A stretch of 64,000 bases of DNA from NCBI RefSeq assembly GCF_963675165.1, contig NC_087377.1, forward strand, positions 9,813,122 through 9,877,121. Direction: 5' to 3'. The translations under genes and the position numbers were made by a program. The notes beneath the pieces were generated by a model, which worked only from the letters and a program-made list of their open reading frames with translations, had not been told where the DNA came from and did no database searches. This DNA is from Halichondria panicea. Lineage: Eukaryota > Porifera > Demospongiae > Suberitida > Halichondriidae. This document shows, piece by piece, positions 1-64,000 of this stretch. The first letter of the stretch is position 1, and the number at the start of each line of letters is the position of its first letter.

Positions 1-1519
1 TAAGGTAAAGGCTGATGAGAATAGACGGGGGATGTCTGCTGCTTCTTGCTTTTCTTTCGCTGAAAAAAACGCAATTTCTGACTTCCCATGCCCATTGTTT
101 ACAATCACACCTGTGTGGGAAAAGAGCAACATGACATTTTCACACTTTTTCATTGAGGCAAAATTCTTCTTTCGAGTTAGTACAGCTACTATGTAATAGC
201 TATTCTCATAGAGTAAAGCTAAAGGAATCAGAAAATTCACACTAAAACTTTCAATTGTGAACAGTCAGATCAGGACACCCCACACAAAGAAGGCACCCCA
301 TTCGACTTATTTCACAACACTGGAGAACAACAAAAAGCTTACATATCAAAAAAAGGGGCTATCCTGTTAAATCTCAAGTCAAGGAAAGAGCCAATATGCT
401 TACTAGCTTCTAAAAGTGTATCAGAAACTAGATTCTCCCCAAACAGTGCTAAAAACAGGTAAATGGTGAATCATAGCTAACTTGTAGCTCAACAGGTATA
501 TCTTATTACTTAAAACGCTCAAAATATTGTTAGTATAGATTACTACTGACATTAAAGGTCTTAGATAGTCGTTTTTCTTACCTTTAGAACCGAGTAAAAC
601 TCTGAAAAGTCTTAGCACAAAATTAGTTAATTCGCGGTCTAACGCGGATAGACCTCAGCTCTCAATGTATGATCTATAGCGCACGTGATCTCGTTTCCAA
701 TCCCCTTCCTCTACTATCTATGGTACAGCTTATCCATAGCATGAAGCCATTCTATGTGTAGCACTTAGATACATAATAACCAAGTCAAGCAATGTACTTT
801 GCTGTTTTGACTTCACAGCAGGGAAAGAGAAAACTTGACATAGAGTAATTCAAGCTTAACTCAACAAAAATTGGAAACAGAGTAAAGACAACAGACTCAG
901 AGCTTGTCAGTGGTATAAACTTACTTCTCTAGAGTACCTCCCAGCCCTTGAGTGCTAGTGAATAGAAGAGCTAGAAACAGTTAAAATACAACACAGAACG
1001 ATCGATCACGAAAATATTTGCGAGCGCGAAATATAATGCGGAGTGTTTCAACCTTTTACACAGGGCGGCCCGGTCGTTTCCAATCTCTCTTACTGTTCTA
1101 TCTATGATTAAGAGGAGTATCCAACTGTAAGCAGTTGTAGTGTAAACCAGGTTACGGTACGAGTATGTCATACTACGTCACTATCAGACCTCATCTTAAG
1201 TGGGTGCGTACGTGTAGTGGTTTATTAGTTAAAAATGATATCAGCATACACGCACATGGTCTGCTGTGGTTTGTACCTCCAGCCCACATTTAATTTTATT
1301 CATGGCTAACAAATTACACAAGTACAAGTGTTAGTGACGGATTCAGTCCGATATGTAGAATGGAATATGCGTGAGAGTCGCATACTCCTCTTCATACACT
1401 CCTGACGCTAGGCATGTCCAAAAAACTAGGTAAATGCTTGCAGCATCAAACTTAATTTCTATACTATCCCAATTGAATGCCACTTGGATAGATATTGAAG
1501 TTGCCCTGAATATAACGTC
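1..1519. other. No gene recognised
   Basis: AT-rich DNA with only short open frames that lack domain signatures, signal peptides or convincing splice contexts. It may hold the 3' end of the neighbouring minus-strand mucin-like gene, whose last exon I could not place. Segments near 650-720 and 1050-1110 are weakly alike. Confidence 0.4.
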
Positions 1520-1680
1520 CATCTAGTGGAGGGGGCCGGGCAGGGGTGAACTTCCCCCCCTAAAAACGTTGTAGAATAATGACATCGTTAGATCATTACT
1601 ATATAAGTACAGCATCATCATTATTATTAGTACGCTTACGCGCGCCCAAACCTTCCCCCCCAAACTTTTCATCCTAGATT
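1520..1680. repeat. Dispersed GC-rich short repeat, copy 1
   Basis: A segment with a G-rich/C-rich end (around tagtggagggggccgggcag) and a gcgcgcccaaaccttcccc end. The same two ends recur in the opposite orientation at about 33187-33417, with matching phrases such as tttgggcgcgcgtaa and the gcccccccactag side. Two copies with shared termini indicate a mobile short element; no coding capacity is visible. Confidence 0.55.
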
Positions 1681-1858
1681 AACCCTGATAATGCGATCAG
1701 GACGACCAGACCAGATGGTGGAACATTTTCCCAAAACATCCGTAATTTGTTAGTCATGCACTTTATGATGTGGCTTAATGTTTGGCTATACGTAGGAACA
1801 ATTACCGATCTAGGCGTGCAGCAAAACTTGTGAAGCTGACTATACCATATTGACATAC

Positions 1859-4800
1859 CTGGATTTTGACAGTTCACTCCGTTGTAATTGAAGGGGCATG
1901 TGCAAATGTAGGATCCAGCTAGTAGCGCACAGCTTCTATTGTTCTCACATGGACTAACGTCACAATCCATCGCGAGGGACGTGTCACACCTGACCCCAGT
2001 GTAGCTAACGGAGCAGCTGCAGGTATTTGTGGCAATGCAAGCCCCGTTGAGGCATGGTGGATCACATACAGCTGTGTGTGTGTGTGTGTGTGTTTGAGAG
2101 CGTGTACGGTGCAAAATTTGTGATCATTTTTTCACGTACGCGCTAAAATAGTACAGGATGAGCCAAAATAGTACAGGATGAGTTGGTACTTTTATTCACA
2201 GAATGTATCTCAGGAGTCTAAATGTCTAAAAATTTTTTTGATGAATTGACGTGCGTATTATAATATAGCACCGTAATAAAGGCTTAAGCACCACTGTAAT
2301 CTTAGTGCCGAACTAGACAGTCAAATTATTCTTGGCTATATATAATCTCCAAGATATTCATAATGCAAATCAAAGAATGTACCGGATTGACGTAGGGCTT
2401 TTCTGGCTAATCCTAGCAATTAAGTTTTACATCGCAAATGTTTCGTAGTCTGCATGGTGCATTGTATTACTTTTGGTTAGTTACTAGTAGCCCAGAATCC
2501 AGCAATCTGATTGGTCAGTACAGGGTTTATATATATTTCCCATATTAACCTGTAAATTCTCATATAAACCTGTAATTTTCATGTTCACAACAACCCTTCA
2601 TTATTAATTTTTTGTTTTTCAAACATGTTTTTTGTAGATTGTATTATAAAAAACAATGAGAAGTAACTGTTCTGTTTTTGGTAATGACAAAAAATTATAA
2701 TGTTCAGTCGCTGTTAATACGTTGGTTGTTGGATGTAGGCATATAGAGATTGATGGTATAACGTTGCAGGCACTAGTTTGGAGGCATAAATTGACAGCAG
2801 TTGGTCTGTGAGTTCTGTTGCACTGCCATCTGTGAGTGATCAGTGTGTGCCAGTATGTTAATTGGCTTTACGTTGAGGATGTCTGAAACTGACTTCTTTT
2901 GACACTCAGAAGTTCTCTTGTAGCTGCGAACTCCTTCCAAGCTTCGGTGTCCAGTTGTTTCCATTATCATTTGTTCGTCCACTCCAGCGTTGTAGAGTCT
3001 AGTAGCAGCAGTTGCATGGAGTATGTATTAGAGGTTCTTTTGTGACCCTAGTCCAGCTCTCTGCAAGCGCTTCATTTCGGAGTCTAGGCACACTCGAAAG
3101 TCAGCAAAACAAGCATCTATATCCTTGAACAGGTCAATCCCGGGATTTCCATTCTAATTATTCACCTTATGCAGATATCACTATCCAAACTGTACACTGC
3201 ACCTGCCGTGATAAGAGGCCTGCAGACACTTTGCTTCATTCGCTTTGAGTTAGATAGAGAAGATTGTGCAGGTTCTGTTGGCTCGTCCAACTCCTCTTCC
3301 TTTCTTTGTTCTGTAGAAAGAGTAGCCAGCTCCGCCTCCACATTTATGTCGTAGAGGGCGGGGTCTATGGGCTCGGTCATTATTAATATTATGCCGAGTA
3401 CTTCTTCAGAAAAGAGCTTGTCTAGGCCTAGGTCTTCGTCCGCGTCCATTCTTTCGGTTAGTTTTTGAAATGAACCTAGCAACTAAACTCGTTAGATACT
3501 GTTTAGGAGGTATCTAACTATTATGTATAGAATTAAGAAATGTGTATTGCTTACTTGGTCGGGAAATGTTCACAATATCTTCAAACTCCTGTCCTCCATT
3601 GAGGGTCGAGAGTCCGACCATAGTGTTTTCAGTCGTGGCTATATCAAACCGACAGAAAAAGTCATCCCCACAGAGGTCATCTGCTTCCTGCTCTAGGGAT
3701 GGATTAGAAAATACTACCTCGAATGTCGGTTCAAAGTTCGGGAAGGTGTAGTTAGCCCAGCTCTCACCCTCAGGATATGTGAAAAGACTGTCTTGTGGCC
3801 TGTTAATACTCCCTACATGTAACATCATAATTATTAACGTTAACAAACGAAAATAGTGCAAAGCTGACACCTATTGAGTTCAACCGCATAATGATCTATA
3901 TTACCTACATAAAGTTAATGCCAGATTTGGGGAGGGCAGAGAGTGTATCATAAATTTTTTCGTGGCTACATTATATTATACTCACACGTAACTCCAAACA
4001 TTTCATGGATGGTCTTCAAGTCCGCATCCAGCGAAAGGGGATTCCCAGTACGTGGTGTGAGGTCATCAGCTGTCTCCCCATTGTAGTTTCCTATTAACCC
4101 TTGGGTTCTCCCTTTCCATAAAATGGGAAAACTCACTAACAGAATTGATAAGAAACCATTCTCTTCTCTAACTTCAATATACGCTCCGCTATTGAATCTC
4201 GCAAAAAGTTTATTTCTATCTTTTTCGACAGCCACTCCATTGAATTGTTGAAGAGACACTTCAGTAAAATCGATAAATGTTCCATTTATAAGAGCATCAG
4301 GGTCATCGGAAAAACCAACTTGAAACTGGATTATACTAGAACCGTCGCTCATAGCAACAGTGGAGAAGACAGAAGCTCCAACTGGGTCTCCTTGAGGATT
4401 CACAGCTTGGGTCATTCGTCCCTGAAATGAGAAGATGTCATCCACTTGAGCTATCAGGTACTCTCCCTTGCCGTTAAAGGTGTACTTAAATCCATCCAGA
4501 GTCACAATGTGGGGATCTCCATAGACACACCCTGCGTATAATAATGGGAAAAACTATATACATCGTTAAGTCATCACTATCTAACAATAATTATAGACCT
4601 AACAATATGGACCACTATAATTATATATATATAATGTACAAGGGAGGAAAAAGTTCTTTCTAGATCTTTATCTAGATTATACTTACCAGGATTGGGTGGG
4701 TTATATCCTTCTCCATTGTCGGAAGGACGCTTCTGATAATAAGCATCACAATTACTAAGCGGTCCAAAGCAGCAGAGAAAAGCAGGAAGGACATCTTCTA

Positions 4801-7800
4801 GGAAATGGCCAAGAAAATTTTGTGGGGAAACTTTGTCAACTGAGCCTCCTCCTGGGGCACCCACCAACAGGTTTCCACTTTTTTCATAACAACATTGCTG
4901 TCCAGCACCTGAGGGACTATATTATAGAGAAAACACTAGTTGTGACAAAGTGTATAATTATTATACTCTATAATAATGATAGTGTATATTTAGTAAAGGA
5001 CCATATAATAAGTTGCAAACACCACTCTAATTCCTCTGTAACATCATTAACTAGTTAGCCACCCTGCTTTTCCTAAGCAGTTGCATGCATGGTTTTTGCC
5101 ATATAAAAAACTGGTACTGAAAATATCCATCCACCTTGCCTCTCTTGATCTGAAGCATGTCTCTGATCCAACGTGAAAGACGTATCTGTTTATAATGATA
5201 TTCATTCCAGAATCCTCAACAAAGCCACTGTTAAATAGCCTAGCTTGAGTGACCCTAGGTGGACAAGGGGGGAGTTCATCAAGAAGGTTTTTACTGATAT
5301 CTGTGGGCTGCTCATTGCACCAAGCTTCACATCTTAATCGGAGATCATTACTACTCATGTAATACAGAATTGGCGTCCACAGAGTGACTCTATTTACCAA
5401 CAACCGGACAATCGGCCTTCTTCGTTGCATAACATCTCCAGAAAACTCTCCAATCCTAACTTGAATTGCAATTGGTCGTACAGCCATGTTATTATTGGTA
5501 CGCACACTGAGAATTGGGATTACCACATTTGCTTGCCCAACATTTGGTAAACCTGATGCTATAGTATCTCAACATCTTCCCATTCTCCTGTGTTCATATC
5601 AAACTCAACAAGAACAATATTGACTTTGTAGAAGGACGGGTCTTCGGCATGAGAGGGAAGAAGATCAAAAGGATTCCAAGTTATTAAGATTTCGGTTTGA
5701 GGAAGAACGACTGGAGTGTTCAAATTGTGCTGTACCTCAGTACTGTCTTCAATGTGTACTGGAAAAGGAATAGCCACATGCATGCGCGCAGTGTAACATA
5801 ATTATTAATGCACGGTGACGAGAGTTATACATAACTAAAATGCTTCAACATGCATTATTATACTTCACGTATATAATTATAATATTATAATTATGCACTT
5901 AATTACTATAAATTATACATAATAGCTTACACATAATTGCTACAAGAATGTAATTTTGTTCGTATATACCTGCATAGAATCGAGTGCCAATGTCATACTT
6001 CAACGTTCCATTCTTATTTGTGACAACGACACGAAGAATTTTTGATCCAGGCTCTAAAAATGCCGGTGACACACAAACAGCCACAACAGTTGGATTCTCA
6101 TCTAGCTCTAAAACTCAGCCCCACATCGGCATCCACTGTATCGAATCCTTCGTATTGACAAGTTATGTTGTCAGATTCCTCTAAGCATGTGCTGGTAATG
6201 GAGACTGCAGTTCCTCCAAGCATGTTTCCAACTCTTGGGGTGATCACAAGTGAAGCTGTGTGTTCAATCATTATAATGATCTACACATTGAAAATTACGG
6301 CAGATTAAACCAGGAATTTACTTGGTATTGCATTCATGCACACATAATTATACTTATGCGTTGTAAGAAAGTAAAATGCACTTGTCCGTAGATGGCTTAG
6401 TTTAGATTTTAGTAAAATAATTAGGTAGGGAGTATATTGGTACCAGCAAAGAGTAGAGTGTAACTGTATAGCTACTCACTAAACTGCTCCTCTTGGGCAC
6501 TTTATAAAATTGCGAACACGTGATATTTGAGCATGCTGCTTAAACTCTTCGCTATGGGCTATGGGTGGACGCAGAGCAAAGGAGGTACGACAAGGGTATA
6601 TACCTCAATTAGGTAGGCTTGGTTACGTGCAACATTCAACAGTAGAGTCATTGTTGCACGTGACTAAAATACGTAAGGGTATATATCACTCCTCTGAGGG
6701 TTGGACATATATTACGCCCTGAGGCATAAAATTACAAATTGCCAGTAAACTATATAATATACCAGTGAAAAATGTACCTATAAAAAAAATGTATGTTGTA
6801 TAACGGATTGGAGTTACGTATGCTCTTGCCGAATTTCTTGTTTCCACGCTTTTTGCCATGTTCCCACGGCCAATCCTAGCAACTTTTTACATTGAAAATG
6901 TTTTGTGGGACTTGTGTATATAAAGGCTTACTATTTTCCATGTCCTCAGGGTCAGAGCATCGTGCAATATCACCGTTGACTTGAAATGTCCATACGCCCG
7001 GTATATTCACATTGGTAGTGGAATCAATATTCATGATTCTGTTGGTCAGTGAGCCTGGCACACTATATAGAACCTCTTCCCATCACCAGCATTGAATCCA
7101 ACTTGTGCAGGGGTTCCCCCAAATCCATTGGTGCTCCCTGAGGCATCTTCTTTGGTCCATTGCATCTCACCATCAGCGTATAAGAACTTGACAAAAGAGG
7201 AAGTTCCATCTGTCATAAGCACACACTGAAATGTTGCAATCTGTGTCGGAGAAGGGTGAAAAGTAAAAAAAAACGGCATTTTGCACTGTGAAAATTGCTA
7301 TGAAAATTACTAGGAAATTGGAAACCACTTGAAAATTTCTATAGGATTGGCCGCGGGCAAGCACCAAAGAGTATCAAAACAAGCGAGGAGGAGACAAACC
7401 ATACACTTAAGTACAACTACTCACAAATTTGTGGTATTCTACTCTCTAGGTTACAGGCACTGTATAGTAAATTTTAACCAATCATATAAGCTAAAGGTGC
7501 TGTGTTTCAAATGCTTGGTAAGTCTAATTGCATGGTAATGTCCGAGAATGAGACCTGCACGCATGCTGTAAAGGAAGGAGCTGTACAATAACTGAACTGC
7601 TGCATCTGCGTGCATTTACGGGCATGTCACAGTCATGCCCATCTCATAAGTGATATAATGAACACTAAAATACATAATTATTACGAACAGTAATGATATT
7701 CGTGAGTCAAACCTAAGAGGTCATGCGTCGGTGATCAGAAAATATCCATGCATTGTCCGGGGTTTTATTTCTTCGGAACTGTTATTTGTTTGGAATTGGA

Positions 7801-9913
7801 ATCTTTACGCATAGAAAAACCCAAGCATTATTGCTGATTGCTGATTGCGCATGCTATAGAAATGGGCGAGATCACGACTTAGTAATAACAAACCATGCAG
7901 TGTTGCAAGTGTATAGTTTATAAACAGAGCTGCGCTAGTGCTGATAGCTAAATTAGTTTAATAGTTGTCTGCATGTCAGGCCAGGGGGGTGCTCAACCCC
8001 ACTGATGAGCTCCGTGCTAGACACGCTACTAGATCTAGCCAGCAACTTCATCTGAAAGCAATCTAGATATCGAGGTTAGACTTTTTTTAAGTGCTCTATT
8101 AATTTCTGTGTCGTCAAAGATGAATCGCAATGCTATACACGCTTGCAATCTATGTTTAAGAACAACTATTGTTATATAGAACACGCTTTTTTTCAATATA
8201 CCTACCCGGCCAGTGTGTCCAACTCTATCCCAAGTGGCAATGAAAACAAAAATTGGAAGGAATCTTCTCGAAAAAGACGTCATTACATCGTTTCTAGCTC
8301 GTCTTAGAACATCGTTATCTTGCGTCTCCCTGTAGTACACAGTACCTGTTCCATTTGTATCCACGTCAGCCCAATACGGGGCAATCAAAAACAATCCGGA
8401 CAACGGAAATGATTGAGGAATGACAGTTGAGACTGCAGATGCATCAAAGGAGATAACTCCATTTGTGTTCACCTGAAGTAGCAAAATATGTATAGAGCAT
8501 TAATAGTTGTGAGGGACCCGATTTGCTATCAATATAATTATAGGTATATTGGAGTGCATGCAGATAGTAAAAAATACACAGAATGGTATGAGATGGACCA
8601 CACACATATTTTCAATGAATAAGCAAATGACACTTAATTATTTGACGGCGAAAGTGTCTGCGTATAGTCAATAATTATTTTACACAATCAAACCAGAATG
8701 TAATTTACTCAAGATAACTTAACTTGATAAGACTAAGAATAACATATAAATTATGAAGAATAACAAGATAACTCAACTTGGAGCATTAATAGTTGTGAGG
8801 GACCCGATTTGCTATCAGTATAATTATAGGTATATTGGAGTGCATGCAGATAGTAAAAAATACACAGAATGGTATGAGATAGACCACACACATATTTTCA
8901 ATGAACAAGCAAATGACACTTAATTATTTGACGGCGAAAGTGTTTGCGTATAGTTAATGATTATTTTACACAATCAAACCAGAATGTAATTTACTCAAGG
9001 CGCATATAGTACTGTACAACAGGTATATGTCGAGGGAATAAATTTTCACGGATTAAATTTTCGTAATTATCAGCCTTTTGGCGCATGCATGTATGCGATA
9101 TGAGTATTATTATTCGTGGATATAAAATGTTTGCAGTGCATGCTAAATCAGCAAACACCGCGAATAATATATCCGCTATAACTATAACCGCTATAGTTTA
9201 AATTACCAACTTTTACATTACAAATACATCCTATAATTTATGCCTGGAGGTATATTCAGTCAGCTGACTGAGTGTGCATGTGTTTGATTTTGAGAGGGAG
9301 TATAAAAGGTGTCACTATAAACTATATGGGAGGATTTTGGCTTTCCATCGTCATCCTACCAAACTCAATGAAAGCACCAATTGTACGCGGTGCTTTCATT
9401 GAGTTTGGTAGGACGACGATGGGAAGCCAAAATCTTCCCATAACTATATAATTATATTATATAGTTATTATATATAACTATATAATTATATTATAAATAC
9501 TTTTGTAAGTAAAACTGACTGCTATGGCATCAAAAACACACCTTTTTATAAGCGCCACAATTATATTCTACAAGCGCTTCTTTGTACACCTAGTTCAGTC
9601 TGCATGAGCTGGCATTAACTATATACGGTTAACACTAAGCTTGCATACTTATACATTATAGTTGTATAAAAAGGTTAGCATTATGGTGTTGCTGTTGGTA
9701 ACACAAATAACTTACAAACAGGTTAGTATACTGCTTTTCAAAGTAAGAGAATGAGCCAAACTGTAGAGTGATCTGTTTAGATGATCCATCATCGTTTGAG
9801 GGCACAGTCGTATCCCCTGAATTTTGCCCAAAGGAATAAAACTCCTCCCGTGGAATAGCCAGCGAACAAGTCACAAACGACAGCAAAAAGATGATTGTCT
9901 TTTTACCTTCCAT
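1859..9913 (-). CDS. Mucin-4-like NIDO-AMOP-VWD-EGF protein
   Basis: Predicted exons, in transcript order: 9913-9716, 8472-8206, 7240-6932, 6255-5970, 5758-5135, 4916-4687, 4531-3986, 3812-3555, 2071-1859, all with GT-AG borders; the last exon is unresolved. The start MEGKKTIIFLL heads a signal peptide. A NIDO domain follows (NTNGVISF, APYWADVD, WDRVGHTGR, NIPGVWTF), then a TIG-like stretch (TPRVGNMLGG), an AMOP domain (RLRCEAWCNE to QQCCYEKSG and NCDAYYQKRPSDN), a VWD domain (YGDPHIVTLDGF, LIGNYNGETADDLTP) and two EGF modules (CDPPCLNGAC, CDVSPCENNRSC). NIDO-AMOP-VWD-EGF is the order known from MUC4 and its invertebrate relatives, so a secreted or membrane-tethered adhesive role is likely. 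Three exons carry 1-2 nt insertions (near 7055, 6105 and 5564). They break the frame and are either sequence errors or decay. Confidence 0.82.
2071..2094. repeat. CA/GT microsatellite abutting a splice acceptor
   Basis: A (GT)n run on the plus strand reads (AC)n-AG on the minus strand, immediately before the EGF exon of the mucin-like gene. It takes the place of a normal pyrimidine tract. Confidence 0.7.
2773..3482 (-). pseudogene. Crypton-type tyrosine recombinase remnant
   Basis: On the minus strand a fragment around 3060-3150 reads IDLFKDIDACFADF and EMKRLQRAGLGSQK. It is followed after a TAA (about 3028-3030) in the same frame by a C-terminal recombinase piece, ATAATRLYNAGVDEQ and TGHRSLEGVRSYKR (2880-3020). 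These match the N- and C-terminal edges of the DUF3504/Crypton-derived recombinase domain known from ZMYM and KIAA1958-like proteins; the middle, including the first catalytic Arg box, is missing. An upstream open frame (3482-3162) is out of frame with the recombinase part and may be its N-terminal region. The element lies in an intron of the mucin-like gene and cannot encode an active enzyme. The family call is from motif memory. Confidence 0.6.
8495..9000. repeat. Direct duplication, about 215 bp, two copies
   Basis: The segment from gcattaatagttgtgaggga to cagaatgtaatttactcaag occurs at about 8495-8711 and again at about 8783-9000, separated by about 70 bp, with only a few substitutions. 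It lies in the intron between the first two exons of the mucin-like gene. The near-identity indicates a recent duplication. Confidence 0.85.
9320..9450. mobile_element. Hairpin MITE of the GAAAGCACC family
   Basis: Two arms of about 58 bp are inverted copies around a 10-bp centre; the left arm carries ggattttggctttccatcg and the right arm gatgggaagccaaaatc. The inner motif aatgaaagcacc recurs at 17443, 40081, 55180, 57288 and 60469, so this is one copy of a dispersed family. It has no coding capacity. Confidence 0.75.
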
Positions 9914-10178
9914 GGTTCTCAAAGTTGTAGAATCAGTCACCTGGCCCAGATCCCAGAGCAGAGGAGGTAATTTCAGTGCACTAATGGGTCCTGTAACTCT
10001 ACATGTAAATCTATCCCATAAATAACCGCATGCTGGTAGCCACTGACCACATGCATGAATGCGCAGTCCAGGTTGACCACAAACCACAAGTTTTAATGCT
10101 CAAAAACACTTAACAGTTGTAGCTGTAGGGTGCACTGCCATTAATTTTGTCTCAATTAATCTGCATGACGTTTACAGA

Positions 10179-10319
10179 GATTTCAGCTAGGTTGGTTGGT
10201 CGAAGTTAAAAGTTGAAGTGCAGCCATCTCACACTGTGTATGTTTTACTTCACTAATCCAATTAGTGGTCATGGTTGACTGCACTTTAACTTTTAACTTC
10301 TGCCAACCAACTTGAAATC
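10179..10319. mobile_element. Short inverted-repeat element
   Basis: The arms gttggttggtcgaagttaaa...gcagccat and atggttgactgcac...ccaaccaac face each other over about 45 bp with a loop of about 45 bp, upstream of the mucin-like gene. The size and structure fit a MITE; no target duplication is certain. Confidence 0.65.
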
Positions 10320-12553
10320 CTCTATATCAATGATATAATTATCTCTAAGCTTGAAATTATAGGTGTTAATAATCATAATCATGGGATGGATTTTAAATCA
10401 GTAAAAAACTGGGATCATAATTATAGATATGAGAATATCAAGTATTTTATCACATGATGGTTTTTTTTAGGTAACTGATAATTATTGCAATGTGAAAAAA
10501 TGGCTAGAATTGGATGCATGGGGAAACACCAAAAAGTGTTGAGATTAGGTTTCACTAAAACTGTATTATTACCCACAAATAATTGGAGAAGTAAACCTCA
10601 TCCCACCATGGAGCAATGTGAAAAATTGCAATCCACATTTTTTGGTGCTTTTCCAGAACACTCGCAAATTTCGAAAAAATGCACATATTCAAACGTTATA
10701 ACAGATTGGGCTCTCTAGCTCATTTCCAAGTTTTTGGTATCTCCCCAGTCCCCAAGCCAATTCTAGCAAATTTTGTGCAGATTGCAACATACTTTTTTGT
10801 TCAGAAAAATGTGATAGCAACAAAACATGAGACATTCTCGGAATTTTTGACTGGTTCATAAATCAATGCTCAGATTTATAAATCAGTTGTGTGATATTTA
10901 AACCCTATAGCTTGCTTACATTTATTATTTTATTGTACCAACACATAATTATATATATATATACATAAATCGATCCATGCTTTAAAGGTGTATCGATGAC
11001 GACGATGAGACTATAAATAATTATCGACCCCCCCCCCATTGACAGTAAATAATAATTATTGCCATGCAGAACAATTCTATAGCTGTGTTGTAGTTGAGTT
11101 TGTATTGCCATTCAATGCGGCATTTTCGGCAGACCAAGACGGAGATATCACGAATAGTCTAGTAGAGAAAAAATGGATCTATTCTTGATTCCATGCAGGC
11201 TGCAGGAAAGTCGAGCTATATATAATTATAATTAGCAGAGCCATTCTACATAGTAGCATACGATGCATGCATGGTAGTTTAATAATTATTATAACTCACC
11301 ATAATTCTAGTAGTTATAGCTTTGCAGCTTTGAGTGATATAGAAGTATATTATGCTTGACCAATTATGTTGGTTTGAACAATACTTATACTGTATTTGGG
11401 TGGTATTAGCACTGCATGTTATTAGAGGTGTGCCGCTTTTAGCCACATTTTGGGGGATTTGTATTACCGTATTGTAATGTTTTGGACTTATTCCTAACCT
11501 GGTATTTACCTTATTGATTTTTGTAGTCATATCCGGTTGGGTATTGCGCTCTGCGCAGCCGGCTGTATTGTTCAACTTATTATGCAATGTTTTGTAATCA
11601 CCTGAGTCTCGATAATATATGATCTTTTAACCAAGACAATAAAGATAGCCGTGTGCACAGCAATAGTGTAGCAGTAAACCTAGCTACTACATAACACGTA
11701 TATAATTATTAAATGCTAGAAATATTATATGCAAGCGTGAAATAATATTATTATGGCAAGAACGTTATGCGATATTTATTTTATGCTCTCGTTAAATCAT
11801 GGTCAGTGCAGTTTAGCGAGCGAAGTGGCTGCATTTCAGAAAATAGCAGTGGCTAAAATATTTATTCATCTAATGACTATTATTATAATTTGCGGTACAG
11901 TACGATAATGACTTGTAAATTGAGTTGTACATGTATGATGTACCCTTACATGCACGAGTCACACCGGCTCATAAGAAAACAATCGGGTATAGACAATTTG
12001 AGAGAAAAAATTAATTTGGAAAGGCCTATATAGCCAGAACGCAAGCAAGAACGCTTAGGTTAGATCGCAAAGTCTCGCTCAACATTTCACCCAAAAATGA
12101 GAAAATAATGAAGGAATATTAAGGGATTAGCTGTTGCTAAATTTCTTGTCCTAACAATGTTACACCTTGCAAAATGTTTTTTAGTCTGATATAAAATTAT
12201 GATAATTACGCAGGGACTCTAATATTAATTTTGACTAATTTTGTACAGCTTAGGATAGCAACGTTGAATTAATTGCCGTAGACTAATTTTGTAGTTTTAA
12301 TTTCCGTATGATGCTCTTCAATACGAAAATAACCCGCTATATCGTTTTTTGCAATGCAATACAACTTCACTGCATATAGGCGATTGAAATGGAGAAATTG
12401 TGAAGAATTATAGACACACAAGCACTTTCCTTTATTGGGATGGAACTCAGCGTTGATTAATCACACCCAAAATTAATTGCTTAAGTAAATGTACATGTAA
12501 TTCTTGCATGGTCATGTACCGTAGTTTTGTACAAACTATCTATTTACTAAATA
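10320..12553. other. Intergenic, no gene recognised
   Basis: AT-rich sequence with scattered low-complexity runs, for example a C run near 11030. Open frames here have biased composition and no domain motifs or paired splice sites. I see no RNA gene. Confidence 0.4.
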
Positions 12554-12910
12554 CAGTAGACTCTCGTTAATCCGGCCACCCTTGGGACAGTATTTACAGC
12601 TTGGCTGAAATAGCGAGGTGACTGCATTTCAGAAATAGCTGCAGCTAAAAATGACCCTACCTCGAATCTAGTGACTAATTTTGCGGCTCTGTTTCAAGGA
12701 TAATGAATCATTACTTTCCATATCCAATTTTGTCTGCCACACCACACCCAAAACATCATACCCGGCCGTAAAAAACCTACTTTGGGAAAGCCACACAACC
12801 AACCGGTTTATGGAATAGCGAGTGGCCGCAGCAAGTTTTGTGTAGTAAACATCTGGCTAACAATCTGTGCCATACTAAATGGCCGTACTGTAGAGAGTGA
12901 GAGTCTACTG
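12554..12910. mobile_element. Pogo/Tigger-like non-autonomous element
   Basis: Bounded by cagtagactctc and its reverse complement gagagt...gagtctactg, and flanked by TA dinucleotides as for Tc1/mariner-pogo insertions. The inner end reads gttaatccggcc, close to the tccgg-containing termini of the element at 19015-19294. About 357 bp with no transposase frame, so a MITE-like derivative. Confidence 0.7.
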
Positions 12911-13412
12911 TATTCGTACAGCTCAGGATAGTGACGTTACATCTATAATTATTGTGCCAGAAAAATTTGTTGTTTTAATATTTGTACGTGCTCTACTGAT
13001 ACGAAATATATGCATGGGTACGTAGGTTGTGTGCATGCACAATTCAATACAGAGACAAATAATTTATCTGAGGTGTAAAACTTCACTAAGTTGAAACGTA
13101 ATTATGGGCGAGCATAAAATTAATAATAATTATCCTAAACAGTCAACACACACTCGCGCACTTTCTTAGCGATCTTGAGACTCTTCACTTTATTCTCAAA
13201 CTTAGCTGACTGTATCTGTACAGGATGAAGGACATTATTAACCCTACTCATGAGTATAAAATATACATTCAGAATAGACTACTCGTTGGCGCTATAAAAA
13301 TGAAAGTATCGTGGGTGCTGATCTATCGGTATACATGGATCCGAACAAATTAATACAACACTTTTTGCTTGTATGCAGGGAACGGTGCAAAAGAGTGGGG
13401 ATTGACTATTAA

Positions 13413-13438
13413 TAAGGGTTAGGGTTAGGGTTAGGGTT
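13413..13438 (+). repeat. Interstitial telomere-type array (TTAGGG)n
   Basis: Four consecutive TTAGGG-type units (the first reads TAAGGG) plus a trailing TT. This hexamer is the usual metazoan telomere repeat. It lies about 80 bp before the 153-bp satellite, inside ordinary sequence rather than at a visible chromosome end. Confidence 0.85.
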
Positions 13439-13516
13439 GCAGCCACCAATAGTTAGTGCTAATGGTACAGAGAGCAAATTACTAATTTTTATACATGAAA
13501 GTGAAGTTAGTATAAT

Positions 13517-14120
13517 CAAAATTGTTTGCTAAACACGAACTAGCCACAAATATATAAGCCATAACTCTAGACAGAAGCTTTTTGTTTCAAATCCACAAAT
13601 CAAAAGCAAAGCTATTACTTGTATCTGTATTGCAACCATAGAACATTTCCAACAATAATGCAAAATTGTTTGCTAAATACGAACTAGCCACAAATATATA
13701 AGCCATAACTCTAGACAGAAGCTTTTTGGTTCAAATCCACGAATCAAATAAACTAAAAGCAAAGCTATTACTTGTATCTGTATTGCAACCATAGAACATT
13801 TCCAACAATAATGCAAAATTGTTTGCTAAACACGAACTAGCCACAAATATATAAGCCATAACTCTAGACAGAAGCTTTTTGTTTCAAATCCACGAATCAA
13901 ATAAACTAAAAGCAAAGCTATTACTTGTATCTGTATTGCAACCATAGAACATTTCCAACAATAATGCAAAATTGTTTGCTAAACACGAACTAGCCACAAA
14001 TATATAAGCCATAACTCTAGACAGAAGCTTTTTGTTTCAAATCCACGAATCAAATAAACTAAAAGCAAAGCTATTACTTGTATCTGTATTGCAACCATAG
14101 AACATTTCCAACAATAATGC
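13517..14120. repeat. 153-bp tandem satellite, about four copies
   Basis: Units begin with aaaattgtttgctaaacacg and end with catttccaacaataatgc. Starts are near 13517, 13661, 13814 and 13967; units 2-4 are about 153 bp, and the first is 9 bp shorter through loss of part of aatcaaataaactaaaagc. Copies differ at only a few positions, so the array is young. An open frame overlapping its right edge is probably chance. Confidence 0.9.
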
Positions 14121-17100
14121 ACTGACCACACACAAACACACTATACGTATATATATGCCTCCGACGTGCATGCCCATGCATTGATGTATATTGATGGTAT
14201 TGGATGTTACCAGGATAAAGAAGTTGAGAGTTAGTATAACTAATAGTATTAGGGCTCTGAACACATTGACACTCCCTTCACATACATGCATAACTGTTTG
14301 CTAACATTAGCTTTACCATAAACTGTGCACTCCCATTCGACTAACATGCACACTGTCACTTACTTAGCACAGACTATCTTGCCACATTATACTTCCTCTC
14401 CAGTAGTACAAACTCACCTCATATAGTTATCCACTGGCTCATCCTTCAACCAGTGCTCCCCATCCTGCACATGTGTGGGCGTGTGGAGGGAGTGGTTAAA
14501 GGTAAATGCACTGTAAATACGTAAATAGGTTGGAAATATACTTTTGGTTTGGAAACAAACTTAAAGAGTTCTACTTTTGCATTTGAAATGATATGGGGTG
14601 TATTAAGGAGTAGCATGCATACTTACTTTGTGGTACATGATTAAAAATAATAATAGCAAACATTTTCCACCTTAGGGTTTAGCCAGATAGAAATTATAAC
14701 GAGACGTTCTGGATTAATTAATTATCAACCCTCACTGGCACATGGACCAACAAAGTGACCCAAGCCGGTAATGGGGGCCACTATAATTATTGATTAGGTA
14801 CTTAATCGCATGTTGTCCTATTATTCACTGTGATTCGTAGAGTGGATTAATCAATCGCATATCAGTAATTAACGTCATTAACGACGTGCAATTACTGCCT
14901 TGACGACGTGTAGCTCTAGTTCAACGTGCAAGTTTAGGATTCTTAGCTTTTATACAACAACGAAGCTTTAACATTGAAATCTGCCAATATTAAAACTAAT
15001 AATTTGTCGTGTGGAGGCATCCAGGTGAATAGACTCACATGTCACACACAAATAAACTAACCAACGGACTACTATACCGCCCACACGCGCCTCGGGTAAT
15101 GAATGTTGTTCACGAGTCTCAGCTCTCAACGGTGCAGCTAGCAAGCTAGACAACGCCCATTTTTTCCAGCTGTAGAAAGTAAGCGGCACCATAATTTACC
15201 ATTTTTAAGGCGCCACATTAAAATAATTAGGTTGGTAAAGGTGGCTCTATTAGGAGGTTGATAAATTAGTTTCGAGGCTGGATGGCGCATCTTTAGAGGG
15301 GCGCCTTCTAATTGGAGGTAAAAAACAGTTTTGAAAATGGACTGTGCATGCAGCTCTTGGTCTTCCAACAGGCCTATATGTACGTAGGTTGCACAGTTTG
15401 TTTTGGCTTGGGGGCTGCCCAAAATGTGGAAGGAATAATTCTGTGATCTGTTTGCTCATTTTACCTCTATTTACCACTTTATGCCGCATCTTTAGAGGGT
15501 CGCCTAAAAAGAGCTTATATTATGGTAGGCGCTAGGCACCAGCTGGGCTAAACGCAAATTTTGCCACTCAAGTGAATTATTTTTTTGGGCGCTGTACTGA
15601 ATTACATCATGGTATGGTAGTGCTACATAGACTGACATGCATGCATCACAATGGACTCGAGTAAGGCAATGTATTGTATAGTACAACAGACTTCAAAAAC
15701 AAGCCTTGCAGCTGTTACCTTTTTTGAATTCCTAGCCAAGTGTCCACATATGTCTTTGCTTTGCTTGTGATGTATCATCCATAGTGATAGATCTAGTGTC
15801 TCTATGCGCTATGCTGTCCTGGGATGTACAAATTCTCTATCAAACCACAGCCACAGCAGAGCCACGAGGTTAATTCTTGCACATGCCCATGAATGAAAAC
15901 ATGGCGTCTATAGATAGGCTTGTGAGTAAGCATCACCAGGAGATAGCTGAACTTTATAATGATAGAAGTGATCTGAGTGGATGATTATAACTGGAAAGTG
16001 CAGTGTGAGAGTATTAAATACTAAGGTTTGGCAAATCTGGTGTTGACTAGACTATGTCTTGTTCTAGATGATTATTAACTTTCACATTCTTTCATTCCAG
16101 AATCCTTGCTATTAAGATATGAAAACGAAGGACGGCTATAAAGTGTCAGACGTACACTGAGTGGTCAACTCATCACAGGCATGCAGAGATCACGGAATGC
16201 ATGGGAGCTGTAGATCTACTAACTACAGTATTGTGGATATTGAGTTCAAGAAATTATTTTGGAGGATGAGGCTTAGCCTCTAGCCTCGATCATCGACACC
16301 ATGGAAGACAGTCTTTTGGTGAAGGTAAAACAACTGTAGGTATATACAAAAAGGTGCATGGGCTGTAATCATTATTTTTGTCATTCTTATCGTCCCCCAA
16401 CACATGCATGCACTGAATTCTATTTGCGTTGAGAATGGCCCCAGGAGTTATGTGGTCAATTATGGCTTCATTTACATTTAGTCTTTTTCTGGTTCACTGG
16501 TATATGCCATGGACTTTTAACGTAGCTGGTTCTATGATATGCATACAGTAAACTATGACAAAGTTGTGGCATCATTAAAAGGACCATTCTTTAGTGCGGT
16601 ACATTGTCTTGTACACAACTTTGTTGTTTCATTATTCATTTTTGGGTTGTGCGTAATTATATAATTGGGTACAAGTTCTGTTCACATGTTGTTTACATCA
16701 GAGCCGTGCTGCTGGTTGGGTTATACTGTGAGTGTCATGCATAATTATATTTGTCCCATAATTAAACACTTATAGAGCTGCATGGAATAGTTTAAATTCA
16801 AGTTGAGCAGTGAGTCCTAGCTATAATGTCTATATAATTATGGGCATGCATGTAAACTGGTTTGAAGGTTTTGACTGTTGCACTCTGTGTGTCTCATGTG
16901 AATAGCATTTTGTAAGACATCTACTTGCAAAACATGTCATTTACTGATTGGCGTGCATGTGAGTTATTCACATGCATAATATAGCTGACGGTTCGAACCG
17001 TCAAGTGAATTGGTAGTGACAAATTGCAATTATTATAACTTTTTCTCCTGACAACAAATGCTGCATGCATGGTGATCTGCCACACAGGTCTAAGTAGTAC

Positions 17101-17880
17101 AAGGATTCCATGCAAAGGTCCTCATTTTATTAACCTGAGGCTATATATACATAATTATATAAAGCATACACCAGATTGCAAAATTGCAATAATTATAGTC
17201 ACACTATAACAATGTATCTCTGATTGGCTGCTTCCATAACTTGGCCCTTGGTCAAAAACATTCACTATGTATCATGCACAGCATGCAGACACACTAAGTT
17301 TGCACCCATATATAAACTATCCATATCAAGACTTTCATGCTGAGTGTTTGTTCATTTTAAGAGGATGTACAAAAGGTATCACTATATGGGGGGGGGGGGG
17401 GGAGTTTGGCTTTTCACCTCTCATTCTATCAGACTCAATGAAAGCACCACGGGTGGTGATGCCTCGGTGGAAGCTTTTTCGACATATAAAGCTATAAAAC
17501 AATGATTGTTGCTTAAAAGGACGTTATACAGTTACTGTACAGCTATAGTTTAATTTTCAAACTTATAATAATAATTATAATAGGGGCCAAAAAGTAAAGC
17601 CGACAGCCTTCAATTTTGCCAATATTCATGCAGATCAGATGCGATACTTACATTATGTAAGATGACTCCTACTGGACTACATGCATGTACACAAGTTGCA
17701 TGAATGATACCTTATTTCATCGTGCCATAGTGATACAATTCAATTAAACTTGTTTTGAATGAACTGTATAGACAGAACAGGAACCAACTATACCATTTTT
17801 GGAGTCCTAAACATAATATTATTATTGTGGTGGCACTGCATGTAAACACATACAACTTCAACTACTGTAAACACAACATA
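14121..17880. other. Intergenic, repeat-rich, no convincing gene
   Basis: Holds repeat fragments, for example an ggcgcc...tttagaggg pair near 15210-15500 and a copy of the GAAAGCACC family at 17368-17497 with a 15-nt G run. Short ATG frames near 15889 and 16301 lack a supported downstream exon. Confidence 0.4.
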
Positions 17881-18225
17881 ATGCGTACTAATTACAACGC
17901 CACTAACAATTTATTATGATTTTCCAGTGGCACACAAAACCTATAAAATTCCAGTTTGGCGTTTATAATTATTACAATGATGCTTAGCAATAGAACGTAT
18001 AGAATACTAGTTGCTGGTTATTATAGATCAGTTGTACATGCATGTGACCTCGATTTAAGGCTGTATTTCACCTATACATCAGCAAATAATAATTTATACT
18101 TTTCTTTGCGCTCAATTAGTGTTTGCGATTATACGCCCAGTTCCCTAATAATCTTAAACTTCTTGCAGAAAAGCTAGGGTGGGCGTATTTATTAGTTTTA
18201 ACACTTAGACTTAATTACTGGTCAT

Positions 18226-18510
18226 TGTTTAGTTACAATAGTTTGTGTTAGGAATGTTTATTAGTAATTATCTCTGTTGAGTTTCCTGGAGCAGAGCCTC
18301 CCTTATAGTAGTCTTTTGTTTTGTACTATAGTTCTTTGTTGTAAAGAGGCCCTGCGCGTCTCTGTGCACTATACCCTGCATGCATGTTATGTTTTGTCAG
18401 TGTCTTTCTGTGATCTCTATTGTTACCTGAAACTCTGTCTAGTTCAACTTGCTCGTCGCTTACTAGCTATAGCTCAAACTGCTGTGCATCAGATCTCTTG
18501 CCAATAGTAT
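18226..18510 (+). mobile_element. Internally deleted copy of the 61-62 kb element
   Basis: The left part (gttaggaatgtttattag, then tggagcagagcctccc) matches 61265-61320, and the right part (aggccctgcgcgtctctgtg, tgttttgtcagtg, cttactagctatag) matches 62090-62215. The spliced coding region lying between those parts at 61-62 kb is absent here. This is the pattern of a non-autonomous deletion derivative. A related 3' motif, ttccagtggcacacaaaac, lies just upstream at 17920-17965. Confidence 0.55.
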
Positions 18511-18927
18511 TTTCTCGAGGGTACGGTGTGTGCTATGTGTGCTTGTCATGTTTGTGGTTTTATTGCATCTGGTGTGGTTGGTTTTAATTAACAGGAAATG
18601 AGATTTACAGGAAGTGGTGTCACTTTGATACCCTTCCCTCAGTGACAAACCAGAAACATGAATTTCATTAATAGTGGGCCTCAATACTAGGAAACTTGAA
18701 AAGCAAGAAGTTTGGCCAGTTGCTGGTGTTTTTTTGCTGCACAGGTGAGCCTCGATTTCAGGCCTATATACTCTATAAGTAGATCCAATTATAGCCGGAA
18801 CAATTATATTTTAGCTGCATGTGTTAAGTTGTATTTATATTATAGCTATAGCATCTGTAGTTGAGTTTGTGCCATTCAGTGCCTCCCCTCATTCTTATCT
18901 CTTTAATGTCCACAGGTTGTTAATGAC

Positions 18928-21900
18928 ATGAGGCTATTAATAGGTGCCATAATATGTCTACTTGCAACGCTCCAGGAAGCCGTCTCCCAAGACGTACGTT
19001 GCAGCCACTGTATACTACAACCTCGATTATCCGGCCCTCCATTATCCGGAACCTCGATTATCCGGCTTGAAAATATTCTTTTTTTTAATGGGCGTGTCCC
19101 TTAAATGCGCGCATGCGCATTGCAGCTGTTACCATGGAGATAGGCCTGCTTATCTTCTGCGCGTGCGTAGACAACCATGCGGCACTGCTGTTTATCAATT
19201 AAGGGGGTGGATCAAGGTATGGTTTATCTATTCGATTATCCGTTATCCGGCCTGCCTCTGGAACGAAGGTGTCTGGATAATCGAGGTTTTACTGTATTGA
19301 GCTATAAGGCCACACCAAATTAATCTTATGTTGTAGTAGTCATGATCATAGTTCAAATTGGCCACGTGATCTATCAAAACGTAGTGAGGCAGTGACTTGT
19401 TATGGTGTTGTGTGACTCTGTTAGTGGGTTTTTATAATGAATTTAATTTCTACCGGGTCTATTATTGGTGATAGTTTGTGGCTTCACTAATCTAAGGCCT
19501 TAGGCTAAATTCCCAATTATTATACTAAGGCGTAGCTGCACGAGGAATACGGTAAAGCTGTTCATGTGTGTGCATAATTATAGCCTCGTTTGATGACTAC
19601 TATGAATCTATGTGCTAATTATTGTTGTTGGCAGTAGGTGAGGCAGCTTGGCAGCCAACACAGGAAGATGCATCACACACACTGCACCTAATCCAGGTCA
19701 CGTGCACTGAGTAGTAAGCATAATAAAACGACCACTAATTCCATTTGCGCAAACATTGGCGGATAGGAAGCTATCTAGGAACACAAACAAACATGCACAA
19801 CACCTCAGAATTAGCCCTTTGTTTACTCACAGCTAAATCGCTTCTGACATAATCTGAACCACCTGGGTTAATTGGCTAATCCGGATTACAACCCAGTTTA
19901 CTCGAACGCGGATAGATTTAATCTGAATTTCAACTCAGATTAAAGGCCTCGTGTAAACCGGGTGTGCATTTGTGTCTGTTCTCGACCTAAATTGCCGACA
20001 CCCTTAACCTCCGCAAGCATCCTGTTTGTTGAAGAATGTCTATGGCCCAGTCCACACTCTTAGCTGAAACCTGTGTTGTCAACCCAGGGTTTAATAGTAA
20101 TATATATTATCCTGGTCTTCGTCTGTTTATCCTTGCGGATCTCTGATTCCGTCTCAATTTCTAAAACTACCTCTTGAGGTCTGTGGTCTCACCACATTGA
20201 AGGTAGAACCTCCTGATCTTTTTGCCAATCTAACGGCTGATGTCCACCTAATCGCCACCAAGTCACGAAAGTAAAGTTAAAAGTGCAACGTCTACTTGGT
20301 GAAAGAATTATCAAATCCAACAAACCTCCCTGGAGGGCTCAAGTTGTGGTTACCCACAATGAAAACCACAAGAATTAAGAGAATAGTTATTGACTACTCG
20401 CAAACTATTTCACTCTTCTGTATGCTTTTCCCTTACCCCAAATTGACGACACTGTCTATTCTATATAGCCCAATATCGTGGTTTTTAGCACCATCGATCT
20501 ACGCAGTGCATAACATTAGGTAAGGAAAATGCAAACCTTGCACGGCCTTCCAAGCTGGTGATGCATTGTATTAGCTCACACGTATCATCAAGTACCCTTT
20601 GGGGTAACGAACGGAGTGAAGTGTTTTCAAAGAATCGTGGCTGATGAAAGTGAAACGCCTAGCTACCTTTACAACCGTAACCATAATTATGTGGAAAGAC
20701 TCAAGAAGAGCACTACGAAAATATAAAATGTACCCACCTAGCCAAAAATGCCAAAAGTGTTTTAAAACTGGCTATATTTAGTTACATAGTCAAGGAAGGA
20801 GAAGCCAGATCAGACCCTGAACCCCTATAGTTACAACCCCTTTTGTAGCTCTCTCGGCTTGTAGATTTTCCAGTAGCCAGGATAATTTTTCATTCTTATA
20901 CGACTTTCTTCCTGTTTTGAATGCGGCAGACGGTTACTAGCCTCGTTCCCCGCTCGACTTTTCTCTTTGAACGCTAGGTCGAAAAGAGCTAGGGCCTGGT
21001 ACTTATTGCATGGGTGATAGTGCGCATGCGCTTCAAATTACCGAGAATAATATGGGTAATGTACTACGGACGTTTTTAATTATAGTTCGTTTACTAAGAA
21101 TAATAATAATCTCCATGACTGAGTTCTGTGAAGCTGTGGCTTATTGTCTAGAAGGCTCACTCTAGTGTGAAGCCAGAAGAGGCTCTCATCTACATGATGG
21201 TCATGTAGCCGGGTTGTCTATGCAAGTAGCAGTTGGAAGCTCCATAGACTTGCCATATAGCCTGTACGAAACCAAGCTCAAGACATCCTGACCATACAAC
21301 CATCATAAGAGGTAGATGAGAGCCTCTCCTGTGTGGGCTTTAGATTAGTGTTCTCAGAGAATGTTATCCGATGGACTAGAAACCTTCAATCGAACTTTCT
21401 ATCTACTTCCTTTAATCCACTTTCGTTCGTTGTGATGTCATTATTTTACTGAGCATAATTATACGTTGTTATCCAAAGCCCCCAGATACCAGGGGGATAT
21501 TAGCGCATGCGCAAGCAGTCGATACCAGGCCCACTTCCCTGAGTGAAGTGCAGCCCGGGATCAAGGCTAATTGTCCATAATTATGAGTTATTTCTTGTTT
21601 GTTTGTGTACCAGCTGATGTTGTCTCGCTCCCTTCCCTGTGTAGTGTGTGGAGACATGCCCTGCTGGTGAGGAATGGAACTCGAATGTGACTGTGGTGGA
21701 ACAGGGACAAACATTCCTGACATTAGAATGGGAAGTTGACCAACCCAGCACAGTATATTTAGTTCGATGGTTTCAAGAGAGAGTGTTTATAGGAAATGAC
21801 AATGTAAGTCTTTTGTAACGAGTTGCCCCCACATGCATTGCATAACCACCCCCACTCTATACTCCCCACAGACTACCGACCTGTTGTACACAATAAGCAA

Positions 21901-24900
21901 CCTAATGTCCAACACCCAGTACACGGTGACCATTTGTCGACAGATGGTGGCAGTCGACAACTGTGGCAACTGTAACCTGTGTGCCACCACTCTACAAGGT
22001 AGGGGTGTGTGTGTGTGCCGTTATGGGGGTCTTCATAATTATATAATGCTGCTCTGTGTCCCCACAGGTCCTCCGGATCCTCCAGGGGGAGTGGCTATTC
22101 AAGTGAACGGGCCCGACAGTATCTTGGTGATCTGGCAGCAACTGGGAGGTGGGGAGATGGTAGACATGTGGCACATCCTTTGCGTAGTCAGCGACACCGG
22201 AAAAATCGTCCATAACAGGTGAGTTTGAAACGTTTAAGAAAGGTATCTTGCCGTCTCACTAAGTACACTTCATAGCATGGTTGATCTGAGAAATAATTAC
22301 TCTAGCATGCCATATACCCCACTCCCCTCACAGCACACGGATTGCTCTCCAAATTACGATGTTCAAAAACCAAGATGTATTCCAGCTTACCCCTGAAACT
22401 ACCTATAATTGCTCAGTGGCTGCCTCCAACGCATTTGGCCTGGGGGAATACTCCCCTATTGCTCAGGGAATCACTTTGGCCAGAACTAGTGGGTAAACTA
22501 TGTACTGTTCTCCTAATTCTTATAAAGCATAGTTGGTAATTGAAATAAAATGAACTTTTACTATTCCAGCAGTCCCTGGATTGGTGAGTGATGTGAGGGT
22601 GTTTGTGTACCACCCATTATCGGAGGAGACCAGTCTCACTGGATTGGTGTTGTGGACTCCACCAGCTGGCTCCACTTGATGTCTACTCTGTCACCCTTAA
22701 TGTTGGTGGGAGCCCTGTTCCTTTGGTGAGATACTGTATACATAGAACTAGCTATACTCACTCGTGTAAGATACTCTGGGAGACTATATAATTATACTCA
22801 ATTCTCTTACCAAAATTCCTCCTCCAGGTGTATCAGCCCCCAGGCAATCTGTCCAGCCACGTCCTTGCCATACGAGATAGTAACACTCTGGCAGTGTCAT
22901 TCTTGCAGGAAGGCACTACCTATGATGTCCAGGTGTGGCATTACTAGCTGTGTCGTAAAATTTAAGATGTAGCTATACTCAGGTAGGTTAAGGCTGTTTT
23001 TTTCTTGAAATTGAAGAAAACGTGTACTATTAAAAACTACAATTTTTTGTAAAAAATCTCGTCAATTACACATTATTTTTCACAAATGTATTGTAAACAG
23101 GAATACCTTTCATCTGATAACATTATTACCATGGTTACTATCTTGGTATGTGCGTTAACTGTGACCAAATACAACTTACCTTAACAATAGTTTTGAATAC
23201 ACTGCCTCCAATACCAAGTTTTAGAAAGCTATATTATTGGTATCAAAAGAAAGCTCTTAGTGAGATATACTAGAAACAATCTGGATATTTGGTATGAACT
23301 CATTCTAGCTCTGATTACAGCAAATTTATTGAAAAAAATGCTAAAAAAATGTGAAAATTCATGATTTGTTTGCCTACTGTACAAAATACGTGAAAGCAGC
23401 CCTAAATATCCACTTGGTTTCTATTGCACTGTAGTAAGAGCTTTCTTTTGATACTAAGATTGTACCATGAAAGTGATTATTGGAGGCAGCGTTCTTTGGT
23501 TTAAGTAAATAGCAAGTTAACATACGCAACAAGGCAGTAACCATGGCAACGATGTTATCATCCTGATCCATTTTACGTATATAATATGAATCCCGAATAT
23601 AAAGGTACATATTGAAACCATTAGACAATGACAATGAATGGATTGCAATGCACCCTCATTTATGGCCCATATTTATGAAACGGCCTTAACCAACCTGAGT
23701 AGCCATGCATGTGTATGTACAAGTGGATTCTCTAGTTAGTGGTGTGCGTGATACAACTTACTGTATGTATAATAATTATGTGTTGTGTGTGTTCAGATCA
23801 CAGCGTTTAACCACCCCAGTGGGTCTGGCAACTCCTCTTTTCCTATCAACTTCACTCTCAATGGTGCGTTGACTAAATATATTCCCTGTGCTTTACCCAT
23901 TCAACCGTGCATCATGCATGTCTTCGTCAGGTCCGGACTATCCTCGTCAAGTACTGCTCCTGGACTCGGGGATGGCCCAGGTGGTTGGCATGAATACGAA
24001 TTTTGTCACTCCGCCCTTTGCGACTGAGCTTACTCACATTCTGGCTGACACCATTGCCAGAGAGGCGTATTACTACAGTAGTGGCTTGGACACTATCTTC
24101 AAGTCATCACTGCAATCTGGGGAGAGAGATGTGTGTTGGTTAAACATTTAAATATGTTTTTGCACATTAATATATAGCTGTTCTTTTGCAGTTGTGATGT
24201 CAATCTTTGATAATATCCCTCGATCCTCTCTGTTTGCAGATTCTCAAATTTATAGGCTCAAGTGTTAAGATGTTGTCTCTGGCGTATGACTGGGTCGCTA
24301 GGGTTGTGTACTATGCTGTAAAGACAACCAACAATCAGCTGGAGCTCTACAGCATACCTGTACTGGACAAAGATAGCAACGCACAGTTGTTTCCCTCCCT
24401 AGACTACACGCTCCCATCAAATACCACCTTCCAACTGACCATGGACCCTACATCAGGGTACGTAGTCAACACTGAGCTGCTCATTGAGAGCCGCAATAGT
24501 GAACAAGAAATTTTTTCAATCCATGCATGCAGGTTCCTGTATTGGATCCAGTCTGATCGCACCTCTGTACAGCTGTTCTCACTAGATCTCCGTCAGTCCA
24601 ACTCTACAAGGCCCACTAACCTCAGCACCACATCCCATCGGAGGAAACGCCAGTCTGCAGACCTCTCTTCACTCAACCTCACTCTCGTTCTTACCCTTGA
24701 TCCTATCACAAGGGACCTTTTAGTGGCTACCAGTAGTGGAAACATCCACTCTTGCAATACGACCTCAAGACAGTGCATGCGATTGGTGGATGCAGTCACA
24801 CTGGCGGGAGCCAATGACCCCTCAACCATAGGTGAATCTCAAGATTGTAATTTTAAAGTTAGCTTTTATTTGTACAACTAGTCTATGTATAGTCTCCATC

Positions 24901-27900
24901 CATGATAGCTCAGCTTGGTCTGTTCAGAGGCATCCTTCTTTAGCCTTGTGTGTTGGCTTTTAATATTCACTTTCTCCCCCTCCCCAGGACTACCTCCTAT
25001 GACCCTTGCAGCTGATGATCGCCACTTGTACTGGAGTGGAGGGTCGGGAGTGTTTGGGGTACTGAGGACTGACCCCACCTCTCTCATTATTGTGTCTTCG
25101 ACAGGCGCCCCTTTTATACTTACCCCCCTCAGCCCCGGAGCACAGCCACTTGGGCGTAAGTGTGTGTGAGGGGGGGGGGGGGATCTAGTGTACAATATGT
25201 ACATATCAAGCAATGAGTGCAGTTTCTGGTTATAGCTTAAAACTAGTACTAGTCACGCTTATGATGTATGCATTTTGCATACACACAGGACGCGAGTGTC
25301 TGTCTCCTCCATTGACTGTCATGATGAACCGGCCGATCCCTATGGTAGTAGACAAATCCAACACCACGTTGACTCTGGAGTGGGAGGAGCCAGTACTGTC
25401 ACCCGAGTGTAGCGATGTGTTTAGTTTCCCCCCTCTCAGCTACACTATTGTCGTTGCCAATCCTCAAATAAATCCATTTTTATTTCTTAATATGGTAAGG
25501 ACATGCACTTTCAATGTGACAGTTTGTTGATTGGCTGTTTGAATATAATTATATGCATGACAAGAAGAGTGTCCATATTGTAAGGAGGTTGTGTTCTAAA
25601 TTCAAAACACGTAAGTAACTAAGTGAAATTGCCTCATACCCTTCTGCAAGCAAAATTATTATTCAACATCCCCGTTTTAATTGCAAAGACAGAAGTAACA
25701 CGTAAGTAACCAAGTGAAATTGCCTCGTATACCCTTCTGCAAGCACACGGCAAAATGTTCAATGAACTAGTCTATAGAGCAACTACAATTACAACAGCTG
25801 ATAAAGAATGCAGACTATTCCAAAATGGCCGATTGCCTTGGCGATATTTCTCGACTCTATAATTTATGATGTTCTCATGCAAAACATTTCATTCATCTTG
25901 AAAACTTTGAATATGCTTGAGGTGCCAATTTATGAGCCATATTTCCCTGAGGTGCCAATTTATGAGCCATATTTCCCTGAGGTGCCAATTTATGACCATT
26001 TAATTATTATTATAATACACGTATATATATACACAACATTAAACCATAATGATACACAGTACAACAAGATTATTCTGTTGAAGTGGTGGTCTGCAACAGT
26101 ATATAAGCGTTTAAAACTTGAGATTGCGGTGGCTTGAACTTGCTCTGAGAGCTGATTCTCTGATGGTAAAAAGAAGTTAGAATTAATGTTGATGACATCA
26201 GTCTGGCAAATAGTTGCACCAGTATAGGTGCTCTCTATCTGTGCATGTCGCTCTTTGAGCAAGTCCCCTGGGAAGATTCGATTATTCTTGAAGTTTTACA
26301 TTGTGCTTGAGTTTCGCCTTTCGCTGCTAGTACTGGGAGGTTGAAGACATCAACTTAGTATATATAATAGGTCATTGTATAGTTCCACTCCCACTGCTTT
26401 GCGCACATTCTGAGTGCTATAGTGCGCTTACAATCTTTTCTAGGTGGGGGTCCCAAACTTGACAGGCACATTCCAGATGAGGTTAAAACCAGTGTCAGAT
26501 ATAGTTTGATTGGTGTGTTGAGATTCGAGTAGTGGTAGTACAGGTATAGTCTTACTCTATAGGCCTACCGGTTTCCTTACCTTATAGCATTGTTTCTTAA
26601 TGTGGGTTGACCAGCTACTTAATTTTTGTCCTCCCCTAAATATACACAATATACACACACAGGGATTAACTTACGGCACACAGTTTGAACTGACAGGGCT
26701 CATGCCCTTTTCCGAGTATTCTGTAAGTTTGATTGCTACAAACCTGTTCACCCAACGAAGATTTTTCTCTGACAATCAGCTCGGAATCTTTTTGACGGGT
26801 GAAAGCACTCGTACTCTTTCAGGAGGTAGGACGTCATACACATCACACACACACACACACACACACACATGCATGCACACACACAGTTCCTGACGCCCCC
26901 ACCATTCTCAGTACCAATGTATTTGGTACTTCCAGTGTAGAGCTTAATTGGACTCGTGGGGCTATAAGAGGCAATGAAGATACTGTTAGCTACTTTGTTC
27001 TTTCGGAGACTGGTCAGGGGACAGCTGTCATGAATGAGATCATCATCGTGGAGAGCTTCGTAGGGATACCACCTGGCAGTGACCATGAGTTACAGGTAAG
27101 TATTAATTTATCATTTCCCACATAATTATGACCTATAATTATAGTCTCTCTCATGCATGGCTAGTGATGTGTGCTGAATGGGTATAATAATTATGTACAT
27201 GCATATGCATGTGCATGTTCACTGTTTATTTGCAGGTGTTGGTGTCTAACGGAGTGTTCAACAGCTCAGCTGCTTGGGTCCGTGTGTCATTCTGGCGACT
27301 GGCACCCCGCCCCTTTTCAGAGTCTGTATCAAACTCCGCCCTTACTGCACGGCTCACATTAGAGCCAGTTACCCACTCCGACATTACGAGTGTTGCTGTA
27401 CAGGTATAGGTGCTCATTGTGTGTATACTGTTTCATAAATTAACTTATGGTGGATAGAAACGTTTATGTGTGTATGTGTAGTGTACAATAATAACGATGA
27501 CATAGTATGTACAGAGATTGTATGTGTACAGGGTCACCCCCATGCATGCATGAGCACTTCAGTAGAAAGCCAGTGTATATATACAGCAGTATAGAACCTC
27601 TGAATAAAGCAAAATTTGTGAGTAGAATTTTTGTCCTTTTTTCGGGGTTGTTCTCTGGTGGGAGGTCCATTCAATTTGTCATATCAACGACTTTTAGCAT
27701 GTACATATAGTGTGTATGAAATCCAAGATAAATAAAGCTGCAGATATGAAATGTGGGTGTGGTTCCCTGGTTGTCTGTAATAAGAGGCAGTTTTGCACAG
27801 AGTTAGTCAGTTGGGAGCATGAAGCTTGTCCGCTGTCCCGAATCAAGAAGGTTTGCTCGTAGGAGATTGCTTTTGTGTACTTATAATTATAGTGATTTCA

Positions 27901-30123
27901 ATATGTGCCATATATAGCTAATGTCCTTTATAGAGAGGTTGTCCTTTGGTGGGAGCTATTATTACCTATACCTATTATTACTATTTTCTCCTTTCGTCAT
28001 ATACGGCCGGGGACCGAGGCTTACTAGATAATTATGCAGACTTTACTTCCTTCACCCCACCCCACCCCCATGCAGTATTGTGAGGTTTCTGCTCCGAGCA
28101 CCAACTGCAACTGTCCAGACGGCTCCAAATGAACAGAGTTCCAAGATAGAGAAGCTCCTACCTCCTTTGAGTTCCCCATCACTGGTCTGCAGCCGCACAC
28201 TTTGTACTGTGTTCAGAGTGTGGGTCAGTACCGGGAGATACCCGGGAGGACGGTAGCAGGAGGAGAGGTTACTCCTGGACTGGGACATGCCGAGGAGGAA
28301 GCAAGAACTCTGGGTGAGGACAGCTGTGTGTACTGCTACATGTAACTTTGAGTTAGGACCGTCCAATTTCAAATCTTTGAAATATACATGCAAAATAATG
28401 ATGTGCATACGTGATTGTTTTCTGATTGAAATGTTTGGAAAAATCATGAGCCTCAAATGGTGAATTAGACCTGTTTTTAATTTTGTTTTTAGACTGTCAG
28501 AGAGCACACTTACTTCTAACAAAATCTAAACATAAATAATTATATTGTTTAATGGCTGCAAGCAGTTCTACAGCTAAACATCAACTTTACCTCATATTTG
28601 TGGCCATGCATTTGGGACACAGCACACTATATACCACAGCACACTATACTTAGTACCACTTCCGTTGCCAATCCCTCTCTCTTCATACATGGTGTACCTA
28701 GTCTAGACCATTATTATTATATAGACCGCAATCACATTGTCAAAGTTGCTGGAAAGCACCAAAAAGCGTGGAAACAAGCGAGCATGTGAGATGATGGATC
28801 CGTTACAGCATCATTAATTTACATACACATTTTCTATACAGGCCTATTCATAATAATTATATACGGTGCAAGCAATTGAGGGTCATTAGGGTTCAAGTTT
28901 TATGTCAGTGATATTGTATCCATGTAATTGACATTCAAGTGTTAAGATGTCGATCTGTTTGTGAAACCTGGTTAAGTAAAAGTATACAGTAGATGCTTGC
29001 ATATTTACACGGTTACAGAGTAATTATATATGTCCTTCTGTATGTATAGTCATATGGTTTTGAATTTTAAATAATAATGTTTTTGTAGTCAAGAGTAATA
29101 TCTGTATTGTTTTTTCTCCCCCATACAGCAACCCTGTCTCTTACTGCTACTCACAACAACCAACCATTGTTTTTCACTGATGTTATCTCACAACCCGATG
29201 GTTCAGGGTTCATAGTTATAATCTGTCACGGCCCTGGTAATCTTATGTGGACTAGCTCAAATAGAGCCCTCATACCTACCAACCAGAGTGGAACTTTGTT
29301 TCAAATGTTTGACAGTATTGGTGAACAAGTCTCTTTGATATTCCGGAGTTTTTCTTTTAATGAAGTGGCAGTGTATACGTGTGAGAGCTCTTTGAGCGAT
29401 ATCCTATTACTGAGAGTGTCCTTGTCACTACCTGTGAGTTCTGTTATAGGGTAAATAGTGTCAATTTGTCTTTCAGGGAACTTAATTCAGCTTTATAGTG
29501 CCCGGTTACATCATCATGTATAGTGCATGTATAGGCCCTTGAGGACAAGGATCCTAATGACAGCTCAGTTTCCACAAGTGTGTACATATAATGGGCATTG
29601 TAATTGTGGGGGTATTCTACTATAGCGCAGCCAACTATTCAACAATAATTATGTACTAATCACATTCCTCCCAATGACAAATTAGCAAAATTTGGTCTTG
29701 GTTACCATGGAAAAGAACACCTGCATGCATATACTGCCATGTATTAACAAACAATGACTAACAATAGCCTGTTACATATTGTATTCTATAACAGGTGCAC
29801 TCATTTTACAATTCCACCACATACACATGCATGCATAGCTGATCCAGCTGTCTTCATTGGTACCACAGTCATAAAGGTTCTGGAGGGGGATTCAGTATCT
29901 ATCGAGGCAGGTATTTACTCTTCTAGCCCGTCTGAAGTACAGTGGTTTCTTGGAATGCAGTTTCTTGATATTGGTAGCGACCCCCAGCTTTCTCAGACCA
30001 TCGAGGGGAACGTTTACACACTAAACATTGCTAGTATCAACAGTCAACGAGTGGGCCTGTACTCTGTCGTGGTGAATCGCAATGGGCAGACTGCTTTTGA
30101 TGATGTCACCGTTTCATATTCAT
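18928..30123 (+). CDS. RTK A, ectodomain exons (FN3, YWTD, Ig)
   Basis: Exon 1 (18928-18993) encodes a signal peptide, MRLLIGAIICLLATLQ. Further exons: 21645-21803, 21872-21998, 22068-22218, 22334-22492, 22570-22725, 22828-22932, 23797-23863, 23931-24130, 24240-24457, 24533-24831, 24988-25155, 25289-25494, 26444-26481, 26663-26825, 26887-27095, 27236-27403, 28076-28313, 29129-29450, 29795-30123. They encode about three FN3 modules, a YWTD-type propeller segment (LAYDWVARVVYYA, GFLYWIQSDRTS, DDRHLYWSGG), more FN3 modules (LNWTRGAIRGNED) and two Ig-like domains (WTSSNRALIP, YTCESS; VQWFLGMQF). FN3 with YWTD recalls Sevenless/ROS1. Phases join the Ig exons to the membrane exon at 31274. Apparent insertions near 22490 and 22671, a phase clash at 26481/26663 and an in-frame TGA at 28130 interrupt the frame. 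Confidence 0.7.
19015..19294. mobile_element. Tigger/pogo-like MITE in RTK A intron 1
   Basis: The left end ctacaacctcgattatccgg and right end ataatcgaggttttactg are inverted copies flanked by TA, the signature of Tigger-type pogo elements. About 280 bp with no transposase. It lies 21 bp beyond the donor of the signal-peptide exon. Confidence 0.8.
21158..21350. mobile_element. Inverted-repeat element in RTK A intron 1
   Basis: Ends cactctagtgtgaagccaga...ggctctcatctac and gtagatgagagcctctc...ttagattagtg form inverted repeats of about 36 bp around a loop of about 120 bp. No coding capacity. Confidence 0.7.
21380..21570 (+). repeat. GCATGCGC-core dispersed repeat, copy 1
   Basis: Runs from a stretch with ctttctatctacttcc through ttttactgagcat and atccaaagcccccag to gcgcatgcgcaagcag and ggatcaaggctaa. 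Closely similar copies lie at 34650-34916 and, reversed, at 63766-64000. The end resembles the agcctcgatcc-type end of the palindrome at 40172-40271. Confidence 0.8.
22976..23701. mobile_element. 725-bp inverted-repeat element in an RTK A intron
   Basis: Left end tactcaggtaggttaaggc and right end gccttaaccaacctgagta are inverted. Inner segments around 23235 (atcaaaagaaagctctta) and 23430 (aagagctttcttttgatac) are also inverted, so the whole unit can fold. It fills the intron between the exons ending at 22932 and starting at 23797. No transposase frame. Confidence 0.7.
25606..25744. repeat. Direct repeat pair, about 47 bp
   Basis: The phrase cacgtaagtaac followed by aagtgaaattgcctc and cttctgcaagca occurs at 25606-25652 and 25697-25744, in the intron after the FN3 exon ending at 25494. 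Confidence 0.65.
25919..25995 (+). repeat. 30-bp tandem repeat, 2.5 copies
   Basis: Units of gaggtgccaatttatgagcc plus 10 further bases, identical over the full copies. In one frame they read EVPIYEPYFP repeats, but the position is intronic in RTK A and no splice context supports coding. Confidence 0.75.
26840..26885. repeat. CA microsatellite abutting a splice acceptor
   Basis: A (CA)n run with a gcatgcat interruption directly precedes the acceptor CAG of the FN3 exon starting at 26887. It mirrors the arrangement at 2071-2094 in the mucin-like gene. Confidence 0.7.
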
Positions 30124-31273
30124 GTGAGTGCATGCTATGTAATAACGTACCTTGATCCTATACATGCATGCAATTTTCAGCATTGAATTTACTTGAGCTA
30201 GCTCATGCAGTGCAGATACATATAGGCACTGTTTAGGAGGTATCTTATGACTTAGAAGCCTCAGGGACTATATATGCTCACTGCGCTTGGGATACTATAT
30301 ACAACAGCCCCTATATATGCATGCAGTTTCTAAATACATGGATCATGCTTGCAGGGCCCTAAGAAGTGAATTGCAACAGTATATAAAGTTAACGAAATAG
30401 AGCACAGAGGGCGATTCACATCAATAACATGAGCATGCATGGGGAATGTATTGCACTGAAGCACAAGGGCTGAGTGCAATATAATTATGCCATGCATCCC
30501 GAGTGTGCGTGTCAGTATAATTAGTTTATATCCCGAGGGCATAGCAACATAACACTGTCTTATAGTAACACAACAAATAGAAGACAGAGACAACCCTATA
30601 CTTTAGACGATAATTGTTGTGCCAGTATAATTATGTCTGCAGCGTATAACATTGGTATGGACCAACGAATGGCTTGACAAAAAAGTGTGAGGCCAACGCA
30701 TGCACTACTGCAAAACAGTCTCACCCCACTTCTGCTGCTGCAAAACAGCTCAAGCCCCCAACAAAAAGAGCCGCTTCTAGGTGCTTAGTGCTATGGCCTA
30801 TTTTATATGGTGAAGCAGAATTGAAGGACCTATGTATAAGCCATACATGCATGCATCACGAGGACTAGACTAGGAACACAGAATTTTCATTATGATCATT
30901 ATGACTTTATGGTTAGTGCATTATGCTGCATATTGCACTTAGCAACAACGTAGCAACGGGATATAGCTATATAATATGCACTGGCATAAAAAGTATAAGC
31001 CCTTGAAGCTACATGTGCATGCATGACTCAAGTCTAATAACTTTTACAAGGGGAAAAAAACTGGTCGAAGTACAAAGTGGGCAGTACTATTGTCTCAAAA
31101 TGTTTTACATACAAAAACATGCAGTACGGTTAGATACAACTGACTTTTGTGTTGCCAACATTTTATTCATTATTTGGAGGTTTGTACTGTGTGTGTGCAT
31201 AAACGCTACGTGTATTCTGCTGATATATTTGCCTGATCATTTCCCCAAAATTCATGTATAAATAATTATACAG

Positions 31274-34200
31274 CTACAAGTGGGTTCAACTCCGTGATAA
31301 TCAGCGTCGTCGTTGTCATGGTGGTGGCTGCTCTTGCTCTTGCTCTACTGGCTATAGTTTGCTGTGTCTGTATTAGAAGGTCGAGAGGAAACAGAGTAGA
31401 AATGCGACGAGTGTCTACTAAAAGGTAAAGCGCCTTTACAATTACCTGAGCTCTTCAAAAATTAATGTGCTCCAGCTAGTATTTGAACCAGCTACTGTAT
31501 ATATAGTGACCTTGTTTTGTGATGTTGCATTGTTAAATCTTTTTTATAGAATGAGGAAGCTGTCTGATCAAAGCACTTTTTTGGGTAAGTGGTGTGTGTG
31601 CTGTGTTATGTCTCGGTTGCACATGCGCCGCAAGGTATATACGGTATAGTATGTGTGTGAATGTATAAAATTATATAACTGCTCTACTGTTGCAATGCAA
31701 TAATTAAGGTGTAAATGATAGGCTTCTAGCCAATTTTTCTTGGATTTTGACTCATGGACTTGCAAACTGCCATTGAAGTATCTTACTGAGAACCTTGCGT
31801 AGCACAATGTTAACTATTCTACTTATATAGTTAATTATAAAAAATTATCTGCAGTAGAGCATAGATAATTTTAGTTGCCAGAGTAATTAAAGAGCTGCAA
31901 ACGTTTCACTGCATATCATAATTATGCCTCGGTGTGCATGCGCAAGTGAGGTATACGGTATAGTGTGTCTGTGTGTGTGTGTGCATGTGTGTGTGTAGAC
32001 TGCTAATTTATGTCATTCTGCAGATTATCAAATGCAAGAGATTGTGAAGTTTGTTCCAGAATCAATGAGAATTCCCAGCTCAAATCTAAAATTGCAAAAT
32101 GCAGTCGGTCAAGGTATCTATATACCAGCACATACCAATAATTATTAGGAATAATAATTATTATTATGAGTAATATCAAGAGTAGAGTAATATCAAGAGT
32201 ATAATAATAGAGAGAGTATTGAACGTAGGCATACTGTACATCAGATGTATGCGGAGAGTTTGCACACTGACCAATCCAAGTGTGGGTGATGTAATCTACT
32301 TTCTTACATCACCCACGCTTGGATTGGTCAGTGTGCAAATTCCAAACTTGTGACAGACACAGGAAGTCACGTTACTCTCCGCATACATCTGATACACTGT
32401 ATGCCTACATTCAATACTCTCTCTCTACTATATATTAGCATGCTTGTTTCAATATTTGCTCGTTTATTCCCACCATCAAGGTATCTATAATTATACCATC
32501 ACATGCATACCTAATTATGAGTAATATGCTGAGTTTAGTCTCATGTTAATCTTCGCTCATTTGTTCCCACCATTCTAGGAGCCTTTGGGATTGTGTACAA
32601 AGGACTACTAATGGACTGGAACAACATTGCCATGAGGGGCGTGGCTTTGAAAACACTGAAAGGTATAGCTATATAAACACTACAATTGCATCTATACAGA
32701 CTGAACAATGTCAATTGCTTCCAGTAGTCCCATAGTTATACCCACCCCCTCCAGGTATATTCACTCCCAATGACGTAGAGAGCATGGTGAGTGAGATCTC
32801 CAAGATGCAAGAGTTCCACCACCCTCACGTTATGCCCCTTATTGGAGTGTGTCTCGACGCTGGACCTGGTGTTTCCATAGTGATGCCGTATATGACTTAC
32901 GGGAGTCTACTAGACTACTTGAAGAAAGAGAGATCTACACTAGAGTTGGCAGAGGGAGATAATTCTGATAAGGTATACTTTCCCAAATATCCATGATAAT
33001 TATTGTCAAATTTGTTGGATTTTGATCTAAGCATTTATAATTAAGTCATACATAATAATTACTGAATGATTTTGACATTGGTCACTGTTAGTTGGGCGTG
33101 GTCCAACCTTGGACGCTCATGTAGGGTTGGGCACCACTGCAATGCCATGTTTTGTTCCATTGGTACTTATTATTAGGCATGTTTTATCTAGGATTAAAAA
33201 TTTGGAGGGGAAGGTTTGGGCGCGCGTAAACACGACGCAAAATGTTTTGCCACTCCCACATTTGTTGATTACACTCTATTACATGCATCACAGTAATTTA
33301 GATGTTGTATATCACAGACAGTACTAATGTAATAATTATTTATTTATTTACAAACATTTGGGGAAGGAAGCTGAGCATTTTGGGGGGAAAGATTCACCCC
33401 TGCCCCCCCACTAGATGAAACCCTGTTAGGGTGTGGCTAACCCTGATTAGATCATGTTAGCCATAAATACTGCAATCTGATTGGCTAAAGGTAGTGTTCT
33501 ATCCAACTTAGAAAATCATGTACTACTTACAACACTTAGGTAATCATGTATAGCAAAGAACATTCAAATCTGATTGGCTAGAACTCATGGTTGCTATATG
33601 ATCAAAAATGCTTAGATACTATTTAGAAAGTTTCCACATGATTTATGAACCTTTCAATGCAAAGCCCCACTACCCCCCTCCCGGGAAAAGGGGGAGCTTT
33701 GTCAATTTGGAGGTGCAAAGGTGCGACTCTCCTCCTGGGAAATTTTATTTGACAAACCCCTGGCAAATACCCCAGGGCATGACAGTCGACACAATAATAA
33801 TTGCAGAGTTTAGTATACAGACAAACAGCTATGATTTTACAAAGTTCCCACCCCCAGGGCTAGGTTTTACTAACAAAACTCCCACAAAGCCCCCCCCTTG
33901 TCCCGGGAGGGGGATATAGTGGGGCTTTGCATTGATAGGTGCATTAGAAGCCCTCAGGCCTAGTAGAACCCTCAATATGTTGGGGATACTACAACTAGCC
34001 CTTTGTGCTTCTAAATCATGTCGAAACTTCCTATATGATTAATGATGGGAAACTGCATTTAGATTGCTAATGCATGCAGAGTCAATTTTGCATGCCACTA
34101 GCTCTAACTGACCTGGTGTGTTCCTCGGGCTTGTCTACTATTGATTTGACTATAAGAGAATTACTATTGTTACTGATCATGACTCCTTCATAAATGAGCC

Positions 34201-37200
34201 ACGCCTTAATTCGGCATTCCAACACTGCAATCTGATTGGGCTGCAACATTTCTGCAAAACCAGACATTGCAGAGGTGCCCAACTTCATCCAAGGTTGGGC
34301 CACGCCGGATCACTATAAGACTCATGCTTCACTTTCAGAGCCTTTGCTTTCATCCAACATGACGCTAGCCTCCTTCACTGGCCTGCTACTGACTTGCTTG
34401 CGCATGCACAAAGTTATTGGAGAGAAAATAATTATCCTGACAAAGTAGTTAAAGTCAAACACAAAGCTATTATAGTTAGCTAGCTATCTAGAGACAGAGC
34501 TGTAGATTTGTTCTACAGCTATTTTCTTTCTGGTATAGTGCAGTAGTATATAGTAGACTTTCATCAAAGCTAGTATTAGATGGGCGTGGCCTGTCCGTAT
34601 AGGCTCTTGTCAGCTTTCACTCCATTCAGGCAATTGTCATCCACACTGTTGCAGACTGTGAGTCTTTTGTTAACATAGCAGGCGAAGGGTATAGCTATCA
34701 GAATGCCATCACATGGGCTAGAATTGAAACCTTCAATGCAACTTTCTATCTACTTCCTTAATTCAATCCACTTCCGTTCGTTGTGACGTCATTGTTTTAC
34801 TGAGCATATACGATGTTATCCAAAGCCCCCAGAAACCGGGGGGAGATTTGGCGCATGCGCAAGCAGTTGTTACCAGGCCCACTTCCCTAATGAAGTGCGG
34901 CCTTGGATCGAGGCTAACATGAGTTAAACGTTTGTAGGTATTTTCTGTCAGAAAGCTGCTGTTCAAGATCTGTCATCAGATAGCTCTTGGAATGGCATAT
35001 CTTGCTCAAAACACATTCGTCCATCGAGACCTGGCTGCCAGAAACTGCATGTGAGTCACTGAATTGGTGTTTGCAGCATGCACGAGTGCACAGTATGCAT
35101 GCATGTGAAGCAGCTGTATGGTCATTTCACATGCTTAGGTCACAGCAAAAATATCATTATTACACTGACTGCATGTACATGGTATTTTAGGTTGGATTCA
35201 AATGGTGACGTCAAAGTGGGTGATTTTGGCCTTGCTGAGGATGTGTACAGTACTGGTTACTTCAGACAAAGTGATTCCGAGAGGGTCAAACTTCCATACA
35301 AATGGTTGGCACTGGAGAGTTTAAACGATGCCATCTTTAACGAGAAGACTGACGTGGTACGTACCATCAATGCTCTGAACAGCTTTTTGATGATTATTAT
35401 AGAAATAAAGAATGCAACATTTTATCATGCTCTAGACTGTGGTTTATGGACCATCAAAACTGAATTATTTGCTTGACATACTGTGTCTCCAATAATAGTG
35501 GTCGTATGGTGTGACCGTGTGGGAGGTCTTCAGTGGCGGCCGGATCCCCTACCCTGCATTGGACCCAATGTCTCTAGTGGCTCTACTCAGAGAGGGCAGG
35601 AGATTGGAGCCTCCTCAGAATGTTGCCTGTTCTACAGAAATGTATTCAGAGTGTTGATGAATTTCACAATTAACACGCAATTTATTTTAAGTTATGGCTA
35701 GCATTATAATTATTTGGCAAATAAGCTAATTGACCAAATGTTTAATTTAGCGTCTCAGGCACACGGCTATATAGCTATGACGTATAAAATTATGTTCCTA
35801 TATGATGCTTACATGCTCCTTTTCTCTCCTATTCTTCCATAAGGTGTCTGAGTTGTAGCAATAATTATTACAGGTTTTCCACTGGAGAGATAACGCTAAA
35901 ATAATTTGAAGTACCGGCTCAGCAGGTTAAAGTACATGTATATGTTTACAATGAAATTTTAGGCCAACAGTAGTTAATTCATGAAGCTTCAAAGCATTGC
36001 AGTTTAAAATTAAATCTCAGCTTAAATTGGCAAATCAATTCGCAAAATTAATAGTTATGTAGAACTGCATGCATTTATTCACTTAGTTATGTAAATTATA
36101 CTGAGCTGATTGTATTACTGCAGAGTCTCATTAATGGCTAGATGTTGGTGCGAGAATTCTGAAAACAGGCCATCATTCGATGAGCTAGCAGCTGAATTGG
36201 ATAGAGCTCTGACCACCATGGTTGGCTACGTGGAGCTAAACATGGAGCTAAAAGTTGCCATTCCCGAGGAGGAACTCGGTAAGCAATTGAACACAATTAA
36301 TGTTTCCTTTGAACGGAGCTAGACACTGTATTGGAGGTATTTTTGTGATCGTCATTGCTTTTTAGCAAGTTCAACAAATGTACTTTTGATTTTGCATAAG
36401 ATGTGTCCTGATTTTGTGGGTGAATTTCCTGTGAGTTAATTATGTTAGTGATGTATTAGTGTTTGACTGGTTGACACATAATCTTAGTCTGTTTCTCTCG
36501 GTAGAGTATGATTACGTTTTGTCACTTGAAGGACAGATAAAGCTTGCCAAGGCTTCCACTGAGGAGGTTGCCATGGAGACAAATGCTGCGTACGGGTTAA
36601 GAGCCAAAGATCAGTTACAAACTGAAGAAGTACTCGTGGAGGCTTATGGAATAAGAAAAGATCTTGAACTGAACATGGAGATAGTTGCAATCACTGAGGA
36701 TGAATCCGGTAAACAATAATTGAAGGTGCAATAGCTACAAACTATAGGATTGGCCAGTGGTTTACTATAACTATGATAGAGCAATTTAAACAGATATTTA
36801 AACTGTCATAACTCATTGGAACTGACGATACAACTGAATTCTACAGTCCTTGTGTATGTATGTGGGACATACAAAATTGTAAAATTAATGCCGGTTTGTG
36901 TGTAGATTATAAAACCACAATTTTTTTTACTAACTATAGTAGAGTGGTTGGTAAGCTGTTTCCTCTAGGATATTCTTAATTCACTCATGCAGTTTCTAAA
37001 AACCATAACATTATACTCTGGCTTATTATTCTCAGATTTGCAAGCGCTTTCACAAACACCTCGTGGCTATTTCTTAGATAAACACCACAGCTCTTTTTTA
37101 AGGACTGTTGTCACAGTAGCTGTTGCACATCTGCAGCCCATGCAGCTTCACCTATATACTCAGCTACTACTCTGAAACTGTACATTGTAATGAAACGTAT

Positions 37201-37866
37201 ACGTATACATCAACAAATAATGCTGTCTTCTCTTTTCTAACTTCTATTTATTGCTGCAGTGGATGGACAATGTTGTAATAGGCCGTACAAACAAGTGACT
37301 GAGAGAGAGCTGTAGATTAATATGCGTGTACAGTATATAACTCATTGTGATTAGTAAGGCTTTTGTTTACAAAAAAAGTAAATTGGGATGAACCTCCCCC
37401 AGCAACTCCGAAAAGAGGACAAAAGCTCTGCTCTCATAATTGTAATTCTAAGTAAAACTTTGTAGTCTGTTTTGGTAAATTCAAGCTGACATGATTGTGT
37501 TTAGAGTACCTTCTGATTTTGCATTCATGTTTGCAATAGTTTTATAAGGACTGATTTTACATATATCTATTTTTCTGTTTTTCTGTAGAGTGTGACTTCG
37601 TCCTCTCGCCTAAAGAACAGATGAAGCTTGCTGAGGCTACGACTGAGGAGGTTGTCATGGAGACAAACGCTGCATATGGGTTAAGAGCCAGAGATCAGTT
37701 ACAAACTAAACAAGTACTCACGGAGACTAATGTCGCTTATGGGATAAGAAGTGAACAGGAAAATCTAGCCAAACGAGTTATTGAATTGGCCGACCTTTTC
37801 ACCAGTGAATCACAAAAACCACTACGGAATGGCTATCGAGGGTACAACGTTGATCAACACCACTAA
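31274..37866 (+). CDS. RTK A, membrane segment, tyrosine kinase and tail
   Basis: Exons 31274-31424, 31550-31584, 32024-32113, 32579-32662, 32755-32972, 34938-35050, 35191-35356, 35499-35641, 36124-36278, 36505-36708, 37589-37866 splice in one frame, about 545 codons. The first gives a membrane helix ([18 protein letters not shown]) with a CCVCIRRS stop-transfer. The kinase has the glycine loop GQGAFG, the lysine motif [42 protein letters not shown] and [13 protein letters not shown], all as needed for an active enzyme. The tail repeats a module with EYDYVLS/ECDFVLS and NAAYGLRA in the last two exons, plus GYVELNM, which are candidate phosphotyrosine sites. Exon sizes from the 35-nt exon through the 155-nt exon equal those of RTK B. 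A membrane receptor kinase is near certain; its ligand is unknown. Confidence 0.9.
32205..32430. mobile_element. Long-armed hairpin element in a kinase intron
   Basis: Arms of about 80-100 bp (agagagtattgaacgtaggc... and ...gcctacattcaatactctct) with inner arms ttgcacactgaccaatccaa and ttggattggtcagtgtgcaa. It sits between kinase exons ending at 32113 and starting at 32579. MITE-like, no coding capacity. Confidence 0.75.
33187..33417. repeat. Dispersed GC-rich short repeat, copy 2
   Basis: Shares its ends with 1520-1680 in reverse orientation: gaaggtttgggcgcgcgtaa at the left and cacccctgcccccccactag at the right. Confidence 0.55.
33654..33935. mobile_element. MITE with GC-rich terminal inverted repeats
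   Basis: Left end tcaatgcaaagccccactac and right end tagtggggctttgcattga are inverted, continuing into cctcccggg / cccgggagg. About 282 bp, in the long kinase intron of RTK A. Flanking sequence (tttccacatgatttatgaa on the left, cttctaaatcatgtcgaaac on the right) looks like a second, interrupted palindromic repeat, so the insertion appears nested. Confidence 0.8.
34650..34916 (+). repeat. GCATGCGC-core dispersed repeat, copy 2
   Basis: Reads from tgtgagtcttttgttaacat through tccacttccgttcgttgtga and gcgcatgcgcaagcag to ggatcgaggcta. It is the fullest copy within the window and ends 21 bp before the kinase exon at 34938. Confidence 0.85.
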
Positions 37867-37999
37867 TCTACTTATGTATGAACGATACTTATGTATGAAC
37901 GAAACTTTTAACCTTTATAGTGCAATATTTTTTCATTGTTTGTTGTATTTTGGCGTCAATCATAGTATGGTTAGTTATAGTAGTTGGGCATGGCCCAAC

Positions 38000-40171
38000 C
38001 TTCCGATAGGACGGGAGGTCGGTTGTAAGCTTATCGGAGATTTATTCTGTGCATGGAAGCATTAGAAATGGATTGGAAACACTTAGCGCCTTGAAAACTA
38101 TCCGCATTGTGCTCCAGGGTTAATCGAGGCCGCCTACTGTACATGGAAAAAATGGCCAAAAACTCAAAAAAGATACAAATGATTGTCTTACTGTCAGTGT
38201 GAGAATCCTGCTACTGAACTTTTACTTCTGTTTGATATTTCAGGCTATAATTATGACACACAGTATCAGATGTCCTGGCATGGCAGAATCATTTGCCTGG
38301 TAAGCTAGCTACGGCATATAATAATATAAAATATGCATGTGCACAAGTCTTTTCTTCCCATCTTCTCAGTTATAATAGATATAAATATATACTGAACTCC
38401 AGATCCTGAAAGAATCAATTTTCTTCTCTCTTGAGGCTACAAAACATTACAATGATACCATAATAAATACAATAGCAATAGATGCATGTATATAAACAAG
38501 TCTTTTCTTCTCAGTGAGCATGAGTTTATATAGATAAGCTAACTTTAATGTTATAGAAACTAATAAAACACTATAAATATTTTTTGAGCGAAAGCATAAC
38601 ATGGCGAGAGGCATTGCATTCCCCATTGCATTAGCACAGCGCAGCTTGGAAATTAATGCCATCGTGACTATCATAACCATAAAGTATTTCATTTCCCCCA
38701 TTTCTTATTTCCTCATTTCCTGTTTTTCATTCTGATTGCACATGTGCAAACAGCCAGTACTACTGGCAGTAGCGCAGGCTTTCTCGTGTAAGAGACAAAG
38801 AGTTTTACAGCAGCCTCAAGACCACTGTCACAGACCATAACATTATTTATAGATACACCTCCAGTTGCAGTTGATAAGACACAGATACAACTTGAGGTGA
38901 GAATCTAGATCTATAGTGTAGAGAAATGTCTAGGCGCCAATGGCCGCAGCTCTAAATCGTCTAATTTATCTGTTATATATTATTTTGTGCATCAAAGAAG
39001 ATTTTTCTGTCGCTTTTAAGGGGCCATTATCTAACAGCTTGCAGTCAGACCTTGCCCTATGGTCATGCATTGCTAATAATAGCTAACTGTTTAAATAGAG
39101 CCTTCTGATACAAGAGAGAGAGTTCGAAAATCGTGGCTATATATGTGTTCGAACTCCAATAGTTGAGTGTTTAGCTTTGTCACTCTGTCGAGGAAGCAAA
39201 ACTTTGTTCAGTGTTGGCTGTGAGTTCGAACTTGAGTAGAGCCTACCTAGACTATACCTATACTAGTAGGTACTATCAGCTTACACATGCGCACTGGGGC
39301 ATAATGAACAGAGCTTGGCAACTGAAGTTAAGCCGCTGTCGTTAAGAATAAGCATTCAAAAATAGTATAATGTATATATATATATAATTATGTGTTCGAT
39401 AAATCGGTGGTTTACTCAAATCAAATCATATCCACTGGATTTCAAAACTGGAGTGTAGCTATATACTTCAGAGTGCAATTATGATATCTAGATTTCATTC
39501 AGAATTCTGATGTCATCATTATTATAGATGTGTTGAACTGCTGTAGCAAGCGAGGTATACTGTATAGTGTGTCTGCATGTCTGTCTGTCTGTCTGCATGT
39601 GTATAGACTGCTACAGCTGCATGCTCAAGGATCATACAATGAAGGCAAGCCTTTTAGTCATGTTTTATTGGATTTAATTCGTGGATTTACACTAGCTTTG
39701 TTCTCGAGTTATGCCTATATACATAGTTTTGTCTTTGGAAAGTTCCTAACTGCTACTCAACTCAATGTGATGAAACTGTCTCAATGTTTTGTGCGTGCAA
39801 TGAATGTTGCTATGTTTTTTATAGGAGGTAAAAGTTCCATGACGTATTTGTCAGATTTTTTTTTATTTACCTGCCTATATACTAGTAAAAATATTGGCTA
39901 AAAATCCGTGAAACAGATGATAATTAGTTTTAATTTGTCTGGCTTTATTCTCTAGACAAAAAGGATACATGCGCATGCACATGTTAATTGTGATGCCAAA
40001 AACCATTATAGACTCCACAGTTTACTCAAACACTTTCACAGTTACTGTATACAATCCACAGTTTACTCAAAAACTATTAAAATGAAAGCACTGCGCGCGG
40101 GTGCATGCATGCTGATGCCCCAGCGTATGTGTCAAAGCTATACATAACATAAATCTACTAGCTATTAGGCC
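38000..40171. other. Intergenic between RTK A and RTK B
   Basis: No gene recognised. It contains a dispersed-repeat fragment at about 39544-39760 (gcgaggtatactgtatagtg, actgctacagctgc, ttggatttaattcgtggatt) that also occurs at 31610-31760, 45605-45830 and, reversed, 60865-61050. Confidence 0.45.
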
Positions 40172-40271
40172 TAGCCTCGATCCCGGGCCGAGTTTTTTCA
40201 CTTTTTTAACAGTTAGGCAAACAACTAGCTAACCGTTATAAAAGCGAAAACTCGGCCTGGGATCAAGGCTA
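40172..40271. mobile_element. Short palindromic element
   Basis: Ends tagcctcgatcccgggccga and tcggcctgggatcaaggcta are inverted copies, about 100 bp overall. The terminus is shared with the GCATGCGC-core repeats. Confidence 0.7.
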
Positions 40272-40332
40272 CTACTAGACCCTGATAAATTACGCTTTTT
40301 TTTCACCCATTCAATTCTATTCTTGAAAAACG

Positions 40333-40545
40333 TACCTACTGTATAGCAGGTAATTTTTGAGGGACAAAATATTCGTGGTTCAGCAATAATTATTGTGACA
40401 TTTCGTGGGTAATATTTTTGTGGTTGCTGCTTGCACTGCAGGTAAAGGTAGGCAAGGTCGCTTCATTCGTGGGTAAATATTCGTAGTCTGAGCTCCAACC
40501 ACAAAACCACAAATATTTTGCCCCACGAAAAGGACCCTCTATTAT
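40333..40545. mobile_element. GGGTAATTTTT palindromic repeat, copy 1
   Basis: Starts tacctactgtatagcaggta and ends accctctatta, with inner words gcttgcactgcaggtaaagg and tcgcttcattcgtgggtaaa that recur almost unchanged at 52358-52578. Confidence 0.75.
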
Positions 40546-40708
40546 TCTCTCATAAAAAATCCGATTATTCTCATAAAAATCTGATGTTTCCCAAAAATTG
40601 CGACATAATACACTTATAGACAAAGTAAGGCGTAAACTTAAACACAGTACAAAACTGACACACGACATAATTAGTATAATCGTGTTTCTTAGTGTTATCT
40701 AATTCTTT

Positions 40709-40955
40709 AGAGTGGGTAATGATCGACCCGATGATTGTTGTTAAAAACAATAGATGCCAAACGTTTAAGTCTAAAATTAATGATGGCTGCAAGTCAGCAG
40801 AGCTTTGCAGCTACCAATAGCTAGCGTTCTAGAAAAGTGCAGAGCTAACTACTAAGTAGAGTAGCAACACTCGGTGAACAAGTTTTGCTACGAACTCTTC
40901 TGAAAAGGCTGCAATGGCATTCCAAGTAAACAAAACTAGGCATAACTCGTACCGA
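40709..40955 (+). repeat. Dispersed repeat shared with 60594-60870
   Basis: Shares agagtgggtaatgatcgacc, tagctagcgttctag, agtagagtagcaacactcgg and aaaggctgcaatggcattcc with the later copy in the same orientation and order. Function unknown. Confidence 0.75.
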
Positions 40956-41084
40956 GGGCTGCGCAAGAGTAGATAATAGTGTTGAACTGATAGTAACAGC
41001 ATTTTCCTGCTCCTGTGTCATCACTTGAGCAGGAAAATGCTGTTACTATTAGTTCAACACTATTATCTACTCTTGGGCAGCCCT
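40956..41084. mobile_element. Near-perfect hairpin, about 55-bp arms
   Basis: gagtagataatagtgttgaa and tagtaacagcattttcctgc on the left are mirrored by gcaggaaaatgctgttacta and ttcaacactattatctactc on the right, around a short loop. It lies about 370 bp upstream of RTK B. Confidence 0.8.
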
Positions 41085-41456
41085 TGGCCTGCGCAAATTT
41101 CATTATTGCGCATTTGCAGAAATAGAAGTATGACAGCAAGATCGTGTTTTTGAAGGTAGGAAGAAGAGATCTGTAGAGACAAATTTATACTCATCACATT
41201 AGGTATATTGAGGAGGCCATACTTCAGCCGGAATATAATATTAGGCTGCATATGCTCTTCTTTAATTGCCTTATGACATGTAGCCTTAAACACACTTGTT
41301 TTTAAAAGTGTCGGCTATAATGCAAATTAAACCAGCTAGTTCGTTTGCAATTAAGAATCATGTTTCTACCTGTATATATATACACTGGATATGCTTGTTT
41401 TGAATAATCACTCACCATAATTATGCGTTTCCATTGTAACACCCCACAGAGACAAG

Positions 41457-44400
41457 ATGTCATTTTTTGTTTTGTTGACTGTCTTCATTGCTGTTGTAGC
41501 AGCTAACGAATGTGATAAAAGTGAGTGCACTCAACGAGTTGAACTATTGTCGATATAATTATACATGAAATGTGGTCGACCCTAGCAATTGTTGTCATGA
41601 GAAATATAATTTTATTCATGAGCAGTTTAATACCGTACCCTAGCTAACTCTGGCAGCTTATATAATTAAACTGAGTTGTTTTGCAGATGCGTTTGTGACC
41701 AATCCCTTAAGTATGGAGGCTCGTCTTGGAGATTTTGTGAATTTCACTTGTGATATAAGTACAGATACATTTTTGCATCGGACCTTCAGGCATTACATGA
41801 TAAATGGAGTCCCCCGCGATTTCAACACTTTCTCTGATGGAAATGATATGTCAGTTATCTATATCGAGTGCTCGAGTATCATGTGCATAATGTTGTTGTC
41901 TTCTACACTACAGGTATTATAGACGAGCTATAGGTGGTAATGGTAGTGTGGTTAACACTCTCTTAATTGAAGGAGTACAGCCGTACCATGCTGGACAATA
42001 TCAGTGCTTTGCTACCTCTGATGGAACTAATTGCATTCGGTTTTTTTCCGCAAAAGCTACCTTAAGTATAATCGGTGAGTAAGATCCGGTTACATTTAGC
42101 ATTGCCACACATGTATGTTAAATATCACTGTTTATTCTCTGCCTCAGGTGAGCCTGTTATCGATTCTCCCACGGCGGAGTTTAGTGGTTTTACTCTGGCA
42201 AACCTCAGTGTTATCCTCACTATAACTGGTACCACCCCTACCGTGCAAGTGTACAGGGAGGGAGTCCTAATCGACAACCCTAGAGTGAAGATATGCTTTG
42301 CTAATACACAGTTTGAGATGATCATCAGTGACCTGCAACGGTCAGATGCTGGACAATACAGAATTGTGGCCACTAATCATTTCGATATGGCGGAAACTAC
42401 TATCACAGTTGTACCAATTGGTAAGCAATTCTGTACATGTTATAATTATGTGATGTGCATGTGGACTTTGTTGTCGATTTTCAATACATGATTGCAATGG
42501 CCTCCTGAGTGCTTGCATTTCTTGTGCATGTGTGCATGGTTGTTGTAGTAAAATATTTCTAATTGGCTGAAGTTTTGTATCTTCGCAATAATTCCAGTTC
42601 CCTGAAAGCACAGCAATTTGTGTGCAATTAACTGCATGTTACAAGCATTTTATTTAACTGCATGGGCATGAGGTATCTATGTGTTATAGTGTCCCAAAGC
42701 TCGAGGGCTTTAACCCGAGGGATGAGGGACACTATAACCATAGGTACCGAATGCACATGTTCTAACTGATTTAGATCCCAAAACCTATTGGCTATACTAG
42801 AAATGCACTAGCTTAGCAACAGTCAACCTATATAAACAGCCAACCTAGCGACTGCATCATTATTCTTTTGAAAACTAATATCTGAAGTTGGCATCTCTGT
42901 GTCTCTACTAAATCTGTGGTCTCTATTCAAGTCAACCCTGTTCCTCCACCTCAGTTTGATGGACAAAATTATAGTCCTAGCTCCACCCACAAAACGGAAA
43001 CATCCAGCTCCTCCCCCAGTTTTGCAGCAAACAAGCCCATTACACTTCCCAAGAAACGAGCGGCTCGTACTACTCTCACAAAGCGAAAGGAGGACACATA
43101 TAAGCTATAATTTGCAGCAAACAAGCCCAGCAAACGAGCGGCTCCTATACTACTCTTGAACAAAGCGAAAGGAACTTTAGGAAGAAGCCAAAGCTATAGA
43201 ATCCCAGCACTTCCATACATCCAGCTCCTCCCCCATGCAGCCTTGCAGCAAAAAAGCACAGCACACTGCCCAAAAAACAAGCGTCTCCTACTACTTTCGA
43301 ACAAAGCCAAAAAAAGAAACTAGAGCTTCTCTCTTTCATTCTAGTTTTGTTATTATAAAATTATTACTAGACAAAGCATCTAGCTACAATAATTTTTATG
43401 TTATTACATGTGTATCTTCTTGTAAATCACAATACAATGTACAATGTTGTAGTTTGTAGCCCAGAGCAATCTATAGTACCGGTACTATAGCTCATAGTTC
43501 CCTGCAAAATACACTCAAATGGGATCTAATGCATGTTTAGACCAAGTGCCCACTGGGTCAATTAGATTGATATAAAAAGCACATCTGCTCTAGCTCGTCA
43601 ATGCTATACAAACATGGACAGCCGACAATATTTATAGTTATATGTCTAAAGGGCACAAAAGTGATAATTTGTTCATTATAATTATATTATCCCATTTTAT
43701 GTCGTAACTGCTCCCTTTAAAATTAAGGCAGTTTTTGGTACTTTCAAAAGCAGCGATACAATGTTTGTGTCACTGGTTGAAAGTCTCTGTTTTTCCTGCA
43801 GGTCCTGATCGTCCTGTGGTGGACCTAATGGACGCGCAGGTGTCTGCCTATGGGACAGCTGCCACTCTCACCTGCTCCATTCAGACTGAGGCACAAGAAG
43901 ATTTTGTGGAATTTTTCTGGAGAGATACACAGGTAGCTAATCTGTCATGCAAATGAACACTGTATTTTTAATGTCTTTAGTGTAGGTGGGTTTCAATCCT
44001 ACTCCGTCCTGTAGTTTGCTTAAATTAGGATACGTGTACATACCATATGTACTTGATTAAACGCCCATCTCGTTTAAACCCCATGGTAAAAAGCTCTGTT
44101 TTTGTCAATAAACGCCCATGTTAAATAATCACCCGTGTATGGGGCGTGGCACTGTGGGTGGAGCTGAATTAGCACATGGAACCAGTTGCAAGCATGGCAG
44201 CATAGAATAATAAACTAATGATGGCAGAGAGAGAGATACCGGCACAGAGAGAGAAACCCACTCCTATACGACTTAAGAGCTGAGAGCAGCCAAAAAGAGC
44301 ATAATATAACTGCTGCTGTGCAAGAGTTTGGAGTAGACATGGCCAATAAACGCCCATTTCGAATAAGTACCCATCTCGTTTAAACACCCCCTCTACAGAC

Positions 44401-45637
44401 TTCGATATGAAATAAACGCCCGGGCGTTTAATTAAGTAAATATGGTATTCATTTTCCACATAGAATCGTGTCATCACTTCAAACAACAAATTCAGCATCT
44501 CATCTGACGCAATGTCCAGTACACTGACTATCAATTCTTTCACAAGCAACTTCACTGGAGGGTACACCTGTGTGGCCAACAACTCTCGTGGCACTGCCTC
44601 CAAACTTATCATGCTCTTTGGTATAATACTGTTGCATGGCATAGCTACATGTATGTTGAATTCTGTTTTGTGCAATCGCTGTGCAATGGCTTTGAATTTT
44701 GTGGAGTATACTTTGTCTGTCATTAGAAGATGTGTGCTTGTCATTGTTTTCTCTCACAGGCCCACCAGCTCTTGTTACAAATATTCTTATATTTGGAACT
44801 AGTAGTAGTCGTCAGAGAACAGTCACTTGGCAACAGCCCGGCAACTCAATGGAGCCCATTCAGAAGCACTTGATCTTGATATACAGGTTTGTGAAATGGA
44901 TACATTTTTGTTTAGATTTACCTGCAACAAGAAAGCTAATACTATTTCTATACTCATATTGACTTAAATTGTACGCACATGTCCCTTACAGAGAGGGTGA
45001 GGATGTAGCAGATATGCGTAGAGAGGAAAACAGTTCCTCCCTCACTGCCGATGGGGTGATGTACTCTTATTACCTGACCGACCTCAACCCTGGAAGCTTT
45101 GAGCTCACTGTCACTCCCATATCTGTAGTCGGAGATAACACCGTGCTGGGGCCGGAGAGTGCAAGGAAAATGTTTTCTGTTGGTGAGTGGCCATCTCTAT
45201 ACATGTCAGTTGTCACCATGAATTTCCACAATCAGCAGTACTTCCCCCAACACTATATTGTATAGGTTTACTCATGCAAGAGGGGTGTACAGCTATATAC
45301 GCCCCTCGGGCTCGAGTTGTTATTAGCTGTACATCCCTCTTACATGACGTTATATAACCTATACTTATTGCTGATTGTGTAATAATATCATCTATCAGAT
45401 GGCAGGCTTCTACCCTACTACATTGGGGATTTGCCACACATTAAAAGCAATACAAGCTAATAGGGTGATGGGCCGGTGCATGAATGCATGCTGCTTTCAC
45501 TTGAATCAGACTACATTTTGGGTAATATTATATCATCCAAGTAAATTGACCTCATCCTGGGTGGGATTGATAATACCCCGGCATGTACTACATTTACCTC
45601 TCGAGGCGTAGGCACGAGGGATACGGTAAAGCGACTG

Positions 45638-45685
<48 letters not shown>

Positions 45686-47638
45686 GTGTATTCCAGTTGT
45701 CTGCTCGACAGTTGCAATACGACGAAAACTAATAGCTTCGTAATTCTATAGGCTTCTATATTGCCACGTTCTTTTGGATTTTGATTCGTGGATTTGCACT
45801 TTCTCGAGTAATGGCTGAGTTTTGAAAGCTGGTTGCAGTCTCTTTAGAATTTTTATAGTGTCAAAAACTGATATTCATTCTTACAACAGTGCTATACAAT
45901 CCTTCTTTAATGTCTGACCACAATGAGCAATATCTGCTTCATCTTCTCTTTTCTTCATCAGCATTGTTGGAAGAAGGCAGTGATTAATTGATCTACTGTG
46001 GTTCTTTTTCTGCTCATTCTAACTCAGCTACTAGAAAATTTTTTTGTTCAGGAGTGTGAACAAGACCTCTCGGCTGTTGCTGCTACTGATTGCGCCGCAG
46101 ACGCCCCTGCATGGTCGAGAGATGAGTTCATGAGTTAATCACAACCTTTCATGTTTATTGCATTCTTCGAGACCACAAATACATGGGCTTGATAAGTTTC
46201 GATAATGGTTTTGTCGCAGTAGGTATAATTACGAAGTCCTGACTCTCTCGGGCCTCGGCCACCATAATGTTGTGGTTGTGCTTATGGTATTTATACACTG
46301 TCAGTCTGAGGAAATGTAGTAAATTGAAAAGAATAGTAGCAATAATTATTAGTGAGATAATCTACCAAGCAGTCTGCCCTAAGACCCCCAAGTTTTCAGT
46401 ATTTGCAAGACAAGACAGGAAATACATACCACAAGTATTTTAATGGTATTCATAAGGATGACATCACAAAAACATTGTTTTATAATGAAATTCATAATTA
46501 TATAATGAGATTCATAATGATGACACAATAAAACTCTGTCAGATTGTAGTGAAGGGTGATTTTTTCTGAATTTCCAAAGCTCATAACACAGACCATTTAC
46601 TGAACTAGAACCTGTTACTAGGAGATAAATTAGTTCAATATGGAATGTATTGACTCAGCAAGTTTGGACTGGATTGAGATAGTGTGAACAGCTTGCGCAA
46701 ACTCTCAAAGTTAGCTCATTCTGAATAGTCTCTGTGGTTGGTGGAACTCATGGCTGCATATCTCCAGATGTGAAAGGAACCAGTGACTGCCTAAAGTATC
46801 AACTAGTGCATCTGATGCATGTGCATGCTTAGCAGCAAACTAGAAGGCTTCAAGTCATTCATGAAGTGTTCTATGCTATTGCCAAGTTGTGTATTTATTT
46901 CAAAGTTTGTGTAACTGCTTTGCAAACACCATTCATTTGTATGGCATTTACCTTGATTATGTTGTAATTTAGATCCTTTTGATTTGATCAACCAATTTTT
47001 AGCTTGCTACGTTGATGGTGAACAGCTTGCTCAAACTCTCGAACTTTCCGCAATCGTTTTCACAACTTAATGCCAGTTTGACCCAAATTCATATTTTAAA
47101 GTGTTTATCGTATGTTAAACTGTCTTCTTATTACATATTTCAACTTAGATAGCTCTAAAAACCTTTACTTTTATCAGAAACAAAGAAAAACTGTTTTCAT
47201 TAATATATTCATGAGGCAACTTGTAGCACTTCCTGTCTTACAACATTTGGGGTCTTAGGGCAGACTGAAGGTCTATATTTGTGAATCCAAAGCAAGCTAG
47301 AAGATAATAAACTTAAAATTCCACTGAAGATGTGATAATAATTATCACATCTTCAGTGGAATTTTAAGTTAATTTATCCATAAGAAATGGTTGCTAAGCC
47401 TTCGAGAATAATATAAGTTATACAATCTTACACAAAAAAGCCGATAATTACCGAGTTTTTATCCATTATACTGTAGCAATTTGCCCTGCTATCTTGGATT
47501 ACAATACAATGGAAAGTTTGTTGACAAATGAAACTATTGCAACTTACACTTGTAATGACGGATTCAGCCTTGCTGGAAATCCTAATAGGATATATGATAC
47601 TGGAAAGTGGACAGGCGCGGAACCTATGTGTATAGAAA
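41457..47638 (+). CDS. RTK B, ectodomain exons (Ig x3, FN3, sushi)
   Basis: The start at 41457 opens a signal peptide (MSFFVLLTVFIAVVAA). Exons 41457-41520, 41687-41849, 41914-42074, 42148-42420, 43802-43932, 44464-44620, 44760-44886, 44992-45182, 47477-47638 are in phase with GT-AG borders. They encode three Ig-like domains (FVNFTCDIS to HAGQYQCFAT; LQRSDAGQYRIVA; TLTCSIQT to GGYTCVANNSRG), an FN3 module (RTVTWQQPGNS) and one sushi domain (AICPAILDY, TYTCNDGFSLAG, KWTGAEPMC). Combined with the exons from 47850 the coding length is 2,796 nt, exactly 932 codons with stop. That exact frame is strong support for the model. Ligand unknown; Ig-bearing sponge receptor kinases are known from other demosponges. 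Confidence 0.88.
42672..42748. repeat. Small palindrome
   Basis: Arms of about 23 bp (ggtatctatgtgttatagtg and cactataaccataggtacc), in the RTK B intron after the second Ig domain. Confidence 0.65.
44041..44447. mobile_element. 407-bp MITE with AAACGCCC ends
   Basis: Left end taccatatgtacttgattaa, right end ttaattaagtaaatatggta, each followed inward by acgccc or its complement. Internal aaacgccc motifs repeat. It occupies the intron that splits the third Ig domain of RTK B. Confidence 0.8.
45260..45364. repeat. Palindromic element
   Basis: gtataggttt...gcaagaggggtgtacagc is mirrored by gctgtacatccctcttacat...aacctatac around a CG-rich centre. It lies in an RTK B intron. Confidence 0.65.
45605..45830 (+). 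repeat. Dispersed GAGG-ATACGGTA repeat with GT microsatellite
   Basis: Begins aggcgtaggcacgagggata, contains an uninterrupted (GT)n run at 45640-45682 and ends near attttgattcgtggatttgc. Related copies lie at 31610-31760, 39544-39760 and, reversed, 60865-61050. Confidence 0.6.
46371..47266. mobile_element. About 900-bp element with inverted ends
   Basis: agtctgccctaagacc at the left and ggtcttagggcagact at the right are inverted copies. Inner parts show further imperfect inversion (acttcctgtctta on the right against aagacaggaaata on the left). It lies in the large intron before the sushi exon of RTK B. No transposase frame. Confidence 0.65.
47310..47370. repeat. Perfect 61-bp palindrome
   Basis: Two 30-bp arms with no mismatch around a single central base; the left arm contains ccactgaagatgtgataat. 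It lies 107 bp before the sushi exon of RTK B. Confidence 0.9.
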
Positions 47639-47849
47639 GTATAAGCCCTACATTACTGGGTCATAACCTGAAGCTATACTTGTCTATAACTGTCACAAGG
47701 ATAACTGTGCAGTGCTCTTAAAATTGTCTATAATAATATAATATAATTATATTGGTGTTGAGTTCCTTGAAGGTTCCTACGGCATGTGCATGTGTACATA
47801 ATTGTTCATCGCTATACCTCAAATGTTTACACACATGCGGTGCCTGGAG

Positions 47850-50800
47850 GTGTGTCCAACTCGGTGATAATTAGCGTCATCGTTATCGTGGTTGTGGCTG
47901 CTCTTGCTCTACTGGCGATAGTGTGCTGTGTGTGTATTAGAAGGTCGAAACAAAACAAACTAGAAATGCCAATAACATCTACTATAAGGTGAGTTCTTTG
48001 TGCTACTAAGAGTTGCCCTAGCTAGCATTGTATGATTGCAGTATGCTCTTTATATAGACTAAGGAAGCTGTCTGATCGAAGTACTCTTATGGGTAAGCAG
48101 CATAAATATTATGCTGTGTATGGATATTCAAATATTTATTCTGCAGATTATCAAATGGGAGAGATTGTGAAGAATGTTCCAGAATCAATGAGAATTCCTA
48201 GATCCAATCTGAAACTGCAAGATGCAGTCGGTCAAGGTAACTACTAAGTGCCTACAAGGGCTTTATAAGCCTTTGGTACATACCATGCAATATAATGAGC
48301 CATTTTGGCCGAGTTTAATTTCCATCTCTGTCTCTGGCAGTTTATAATCACTTTATTCCTATCATCTAGGAGCCTTTGGGATTGTTTACAAAGGACTACT
48401 AATGGACTGGAACAATGTTGCCATAAGAGTCGTGGCTTTGAAGACACTAAAAGGTAGCTAAACACATTTCATATTACAAGTTTTGATGCATACAATTACA
48501 AGAACAATGTTCACCACCTTCCAGGTCTGTTCACTCCGAATGACGTACAGAGCATGGTGAGGGAGATCACTAAGATGCAAGAGTTCCACCACCCTCACGT
48601 CATGCCTCTTATTGGGGCATGTCTAGATGCTGGATCCGGTATTTCCATGGTGATGCCATATATGACCAACGGGAGTCTACTAAACTACTTGAAGAAAGAG
48701 AGGTGCAATTTAGATTTGACAGAGAGAGAGGATTCTGACGAGGTACAATAGCAGCCCTAATAATTATGATCAAAGCATAATTATAACCGTCCCAAGAGCG
48801 GCATCTTTTAGTATATTGGTCACTCAATTTCGACTGAACGTATGGTCTGACTCTTTGTTTAGAGCGGTACTTTGGTTTTGTCAACCATACCACATTGGTT
48901 AACCATGGTATAACGTTTGTAGGTATTTTCTGTCAGGAAGTTATTGTTGAAGATGTGTCATCAGATTGCTCTTGGAATGGCATATCTTGCACAGCACAAG
49001 TTTGTCCATCGAGATCTGGCTTCCAGGAACTGCATGTGAGTCTGTGCATACATGTGCTGCATGCAATCGTGTGTAACGCAGCTATTCATCTCATGCATGC
49101 ATGTGCTCAGGTCACAGCAAAATTACTATCGTAGTTAACCGTCGAACCGCCCATATCAAGTAACCGCCCACCACCTACTTTCCTGAAAGTCCTTTATAGA
49201 CCTGGTTGCAATCGTAGAAGCGACCCATCATTGATGCTTATAATTGGGTCAAAGGTCAACATGATGCAAGATTTTCACTATGCAGCTAGCTCAGAAACGT
49301 GTACTTTAAAGTATTATTATACTAGCTATAGACCTATGCAACATTGTTCGATTTATAGAACAAAATCAAGATGAAACTGAACACCAGAACACCAACATGC
49401 TCATGGTCTACTTCTAGCTCAGACCCCTTTCTCTTTTGTGGCAGAGTTTTTTCTGTAATCTGTAACTGTGCAGAAGATGGAGCTGTGTCCTTTTCACAGA
49501 AAGCCAGCATAACTCTCGATCTCTTGGATGGGTGCTTGCACGGTTCAGTAGCCACACAATCAACTATCTTGTGCAGCCTAAAATAAATGTAGTAATCTAC
49601 GATAATTATATTGTAGGTTGGATTCAAATGGTGACCTCAAAGTGGGTGATTTTGGTCTTGCTGAGGATGTGTACAGTACTGGGTACTTCAGACAAATTGA
49701 TTCTGAGAGGGTCAAACTGCCGTATAAATGGTTGGCACTGGAGAGTTTAAACGATGCCATCTTCAACGAGAAGACGGACGTAGTACGTTACTTAATGCTC
49801 TAACAGATTTTGCTATACATGTAGAATCTGATGCTCTATAGACTTCAGTGTTATGAGCCACCAACAATTTTGCTTCACATTATATTTGTCTATAATTATA
49901 GTGGTCATATGGTGTGACCATGTGGGAGGTATTCAGTGGCGGCCGAACCCCCTACCCTGGAGTGGACCCAATGTCTCTAGTGGCTCTACTCAGAGAGGGC
50001 AGGAGATTGGAACCTCCCCAGAATACTGCTTGTTCTACAGAAATGTATTCACAGTCTTAATGAATTTCACCCTTAAAGTTACCGTATTGCAGTTATAGCG
50101 TTATAATTATTACTGAGTGACCAATTATAATAATGGGCGGTTTTCAATTTGGTGTCTCGGGCATGGCTGTAGCTATTACTTAGACGTATACGTTCCTATA
50201 ATTGTATGAAGCTTGCATGCTCCTTAATTAAGTTTCTTTTCCTATTCTTTTCTTCACCTGCTGAATTAAGGTGGCTGTTCCTTGTAATAATTATAGTTGT
50301 ATAGCAATAAAAGTTTGTGAAGTGCCGACTCAACAGGTTAAAGTACATGTATGTTTAGATTGAATTTGAGGGCAACAATTTGAGGCCAAACGATGAAGCC
50401 TTGGAGCGTTACAGTTTAAATCGTGCCCAACCTCGCTTGAAATTGGTGCATCAATTAATTATACGTAGTTGTGTAGAAATCCATTGACATTGGCTGTAAC
50501 TATACTGACCTGATTGTATTACTACAGGGTCTCATTAATGGCTAGATGTTGGTACGAGAAGTCTGAAGAGAGGCCATCATTCGATGAGCTAGCAGCTGAG
50601 TTGGAGAGAGCTCTGACCATCATGGTCGGCTACGTGGAACTAAACATGGAGCTAAAAGTTGCCATCCCCGAGGAGGAACTCAGTAAGCGATTGTGTTATT
50701 TCCTTTGAAACGGAGCTAGACGCTGTATTGGAGGCATTATTTTTGTTATCGTTGTTGCTTTAAGCAAGTTCAAACAGTTATAGACTACTAATGTTGATTT

Positions 50801-51162
50801 TGCATGTTATAGTTAAGATGTCCTGATTTTGTTTGTATTGAAATGTCCCAGGGAGAACTTTCCATGCCTATTGAAATTTTAGTCAGTTAGTGATGTCTTT
50901 GGTGTTCGACTGGTTGACACATTATCTTCTCCTTGCAGAGTATGACTACGTCCTCTCACCTGAAGGGCAGATGAATCTTGCCAAGGCTTCCACTGATGAG
51001 GTTGCCATGGATACAAATGGTGCATATGGGTTACGAGTCATAGATCAGTTACCAACTGAAGAAGTGGAACTTGTGGAGACCATTGTCACTTATGAAATAA
51101 GAAAAGATCTTGAACTGAATATGGAGCTAGTTTCTATAACTGAGGATGAACCCATGCAGTAA
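47850..51162 (+). CDS. RTK B, membrane segment, tyrosine kinase and tail
   Basis: Exons 47850-47988, 48058-48092, 48147-48236, 48370-48453, 48525-48742, 48923-49035, 49617-49782, 49902-50044, 50528-50682, 50939-51162. The membrane helix ([20 protein letters not shown]) and CCVCIRRSK border nearly match RTK A. Kinase motifs are complete: [58 protein letters not shown]. The tail has [17 protein letters not shown] and NGAYGLR. Eight consecutive exons have exactly the lengths of their RTK A counterparts (35, 90, 84, 218, 113, 166, 143, 155 nt), and some intronic sequence is alike, so the intracellular cassettes arose by duplication. The frame stops at DEPMQ, one exon earlier than in RTK A. Confidence 0.92.
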
Positions 51163-51837
51163 ACAATAATTAAAGGTGCAATAGCTACAAACTATAGGAT
51201 TGGCCAGTGGTTTACTATATAATTATATATGATAGAGCAATTTAAACTAATATTCAAACTGTCACAACTCATTGGTACAGCTGAATTCTACGGTCCTTGT
51301 GTATGTTATGTATGTGGGACATACAAGATAGTGTTTGTGTGTAGATTATAAAACTGCAATTTCTATAGCTATAATAATTATTATAGTTAAGCTGTTTTGC
51401 CTCTTATAAATAATCTTTAGGAGATTCTTAATTCACCAGTTTCCAAAAACCATAACATTACTCTGCATTCTTCTCAGATTTGCAAGTGCTTTCACAGATG
51501 ACTTCTCTGCATGAAGTCATTCGCCATCTTATGCATTCATGTACTCTACACAAACACCTCATGGCTATTTCTTAGATGTGTGTAGCTAATAAGACATAAT
51601 TTCTTGCTTGGCTAGCTATCTACCGTTATAAAGTGTTCAGAGCTAGCTCCTGCAGATCTCCATAATTTATTCATGTAAGTTGATTACATGCAAACTAACT
51701 AAGTATATATACCATGCATGCACTTCAAACACCACAGCTCTTTTTTAGGACTGCTGTCAAAGTAGCTGTTGCACATCTACAACCCCATGCAGCTTCACCT
51801 GCTCAGCTATATACTATTAATGAAACGTATATAATCC

Positions 51838-51934
51838 AGCCAAACAGTTACTGAATTGGCCAACCCTTTCAACAGTAAATCACAAGTACCACTGCGCAGT
51901 GGCTATTGAGGCACAAACTCGGTCAACACCACTG
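51838..51934 (+). pseudogene. Decayed last tail exon of RTK B
   Basis: Aligns by eye with the end of the last RTK A exon (gttattgaattggccgac against gttactgaattggccaac, then a matching ggctat and caacaccac), but has an in-frame TGA after GGCTAT and lacks the preceding tyrosine-rich part. The upstream donor gtaaac persists at 51160, inside the current stop context. It is probably a relic of a longer tail. Confidence 0.6.
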
Positions 51935-52357
51935 TATGGATTTGCTAATCTACCTCATAATAATTATGTAGACTAGATTTTTGTACAAAACTTTTGAACT
52001 TTATGTTGTTGTATTTTTGGTGTCAATCGTATCATTCGTATGGTTATTTAGCAAACAACAACAAATAATTACGTAGAGTGAAATTCACCCCTTCTGATGG
52101 CGTTGAAACGCTATATATATAATTATGTAGGACAGACTGGTATAATTTATATAGGTTATTATGTATAATTATAATTATATGTAGTCACTGCATGTATAGT
52201 TATAGTGACACTCTTTTTCCTTTGACATTAACGATAATTATATTATAGTGTTGATTGTTATATAAACACGTAATAGTTTGCATATGACAATTCTTGTATG
52301 TATAGGTAATATGAACAACATCATTATTGTATTGATAAGTAAGTTCAAGAGTACATT

Positions 52358-52578
52358 TACCGCGCGTATAGCGGGTAATTTTTGGGGGACAAAAATAATA
52401 TTCGTGGTTCAGCAACATTGAGACATTTTGTGGGTAATATTTTTGTGGATGGAGCTTGCACTGCAGGTAAAGGTAGGCATGCAAGGTCGCTTCATTCGTG
52501 GGTAAATATTCGTGGTCATACCTTCAACCACGAAAACCACGATTATTTTGCCCCACAAAAATTACCCTCTATACGGTA
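52358..52578. mobile_element. GGGTAATTTTT palindromic repeat, copy 2
   Basis: Ends taccgcgcgtatagcgggta and accctctatacggta are inverted. The interior matches 40333-40545 in order and orientation. Confidence 0.8.
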
Positions 52579-52866
52579 ATTAATGTGACTACTAAAAATG
52601 TATAAAGTGAGTAAAAACTAAATCTCAAACAATCATGCTATCAAGTTTATCTCACTTGACCAACCATAGGCCTGGTTGGAGGGCGGAGTACCTGAATGTA
52701 ATACCAAGGATTGAAATTCAGAAAACATAATTATAGTAAGCTACCTGTTCATAAGCCTGATTAGAAACCAATTGACTTTCTCGTGTTGAAGTCACTTTTG
52801 CCATGCTGGCAGCCTTAATTCGTATGGGATACATCATAATTATCATTTAATGGATTTTTTTCTCAC

Positions 52867-54941
52867 CTGTCCAATAGTAGTAATTTCATCATACAATGGG
52901 CTATTCGACTCTAATTGAATTTCTGTTGCAATAGTAGTAATTTCATCATACAATGGGCTATTCGACTCTAATTGAACGTCTGTTGCAATAGTAGTAATTT
53001 CATCGTACAATGGGCTAGCCGTGGCTCTCTGGTTTTCAGTTGATAGGCTTAGCTGTAGTCTCTTTCTCCTGACAATCAACACCACAACCAGGACGAGCAC
53101 AGTTAGACACATCAGCACCAGTATAACACCAACAATCCCACCAACTATAGGCCCAATGGATCCGGACACAGCTACAGGTGGAGCTGCATGCATGCATGTA
53201 AAGGAATGCAGCCTAAATTATAATTTGTTTGTTGCTCCATTTAAAAAGTTGCATATGTAACATTATACACGTACTATAATCATTGAATAATATTCGAGAG
53301 TGCCTTATACTATACCTATATAATATATATAGCTGCTTCCCAGTGAAGTTTTATAGCACCTATATATAGTTGGCTTTGTACAACTCACCTTCAGTTGGTG
53401 ACACACAGATGATTGCCTCAGGTTCGGTGCTCCAGACTGCAGCATTAGTGCAAGTGATATTGTTGGGTCCAGTCAGTGAGAGTCCATTGTCACACTGGTA
53501 AGACAGTACTGTTCCCTCCAACACTGTCTCGTTCAACCTCTCATAGTCTACTATAGCACCATTGGATGGCTCCTCGGGTAGAGAGCAATTGACTATATTG
53601 GAACAAAAGTTCATGAGATAAAAAAAGGAAAGGACAATTAAATTATGGTGCATGGATGATCGTACCTGGGCTCTCTCTGCACACCAAACTCCCAGGATTT
53701 TCCACCCACTTTCCCCTACCCTCCACATTAGTGCGTACTGGTCCTCACATCAAAGGGGAACAGTCGCTCGTCACAGCGATAGGTGACCCATGAACTCAGT
53801 GAGAAGGGTGGTGTTCCACCATTGATATCCACACTGCCTCTGTACGGTGCAGCTGGAGAGCCACAGGTTAGCTCTGTGAGGAGGGGAACTAGTACTAGTC
53901 GTGACAGTGATTCAACCTTACCCGAGAAACAGACGTAAGTAGTGGGGTCAGGTGACCATCGTCCCTCACTCTCGCAGGCTGCTGTTACTGTCTCTCTATT
54001 GCAAGTGAAGCTAAGGGTTGATCCCACTAGTGCAGGTAGTGGAGGAGCACCATTGATAGTCACTCGATTGGCAGGTGGTGGGTTGGAGAGGCAGGTAACT
54101 ACATCATTATATACTGAGAAACTGAGCATAATTATTTAGAACTAACCAATAGAATGAATCATCACCATTACATCACTACTAGCTATAGAGCCAGCACAAA
54201 TCACAGCTTTGCTGGTCACATTGTAAGGAGAGTTGTAAGAGACAATTATCTGTGCCGAGGTAGTCTCCACGGTGACTGGTGACCCGGAGAGAGGTGTTGG
54301 GGAGATGGTGAGGACATAGCTGACAGGCACACCACTAGTAGAGGAGGGAGGGTCCCAGTCCAGAGTGATAATAGAGGAGCTGGGCTGGTTTTGAGTGGAG
54401 GATATTATTGTGTTCAGTGGAGGGGAGGGTGGATCTGTGGGTCCATTTATAAATCAACAATTTCGAATAAAAAAACTCACCAGCTGCCACAGTGATAGTG
54501 AGGGGACCCTCTTGTGAGCTCTCTCCCTCACATTCCACCATAGTACCCTCCACAGTGGAGGCCTCAGACAGTGAGGTGAGAGTGGCAGTGACCATTCCTC
54601 CACTGGAGTCAGTGAGAACACCACGAAATGCTGGAGTACCTTGTGTACTATCAGTGTTGCTGGTACTTACAGTAAAGATGTACCTAACTCTTTGTGGGAG
54701 AGTGATGCTCCATCGTATGAAGCTACCAGGCAGAGTGCAGGTGAAGGTGACAGTGTCATCAGCACAGGCCACAGTGGGATTGGGTGATAGTATGGCTGCA
54801 AAAATAGCTATAGACCGTACCCATTGTTGTTTTATAAACTATACCAGCTATAATAGATCTAGCAAGATATACTTTACATTAATTACCTTCGACTTGCCAT
54901 AAAGATGTTAAAAACACTAGACTAAGTGTGACAGCAAACAT
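52867..54941 (-). CDS. Ig-FN3-sushi receptor with YDEI tail repeats
   Basis: Exons, in transcript order: 54941-54887 (signal peptide MFAVTLSLVFLTSLWQ), 54795-54481 (Ig-like, VTFTCTLPGSF), 54434-54147 (FN3, ITLDWDPPSS), 54098-53922, 53873-53666 and 53592-53389 (three sushi domains, e.g. LSFTCNRET, WVTYRCDERL, VLSYQCDNGLSL), 53183-52867 (membrane helix IVGVILVLMCLTVLVLVVVL, then RRKRLQ). The cytoplasmic part has three copies of SPLYDEITTI at 19-residue spacing. Inner exons are phase 1-1, the symmetric class favoured in exon shuffling. The 53873-53666 exon is one base too long and breaks frame near 53738. No kinase is seen, and the 3' exon after 52867 is not located. YDEI resembles the pYEEI consensus bound by Src-type SH2 domains, so a docking receptor is plausible but inferred. 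Confidence 0.82.
52885..53012 (-). repeat. 57-bp tandem repeat encoding YDEI units
   Basis: Plus-strand units read gcaatagtagtaatttcatc followed by the complement of the PLYDE codons and most of ctctaattgaa. Two complete units and a third partial one lie in the cytoplasmic exon, near-identical at DNA level, so the motif array was made by recent in-frame duplication. Confidence 0.85.
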
Positions 54942-54959
54942 AATGATTCCCTCAATATT

Positions 54960-56005
54960 GAAATCTAACATTAATTGACTAAATTTCAGCAGCCCCACTA
55001 AAAATGTTAATGACATTCACAGACATTATACAAGGATTGTAAACAATATACCCTGATTCTGAAACATAACCTGAAGTTTTATTTCACTGGTTAGTTCGCA
55101 GCTATAGTGTTGGCTACAAAATTAATGAGAATCGAGCTGTTTTCTATTGACACCCTATAGCTCCACCGAGACATCAGCACCCGCGGTGCTTTCATTTCAT
55201 TTGCAAACAGATATTATAAAAAGTCCTCTCATCATAAATTAAGTATATAGCTGAAAAATAATGCATCCCTCTGCATGCAGGCAGTATTAGGCCTTGGGAA
55301 ATTATGCTTTTTATTTTGCCTATTTCTTTGCAAAAGTCAGCCTGTTTGGTGTACTCATTATCCAGTTTAAAGACATCAATTTATTTGTGGTTGTATTGAT
55401 CACTACACCTGAGGTAGCCTCATTGTCTCTAGCTAGTATATTTTAAAAAAATCGGCCCAGGACGAGGCTATACCAACAGAAAGTGCATGAAATATAATCT
55501 TCTAGTGCCGAAAGAGAAAATACTCCTTCATGCCTGCCTAGTGCTTACAGTGCAGTATAATTATAATAGATGTAGTAATACATAATAAGATGTGAAATTA
55601 TAGGTCTACCAGACTCTGAGGGTCAAGTTATGCTAATTTACTGCCCTATTATTCTACATGTAGTTGCTATAGAAGTCTCCTTATTATTCCAAATTTTATG
55701 CTAGCATAATTTGCCAAGCCCTAATAGCCAGTATCTCTAATAAAACCAAACAGTGTGATTCATCCATCCCTCTGCCAGATTTATGAGCAAAATACAGGAT
55801 CGCATGCAGCACTTGCTCAGTATAATGTGTGAGTGCACGGGTACTTGGTTCCAAACAGGCGCCATGGCGGGGCTCATGCACAACTTGGATCTGCATGTGC
55901 CTAAAGTGTATACCTTACTTGTATATAATATATAGGAGCAGGCACTGACACAGTACGCTCAACATTTTTCCCACATTACAATATAATATTATACTTCCCA
56001 TGCAG
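54960..56005. other. Intergenic, no gene recognised
   Basis: Probable promoter side of the minus-strand Ig-FN3-sushi receptor. It contains a fragment of the GAAAGCACC repeat family (55167-55203) and an aggacgaggctat end fragment near 55465. No clear TATA box or other site is visible. Confidence 0.4.
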
Positions 56006-56232
56006 AGATAGGCCAAATAAAACTCTACAGTAATTGTAAACAAATCGTGCAGAAAAACGCTCAATTTTAACATTCGATCACTTTTACCATAACAATTTAT
56101 GGTTTAACCATCTGCCATTAGTAAAGTCAAGATAGGCCAAATAAAACTCTAATACTCGAAACATTTTATAAGCAAAATCGTGCAGAAAAATGCTCAATTT
56201 TAGCATTCGATCACTTTTACCATAACAATTAA
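56006..56232. repeat. Direct duplication, about 95-100 bp
   Basis: gataggccaaataaaactct, a cgtgcagaaaaa...gctcaatttta segment and cattcgatcacttttaccat occur in order at 56006-56098 and 56130-56232. The second copy ends 14 bp before the orphan kinase exon. Confidence 0.75.
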
Positions 56233-56246
56233 TCGTACGTATACAG

Positions 56247-56423
56247 AGCATGGTGAGTGAGATCACTAAGATGCAAGAGTTCCACCACCCTCACGTCATG
56301 TCCCTGATTGGGGTGTGTGTCAACGCTGGACCTGTTGTTTCCATGGTGATGCCATATATGGAGTCTACTGGACTACTTGAGGAAAGAGGGTCAACCCTAG
56401 AGTTGGCAGAGGGAGAGGATTAG
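56247..56423 (+). pseudogene. Orphan tyrosine-kinase exon, broken
   Basis: Encodes [20 protein letters not shown] and GPVVSMVMPYM, the helix-C to hinge part of the kinase, then shifts frame through loss of about 8 nt where A and B have ACNxACGGG, and stops at a TAG. It starts inside the equivalent of the 218-nt exon of RTK A/B. Residues are a mix of A-like and B-like states, so it probably derives from a third paralogue. No flanking kinase exons are found. Confidence 0.85.
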
Positions 56424-57530
56424 AATTCATGTTAATAGTTTAATTTTTATTGCTCCCGTTACTTGCTGCTTATAGCCAGATCATAATTATATACATAATA
56501 GTTAGACACTGTTTTGGAGGTGTCCATGTGATTTAGAAGCCCTCGGCCACTTTAGTACCCTCGCGTGGAGCATGTGTATAGACCTGTGTTAGCCGGCCAT
56601 CTCTTTAGTGCAGCTATATAGCCACTACAGGGCCGTAGCCACCAACTTTAGAGTGGTCACTCAGGTTGTTATGAAATGGAACAAAATTTAATCTGCGCGC
56701 ATAGCGTGCCGAATTTTTTGAGACCACGCCTTCTCTACTGGTGGACTAGATTCTTAAAGCTTAACCCTAACACAAATGTTACAAAACACAACATCTTGAT
56801 TCTTATCATGATGGAGAAACAGCAAAGTTGTATTTGGCAAGACCACAGAACTGATTTGGACTTTCCAAATGATCGCTTGGGGAACAAAAAATGGTTAGCT
56901 GGATGGTGAGCTTGGTCTGGAAGACTTGGAAGGGATTCTCTCTCGCCATAGCAATGATAGCATGTAGACTAATAGTCTTGATCACTTATAGTTCTAGCAT
57001 GCTTGCATGTTTTGCACTGCAGAAGAAGTTCACTGCATTTTTTGTCCATTATGTGTTTACTGTAGTGACGACCATTGCCTATTCACCTCGGAAAAAGTGG
57101 TCAGGTTGAAACCTGACTAACCTGACTGGTGGCTACGGCCCTGCTTAGTCACTAGCTGTTGGTATGCCCAAGAGATACCGCTATTCACTGTGTATACTGT
57201 TTTGTGTTTCTTCTGAAGCTTATATATATAGTTTGGTAGCTGGTAGATTAATAACTTGAGTTAGGGGGTTTTAATTACAAAACTAAAATGAAAGTACTGC
57301 AGGTGCTGATGCTTCGGTGGAGATGCCAAAGCTGCATGCATGGTCTCTCGAGTTTTGGCTTTTATAACGGTTAGGCAAACAACTAAACATTGCTCCCACA
57401 ATTCCAAAGTCAGTGAAAATGGACTCCAAAGTGCAAATTGGTTCCTCTAAGTTGCAAATGGAAGAGCAAGAAACTGAGACCTACCCATAATTAATATTAT
57501 GCTTCCATCACTACTTACCTACAATCAGGC

Positions 57531-57767
57531 ATGTATCCACTAGACGCTGACAAAAAGGAGAAGCGTGGCCTCCACAAAAGAGCAAAGTATTTCGTGCTGT
57601 TCAGGGGCAAGCTGCAGTATGTAGGAGGAAATAAGAAGAACACTCCTAGGTTGGTAGTGGAAGGTGAAGAAGACAGAAGAAAGATCATTGAGAGCATCCA
57701 TGGGCAAGCTCATCTAGGATCGACATTTCGCAAAAAAATTATACCAGCAAAATGTACAAAACTGTAA
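57531..57767 (+). pseudogene. Integrase-type zinc-binding (H2C2-like) fragment
   Basis: Reads KYFVLFRGKLQYVGG, then RLVVEGEEDRRKIIESIHGQ and AHLG, which resembles the N-terminal H-H half of the integrase H2C2 zinc-binding fold of retroelement-derived genes. The C-C half and a catalytic core are absent and the frame ends soon after. Probably a mobile-element remnant; family assignment from motif memory. Confidence 0.45.
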
Positions 57768-57794
57768 AAACGCAAACAAATCTACCTGTGAAAA

Positions 57795-58330
57795 TATATC
57801 AACTTAAGGTAGTCTTTTGTAGAAGGTGGTAGCCTCTTGCCCCAGTCCACCTGTGGTTGAGAAGACGAGGGGGGTGAAAACTCCTTGCTTAATGTCTCTG
57901 ACGCGTTGGCCGTAAGCCCGTTTATTTTCGTCCTCATGTTTCTTGTAGGCAGCTTTGATGGTTCTGGAGCTGTTGCTGGGTGCATTCGGGTGGAAACCCT
58001 TACATCAAAATATGCGTGTTGAGCAGCAAACCAGAACCCTCTTGCACGAATTTCTAAGCGGGCATTGTCAGTGGTAATGGCTGAGCGGTGGGATAAAAAT
58101 TCTCCGCTTAGTGGTTGTAGTCTAGTCGCGGGGTTCTTACTTCTCTTGTTCTGTGGCAACATTGTGGCAGACTTTGGTGCATGAGAAGTGAAGCAGTCAG
58201 GTCACGTAGCTCGTTATACCTTACTGTTGGGAAGCCGCCCTTTGGGAAAATCATTGCATGGTTTGCTGAGAAGGCGAACACATGCAGTGAGTGTGTTCGT
58301 GGACTGTCAAAGCATTCAAGGTACAGCTAC
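57795..58330 (-). pseudogene. Non-LTR reverse transcriptase C-terminal remnant
   Basis: On the minus strand, pieces read FPKGGFPTVRYNELRDLTAS (about 58170-58260), LSHRSAITTDNARLEIRARG and FWFAAQHAYFDVRV (about 58000-58090), then in another frame KKHEDENKRAYGQRV and FSTTGGLGQEATTFYKRL. These are words I associate with the C-terminal end of LINE-type reverse transcriptases abundant in sponge genomes. Frameshifts near 57995 and around 58150 and the missing catalytic region show a dead fragment. Confidence 0.65.
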
Positions 58331-59232
58331 AAATATCGGAAACAGGAAGAAAATTGGCGGGTATAATGCATATTCAAACCCATGCATGAGTATTATAGTC
58401 TCCATTGTAGAAGACGACAGACTTACATACTTACTTTATATAGATCTATAGTGTAGGCCCAACTGTCACTGAGTACCATGCAGTAGTTATAGTATCATCA
58501 GAGATACTCGTGAGTAACTTATTCTAATGGGAACTGTGAAATGAAAAAGTACATTTCTGAGACCATAACATTACATCACTATAACTGCTTCCCAAAGGAA
58601 AAACGAAAGAGCAAACAATTTCAGCAGAAACATTTGATAAACAAACAAACAAACTTGCTGATCCGTGACAGTTGTTTTAAACAGGAGTAAACTTTGTGAC
58701 TATAATAATAATTATTATGATTGTTATATTCAATTACATGATCATAATTATACCTGACAGTGTAATGGATCGATTGCAAAGACACAAGTGTTACCGTTCA
58801 GGGTTTCAAAATAGTCATTGCGAGTATTATATATAATTATATACAATCATGAGTTTGTACATAGTCAAGTACATAATTATACGTTTTTCCATCCCTACTC
58901 TGCATGGTAAGACACTTGACAAACCAACTGACAAACCCAATGCACTAAACACTCTTGTTTCTTATTTAGACTTTGGACAAACGTTCCATGGTGCTGCCAG
59001 TATACTTCATGGCATTATGAGTTGGGATGTTAAAAAGTTGAGGTTGACCTTCATAATGTTGTAACTTTGTTATACTTCACTGAAATTCCAAGTTTCATGT
59101 TCCTTTTTAACTATGTAATTAATATGCTGTAGAGCTGATAACCTCTGGTCCAACCATTATAGCATTATTCATGTAGAATGCATGGCATACTTGTCAACCA
59201 CATATAACTTCCGGGGCCGAACTCAACACAAA
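58331..59232. other. Intergenic, no gene recognised
   Basis: AT-rich sequence with short simple runs, for example caaacaaacaaac near 58640 and aataataattattatgat near 58704. Open frames lack domain or splice support. Confidence 0.4.
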
Positions 59233-59511
59233 TACCGTATAGCGGGTATATTTCGAGGGTGCATGTTCATGGTTTTCGCTGATCTAGCATCTACCACGAG
59301 CATTTATACCCACGAATTTAATAAATATCGCATGCATAGTGATTTATACCCACGAATTTAATAAATATCGCATGCATAGTGATTTATACCCACGAATTTA
59401 ATAAATATCGCATGCATAGTGATACATGCTGCAGAAAGGCTGCTATTTCGCGAAAATTAAATCCGCAAAAATGTATACCCTCGAAATAAATATTATACCC
59501 GGTATACGGTA
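59233..59511. mobile_element. TACCGTATA palindromic repeat with internal tandem
   Basis: Ends taccgtatagcgggtatatt and tatacccggtatacggta are inverted. Inside, three copies of a 40-bp unit (catttatacccacgaattta then ataaatatcgcatgcatagt) lie at 59301-59340, 59341-59380 and 59381-59420, the last two identical. Related in its ends to the elements at 40333 and 52358. Confidence 0.8.
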
Positions 59512-60593
59512 GATGGTTCAATAGTTGCCCACCTACAGTGGCATCAAGAGGTAGCTGATAGGAATGTCATATAATTATATCTATGTTTACTATTTTAGTC
59601 TGGAACATTCTAGGTATGTCATTGTGAACAGTCCATGATATCCTTCTTATATTTGTCAATCTGAGAACTTGCTCTATCTACATTGCAAGCTTTGCTAACA
59701 AAATATGCTTTGTTCCCTACAGTCACACTTTAATTCTCATATTCTGTTTTGTAGTTTAATTCTCATATTCTGTTTTGTAGTTTTGTAGCTTTATACAGTC
59801 ACACTTTAATTCCTGTTTTGCATGTATAGTTGAGTTAACCACATCGACATTACTAGAAGTACAATTTTCACACAAATCAAGCTGAATAAAAGAAAGCTCT
59901 GCACTAACATGGCAGCTGTAGCTATATATCAGTATAGTGCTGGGTGTATGTGTATGATGCACGAGTGTTTCGTTTTAGACCCCCCTACGAGAAAACTAAG
60001 CAGATATCGGAGCAGTGCATGTGTCCGGAGGTTGTGACGTACACACATGCACTGCATGCATTTACCTATAGCATCGCTTGGATTGAGGCGTTGCCTATCG
60101 GATATAGCCCCTCTTCAATTAATTAATTTATAGTAAATTATAATTATATAGTCAGTGATTTATATCTATATAGTCTTCGGGCCATACTATATGATAGTCT
60201 TGATCTTTTAGAGTGCCTGATTGTACAACCAACTATATACAGTACAATGTAGCCAGTCATCTCTTAGCAATGGTGGACAATTGTAAACGAGGCCCCTTTT
60301 GCAGTAAATTTTTTGGTAATACCGTCGTTCCGAAACTCCAGAACTCGACACGAAAACTACCAGCTATACAGTATTTTAGGAATAGTAGCCTGAGAAACTA
60401 CAAATTGACTTTGTTTCGCCTTAATAATTATAGCTAGCTTTCTAGTTAACATGTAAAACTGATACTGATGAAAGCACCGCAGGCCGGTGCTGATGCCTCG
60501 GTGGAGATGCCAAAGCTAAAGCTACTATATTAGCTTAATTTTATACAAAAAGTCATGATGAAAATTTTTTCAATTTGCTGCATGCAAACTCAA
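59512..60593. other. Intergenic, short repeats only
   Basis: Contains a small duplication (taattctcatattctgtttt at 59731 and 59757) and a GAAAGCACC-family copy at 60467-60520 (ggtgctgatgcctcggtgga). No gene recognised. Confidence 0.4.
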
Positions 60594-61050
60594 AGAGTGG
60601 GTAATGATCGACCATGATTGTTGTTAATTTAAACGTCGTAAAAAGATCGATATCAAAGTTCAAGTCTAAAATTAATGGCTGCCATCTGCATCATGTCAGC
60701 AGAGTCTTGCAGCTCTCTTCTCACTCTTGCAGCTACCAATTAATAGCTAGCGTTCTAGTGCAGAGCTAACTACTAAGTAGAGTAGCAACACTCGGTAAAC
60801 AAGTTTGGCTACGTGCTCTTCTGAAAAGGCTGCAATGGCATTCCAAGTATTAGCAAAACTTGGCATAACTCGAGAACAAAGCATTATTTTGTAAATCCAC
60901 GAATTAAAATCCAAGAAAACATGACTAGAAGCCTATAGAAACTCTTACTTGCACTTCATTGATCCTTGAGCAGCTGTAGCAGTCTACACACACACACACA
61001 CAAACACACTACCGTATACCTCGCTTGCGCATGCGCACTGAGGCGTAAAT
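60594..61050 (+). repeat. Composite dispersed repeat
   Basis: The first part (60594-60870) matches 40709-40955. The second part (60870-61050) is the reverse of the repeat at 39544-39760 and ends in a (CA)n run and ccgtatacctcgcttgcgca. The two repeats abut. Confidence 0.7.
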
Positions 61051-61387
61051 ATATCCATTCAGGATGCGTTCAAAGACCAATACCGTTTCTTTGCTGGGCT
61101 GTGTATTTCGTTTATCGACTAATTACTTACGTTCACGTGTGCAAATGCTTGAAAACATAATTATTACATTGCTATAGATCTATACGATCAACTGATGGTA
61201 AATAATTATGTGTTGTTATTATTACGTGTTGATTAATATGTACATTGTTTACTTTGTGGTTTTCCGTTAGGAATGTTAATTAAGTAGGTTTATTATTTCC
61301 TGTGGAGCAGAGCCTCCTTTTGTGTTAACAATAGTTAAACGAGCATGCGTCAGATATCAATGCGCGATAGCACGCCGCGCTCCCGTG

Positions 61388-61394
61388 TATAAAA
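61388..61394 (+). promoter_or_regulatory. TATA box of the Cys-cluster gene
   Basis: TATAAAA in the context gtgtataaaaggggg, 117 bp before the ATG at 61505. It is the clearest core promoter motif in the window. Confidence 0.6.
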
Positions 61395-61504
61395 GGGGGC
61401 TGGGCAGTCCGGAAGGAAGTGATTACAATTTCAAATTGTGCCACAAGACTTGCACACAGCTAGCTATACTATCCACAGAGATATTATCTTTGCTAGCGCT
61501 TACT

Positions 61505-62000
61505 ATGGCTGCAAAAACCATAAAAGTAAGACCAATACAAACAATATGAAGCTATACACAGTTTTGTTCCAGGTTAGAGTTGAATACGACGATATTCCTC
61601 CTCAAGTTTTCATCTCAGAATTGAACAAATTCATCCGTGATCACCAGCCAACAAGAGGGTTTAGGGCAGAGATTGTTTGGGAGAGGGTGGTTAGACCAGA
61701 GAATGAAATTGATCTGGAAGAAAGGCAAGGTAAGTGACCATATTACAGTACGTGTACAACTTAGCCAATTATTATCGCTTTCTTTCAGCAAATGTGAGTG
61801 TGCGCGATCTTCCTCGTGGTTACGAGACACTACAGCACAATGTGCCCGTCCACAGAGGGCTCAACCACTGTCCACACTGTTTCTGTGCCCCGTGCGTCGT
61901 TCAACAGCCTCCAACGTTTTTGAAGGGATCATGTAATCCACATCCAGCCAATGCAGAGAAGCGACACAGGCTGTATACAAGCTGTTTTGGAGGTGTCTGA
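61505..62000 (+). CDS. Small Cys-cluster protein, sponge multicopy family
   Basis: Exons 61505-61525 (MAAKTIK), 61573-61729 (VRVEYDDIPPQVF, NKFIRDHQPTRGFRAEIVWE) and 61789-62000 join in frame for 129 residues. Exon 3 has CPHCFCAPC followed by CNPH, a probable metal-binding cluster, and a PPTFLKGS motif. A 2-nt TA excess near 61976 switches frame; the alternative frame continues with LFWRCLNTLGVWQDEEYL and RDDRRDIMP, so the ancestral protein was longer. I associate this pattern with a repetitive sponge gene family, from memory and not verified. The deletion derivative at 18.2 kb suggests the unit moves. Function unknown. Confidence 0.65.
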
Positions 62001-62787
62001 ACACGCTTGGGGTGTGGCAGGACGAGGAGTACTTGAGAGCAAAGGAGCTGCGCACTGCAAGGGATGACAGGAGAGACATCATGCCACACAGGCCCTGCGT
62101 GTCTCTCTTGTTTTTGGAGCATGTGATCTCTGTTTTGTCAGTTGTTACAATTGTCTATCGTGTTACCTTGTCAATCTTGAGCTAACTCCGCCGCTTAGCT
62201 ATAGTTCTAGCACTCAACTCTGCCAATATTATACATGCAGTGGGTTGCCTTTACGACAAAAGTGGCGAAATATTATTGGTGCATGCACTCTTGTTCTCAA
62301 TTCTAGCTATAATCTGTTCTTCTATTTGAATGCATTCGGCCCTTACTCATGCGCAGTACACTAAAAAAGGCATAATTATTTTAGCGGACTGCTGTATTTC
62401 ATATATATTCGATCTAGCTGTGCTTGAGTTTGTCATACCGTCTTTCTTTTAATTACAGCGCTAATCATAGTTTTCCAGTGGCGCACAAAAAACCATGATT
62501 CCAGTTTGGCGCTTATCTATAAGAACGTAGAGTAGATCTACTATATAGTAGCTGTTTCCAAGAGGCTATTAAATTGTACATGTATACTGTATATATTCTT
62601 TGCGAACTTTGCGATGGTTGATCAATTCGCAACAATAAAATCCGCAAAAAACCACATGATTCTTGCCATGCAGAACGCAATAGTTAGGGTCAAAACTTCT
62701 ACTGATTTGGCTCATTCGCAAAGGTTTTTCACCCGCAAATATTCTAGTAATACGGTAATTGCTTAGCCAGCAAAAAATAATTCCAGA

Positions 62788-62793
62788 TTTATT
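62788..62793 (-). terminator. Possible polyadenylation signal
   Basis: AATAAA on the minus strand about 135 bp beyond the methyltransferase stop codon. Confidence 0.35.
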
Positions 62794-62926
62794 TTATAGA
62801 GTGGTGCTGTAATTAGAAGTAGATACAGTATCTCTATACTTATCATTTTTGTATAGCCCAAAAAAATAAAGTACATGTAGACAAAAGTACTAGAGCTATA
62901 AAGTCATCAGACGGAAGATTAAACAT

Positions 62927-63754
62927 TCACTTGCTATTAGTCTTTCTCCCCACCACAAAAGCAATTGCTTTACAATCATTGAGAATATTTTGAGCTTCAT
63001 TTGGAATTGGGAATACATCACTAAACTCGACTGAAAATCCAGCTTGTTTGAAAGAGCTCGTCACATTTTCAAACGTAAGACCCAAATGAAACATTTTCTC
63101 CCCTCCATTAACATACCAGCTCTCTTCCAGCGAAATCAGGCTAGTTAGGTATCCTTGGGGTCGGACCAGCTTGCATAGTCGTAGAAGCGTTTCTTGATAG
63201 CTCTCAATCGTTGTGCATACGGCTTCACAACAGAAGTTGAAAGAGATGACATCAAACCATTCAGAACGATCACCAATATCGAGAATTCCATTTGGGTCTT
63301 CTTTGCGAATATCACATGTTACAATCGTCTTGATTTTACTTCTTAGGGACGTCACTCGACTTTGTGATTCACCAACCTTGCCCTCTAATGATCCCACAAT
63401 GTGATTAAAGTATGGAGTCCAATCATGAGCTTCAGCATCTTTATTTACCCAGAGCTCCACCTGTTTGAGATTCGGTTTGGAGAAGTCAGCGAAAGTGATG
63501 TCGGCAAAATACGGTGCAGCACTTATGAGAGGGTAAATTACGGGTCCACCACCTAGCTCGAGAAGCCTTGCTTTAGTGGGATCCCAAGAGCTATGGAACG
63601 TTTGGTAAAAGTGGTGGTAGCACTGGAGGTAAAATGGCTGCACTCCTCTCTCCTCATCAATGATGCCATTGGGAGCAATGAATCTTCTCTGCAAGTAGGT
63701 CTTGGCATTGAAGTGTTGATAGTTCTCAGGTTGGTGGCTTGCATGTAGATCCAT
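62927..63754 (-). CDS. NNMT/PNMT-family methyltransferase
   Basis: From Met at 63754 the protein is 275 residues, close to the about 265-280 usual for NNMT, PNMT and INMT. It has the early Y-F-YLQRRF segment, SAM motif I LLELGGGP, the acidic post-I strand ITFADFSKPNLKQVE, VTCDIRKEDP, FDVISFNFCCEAVC and the late EESWYVNGGEKM loop that in this family shapes the substrate pocket. It would transfer a methyl group from SAM to an amine in the cytosol; the substrate cannot be read from sequence. The frame continues 24 codons upstream to 63826, but codons 1-20 lie in a dispersed repeat, so the inner Met is preferred. It is intronless, unlike its neighbours, which may point to retroposition. Confidence 0.9.
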   Translation of the reverse strand: MDLHASHQPENYQHFNAKTYLQRRFIAPNGIIDEERGVQPFYLQCYHHFYQTFHSSWDPTKARLLELGGGPVIYPLISAAPYFADITFADFSKPNLKQVELWVNKDAEAHDWTPYFNHIVGSLEGKVGESQSRVTSLRSKIKTIVTCDIRKEDPNGILDIGDRSEWFDVISFNFCCEAVCTTIESYQETLLRLCKLVRPQGYLTSLISLEESWYVNGGEKMFHLGLTFENVTSSFKQAGFSVEFSDVFPIPNEAQNILNDCKAIAFVVGRKTNSK

Positions 63755-63765
63755 CAGGCCTGCTA

Positions 63766-64000
63766 TTAGCCTCGATTCCAGGCCGCTAAGAGAGGGCCTG
63801 GTATCGACTGTTTGCGCATGCGCCACCTATTACCCAGAAAGTGGGTAATTCGGATACCATTGTATTTTGCTCAGTAAAACAATGACGTCACAACGAACGG
63901 AAGTGGATTGAAGAAGTGGATAGAAGTGTGATTGTAGCCCGTGTGATAGCATTCTAATAGCCACCCTTAGCCTACTATGTTAACAAAGGACTCACAGCCT
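63766..64000 (-). repeat. GCATGCGC-core dispersed repeat, copy 3
   Basis: Reverse-oriented copy of 34650-34916: ttagcctcgattccaggcc, tgcgcatgcgcca, gctcagtaaaacaatgacgt, aacggaagtggattgaa and gttaacaaaggactcacag. It abuts the start of the methyltransferase gene and runs off the window. Confidence 0.85.

What the first reader, a model, noticed from the sequence alone, without database searches (positions are those of the whole stretch)
52867..53183. Kinase-less receptor tail with three YDEI motifs on a DNA tandem repeat
The cytoplasmic exon holds SPLYDEITTI three times at 19-residue spacing, built from a near-identical 57-bp repeat. Y-D-E-I is close to the pYEEI consensus for Src-family SH2 domains. 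The spacing between motifs (15 residues from I to the next Y) is wider than a classical ITAM. Next to two receptor tyrosine kinases this could be a substrate or docking receptor in an ITAM-like but distinct signalling scheme.
Basis: partly seen in the sequence, partly recalled or inferred. Interest (0 to 1): 0.72.

Follow-up and report, generated by a model that had tools for sequence, protein, structure and literature searches.

The report
Kinase-less receptor with tripled tyrosine motif
A sponge-like gene next to two receptor kinases appears to encode a cell-surface receptor that lacks a kinase but whose inner tail carries the same likely signalling-adaptor docking site three times, copied by a short DNA repeat; it looks like an unusual member of a known kind of signalling tail, and the gene may be damaged.

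Summary
Minus-strand exon 52867-53183 encodes a strong transmembrane helix and a 68-residue tail in which SPLYDEITTI occurs three times, 19 residues apart, on a 57-bp tandem repeat. It is the last clear exon of a receptor gene (signal-peptide-like start, Ig/FN3-like exons, three CCP-like exons, one above the Pfam cutoff). No kinase match lies on its strand; two receptor kinases lie on the other. Its membrane-proximal CCP is a paralogue of the neighbouring kinase receptor's (6e-6).

Best reading: a multivalent phosphotyrosine docking tail. LYD suits Src-type kinases, YDEI lies between Src (YEEI) and Nck (YDxV) SH2 sites, and ~20-residue spacing recurs in nephrin, LAT and EGFR (PMC9333988). Nephrin, with three YDxV motifs, is the nearest working analogue, not a shown relative. 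The ITAM spacing is not met.

Lead: candidate downstream exons carry [ST]NxAY[GE], also found in the kinase receptors' tails; tentative. Against function: CCP exon 53666-53873 has a one-base frameshift, and the downstream exons are weakly supported. No transcript, orthologue or binding data could be obtained. Most likely a new variant of a known kind; a decaying gene is the main rival.

The parts
54887..54941 (-). exon 1, signal-peptide-like (MFAVTLSLVFLTSLWQVE)
   Evidence: Open frame, GT donor, phase 1; signal peptide judged by eye, no predictor run
54481..54795 (-). exon 2, all-beta, Ig-like by eye
   Evidence: GT-AG, phase 1-1; no Pfam match at E up to 1; single-sequence model pLDDT 53.6, strands only, fold matches not informative
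54147..54434 (-). exon 3, FN3-like
   Evidence: GT-AG, phase 1-1; weak Pfam fn3 15 bits, below its cutoff of 25; not found at E up to 0.01 in the joined protein
53922..54098 (-). exon 4, CCP/Sushi-like
   Evidence: GT-AG, phase 1-1; Pfam Sushi 18.4 bits, below its cutoff of 20.7 (query also held part of exon 5)
53666..53873 (-). exon 5, CCP-like by eye, with a one-base frameshift inside
   Evidence: Splice sites intact but length 208 breaks the frame; first part open in one frame, last part in another
53389..53592 (-). exon 6, membrane-proximal CCP/Sushi, paralogue of the kinase receptor's CCP at 47488-47652
   Evidence: Pfam Sushi 2.5e-8; tblastn 6e-6, 37% identity over 57 columns to 47488-47652; BLASTP of the pair
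52867..53183 (-). exon 7, transmembrane helix and tail with three YDEI motifs
   Evidence: splice sites; hydropathy and repeat units
52872..53017 (-). 57-bp tandem repeat, 2.6 copies
52745..52813 (-). candidate exon 8 (AASMAKVTSTRESQLVSNQAYEQ), in phase
   Evidence: Phase 0 in and out, GT donor; acceptor AAG is atypical: 0 of the gene's 6 upstream acceptors have A at -3. Tentative
52633..52691 (-). candidate last exon with second SNQAY (TPPSNQAYGWSSEINLIA*), out of phase with exon 8 as it stands
   Evidence: SNQAY shared with exon 8 with three silent differences (read); E8 against E9 shuffle p=0.0024. Tentative
50938..51162 (+). C-terminal tail exon of neighbouring kinase receptor 2 (YDYV, TNGAYG), for comparison
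36501..36719 (+). C-terminal tail exon of kinase receptor 1 (YDYV, TNAAYG), for comparison

Best explanation
It is a type I receptor without a kinase, whose tail is a multivalent phosphotyrosine docking strip. Inferred steps: ligand or cell contact clusters the receptor through its CCP/FN3/Ig-like outside. A Src-type kinase, or the neighbouring receptor kinases, phosphorylates the YDEI tyrosines. Each pYDEI then binds one SH2 adaptor or kinase of the Src or Nck type. Three sites 19 residues apart give valency 3, so output (adaptor clustering, perhaps actin) rises steeply with phosphorylation, as for nephrin. The 57-bp DNA repeat is how the valency was raised and could still change it. Shown: exon, transmembrane helix, three motifs, repeat, no kinase match on the strand, CCP paralogy with the adjacent kinase receptor. 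Not shown: transcription, phosphorylation, binding, disorder, function.
For: Strong transmembrane helix followed by RRKR and a tail with net charge -6 and 3 tyrosines. Six consecutive introns with GT-AG ends and phase 1 (phase after exon 5 read in the frame that follows its frameshift). LYD fits Src kinase preference for I/L/V at -1 and D/E/S at +1 (PMC10065799, passages). ~20-residue spacing between SH2 sites in nephrin, LAT and EGFR (PMC9333988 section 14). Nephrin's three phosphotyrosines cluster with Nck/N-WASP; one- and two-phosphotyrosine forms did not cluster (PMC4238058, passages). A phosphorylated tyrosine repeat of a choanoflagellate receptor tail bound a Src SH2 in vitro (PMC3584944, abstract and passages). 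Kinase receptors adjacent.
Against: Frameshift in exon 5: the receptor is open only if exon 5 is skipped (possible, flanked by phase-1 introns) or the base is an error. No transcript or orthologue evidence. +3 Ile is not the V of YDxV, and +1 Asp not the E of YEEI; Src kinase prefers Phe at +3. P at -2: the passages seen do not give its effect. The paper that notes the ~20-residue spacing also says SH2 footprints suggest it may not be a structural need, and that extra Nck and Grb2 sites did not boost actin polymerisation in its viral protein, which speaks against valency as such. The choanoflagellate tail was not seen to bind Src in cells. YDx[IV] is not enriched in the window (13 observed, shuffle mean 18). 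No relative of exon 7 in viral or prokaryote collections, uninformative for an animal gene.
Confidence: 0.47

Rival explanations
1. Decaying gene: the receptor is a pseudogene or a broken allele, and the 57-bp repeat is neutral slippage in a relic exon.
For: One-base frameshift in exon 5, and candidate last exon out of phase with exon 8. An isolated kinase fragment at 56241-56420 suggests relics in this cluster. The repeat copies are too alike to show selection (3 differences between copies 1 and 2).
Against: The 6 introns between exons 1 and 7 keep GT-AG ends, and exons 1-4, 6 and 7 are open; exon 5 could be skipped in frame. A single-base change could be an assembly error or an allele.
Confidence: 0.25
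2. YxxPhi sorting tail: YDEI serves clathrin adaptor (AP) binding and endocytosis; tripling raises internalisation.
For: YDEI fits Y-x-x-bulky hydrophobic (pattern recalled; three copies); nephrin's phosphorylated YDxV sites also couple to endocytosis (PMC12203975, passages).
Against: D/E at +1/+2 and L at -1 are better explained by kinase and SH2 preferences; AP motifs are seldom tripled at fixed spacing (recalled). Both could hold.
Confidence: 0.12
3. ITAM-like tail that recruits a tandem-SH2 (Syk-type) kinase.
For: Repeated YxxI motifs; Syk-related proteins are reported in sponges (PMC9486129, passage).
Against: 15 residues between motifs against 6-8 (up to about 12) in ITAMs (recalled consensus); three evenly spaced singles rather than pairs.
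Confidence: 0.08
4. Chance open frame over a non-coding repeat.
For: Another tandem repeat at 25918-25999 gives EVPIYEPYFP in an open frame without splice or domain support that I could see.
Against: Transmembrane helix, matching splice phases and upstream Sushi exon.
Confidence: 0.04

Closest known systems
Nephrin (vertebrate IgSF receptor with three YDxV Nck sites)
   Same: Kinase-less type I receptor; three near-identical Y-D-x-[V/I] motifs; spacing 17 and 24 (from residue numbers in PMC9333988) against 19 here; FN3 domain outside (FN3-like here)
   Different: Ectodomain here has CCP domains and no Pfam-level Ig; Ile not Val at +3; motifs lie on a DNA repeat; no sequence relationship shown or searched for with a nephrin sequence
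Monosiga RTKB2 RM2 repeats
   Same: Repeated tyrosine units in a receptor tail; a repeat was phosphorylated and bound a Src SH2 in vitro (PMC3584944, abstract and passages); the ectodomain also has an SCR/CCP domain
   Different: About 80-residue units, six copies, in a receptor that has its own kinase; no binding detected in cells
ITAM receptors (e.g. the oyster Ig receptor CgIgIT2, PMC11999971 passage)
   Same: YxxI in a kinase-less tail
   Different: Spacing 15 instead of 6-8 between motifs (recalled consensus); no pairing
Neighbouring receptor kinases of the window
   Same: CCP-transmembrane layout (37% identical CCP for receptor 2); possible shared [ST]NxAY[GE] motif
   Different: Kinase domain absent; exon-7 tail shows no significant similarity to the kinase tails (0 of 3 at p<0.05)

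Membership tests
ITAM | YxxL/I-x(6-8)-YxxL/I (recalled) | tested here: not met
   15 residues between motifs
ITIM | [S/I/V/L]-x-Y-x-x-[I/V/L] (recalled) | tested here: not met
   P at -2 in all three motifs
Src SH2 ligand | pY-E-E-I consensus | tested here: inconclusive
   Y-D-E-I: +2 and +3 met, +1 Asp instead of Glu; binding not testable
Nck SH2 ligand | pY-D-x-V | tested here: inconclusive
   +1 Asp met, +3 Ile instead of Val; binding not testable
Nephrin family | Eight C2-type Ig domains plus FN3 outside (PMC12203975, passage) | tested here: not met
   One Ig-like exon without Pfam support, FN3-like exon, three CCP-like exons
Nephrin family | Three SH2-binding YDxV motifs in the tail | tested here: inconclusive
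   Three YDEI: number and Y-D met, V at +3 not met, binding not testable
Receptor tyrosine kinase | Kinase domain on the same strand after the transmembrane helix | tested here: not met
   tblastn with the kinase of receptor 1: matches in the window (E up to 0.5) are all on the plus strand
Sushi/CCP receptor | Sushi domain above Pfam cutoff | tested here: met
   PF00084 34.6 bits against cutoff 20.7, exon 6; one such domain only in the joined protein
YxxPhi sorting signal | Y-x-x-bulky hydrophobic in a cytoplasmic tail (recalled) | tested here: met
   Pattern only, three times; a very loose pattern
Monosiga RM2 tail | About 80-residue tyrosine-bearing repeats in a receptor kinase tail (PMC3584944) | tested here: not met
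   19-residue repeats, no kinase
Any of the above | Tyrosines phosphorylated and bound in vivo | not testable with these tools
   No protein data

The most novel reading that the evidence does not exclude
The locus is a receptor set in which kinase-bearing and kinase-less receptors share ectodomain modules and a docking code ([ST]NxAY[GE] plus YDx[I/V]). The kinase-less member works as a co-receptor or substrate whose signal gain is set by the copy number of a 57-bp DNA repeat, so that individuals could differ in signalling valency.
Probability: 0.12. Interest if true: 0.72.

Novelty: new variant of a known kind. Interest (0 to 1): 0.42.

Why it matters
If real, an early-branching animal built a nephrin-like, three-site phosphotyrosine tail by DNA repeat expansion, next to kinases that could phosphorylate it. 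That would make valency-dependent receptor clustering testable in a sponge, with a repeat that may vary between individuals as a natural experiment.

Tried and rejected
Own-genome search: no genome held. Relatives of exon 7 in viral contigs (18 pattern matches, 0 confirmed) and prokaryote genomes (183, 0 confirmed), and of a kinase exon in prokaryote genomes as a check for sponge carry-over (336, 0 confirmed). Structure of exon 2: pLDDT 53.6; the best PDB fold matches are mostly cupin-like, none at E of 1e-3 or better, and are not interpreted. YDx[IV] as a motif shared with the kinase tails: not enriched over shuffles (13 against a mean of 18), so not used as evidence. Similarity of the tail to the kinase tails: 15 comparisons, 7 with p<0.05 uncorrected, all 7 involving candidate exon 8; 0 of 3 with the exon-7 tail alone. 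The [ST]NxAY[GE] motif was defined after seeing it; 4 of its 6 copies are in paralogous kinase-receptor tail exons, so 6 against a shuffle mean of 0.10 (maximum 3 in 200 shuffles) overstates independence. The 30-bp repeat at 25918-25999 was considered as a second tyrosine-motif repeat and set aside. Literature: YDEI with SH2 as whole words, 0 papers. Nine other searches; in the titles and abstract starts listed I saw no sponge kinase-less receptor with such repeats, but most listings were capped: 15 of 555, 12 of 92 (13), 15 of 54 (18), 4 of 4 (19), 15 of 146 (20), 10 of 45 (34), 15 of 28 (47), 1 of 1 (48), 10 of 93 (57). The library lacks most subscription papers; the Amphimedon genome paper is not held. 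So this is not proof that it is unpublished. PMC3447736, PMC5043372, PMC8662651, PMC12018476, PMC4499191 and PMC7145657 were looked at by passages (one search found none of its terms) and add nothing used here.

Full report
Observation. The exon at 52867-53183 on the minus strand is open, has an AG acceptor and a GT donor at exactly the stated ends, and carries a 57-bp tandem repeat at 52872-53017. It reads as a transmembrane helix, RRKR, and a 68-residue tail (counted from RRKR) with SPLYDEITTI three times. Copies 1 and 2 differ at 3 of 57 bases. Copy 3 matches copy 2 for 31 bases and then ends in the splice donor. The motif triple is one duplication history, not three independent hits; YDE[IVLP] is expected about once in six frames of this window (shuffle mean 0.96).

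Gene. Upstream exons on the same strand give a signal-peptide-like start (by eye), an Ig-like exon (by eye; no Pfam match), an FN3-like exon (Pfam 15 bits, below cutoff), and three CCP-like exons, of which only the membrane-proximal one is above the Pfam cutoff for Sushi (2.5e-8; also the only family found in the joined protein without exon 5 at E up to 0.01). The six introns between exons 1 and 7 have GT-AG ends and phase 1 (the phase after exon 5 is read in the frame that follows its frameshift). Exon 5 (53666-53873) contains a one-base frameshift. Because its flanking introns are both phase 1 it could be skipped without frame loss, but the shift is a real warning that the gene may be broken, or that the sequence has an error.

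Kinase-less, and kin to a neighbour outside. A search of the window with the kinase of receptor 1 finds both receptor kinases and a fragment at 56241-56420, all on the plus strand. The joined kinase is a full Pfam tyrosine kinase (7.5e-77). Among its PDB matches (best 60 of 741 shown) the first row is a record named EGFR, followed by Axl (UFO), Met, Mer and Ret. Plus-strand frames upstream of the two kinases match Ig I-set (29748-30152, 2.2e-6; 42072-42488, 2.1e-7). The membrane-proximal CCP of the kinase-less receptor is 37% identical to the CCP just outside the membrane of kinase receptor 2 (47488-47652; tblastn 6e-6; BLASTP of the pair). So the two receptors, which lie tail to tail, share an ectodomain module.

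Beyond the stated end. Exon 7 ends in a consensus-like donor, so the tail may go on. A candidate exon 8 (52745-52813) is in phase and ends VSNQAYEQ; a candidate last exon has PSNQAYG in another frame. The two SNQAY codon runs differ only by silent changes (read; protein shuffle p=0.0024). The pattern [ST]NxAY[GE] occurs six times in six frames of the window: these two, and four times in the C-terminal tail exons of the neighbouring kinase receptors. Against this: exon 8 has an AAG acceptor unlike the gene's six upstream ones, the last exon is out of phase, the motif was chosen after the fact, and the kinase tails are paralogues of each other. If the donor of exon 7 is not used, the frame runs on through GQVRKKSIK to a stop. 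I treat the shared motif as a lead.

Mechanism. LYD suits Src-type kinases (I/L/V at -1, D/E/S at +1; Phe is preferred at +3, where this tail has Ile; PMC10065799, passages). YDEI sits between the Src SH2 ligand YEEI and the Nck ligand YDxV; neither consensus is met in full. The 19-residue spacing matches the ~20-residue spacing noted for SH2 sites in LAT, EGFR and nephrin (PMC9333988, section 14 read); the same section says that SH2 footprints suggest this need not be a structural constraint, and that extra Nck and Grb2 sites did not boost actin polymerisation in its viral system. In nephrin, three such sites cluster with Nck and N-WASP, and forms with one or two phosphotyrosines did not cluster (PMC4238058, passages). 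Six tyrosine-bearing repeats in a choanoflagellate receptor tail are proposed to serve the same kind of docking; a phosphorylated repeat bound a Src SH2 in vitro, though a complex was not detected in cells (PMC3584944, abstract and passages). By analogy the sponge-like tail is a three-site docking strip. ITAM action through a tandem-SH2 kinase is less likely on spacing, though Syk-related proteins are reported in sponges (PMC9486129, passage). Sorting by YxxPhi is compatible and not excluded.

Source. No tool named the organism. In another sponge, genes combining FN3 with Sushi, and Sushi with Ig-like domains, changed expression on exposure to microbial patterns (PMC6208332, passages), which would suit a recognition role; this is only context.

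Verdict. The feature is real sequence and most likely a receptor tail of a known working type, in an unusual form made by a DNA repeat. Its activity, and even the integrity of the gene, remain unproved.

Noticed in passing
window 53666-53873 (-): CCP-like exon with intact splice sites but a one-base frameshift: error, allele or decay.
   Followed up: partly
window 36501-36719 and 37585-37866 (+): Two successive paralogous C-terminal tail exons after kinase receptor 1; the second has CDFV where the first has YDYV but has two NxAYG motifs. Possible alternative last exons.
   Followed up: partly
window 56241-56420 (+): Isolated kinase-domain fragment similar to the neighbouring receptor kinases, probably a relic.
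   Followed up: partly
window 25918-25999 (+): 30-bp tandem repeat (2.8 copies) encoding EVPIYEPYFP in an open frame among receptor-like exons; may be intronic.
   Followed up: partly
window 59302-59423: 40-bp tandem repeat, three copies, 100% matches.
   Followed up: no
window 13512-14121: 153/306-bp tandem repeat, 96-99% matches, so recent.
   Followed up: no
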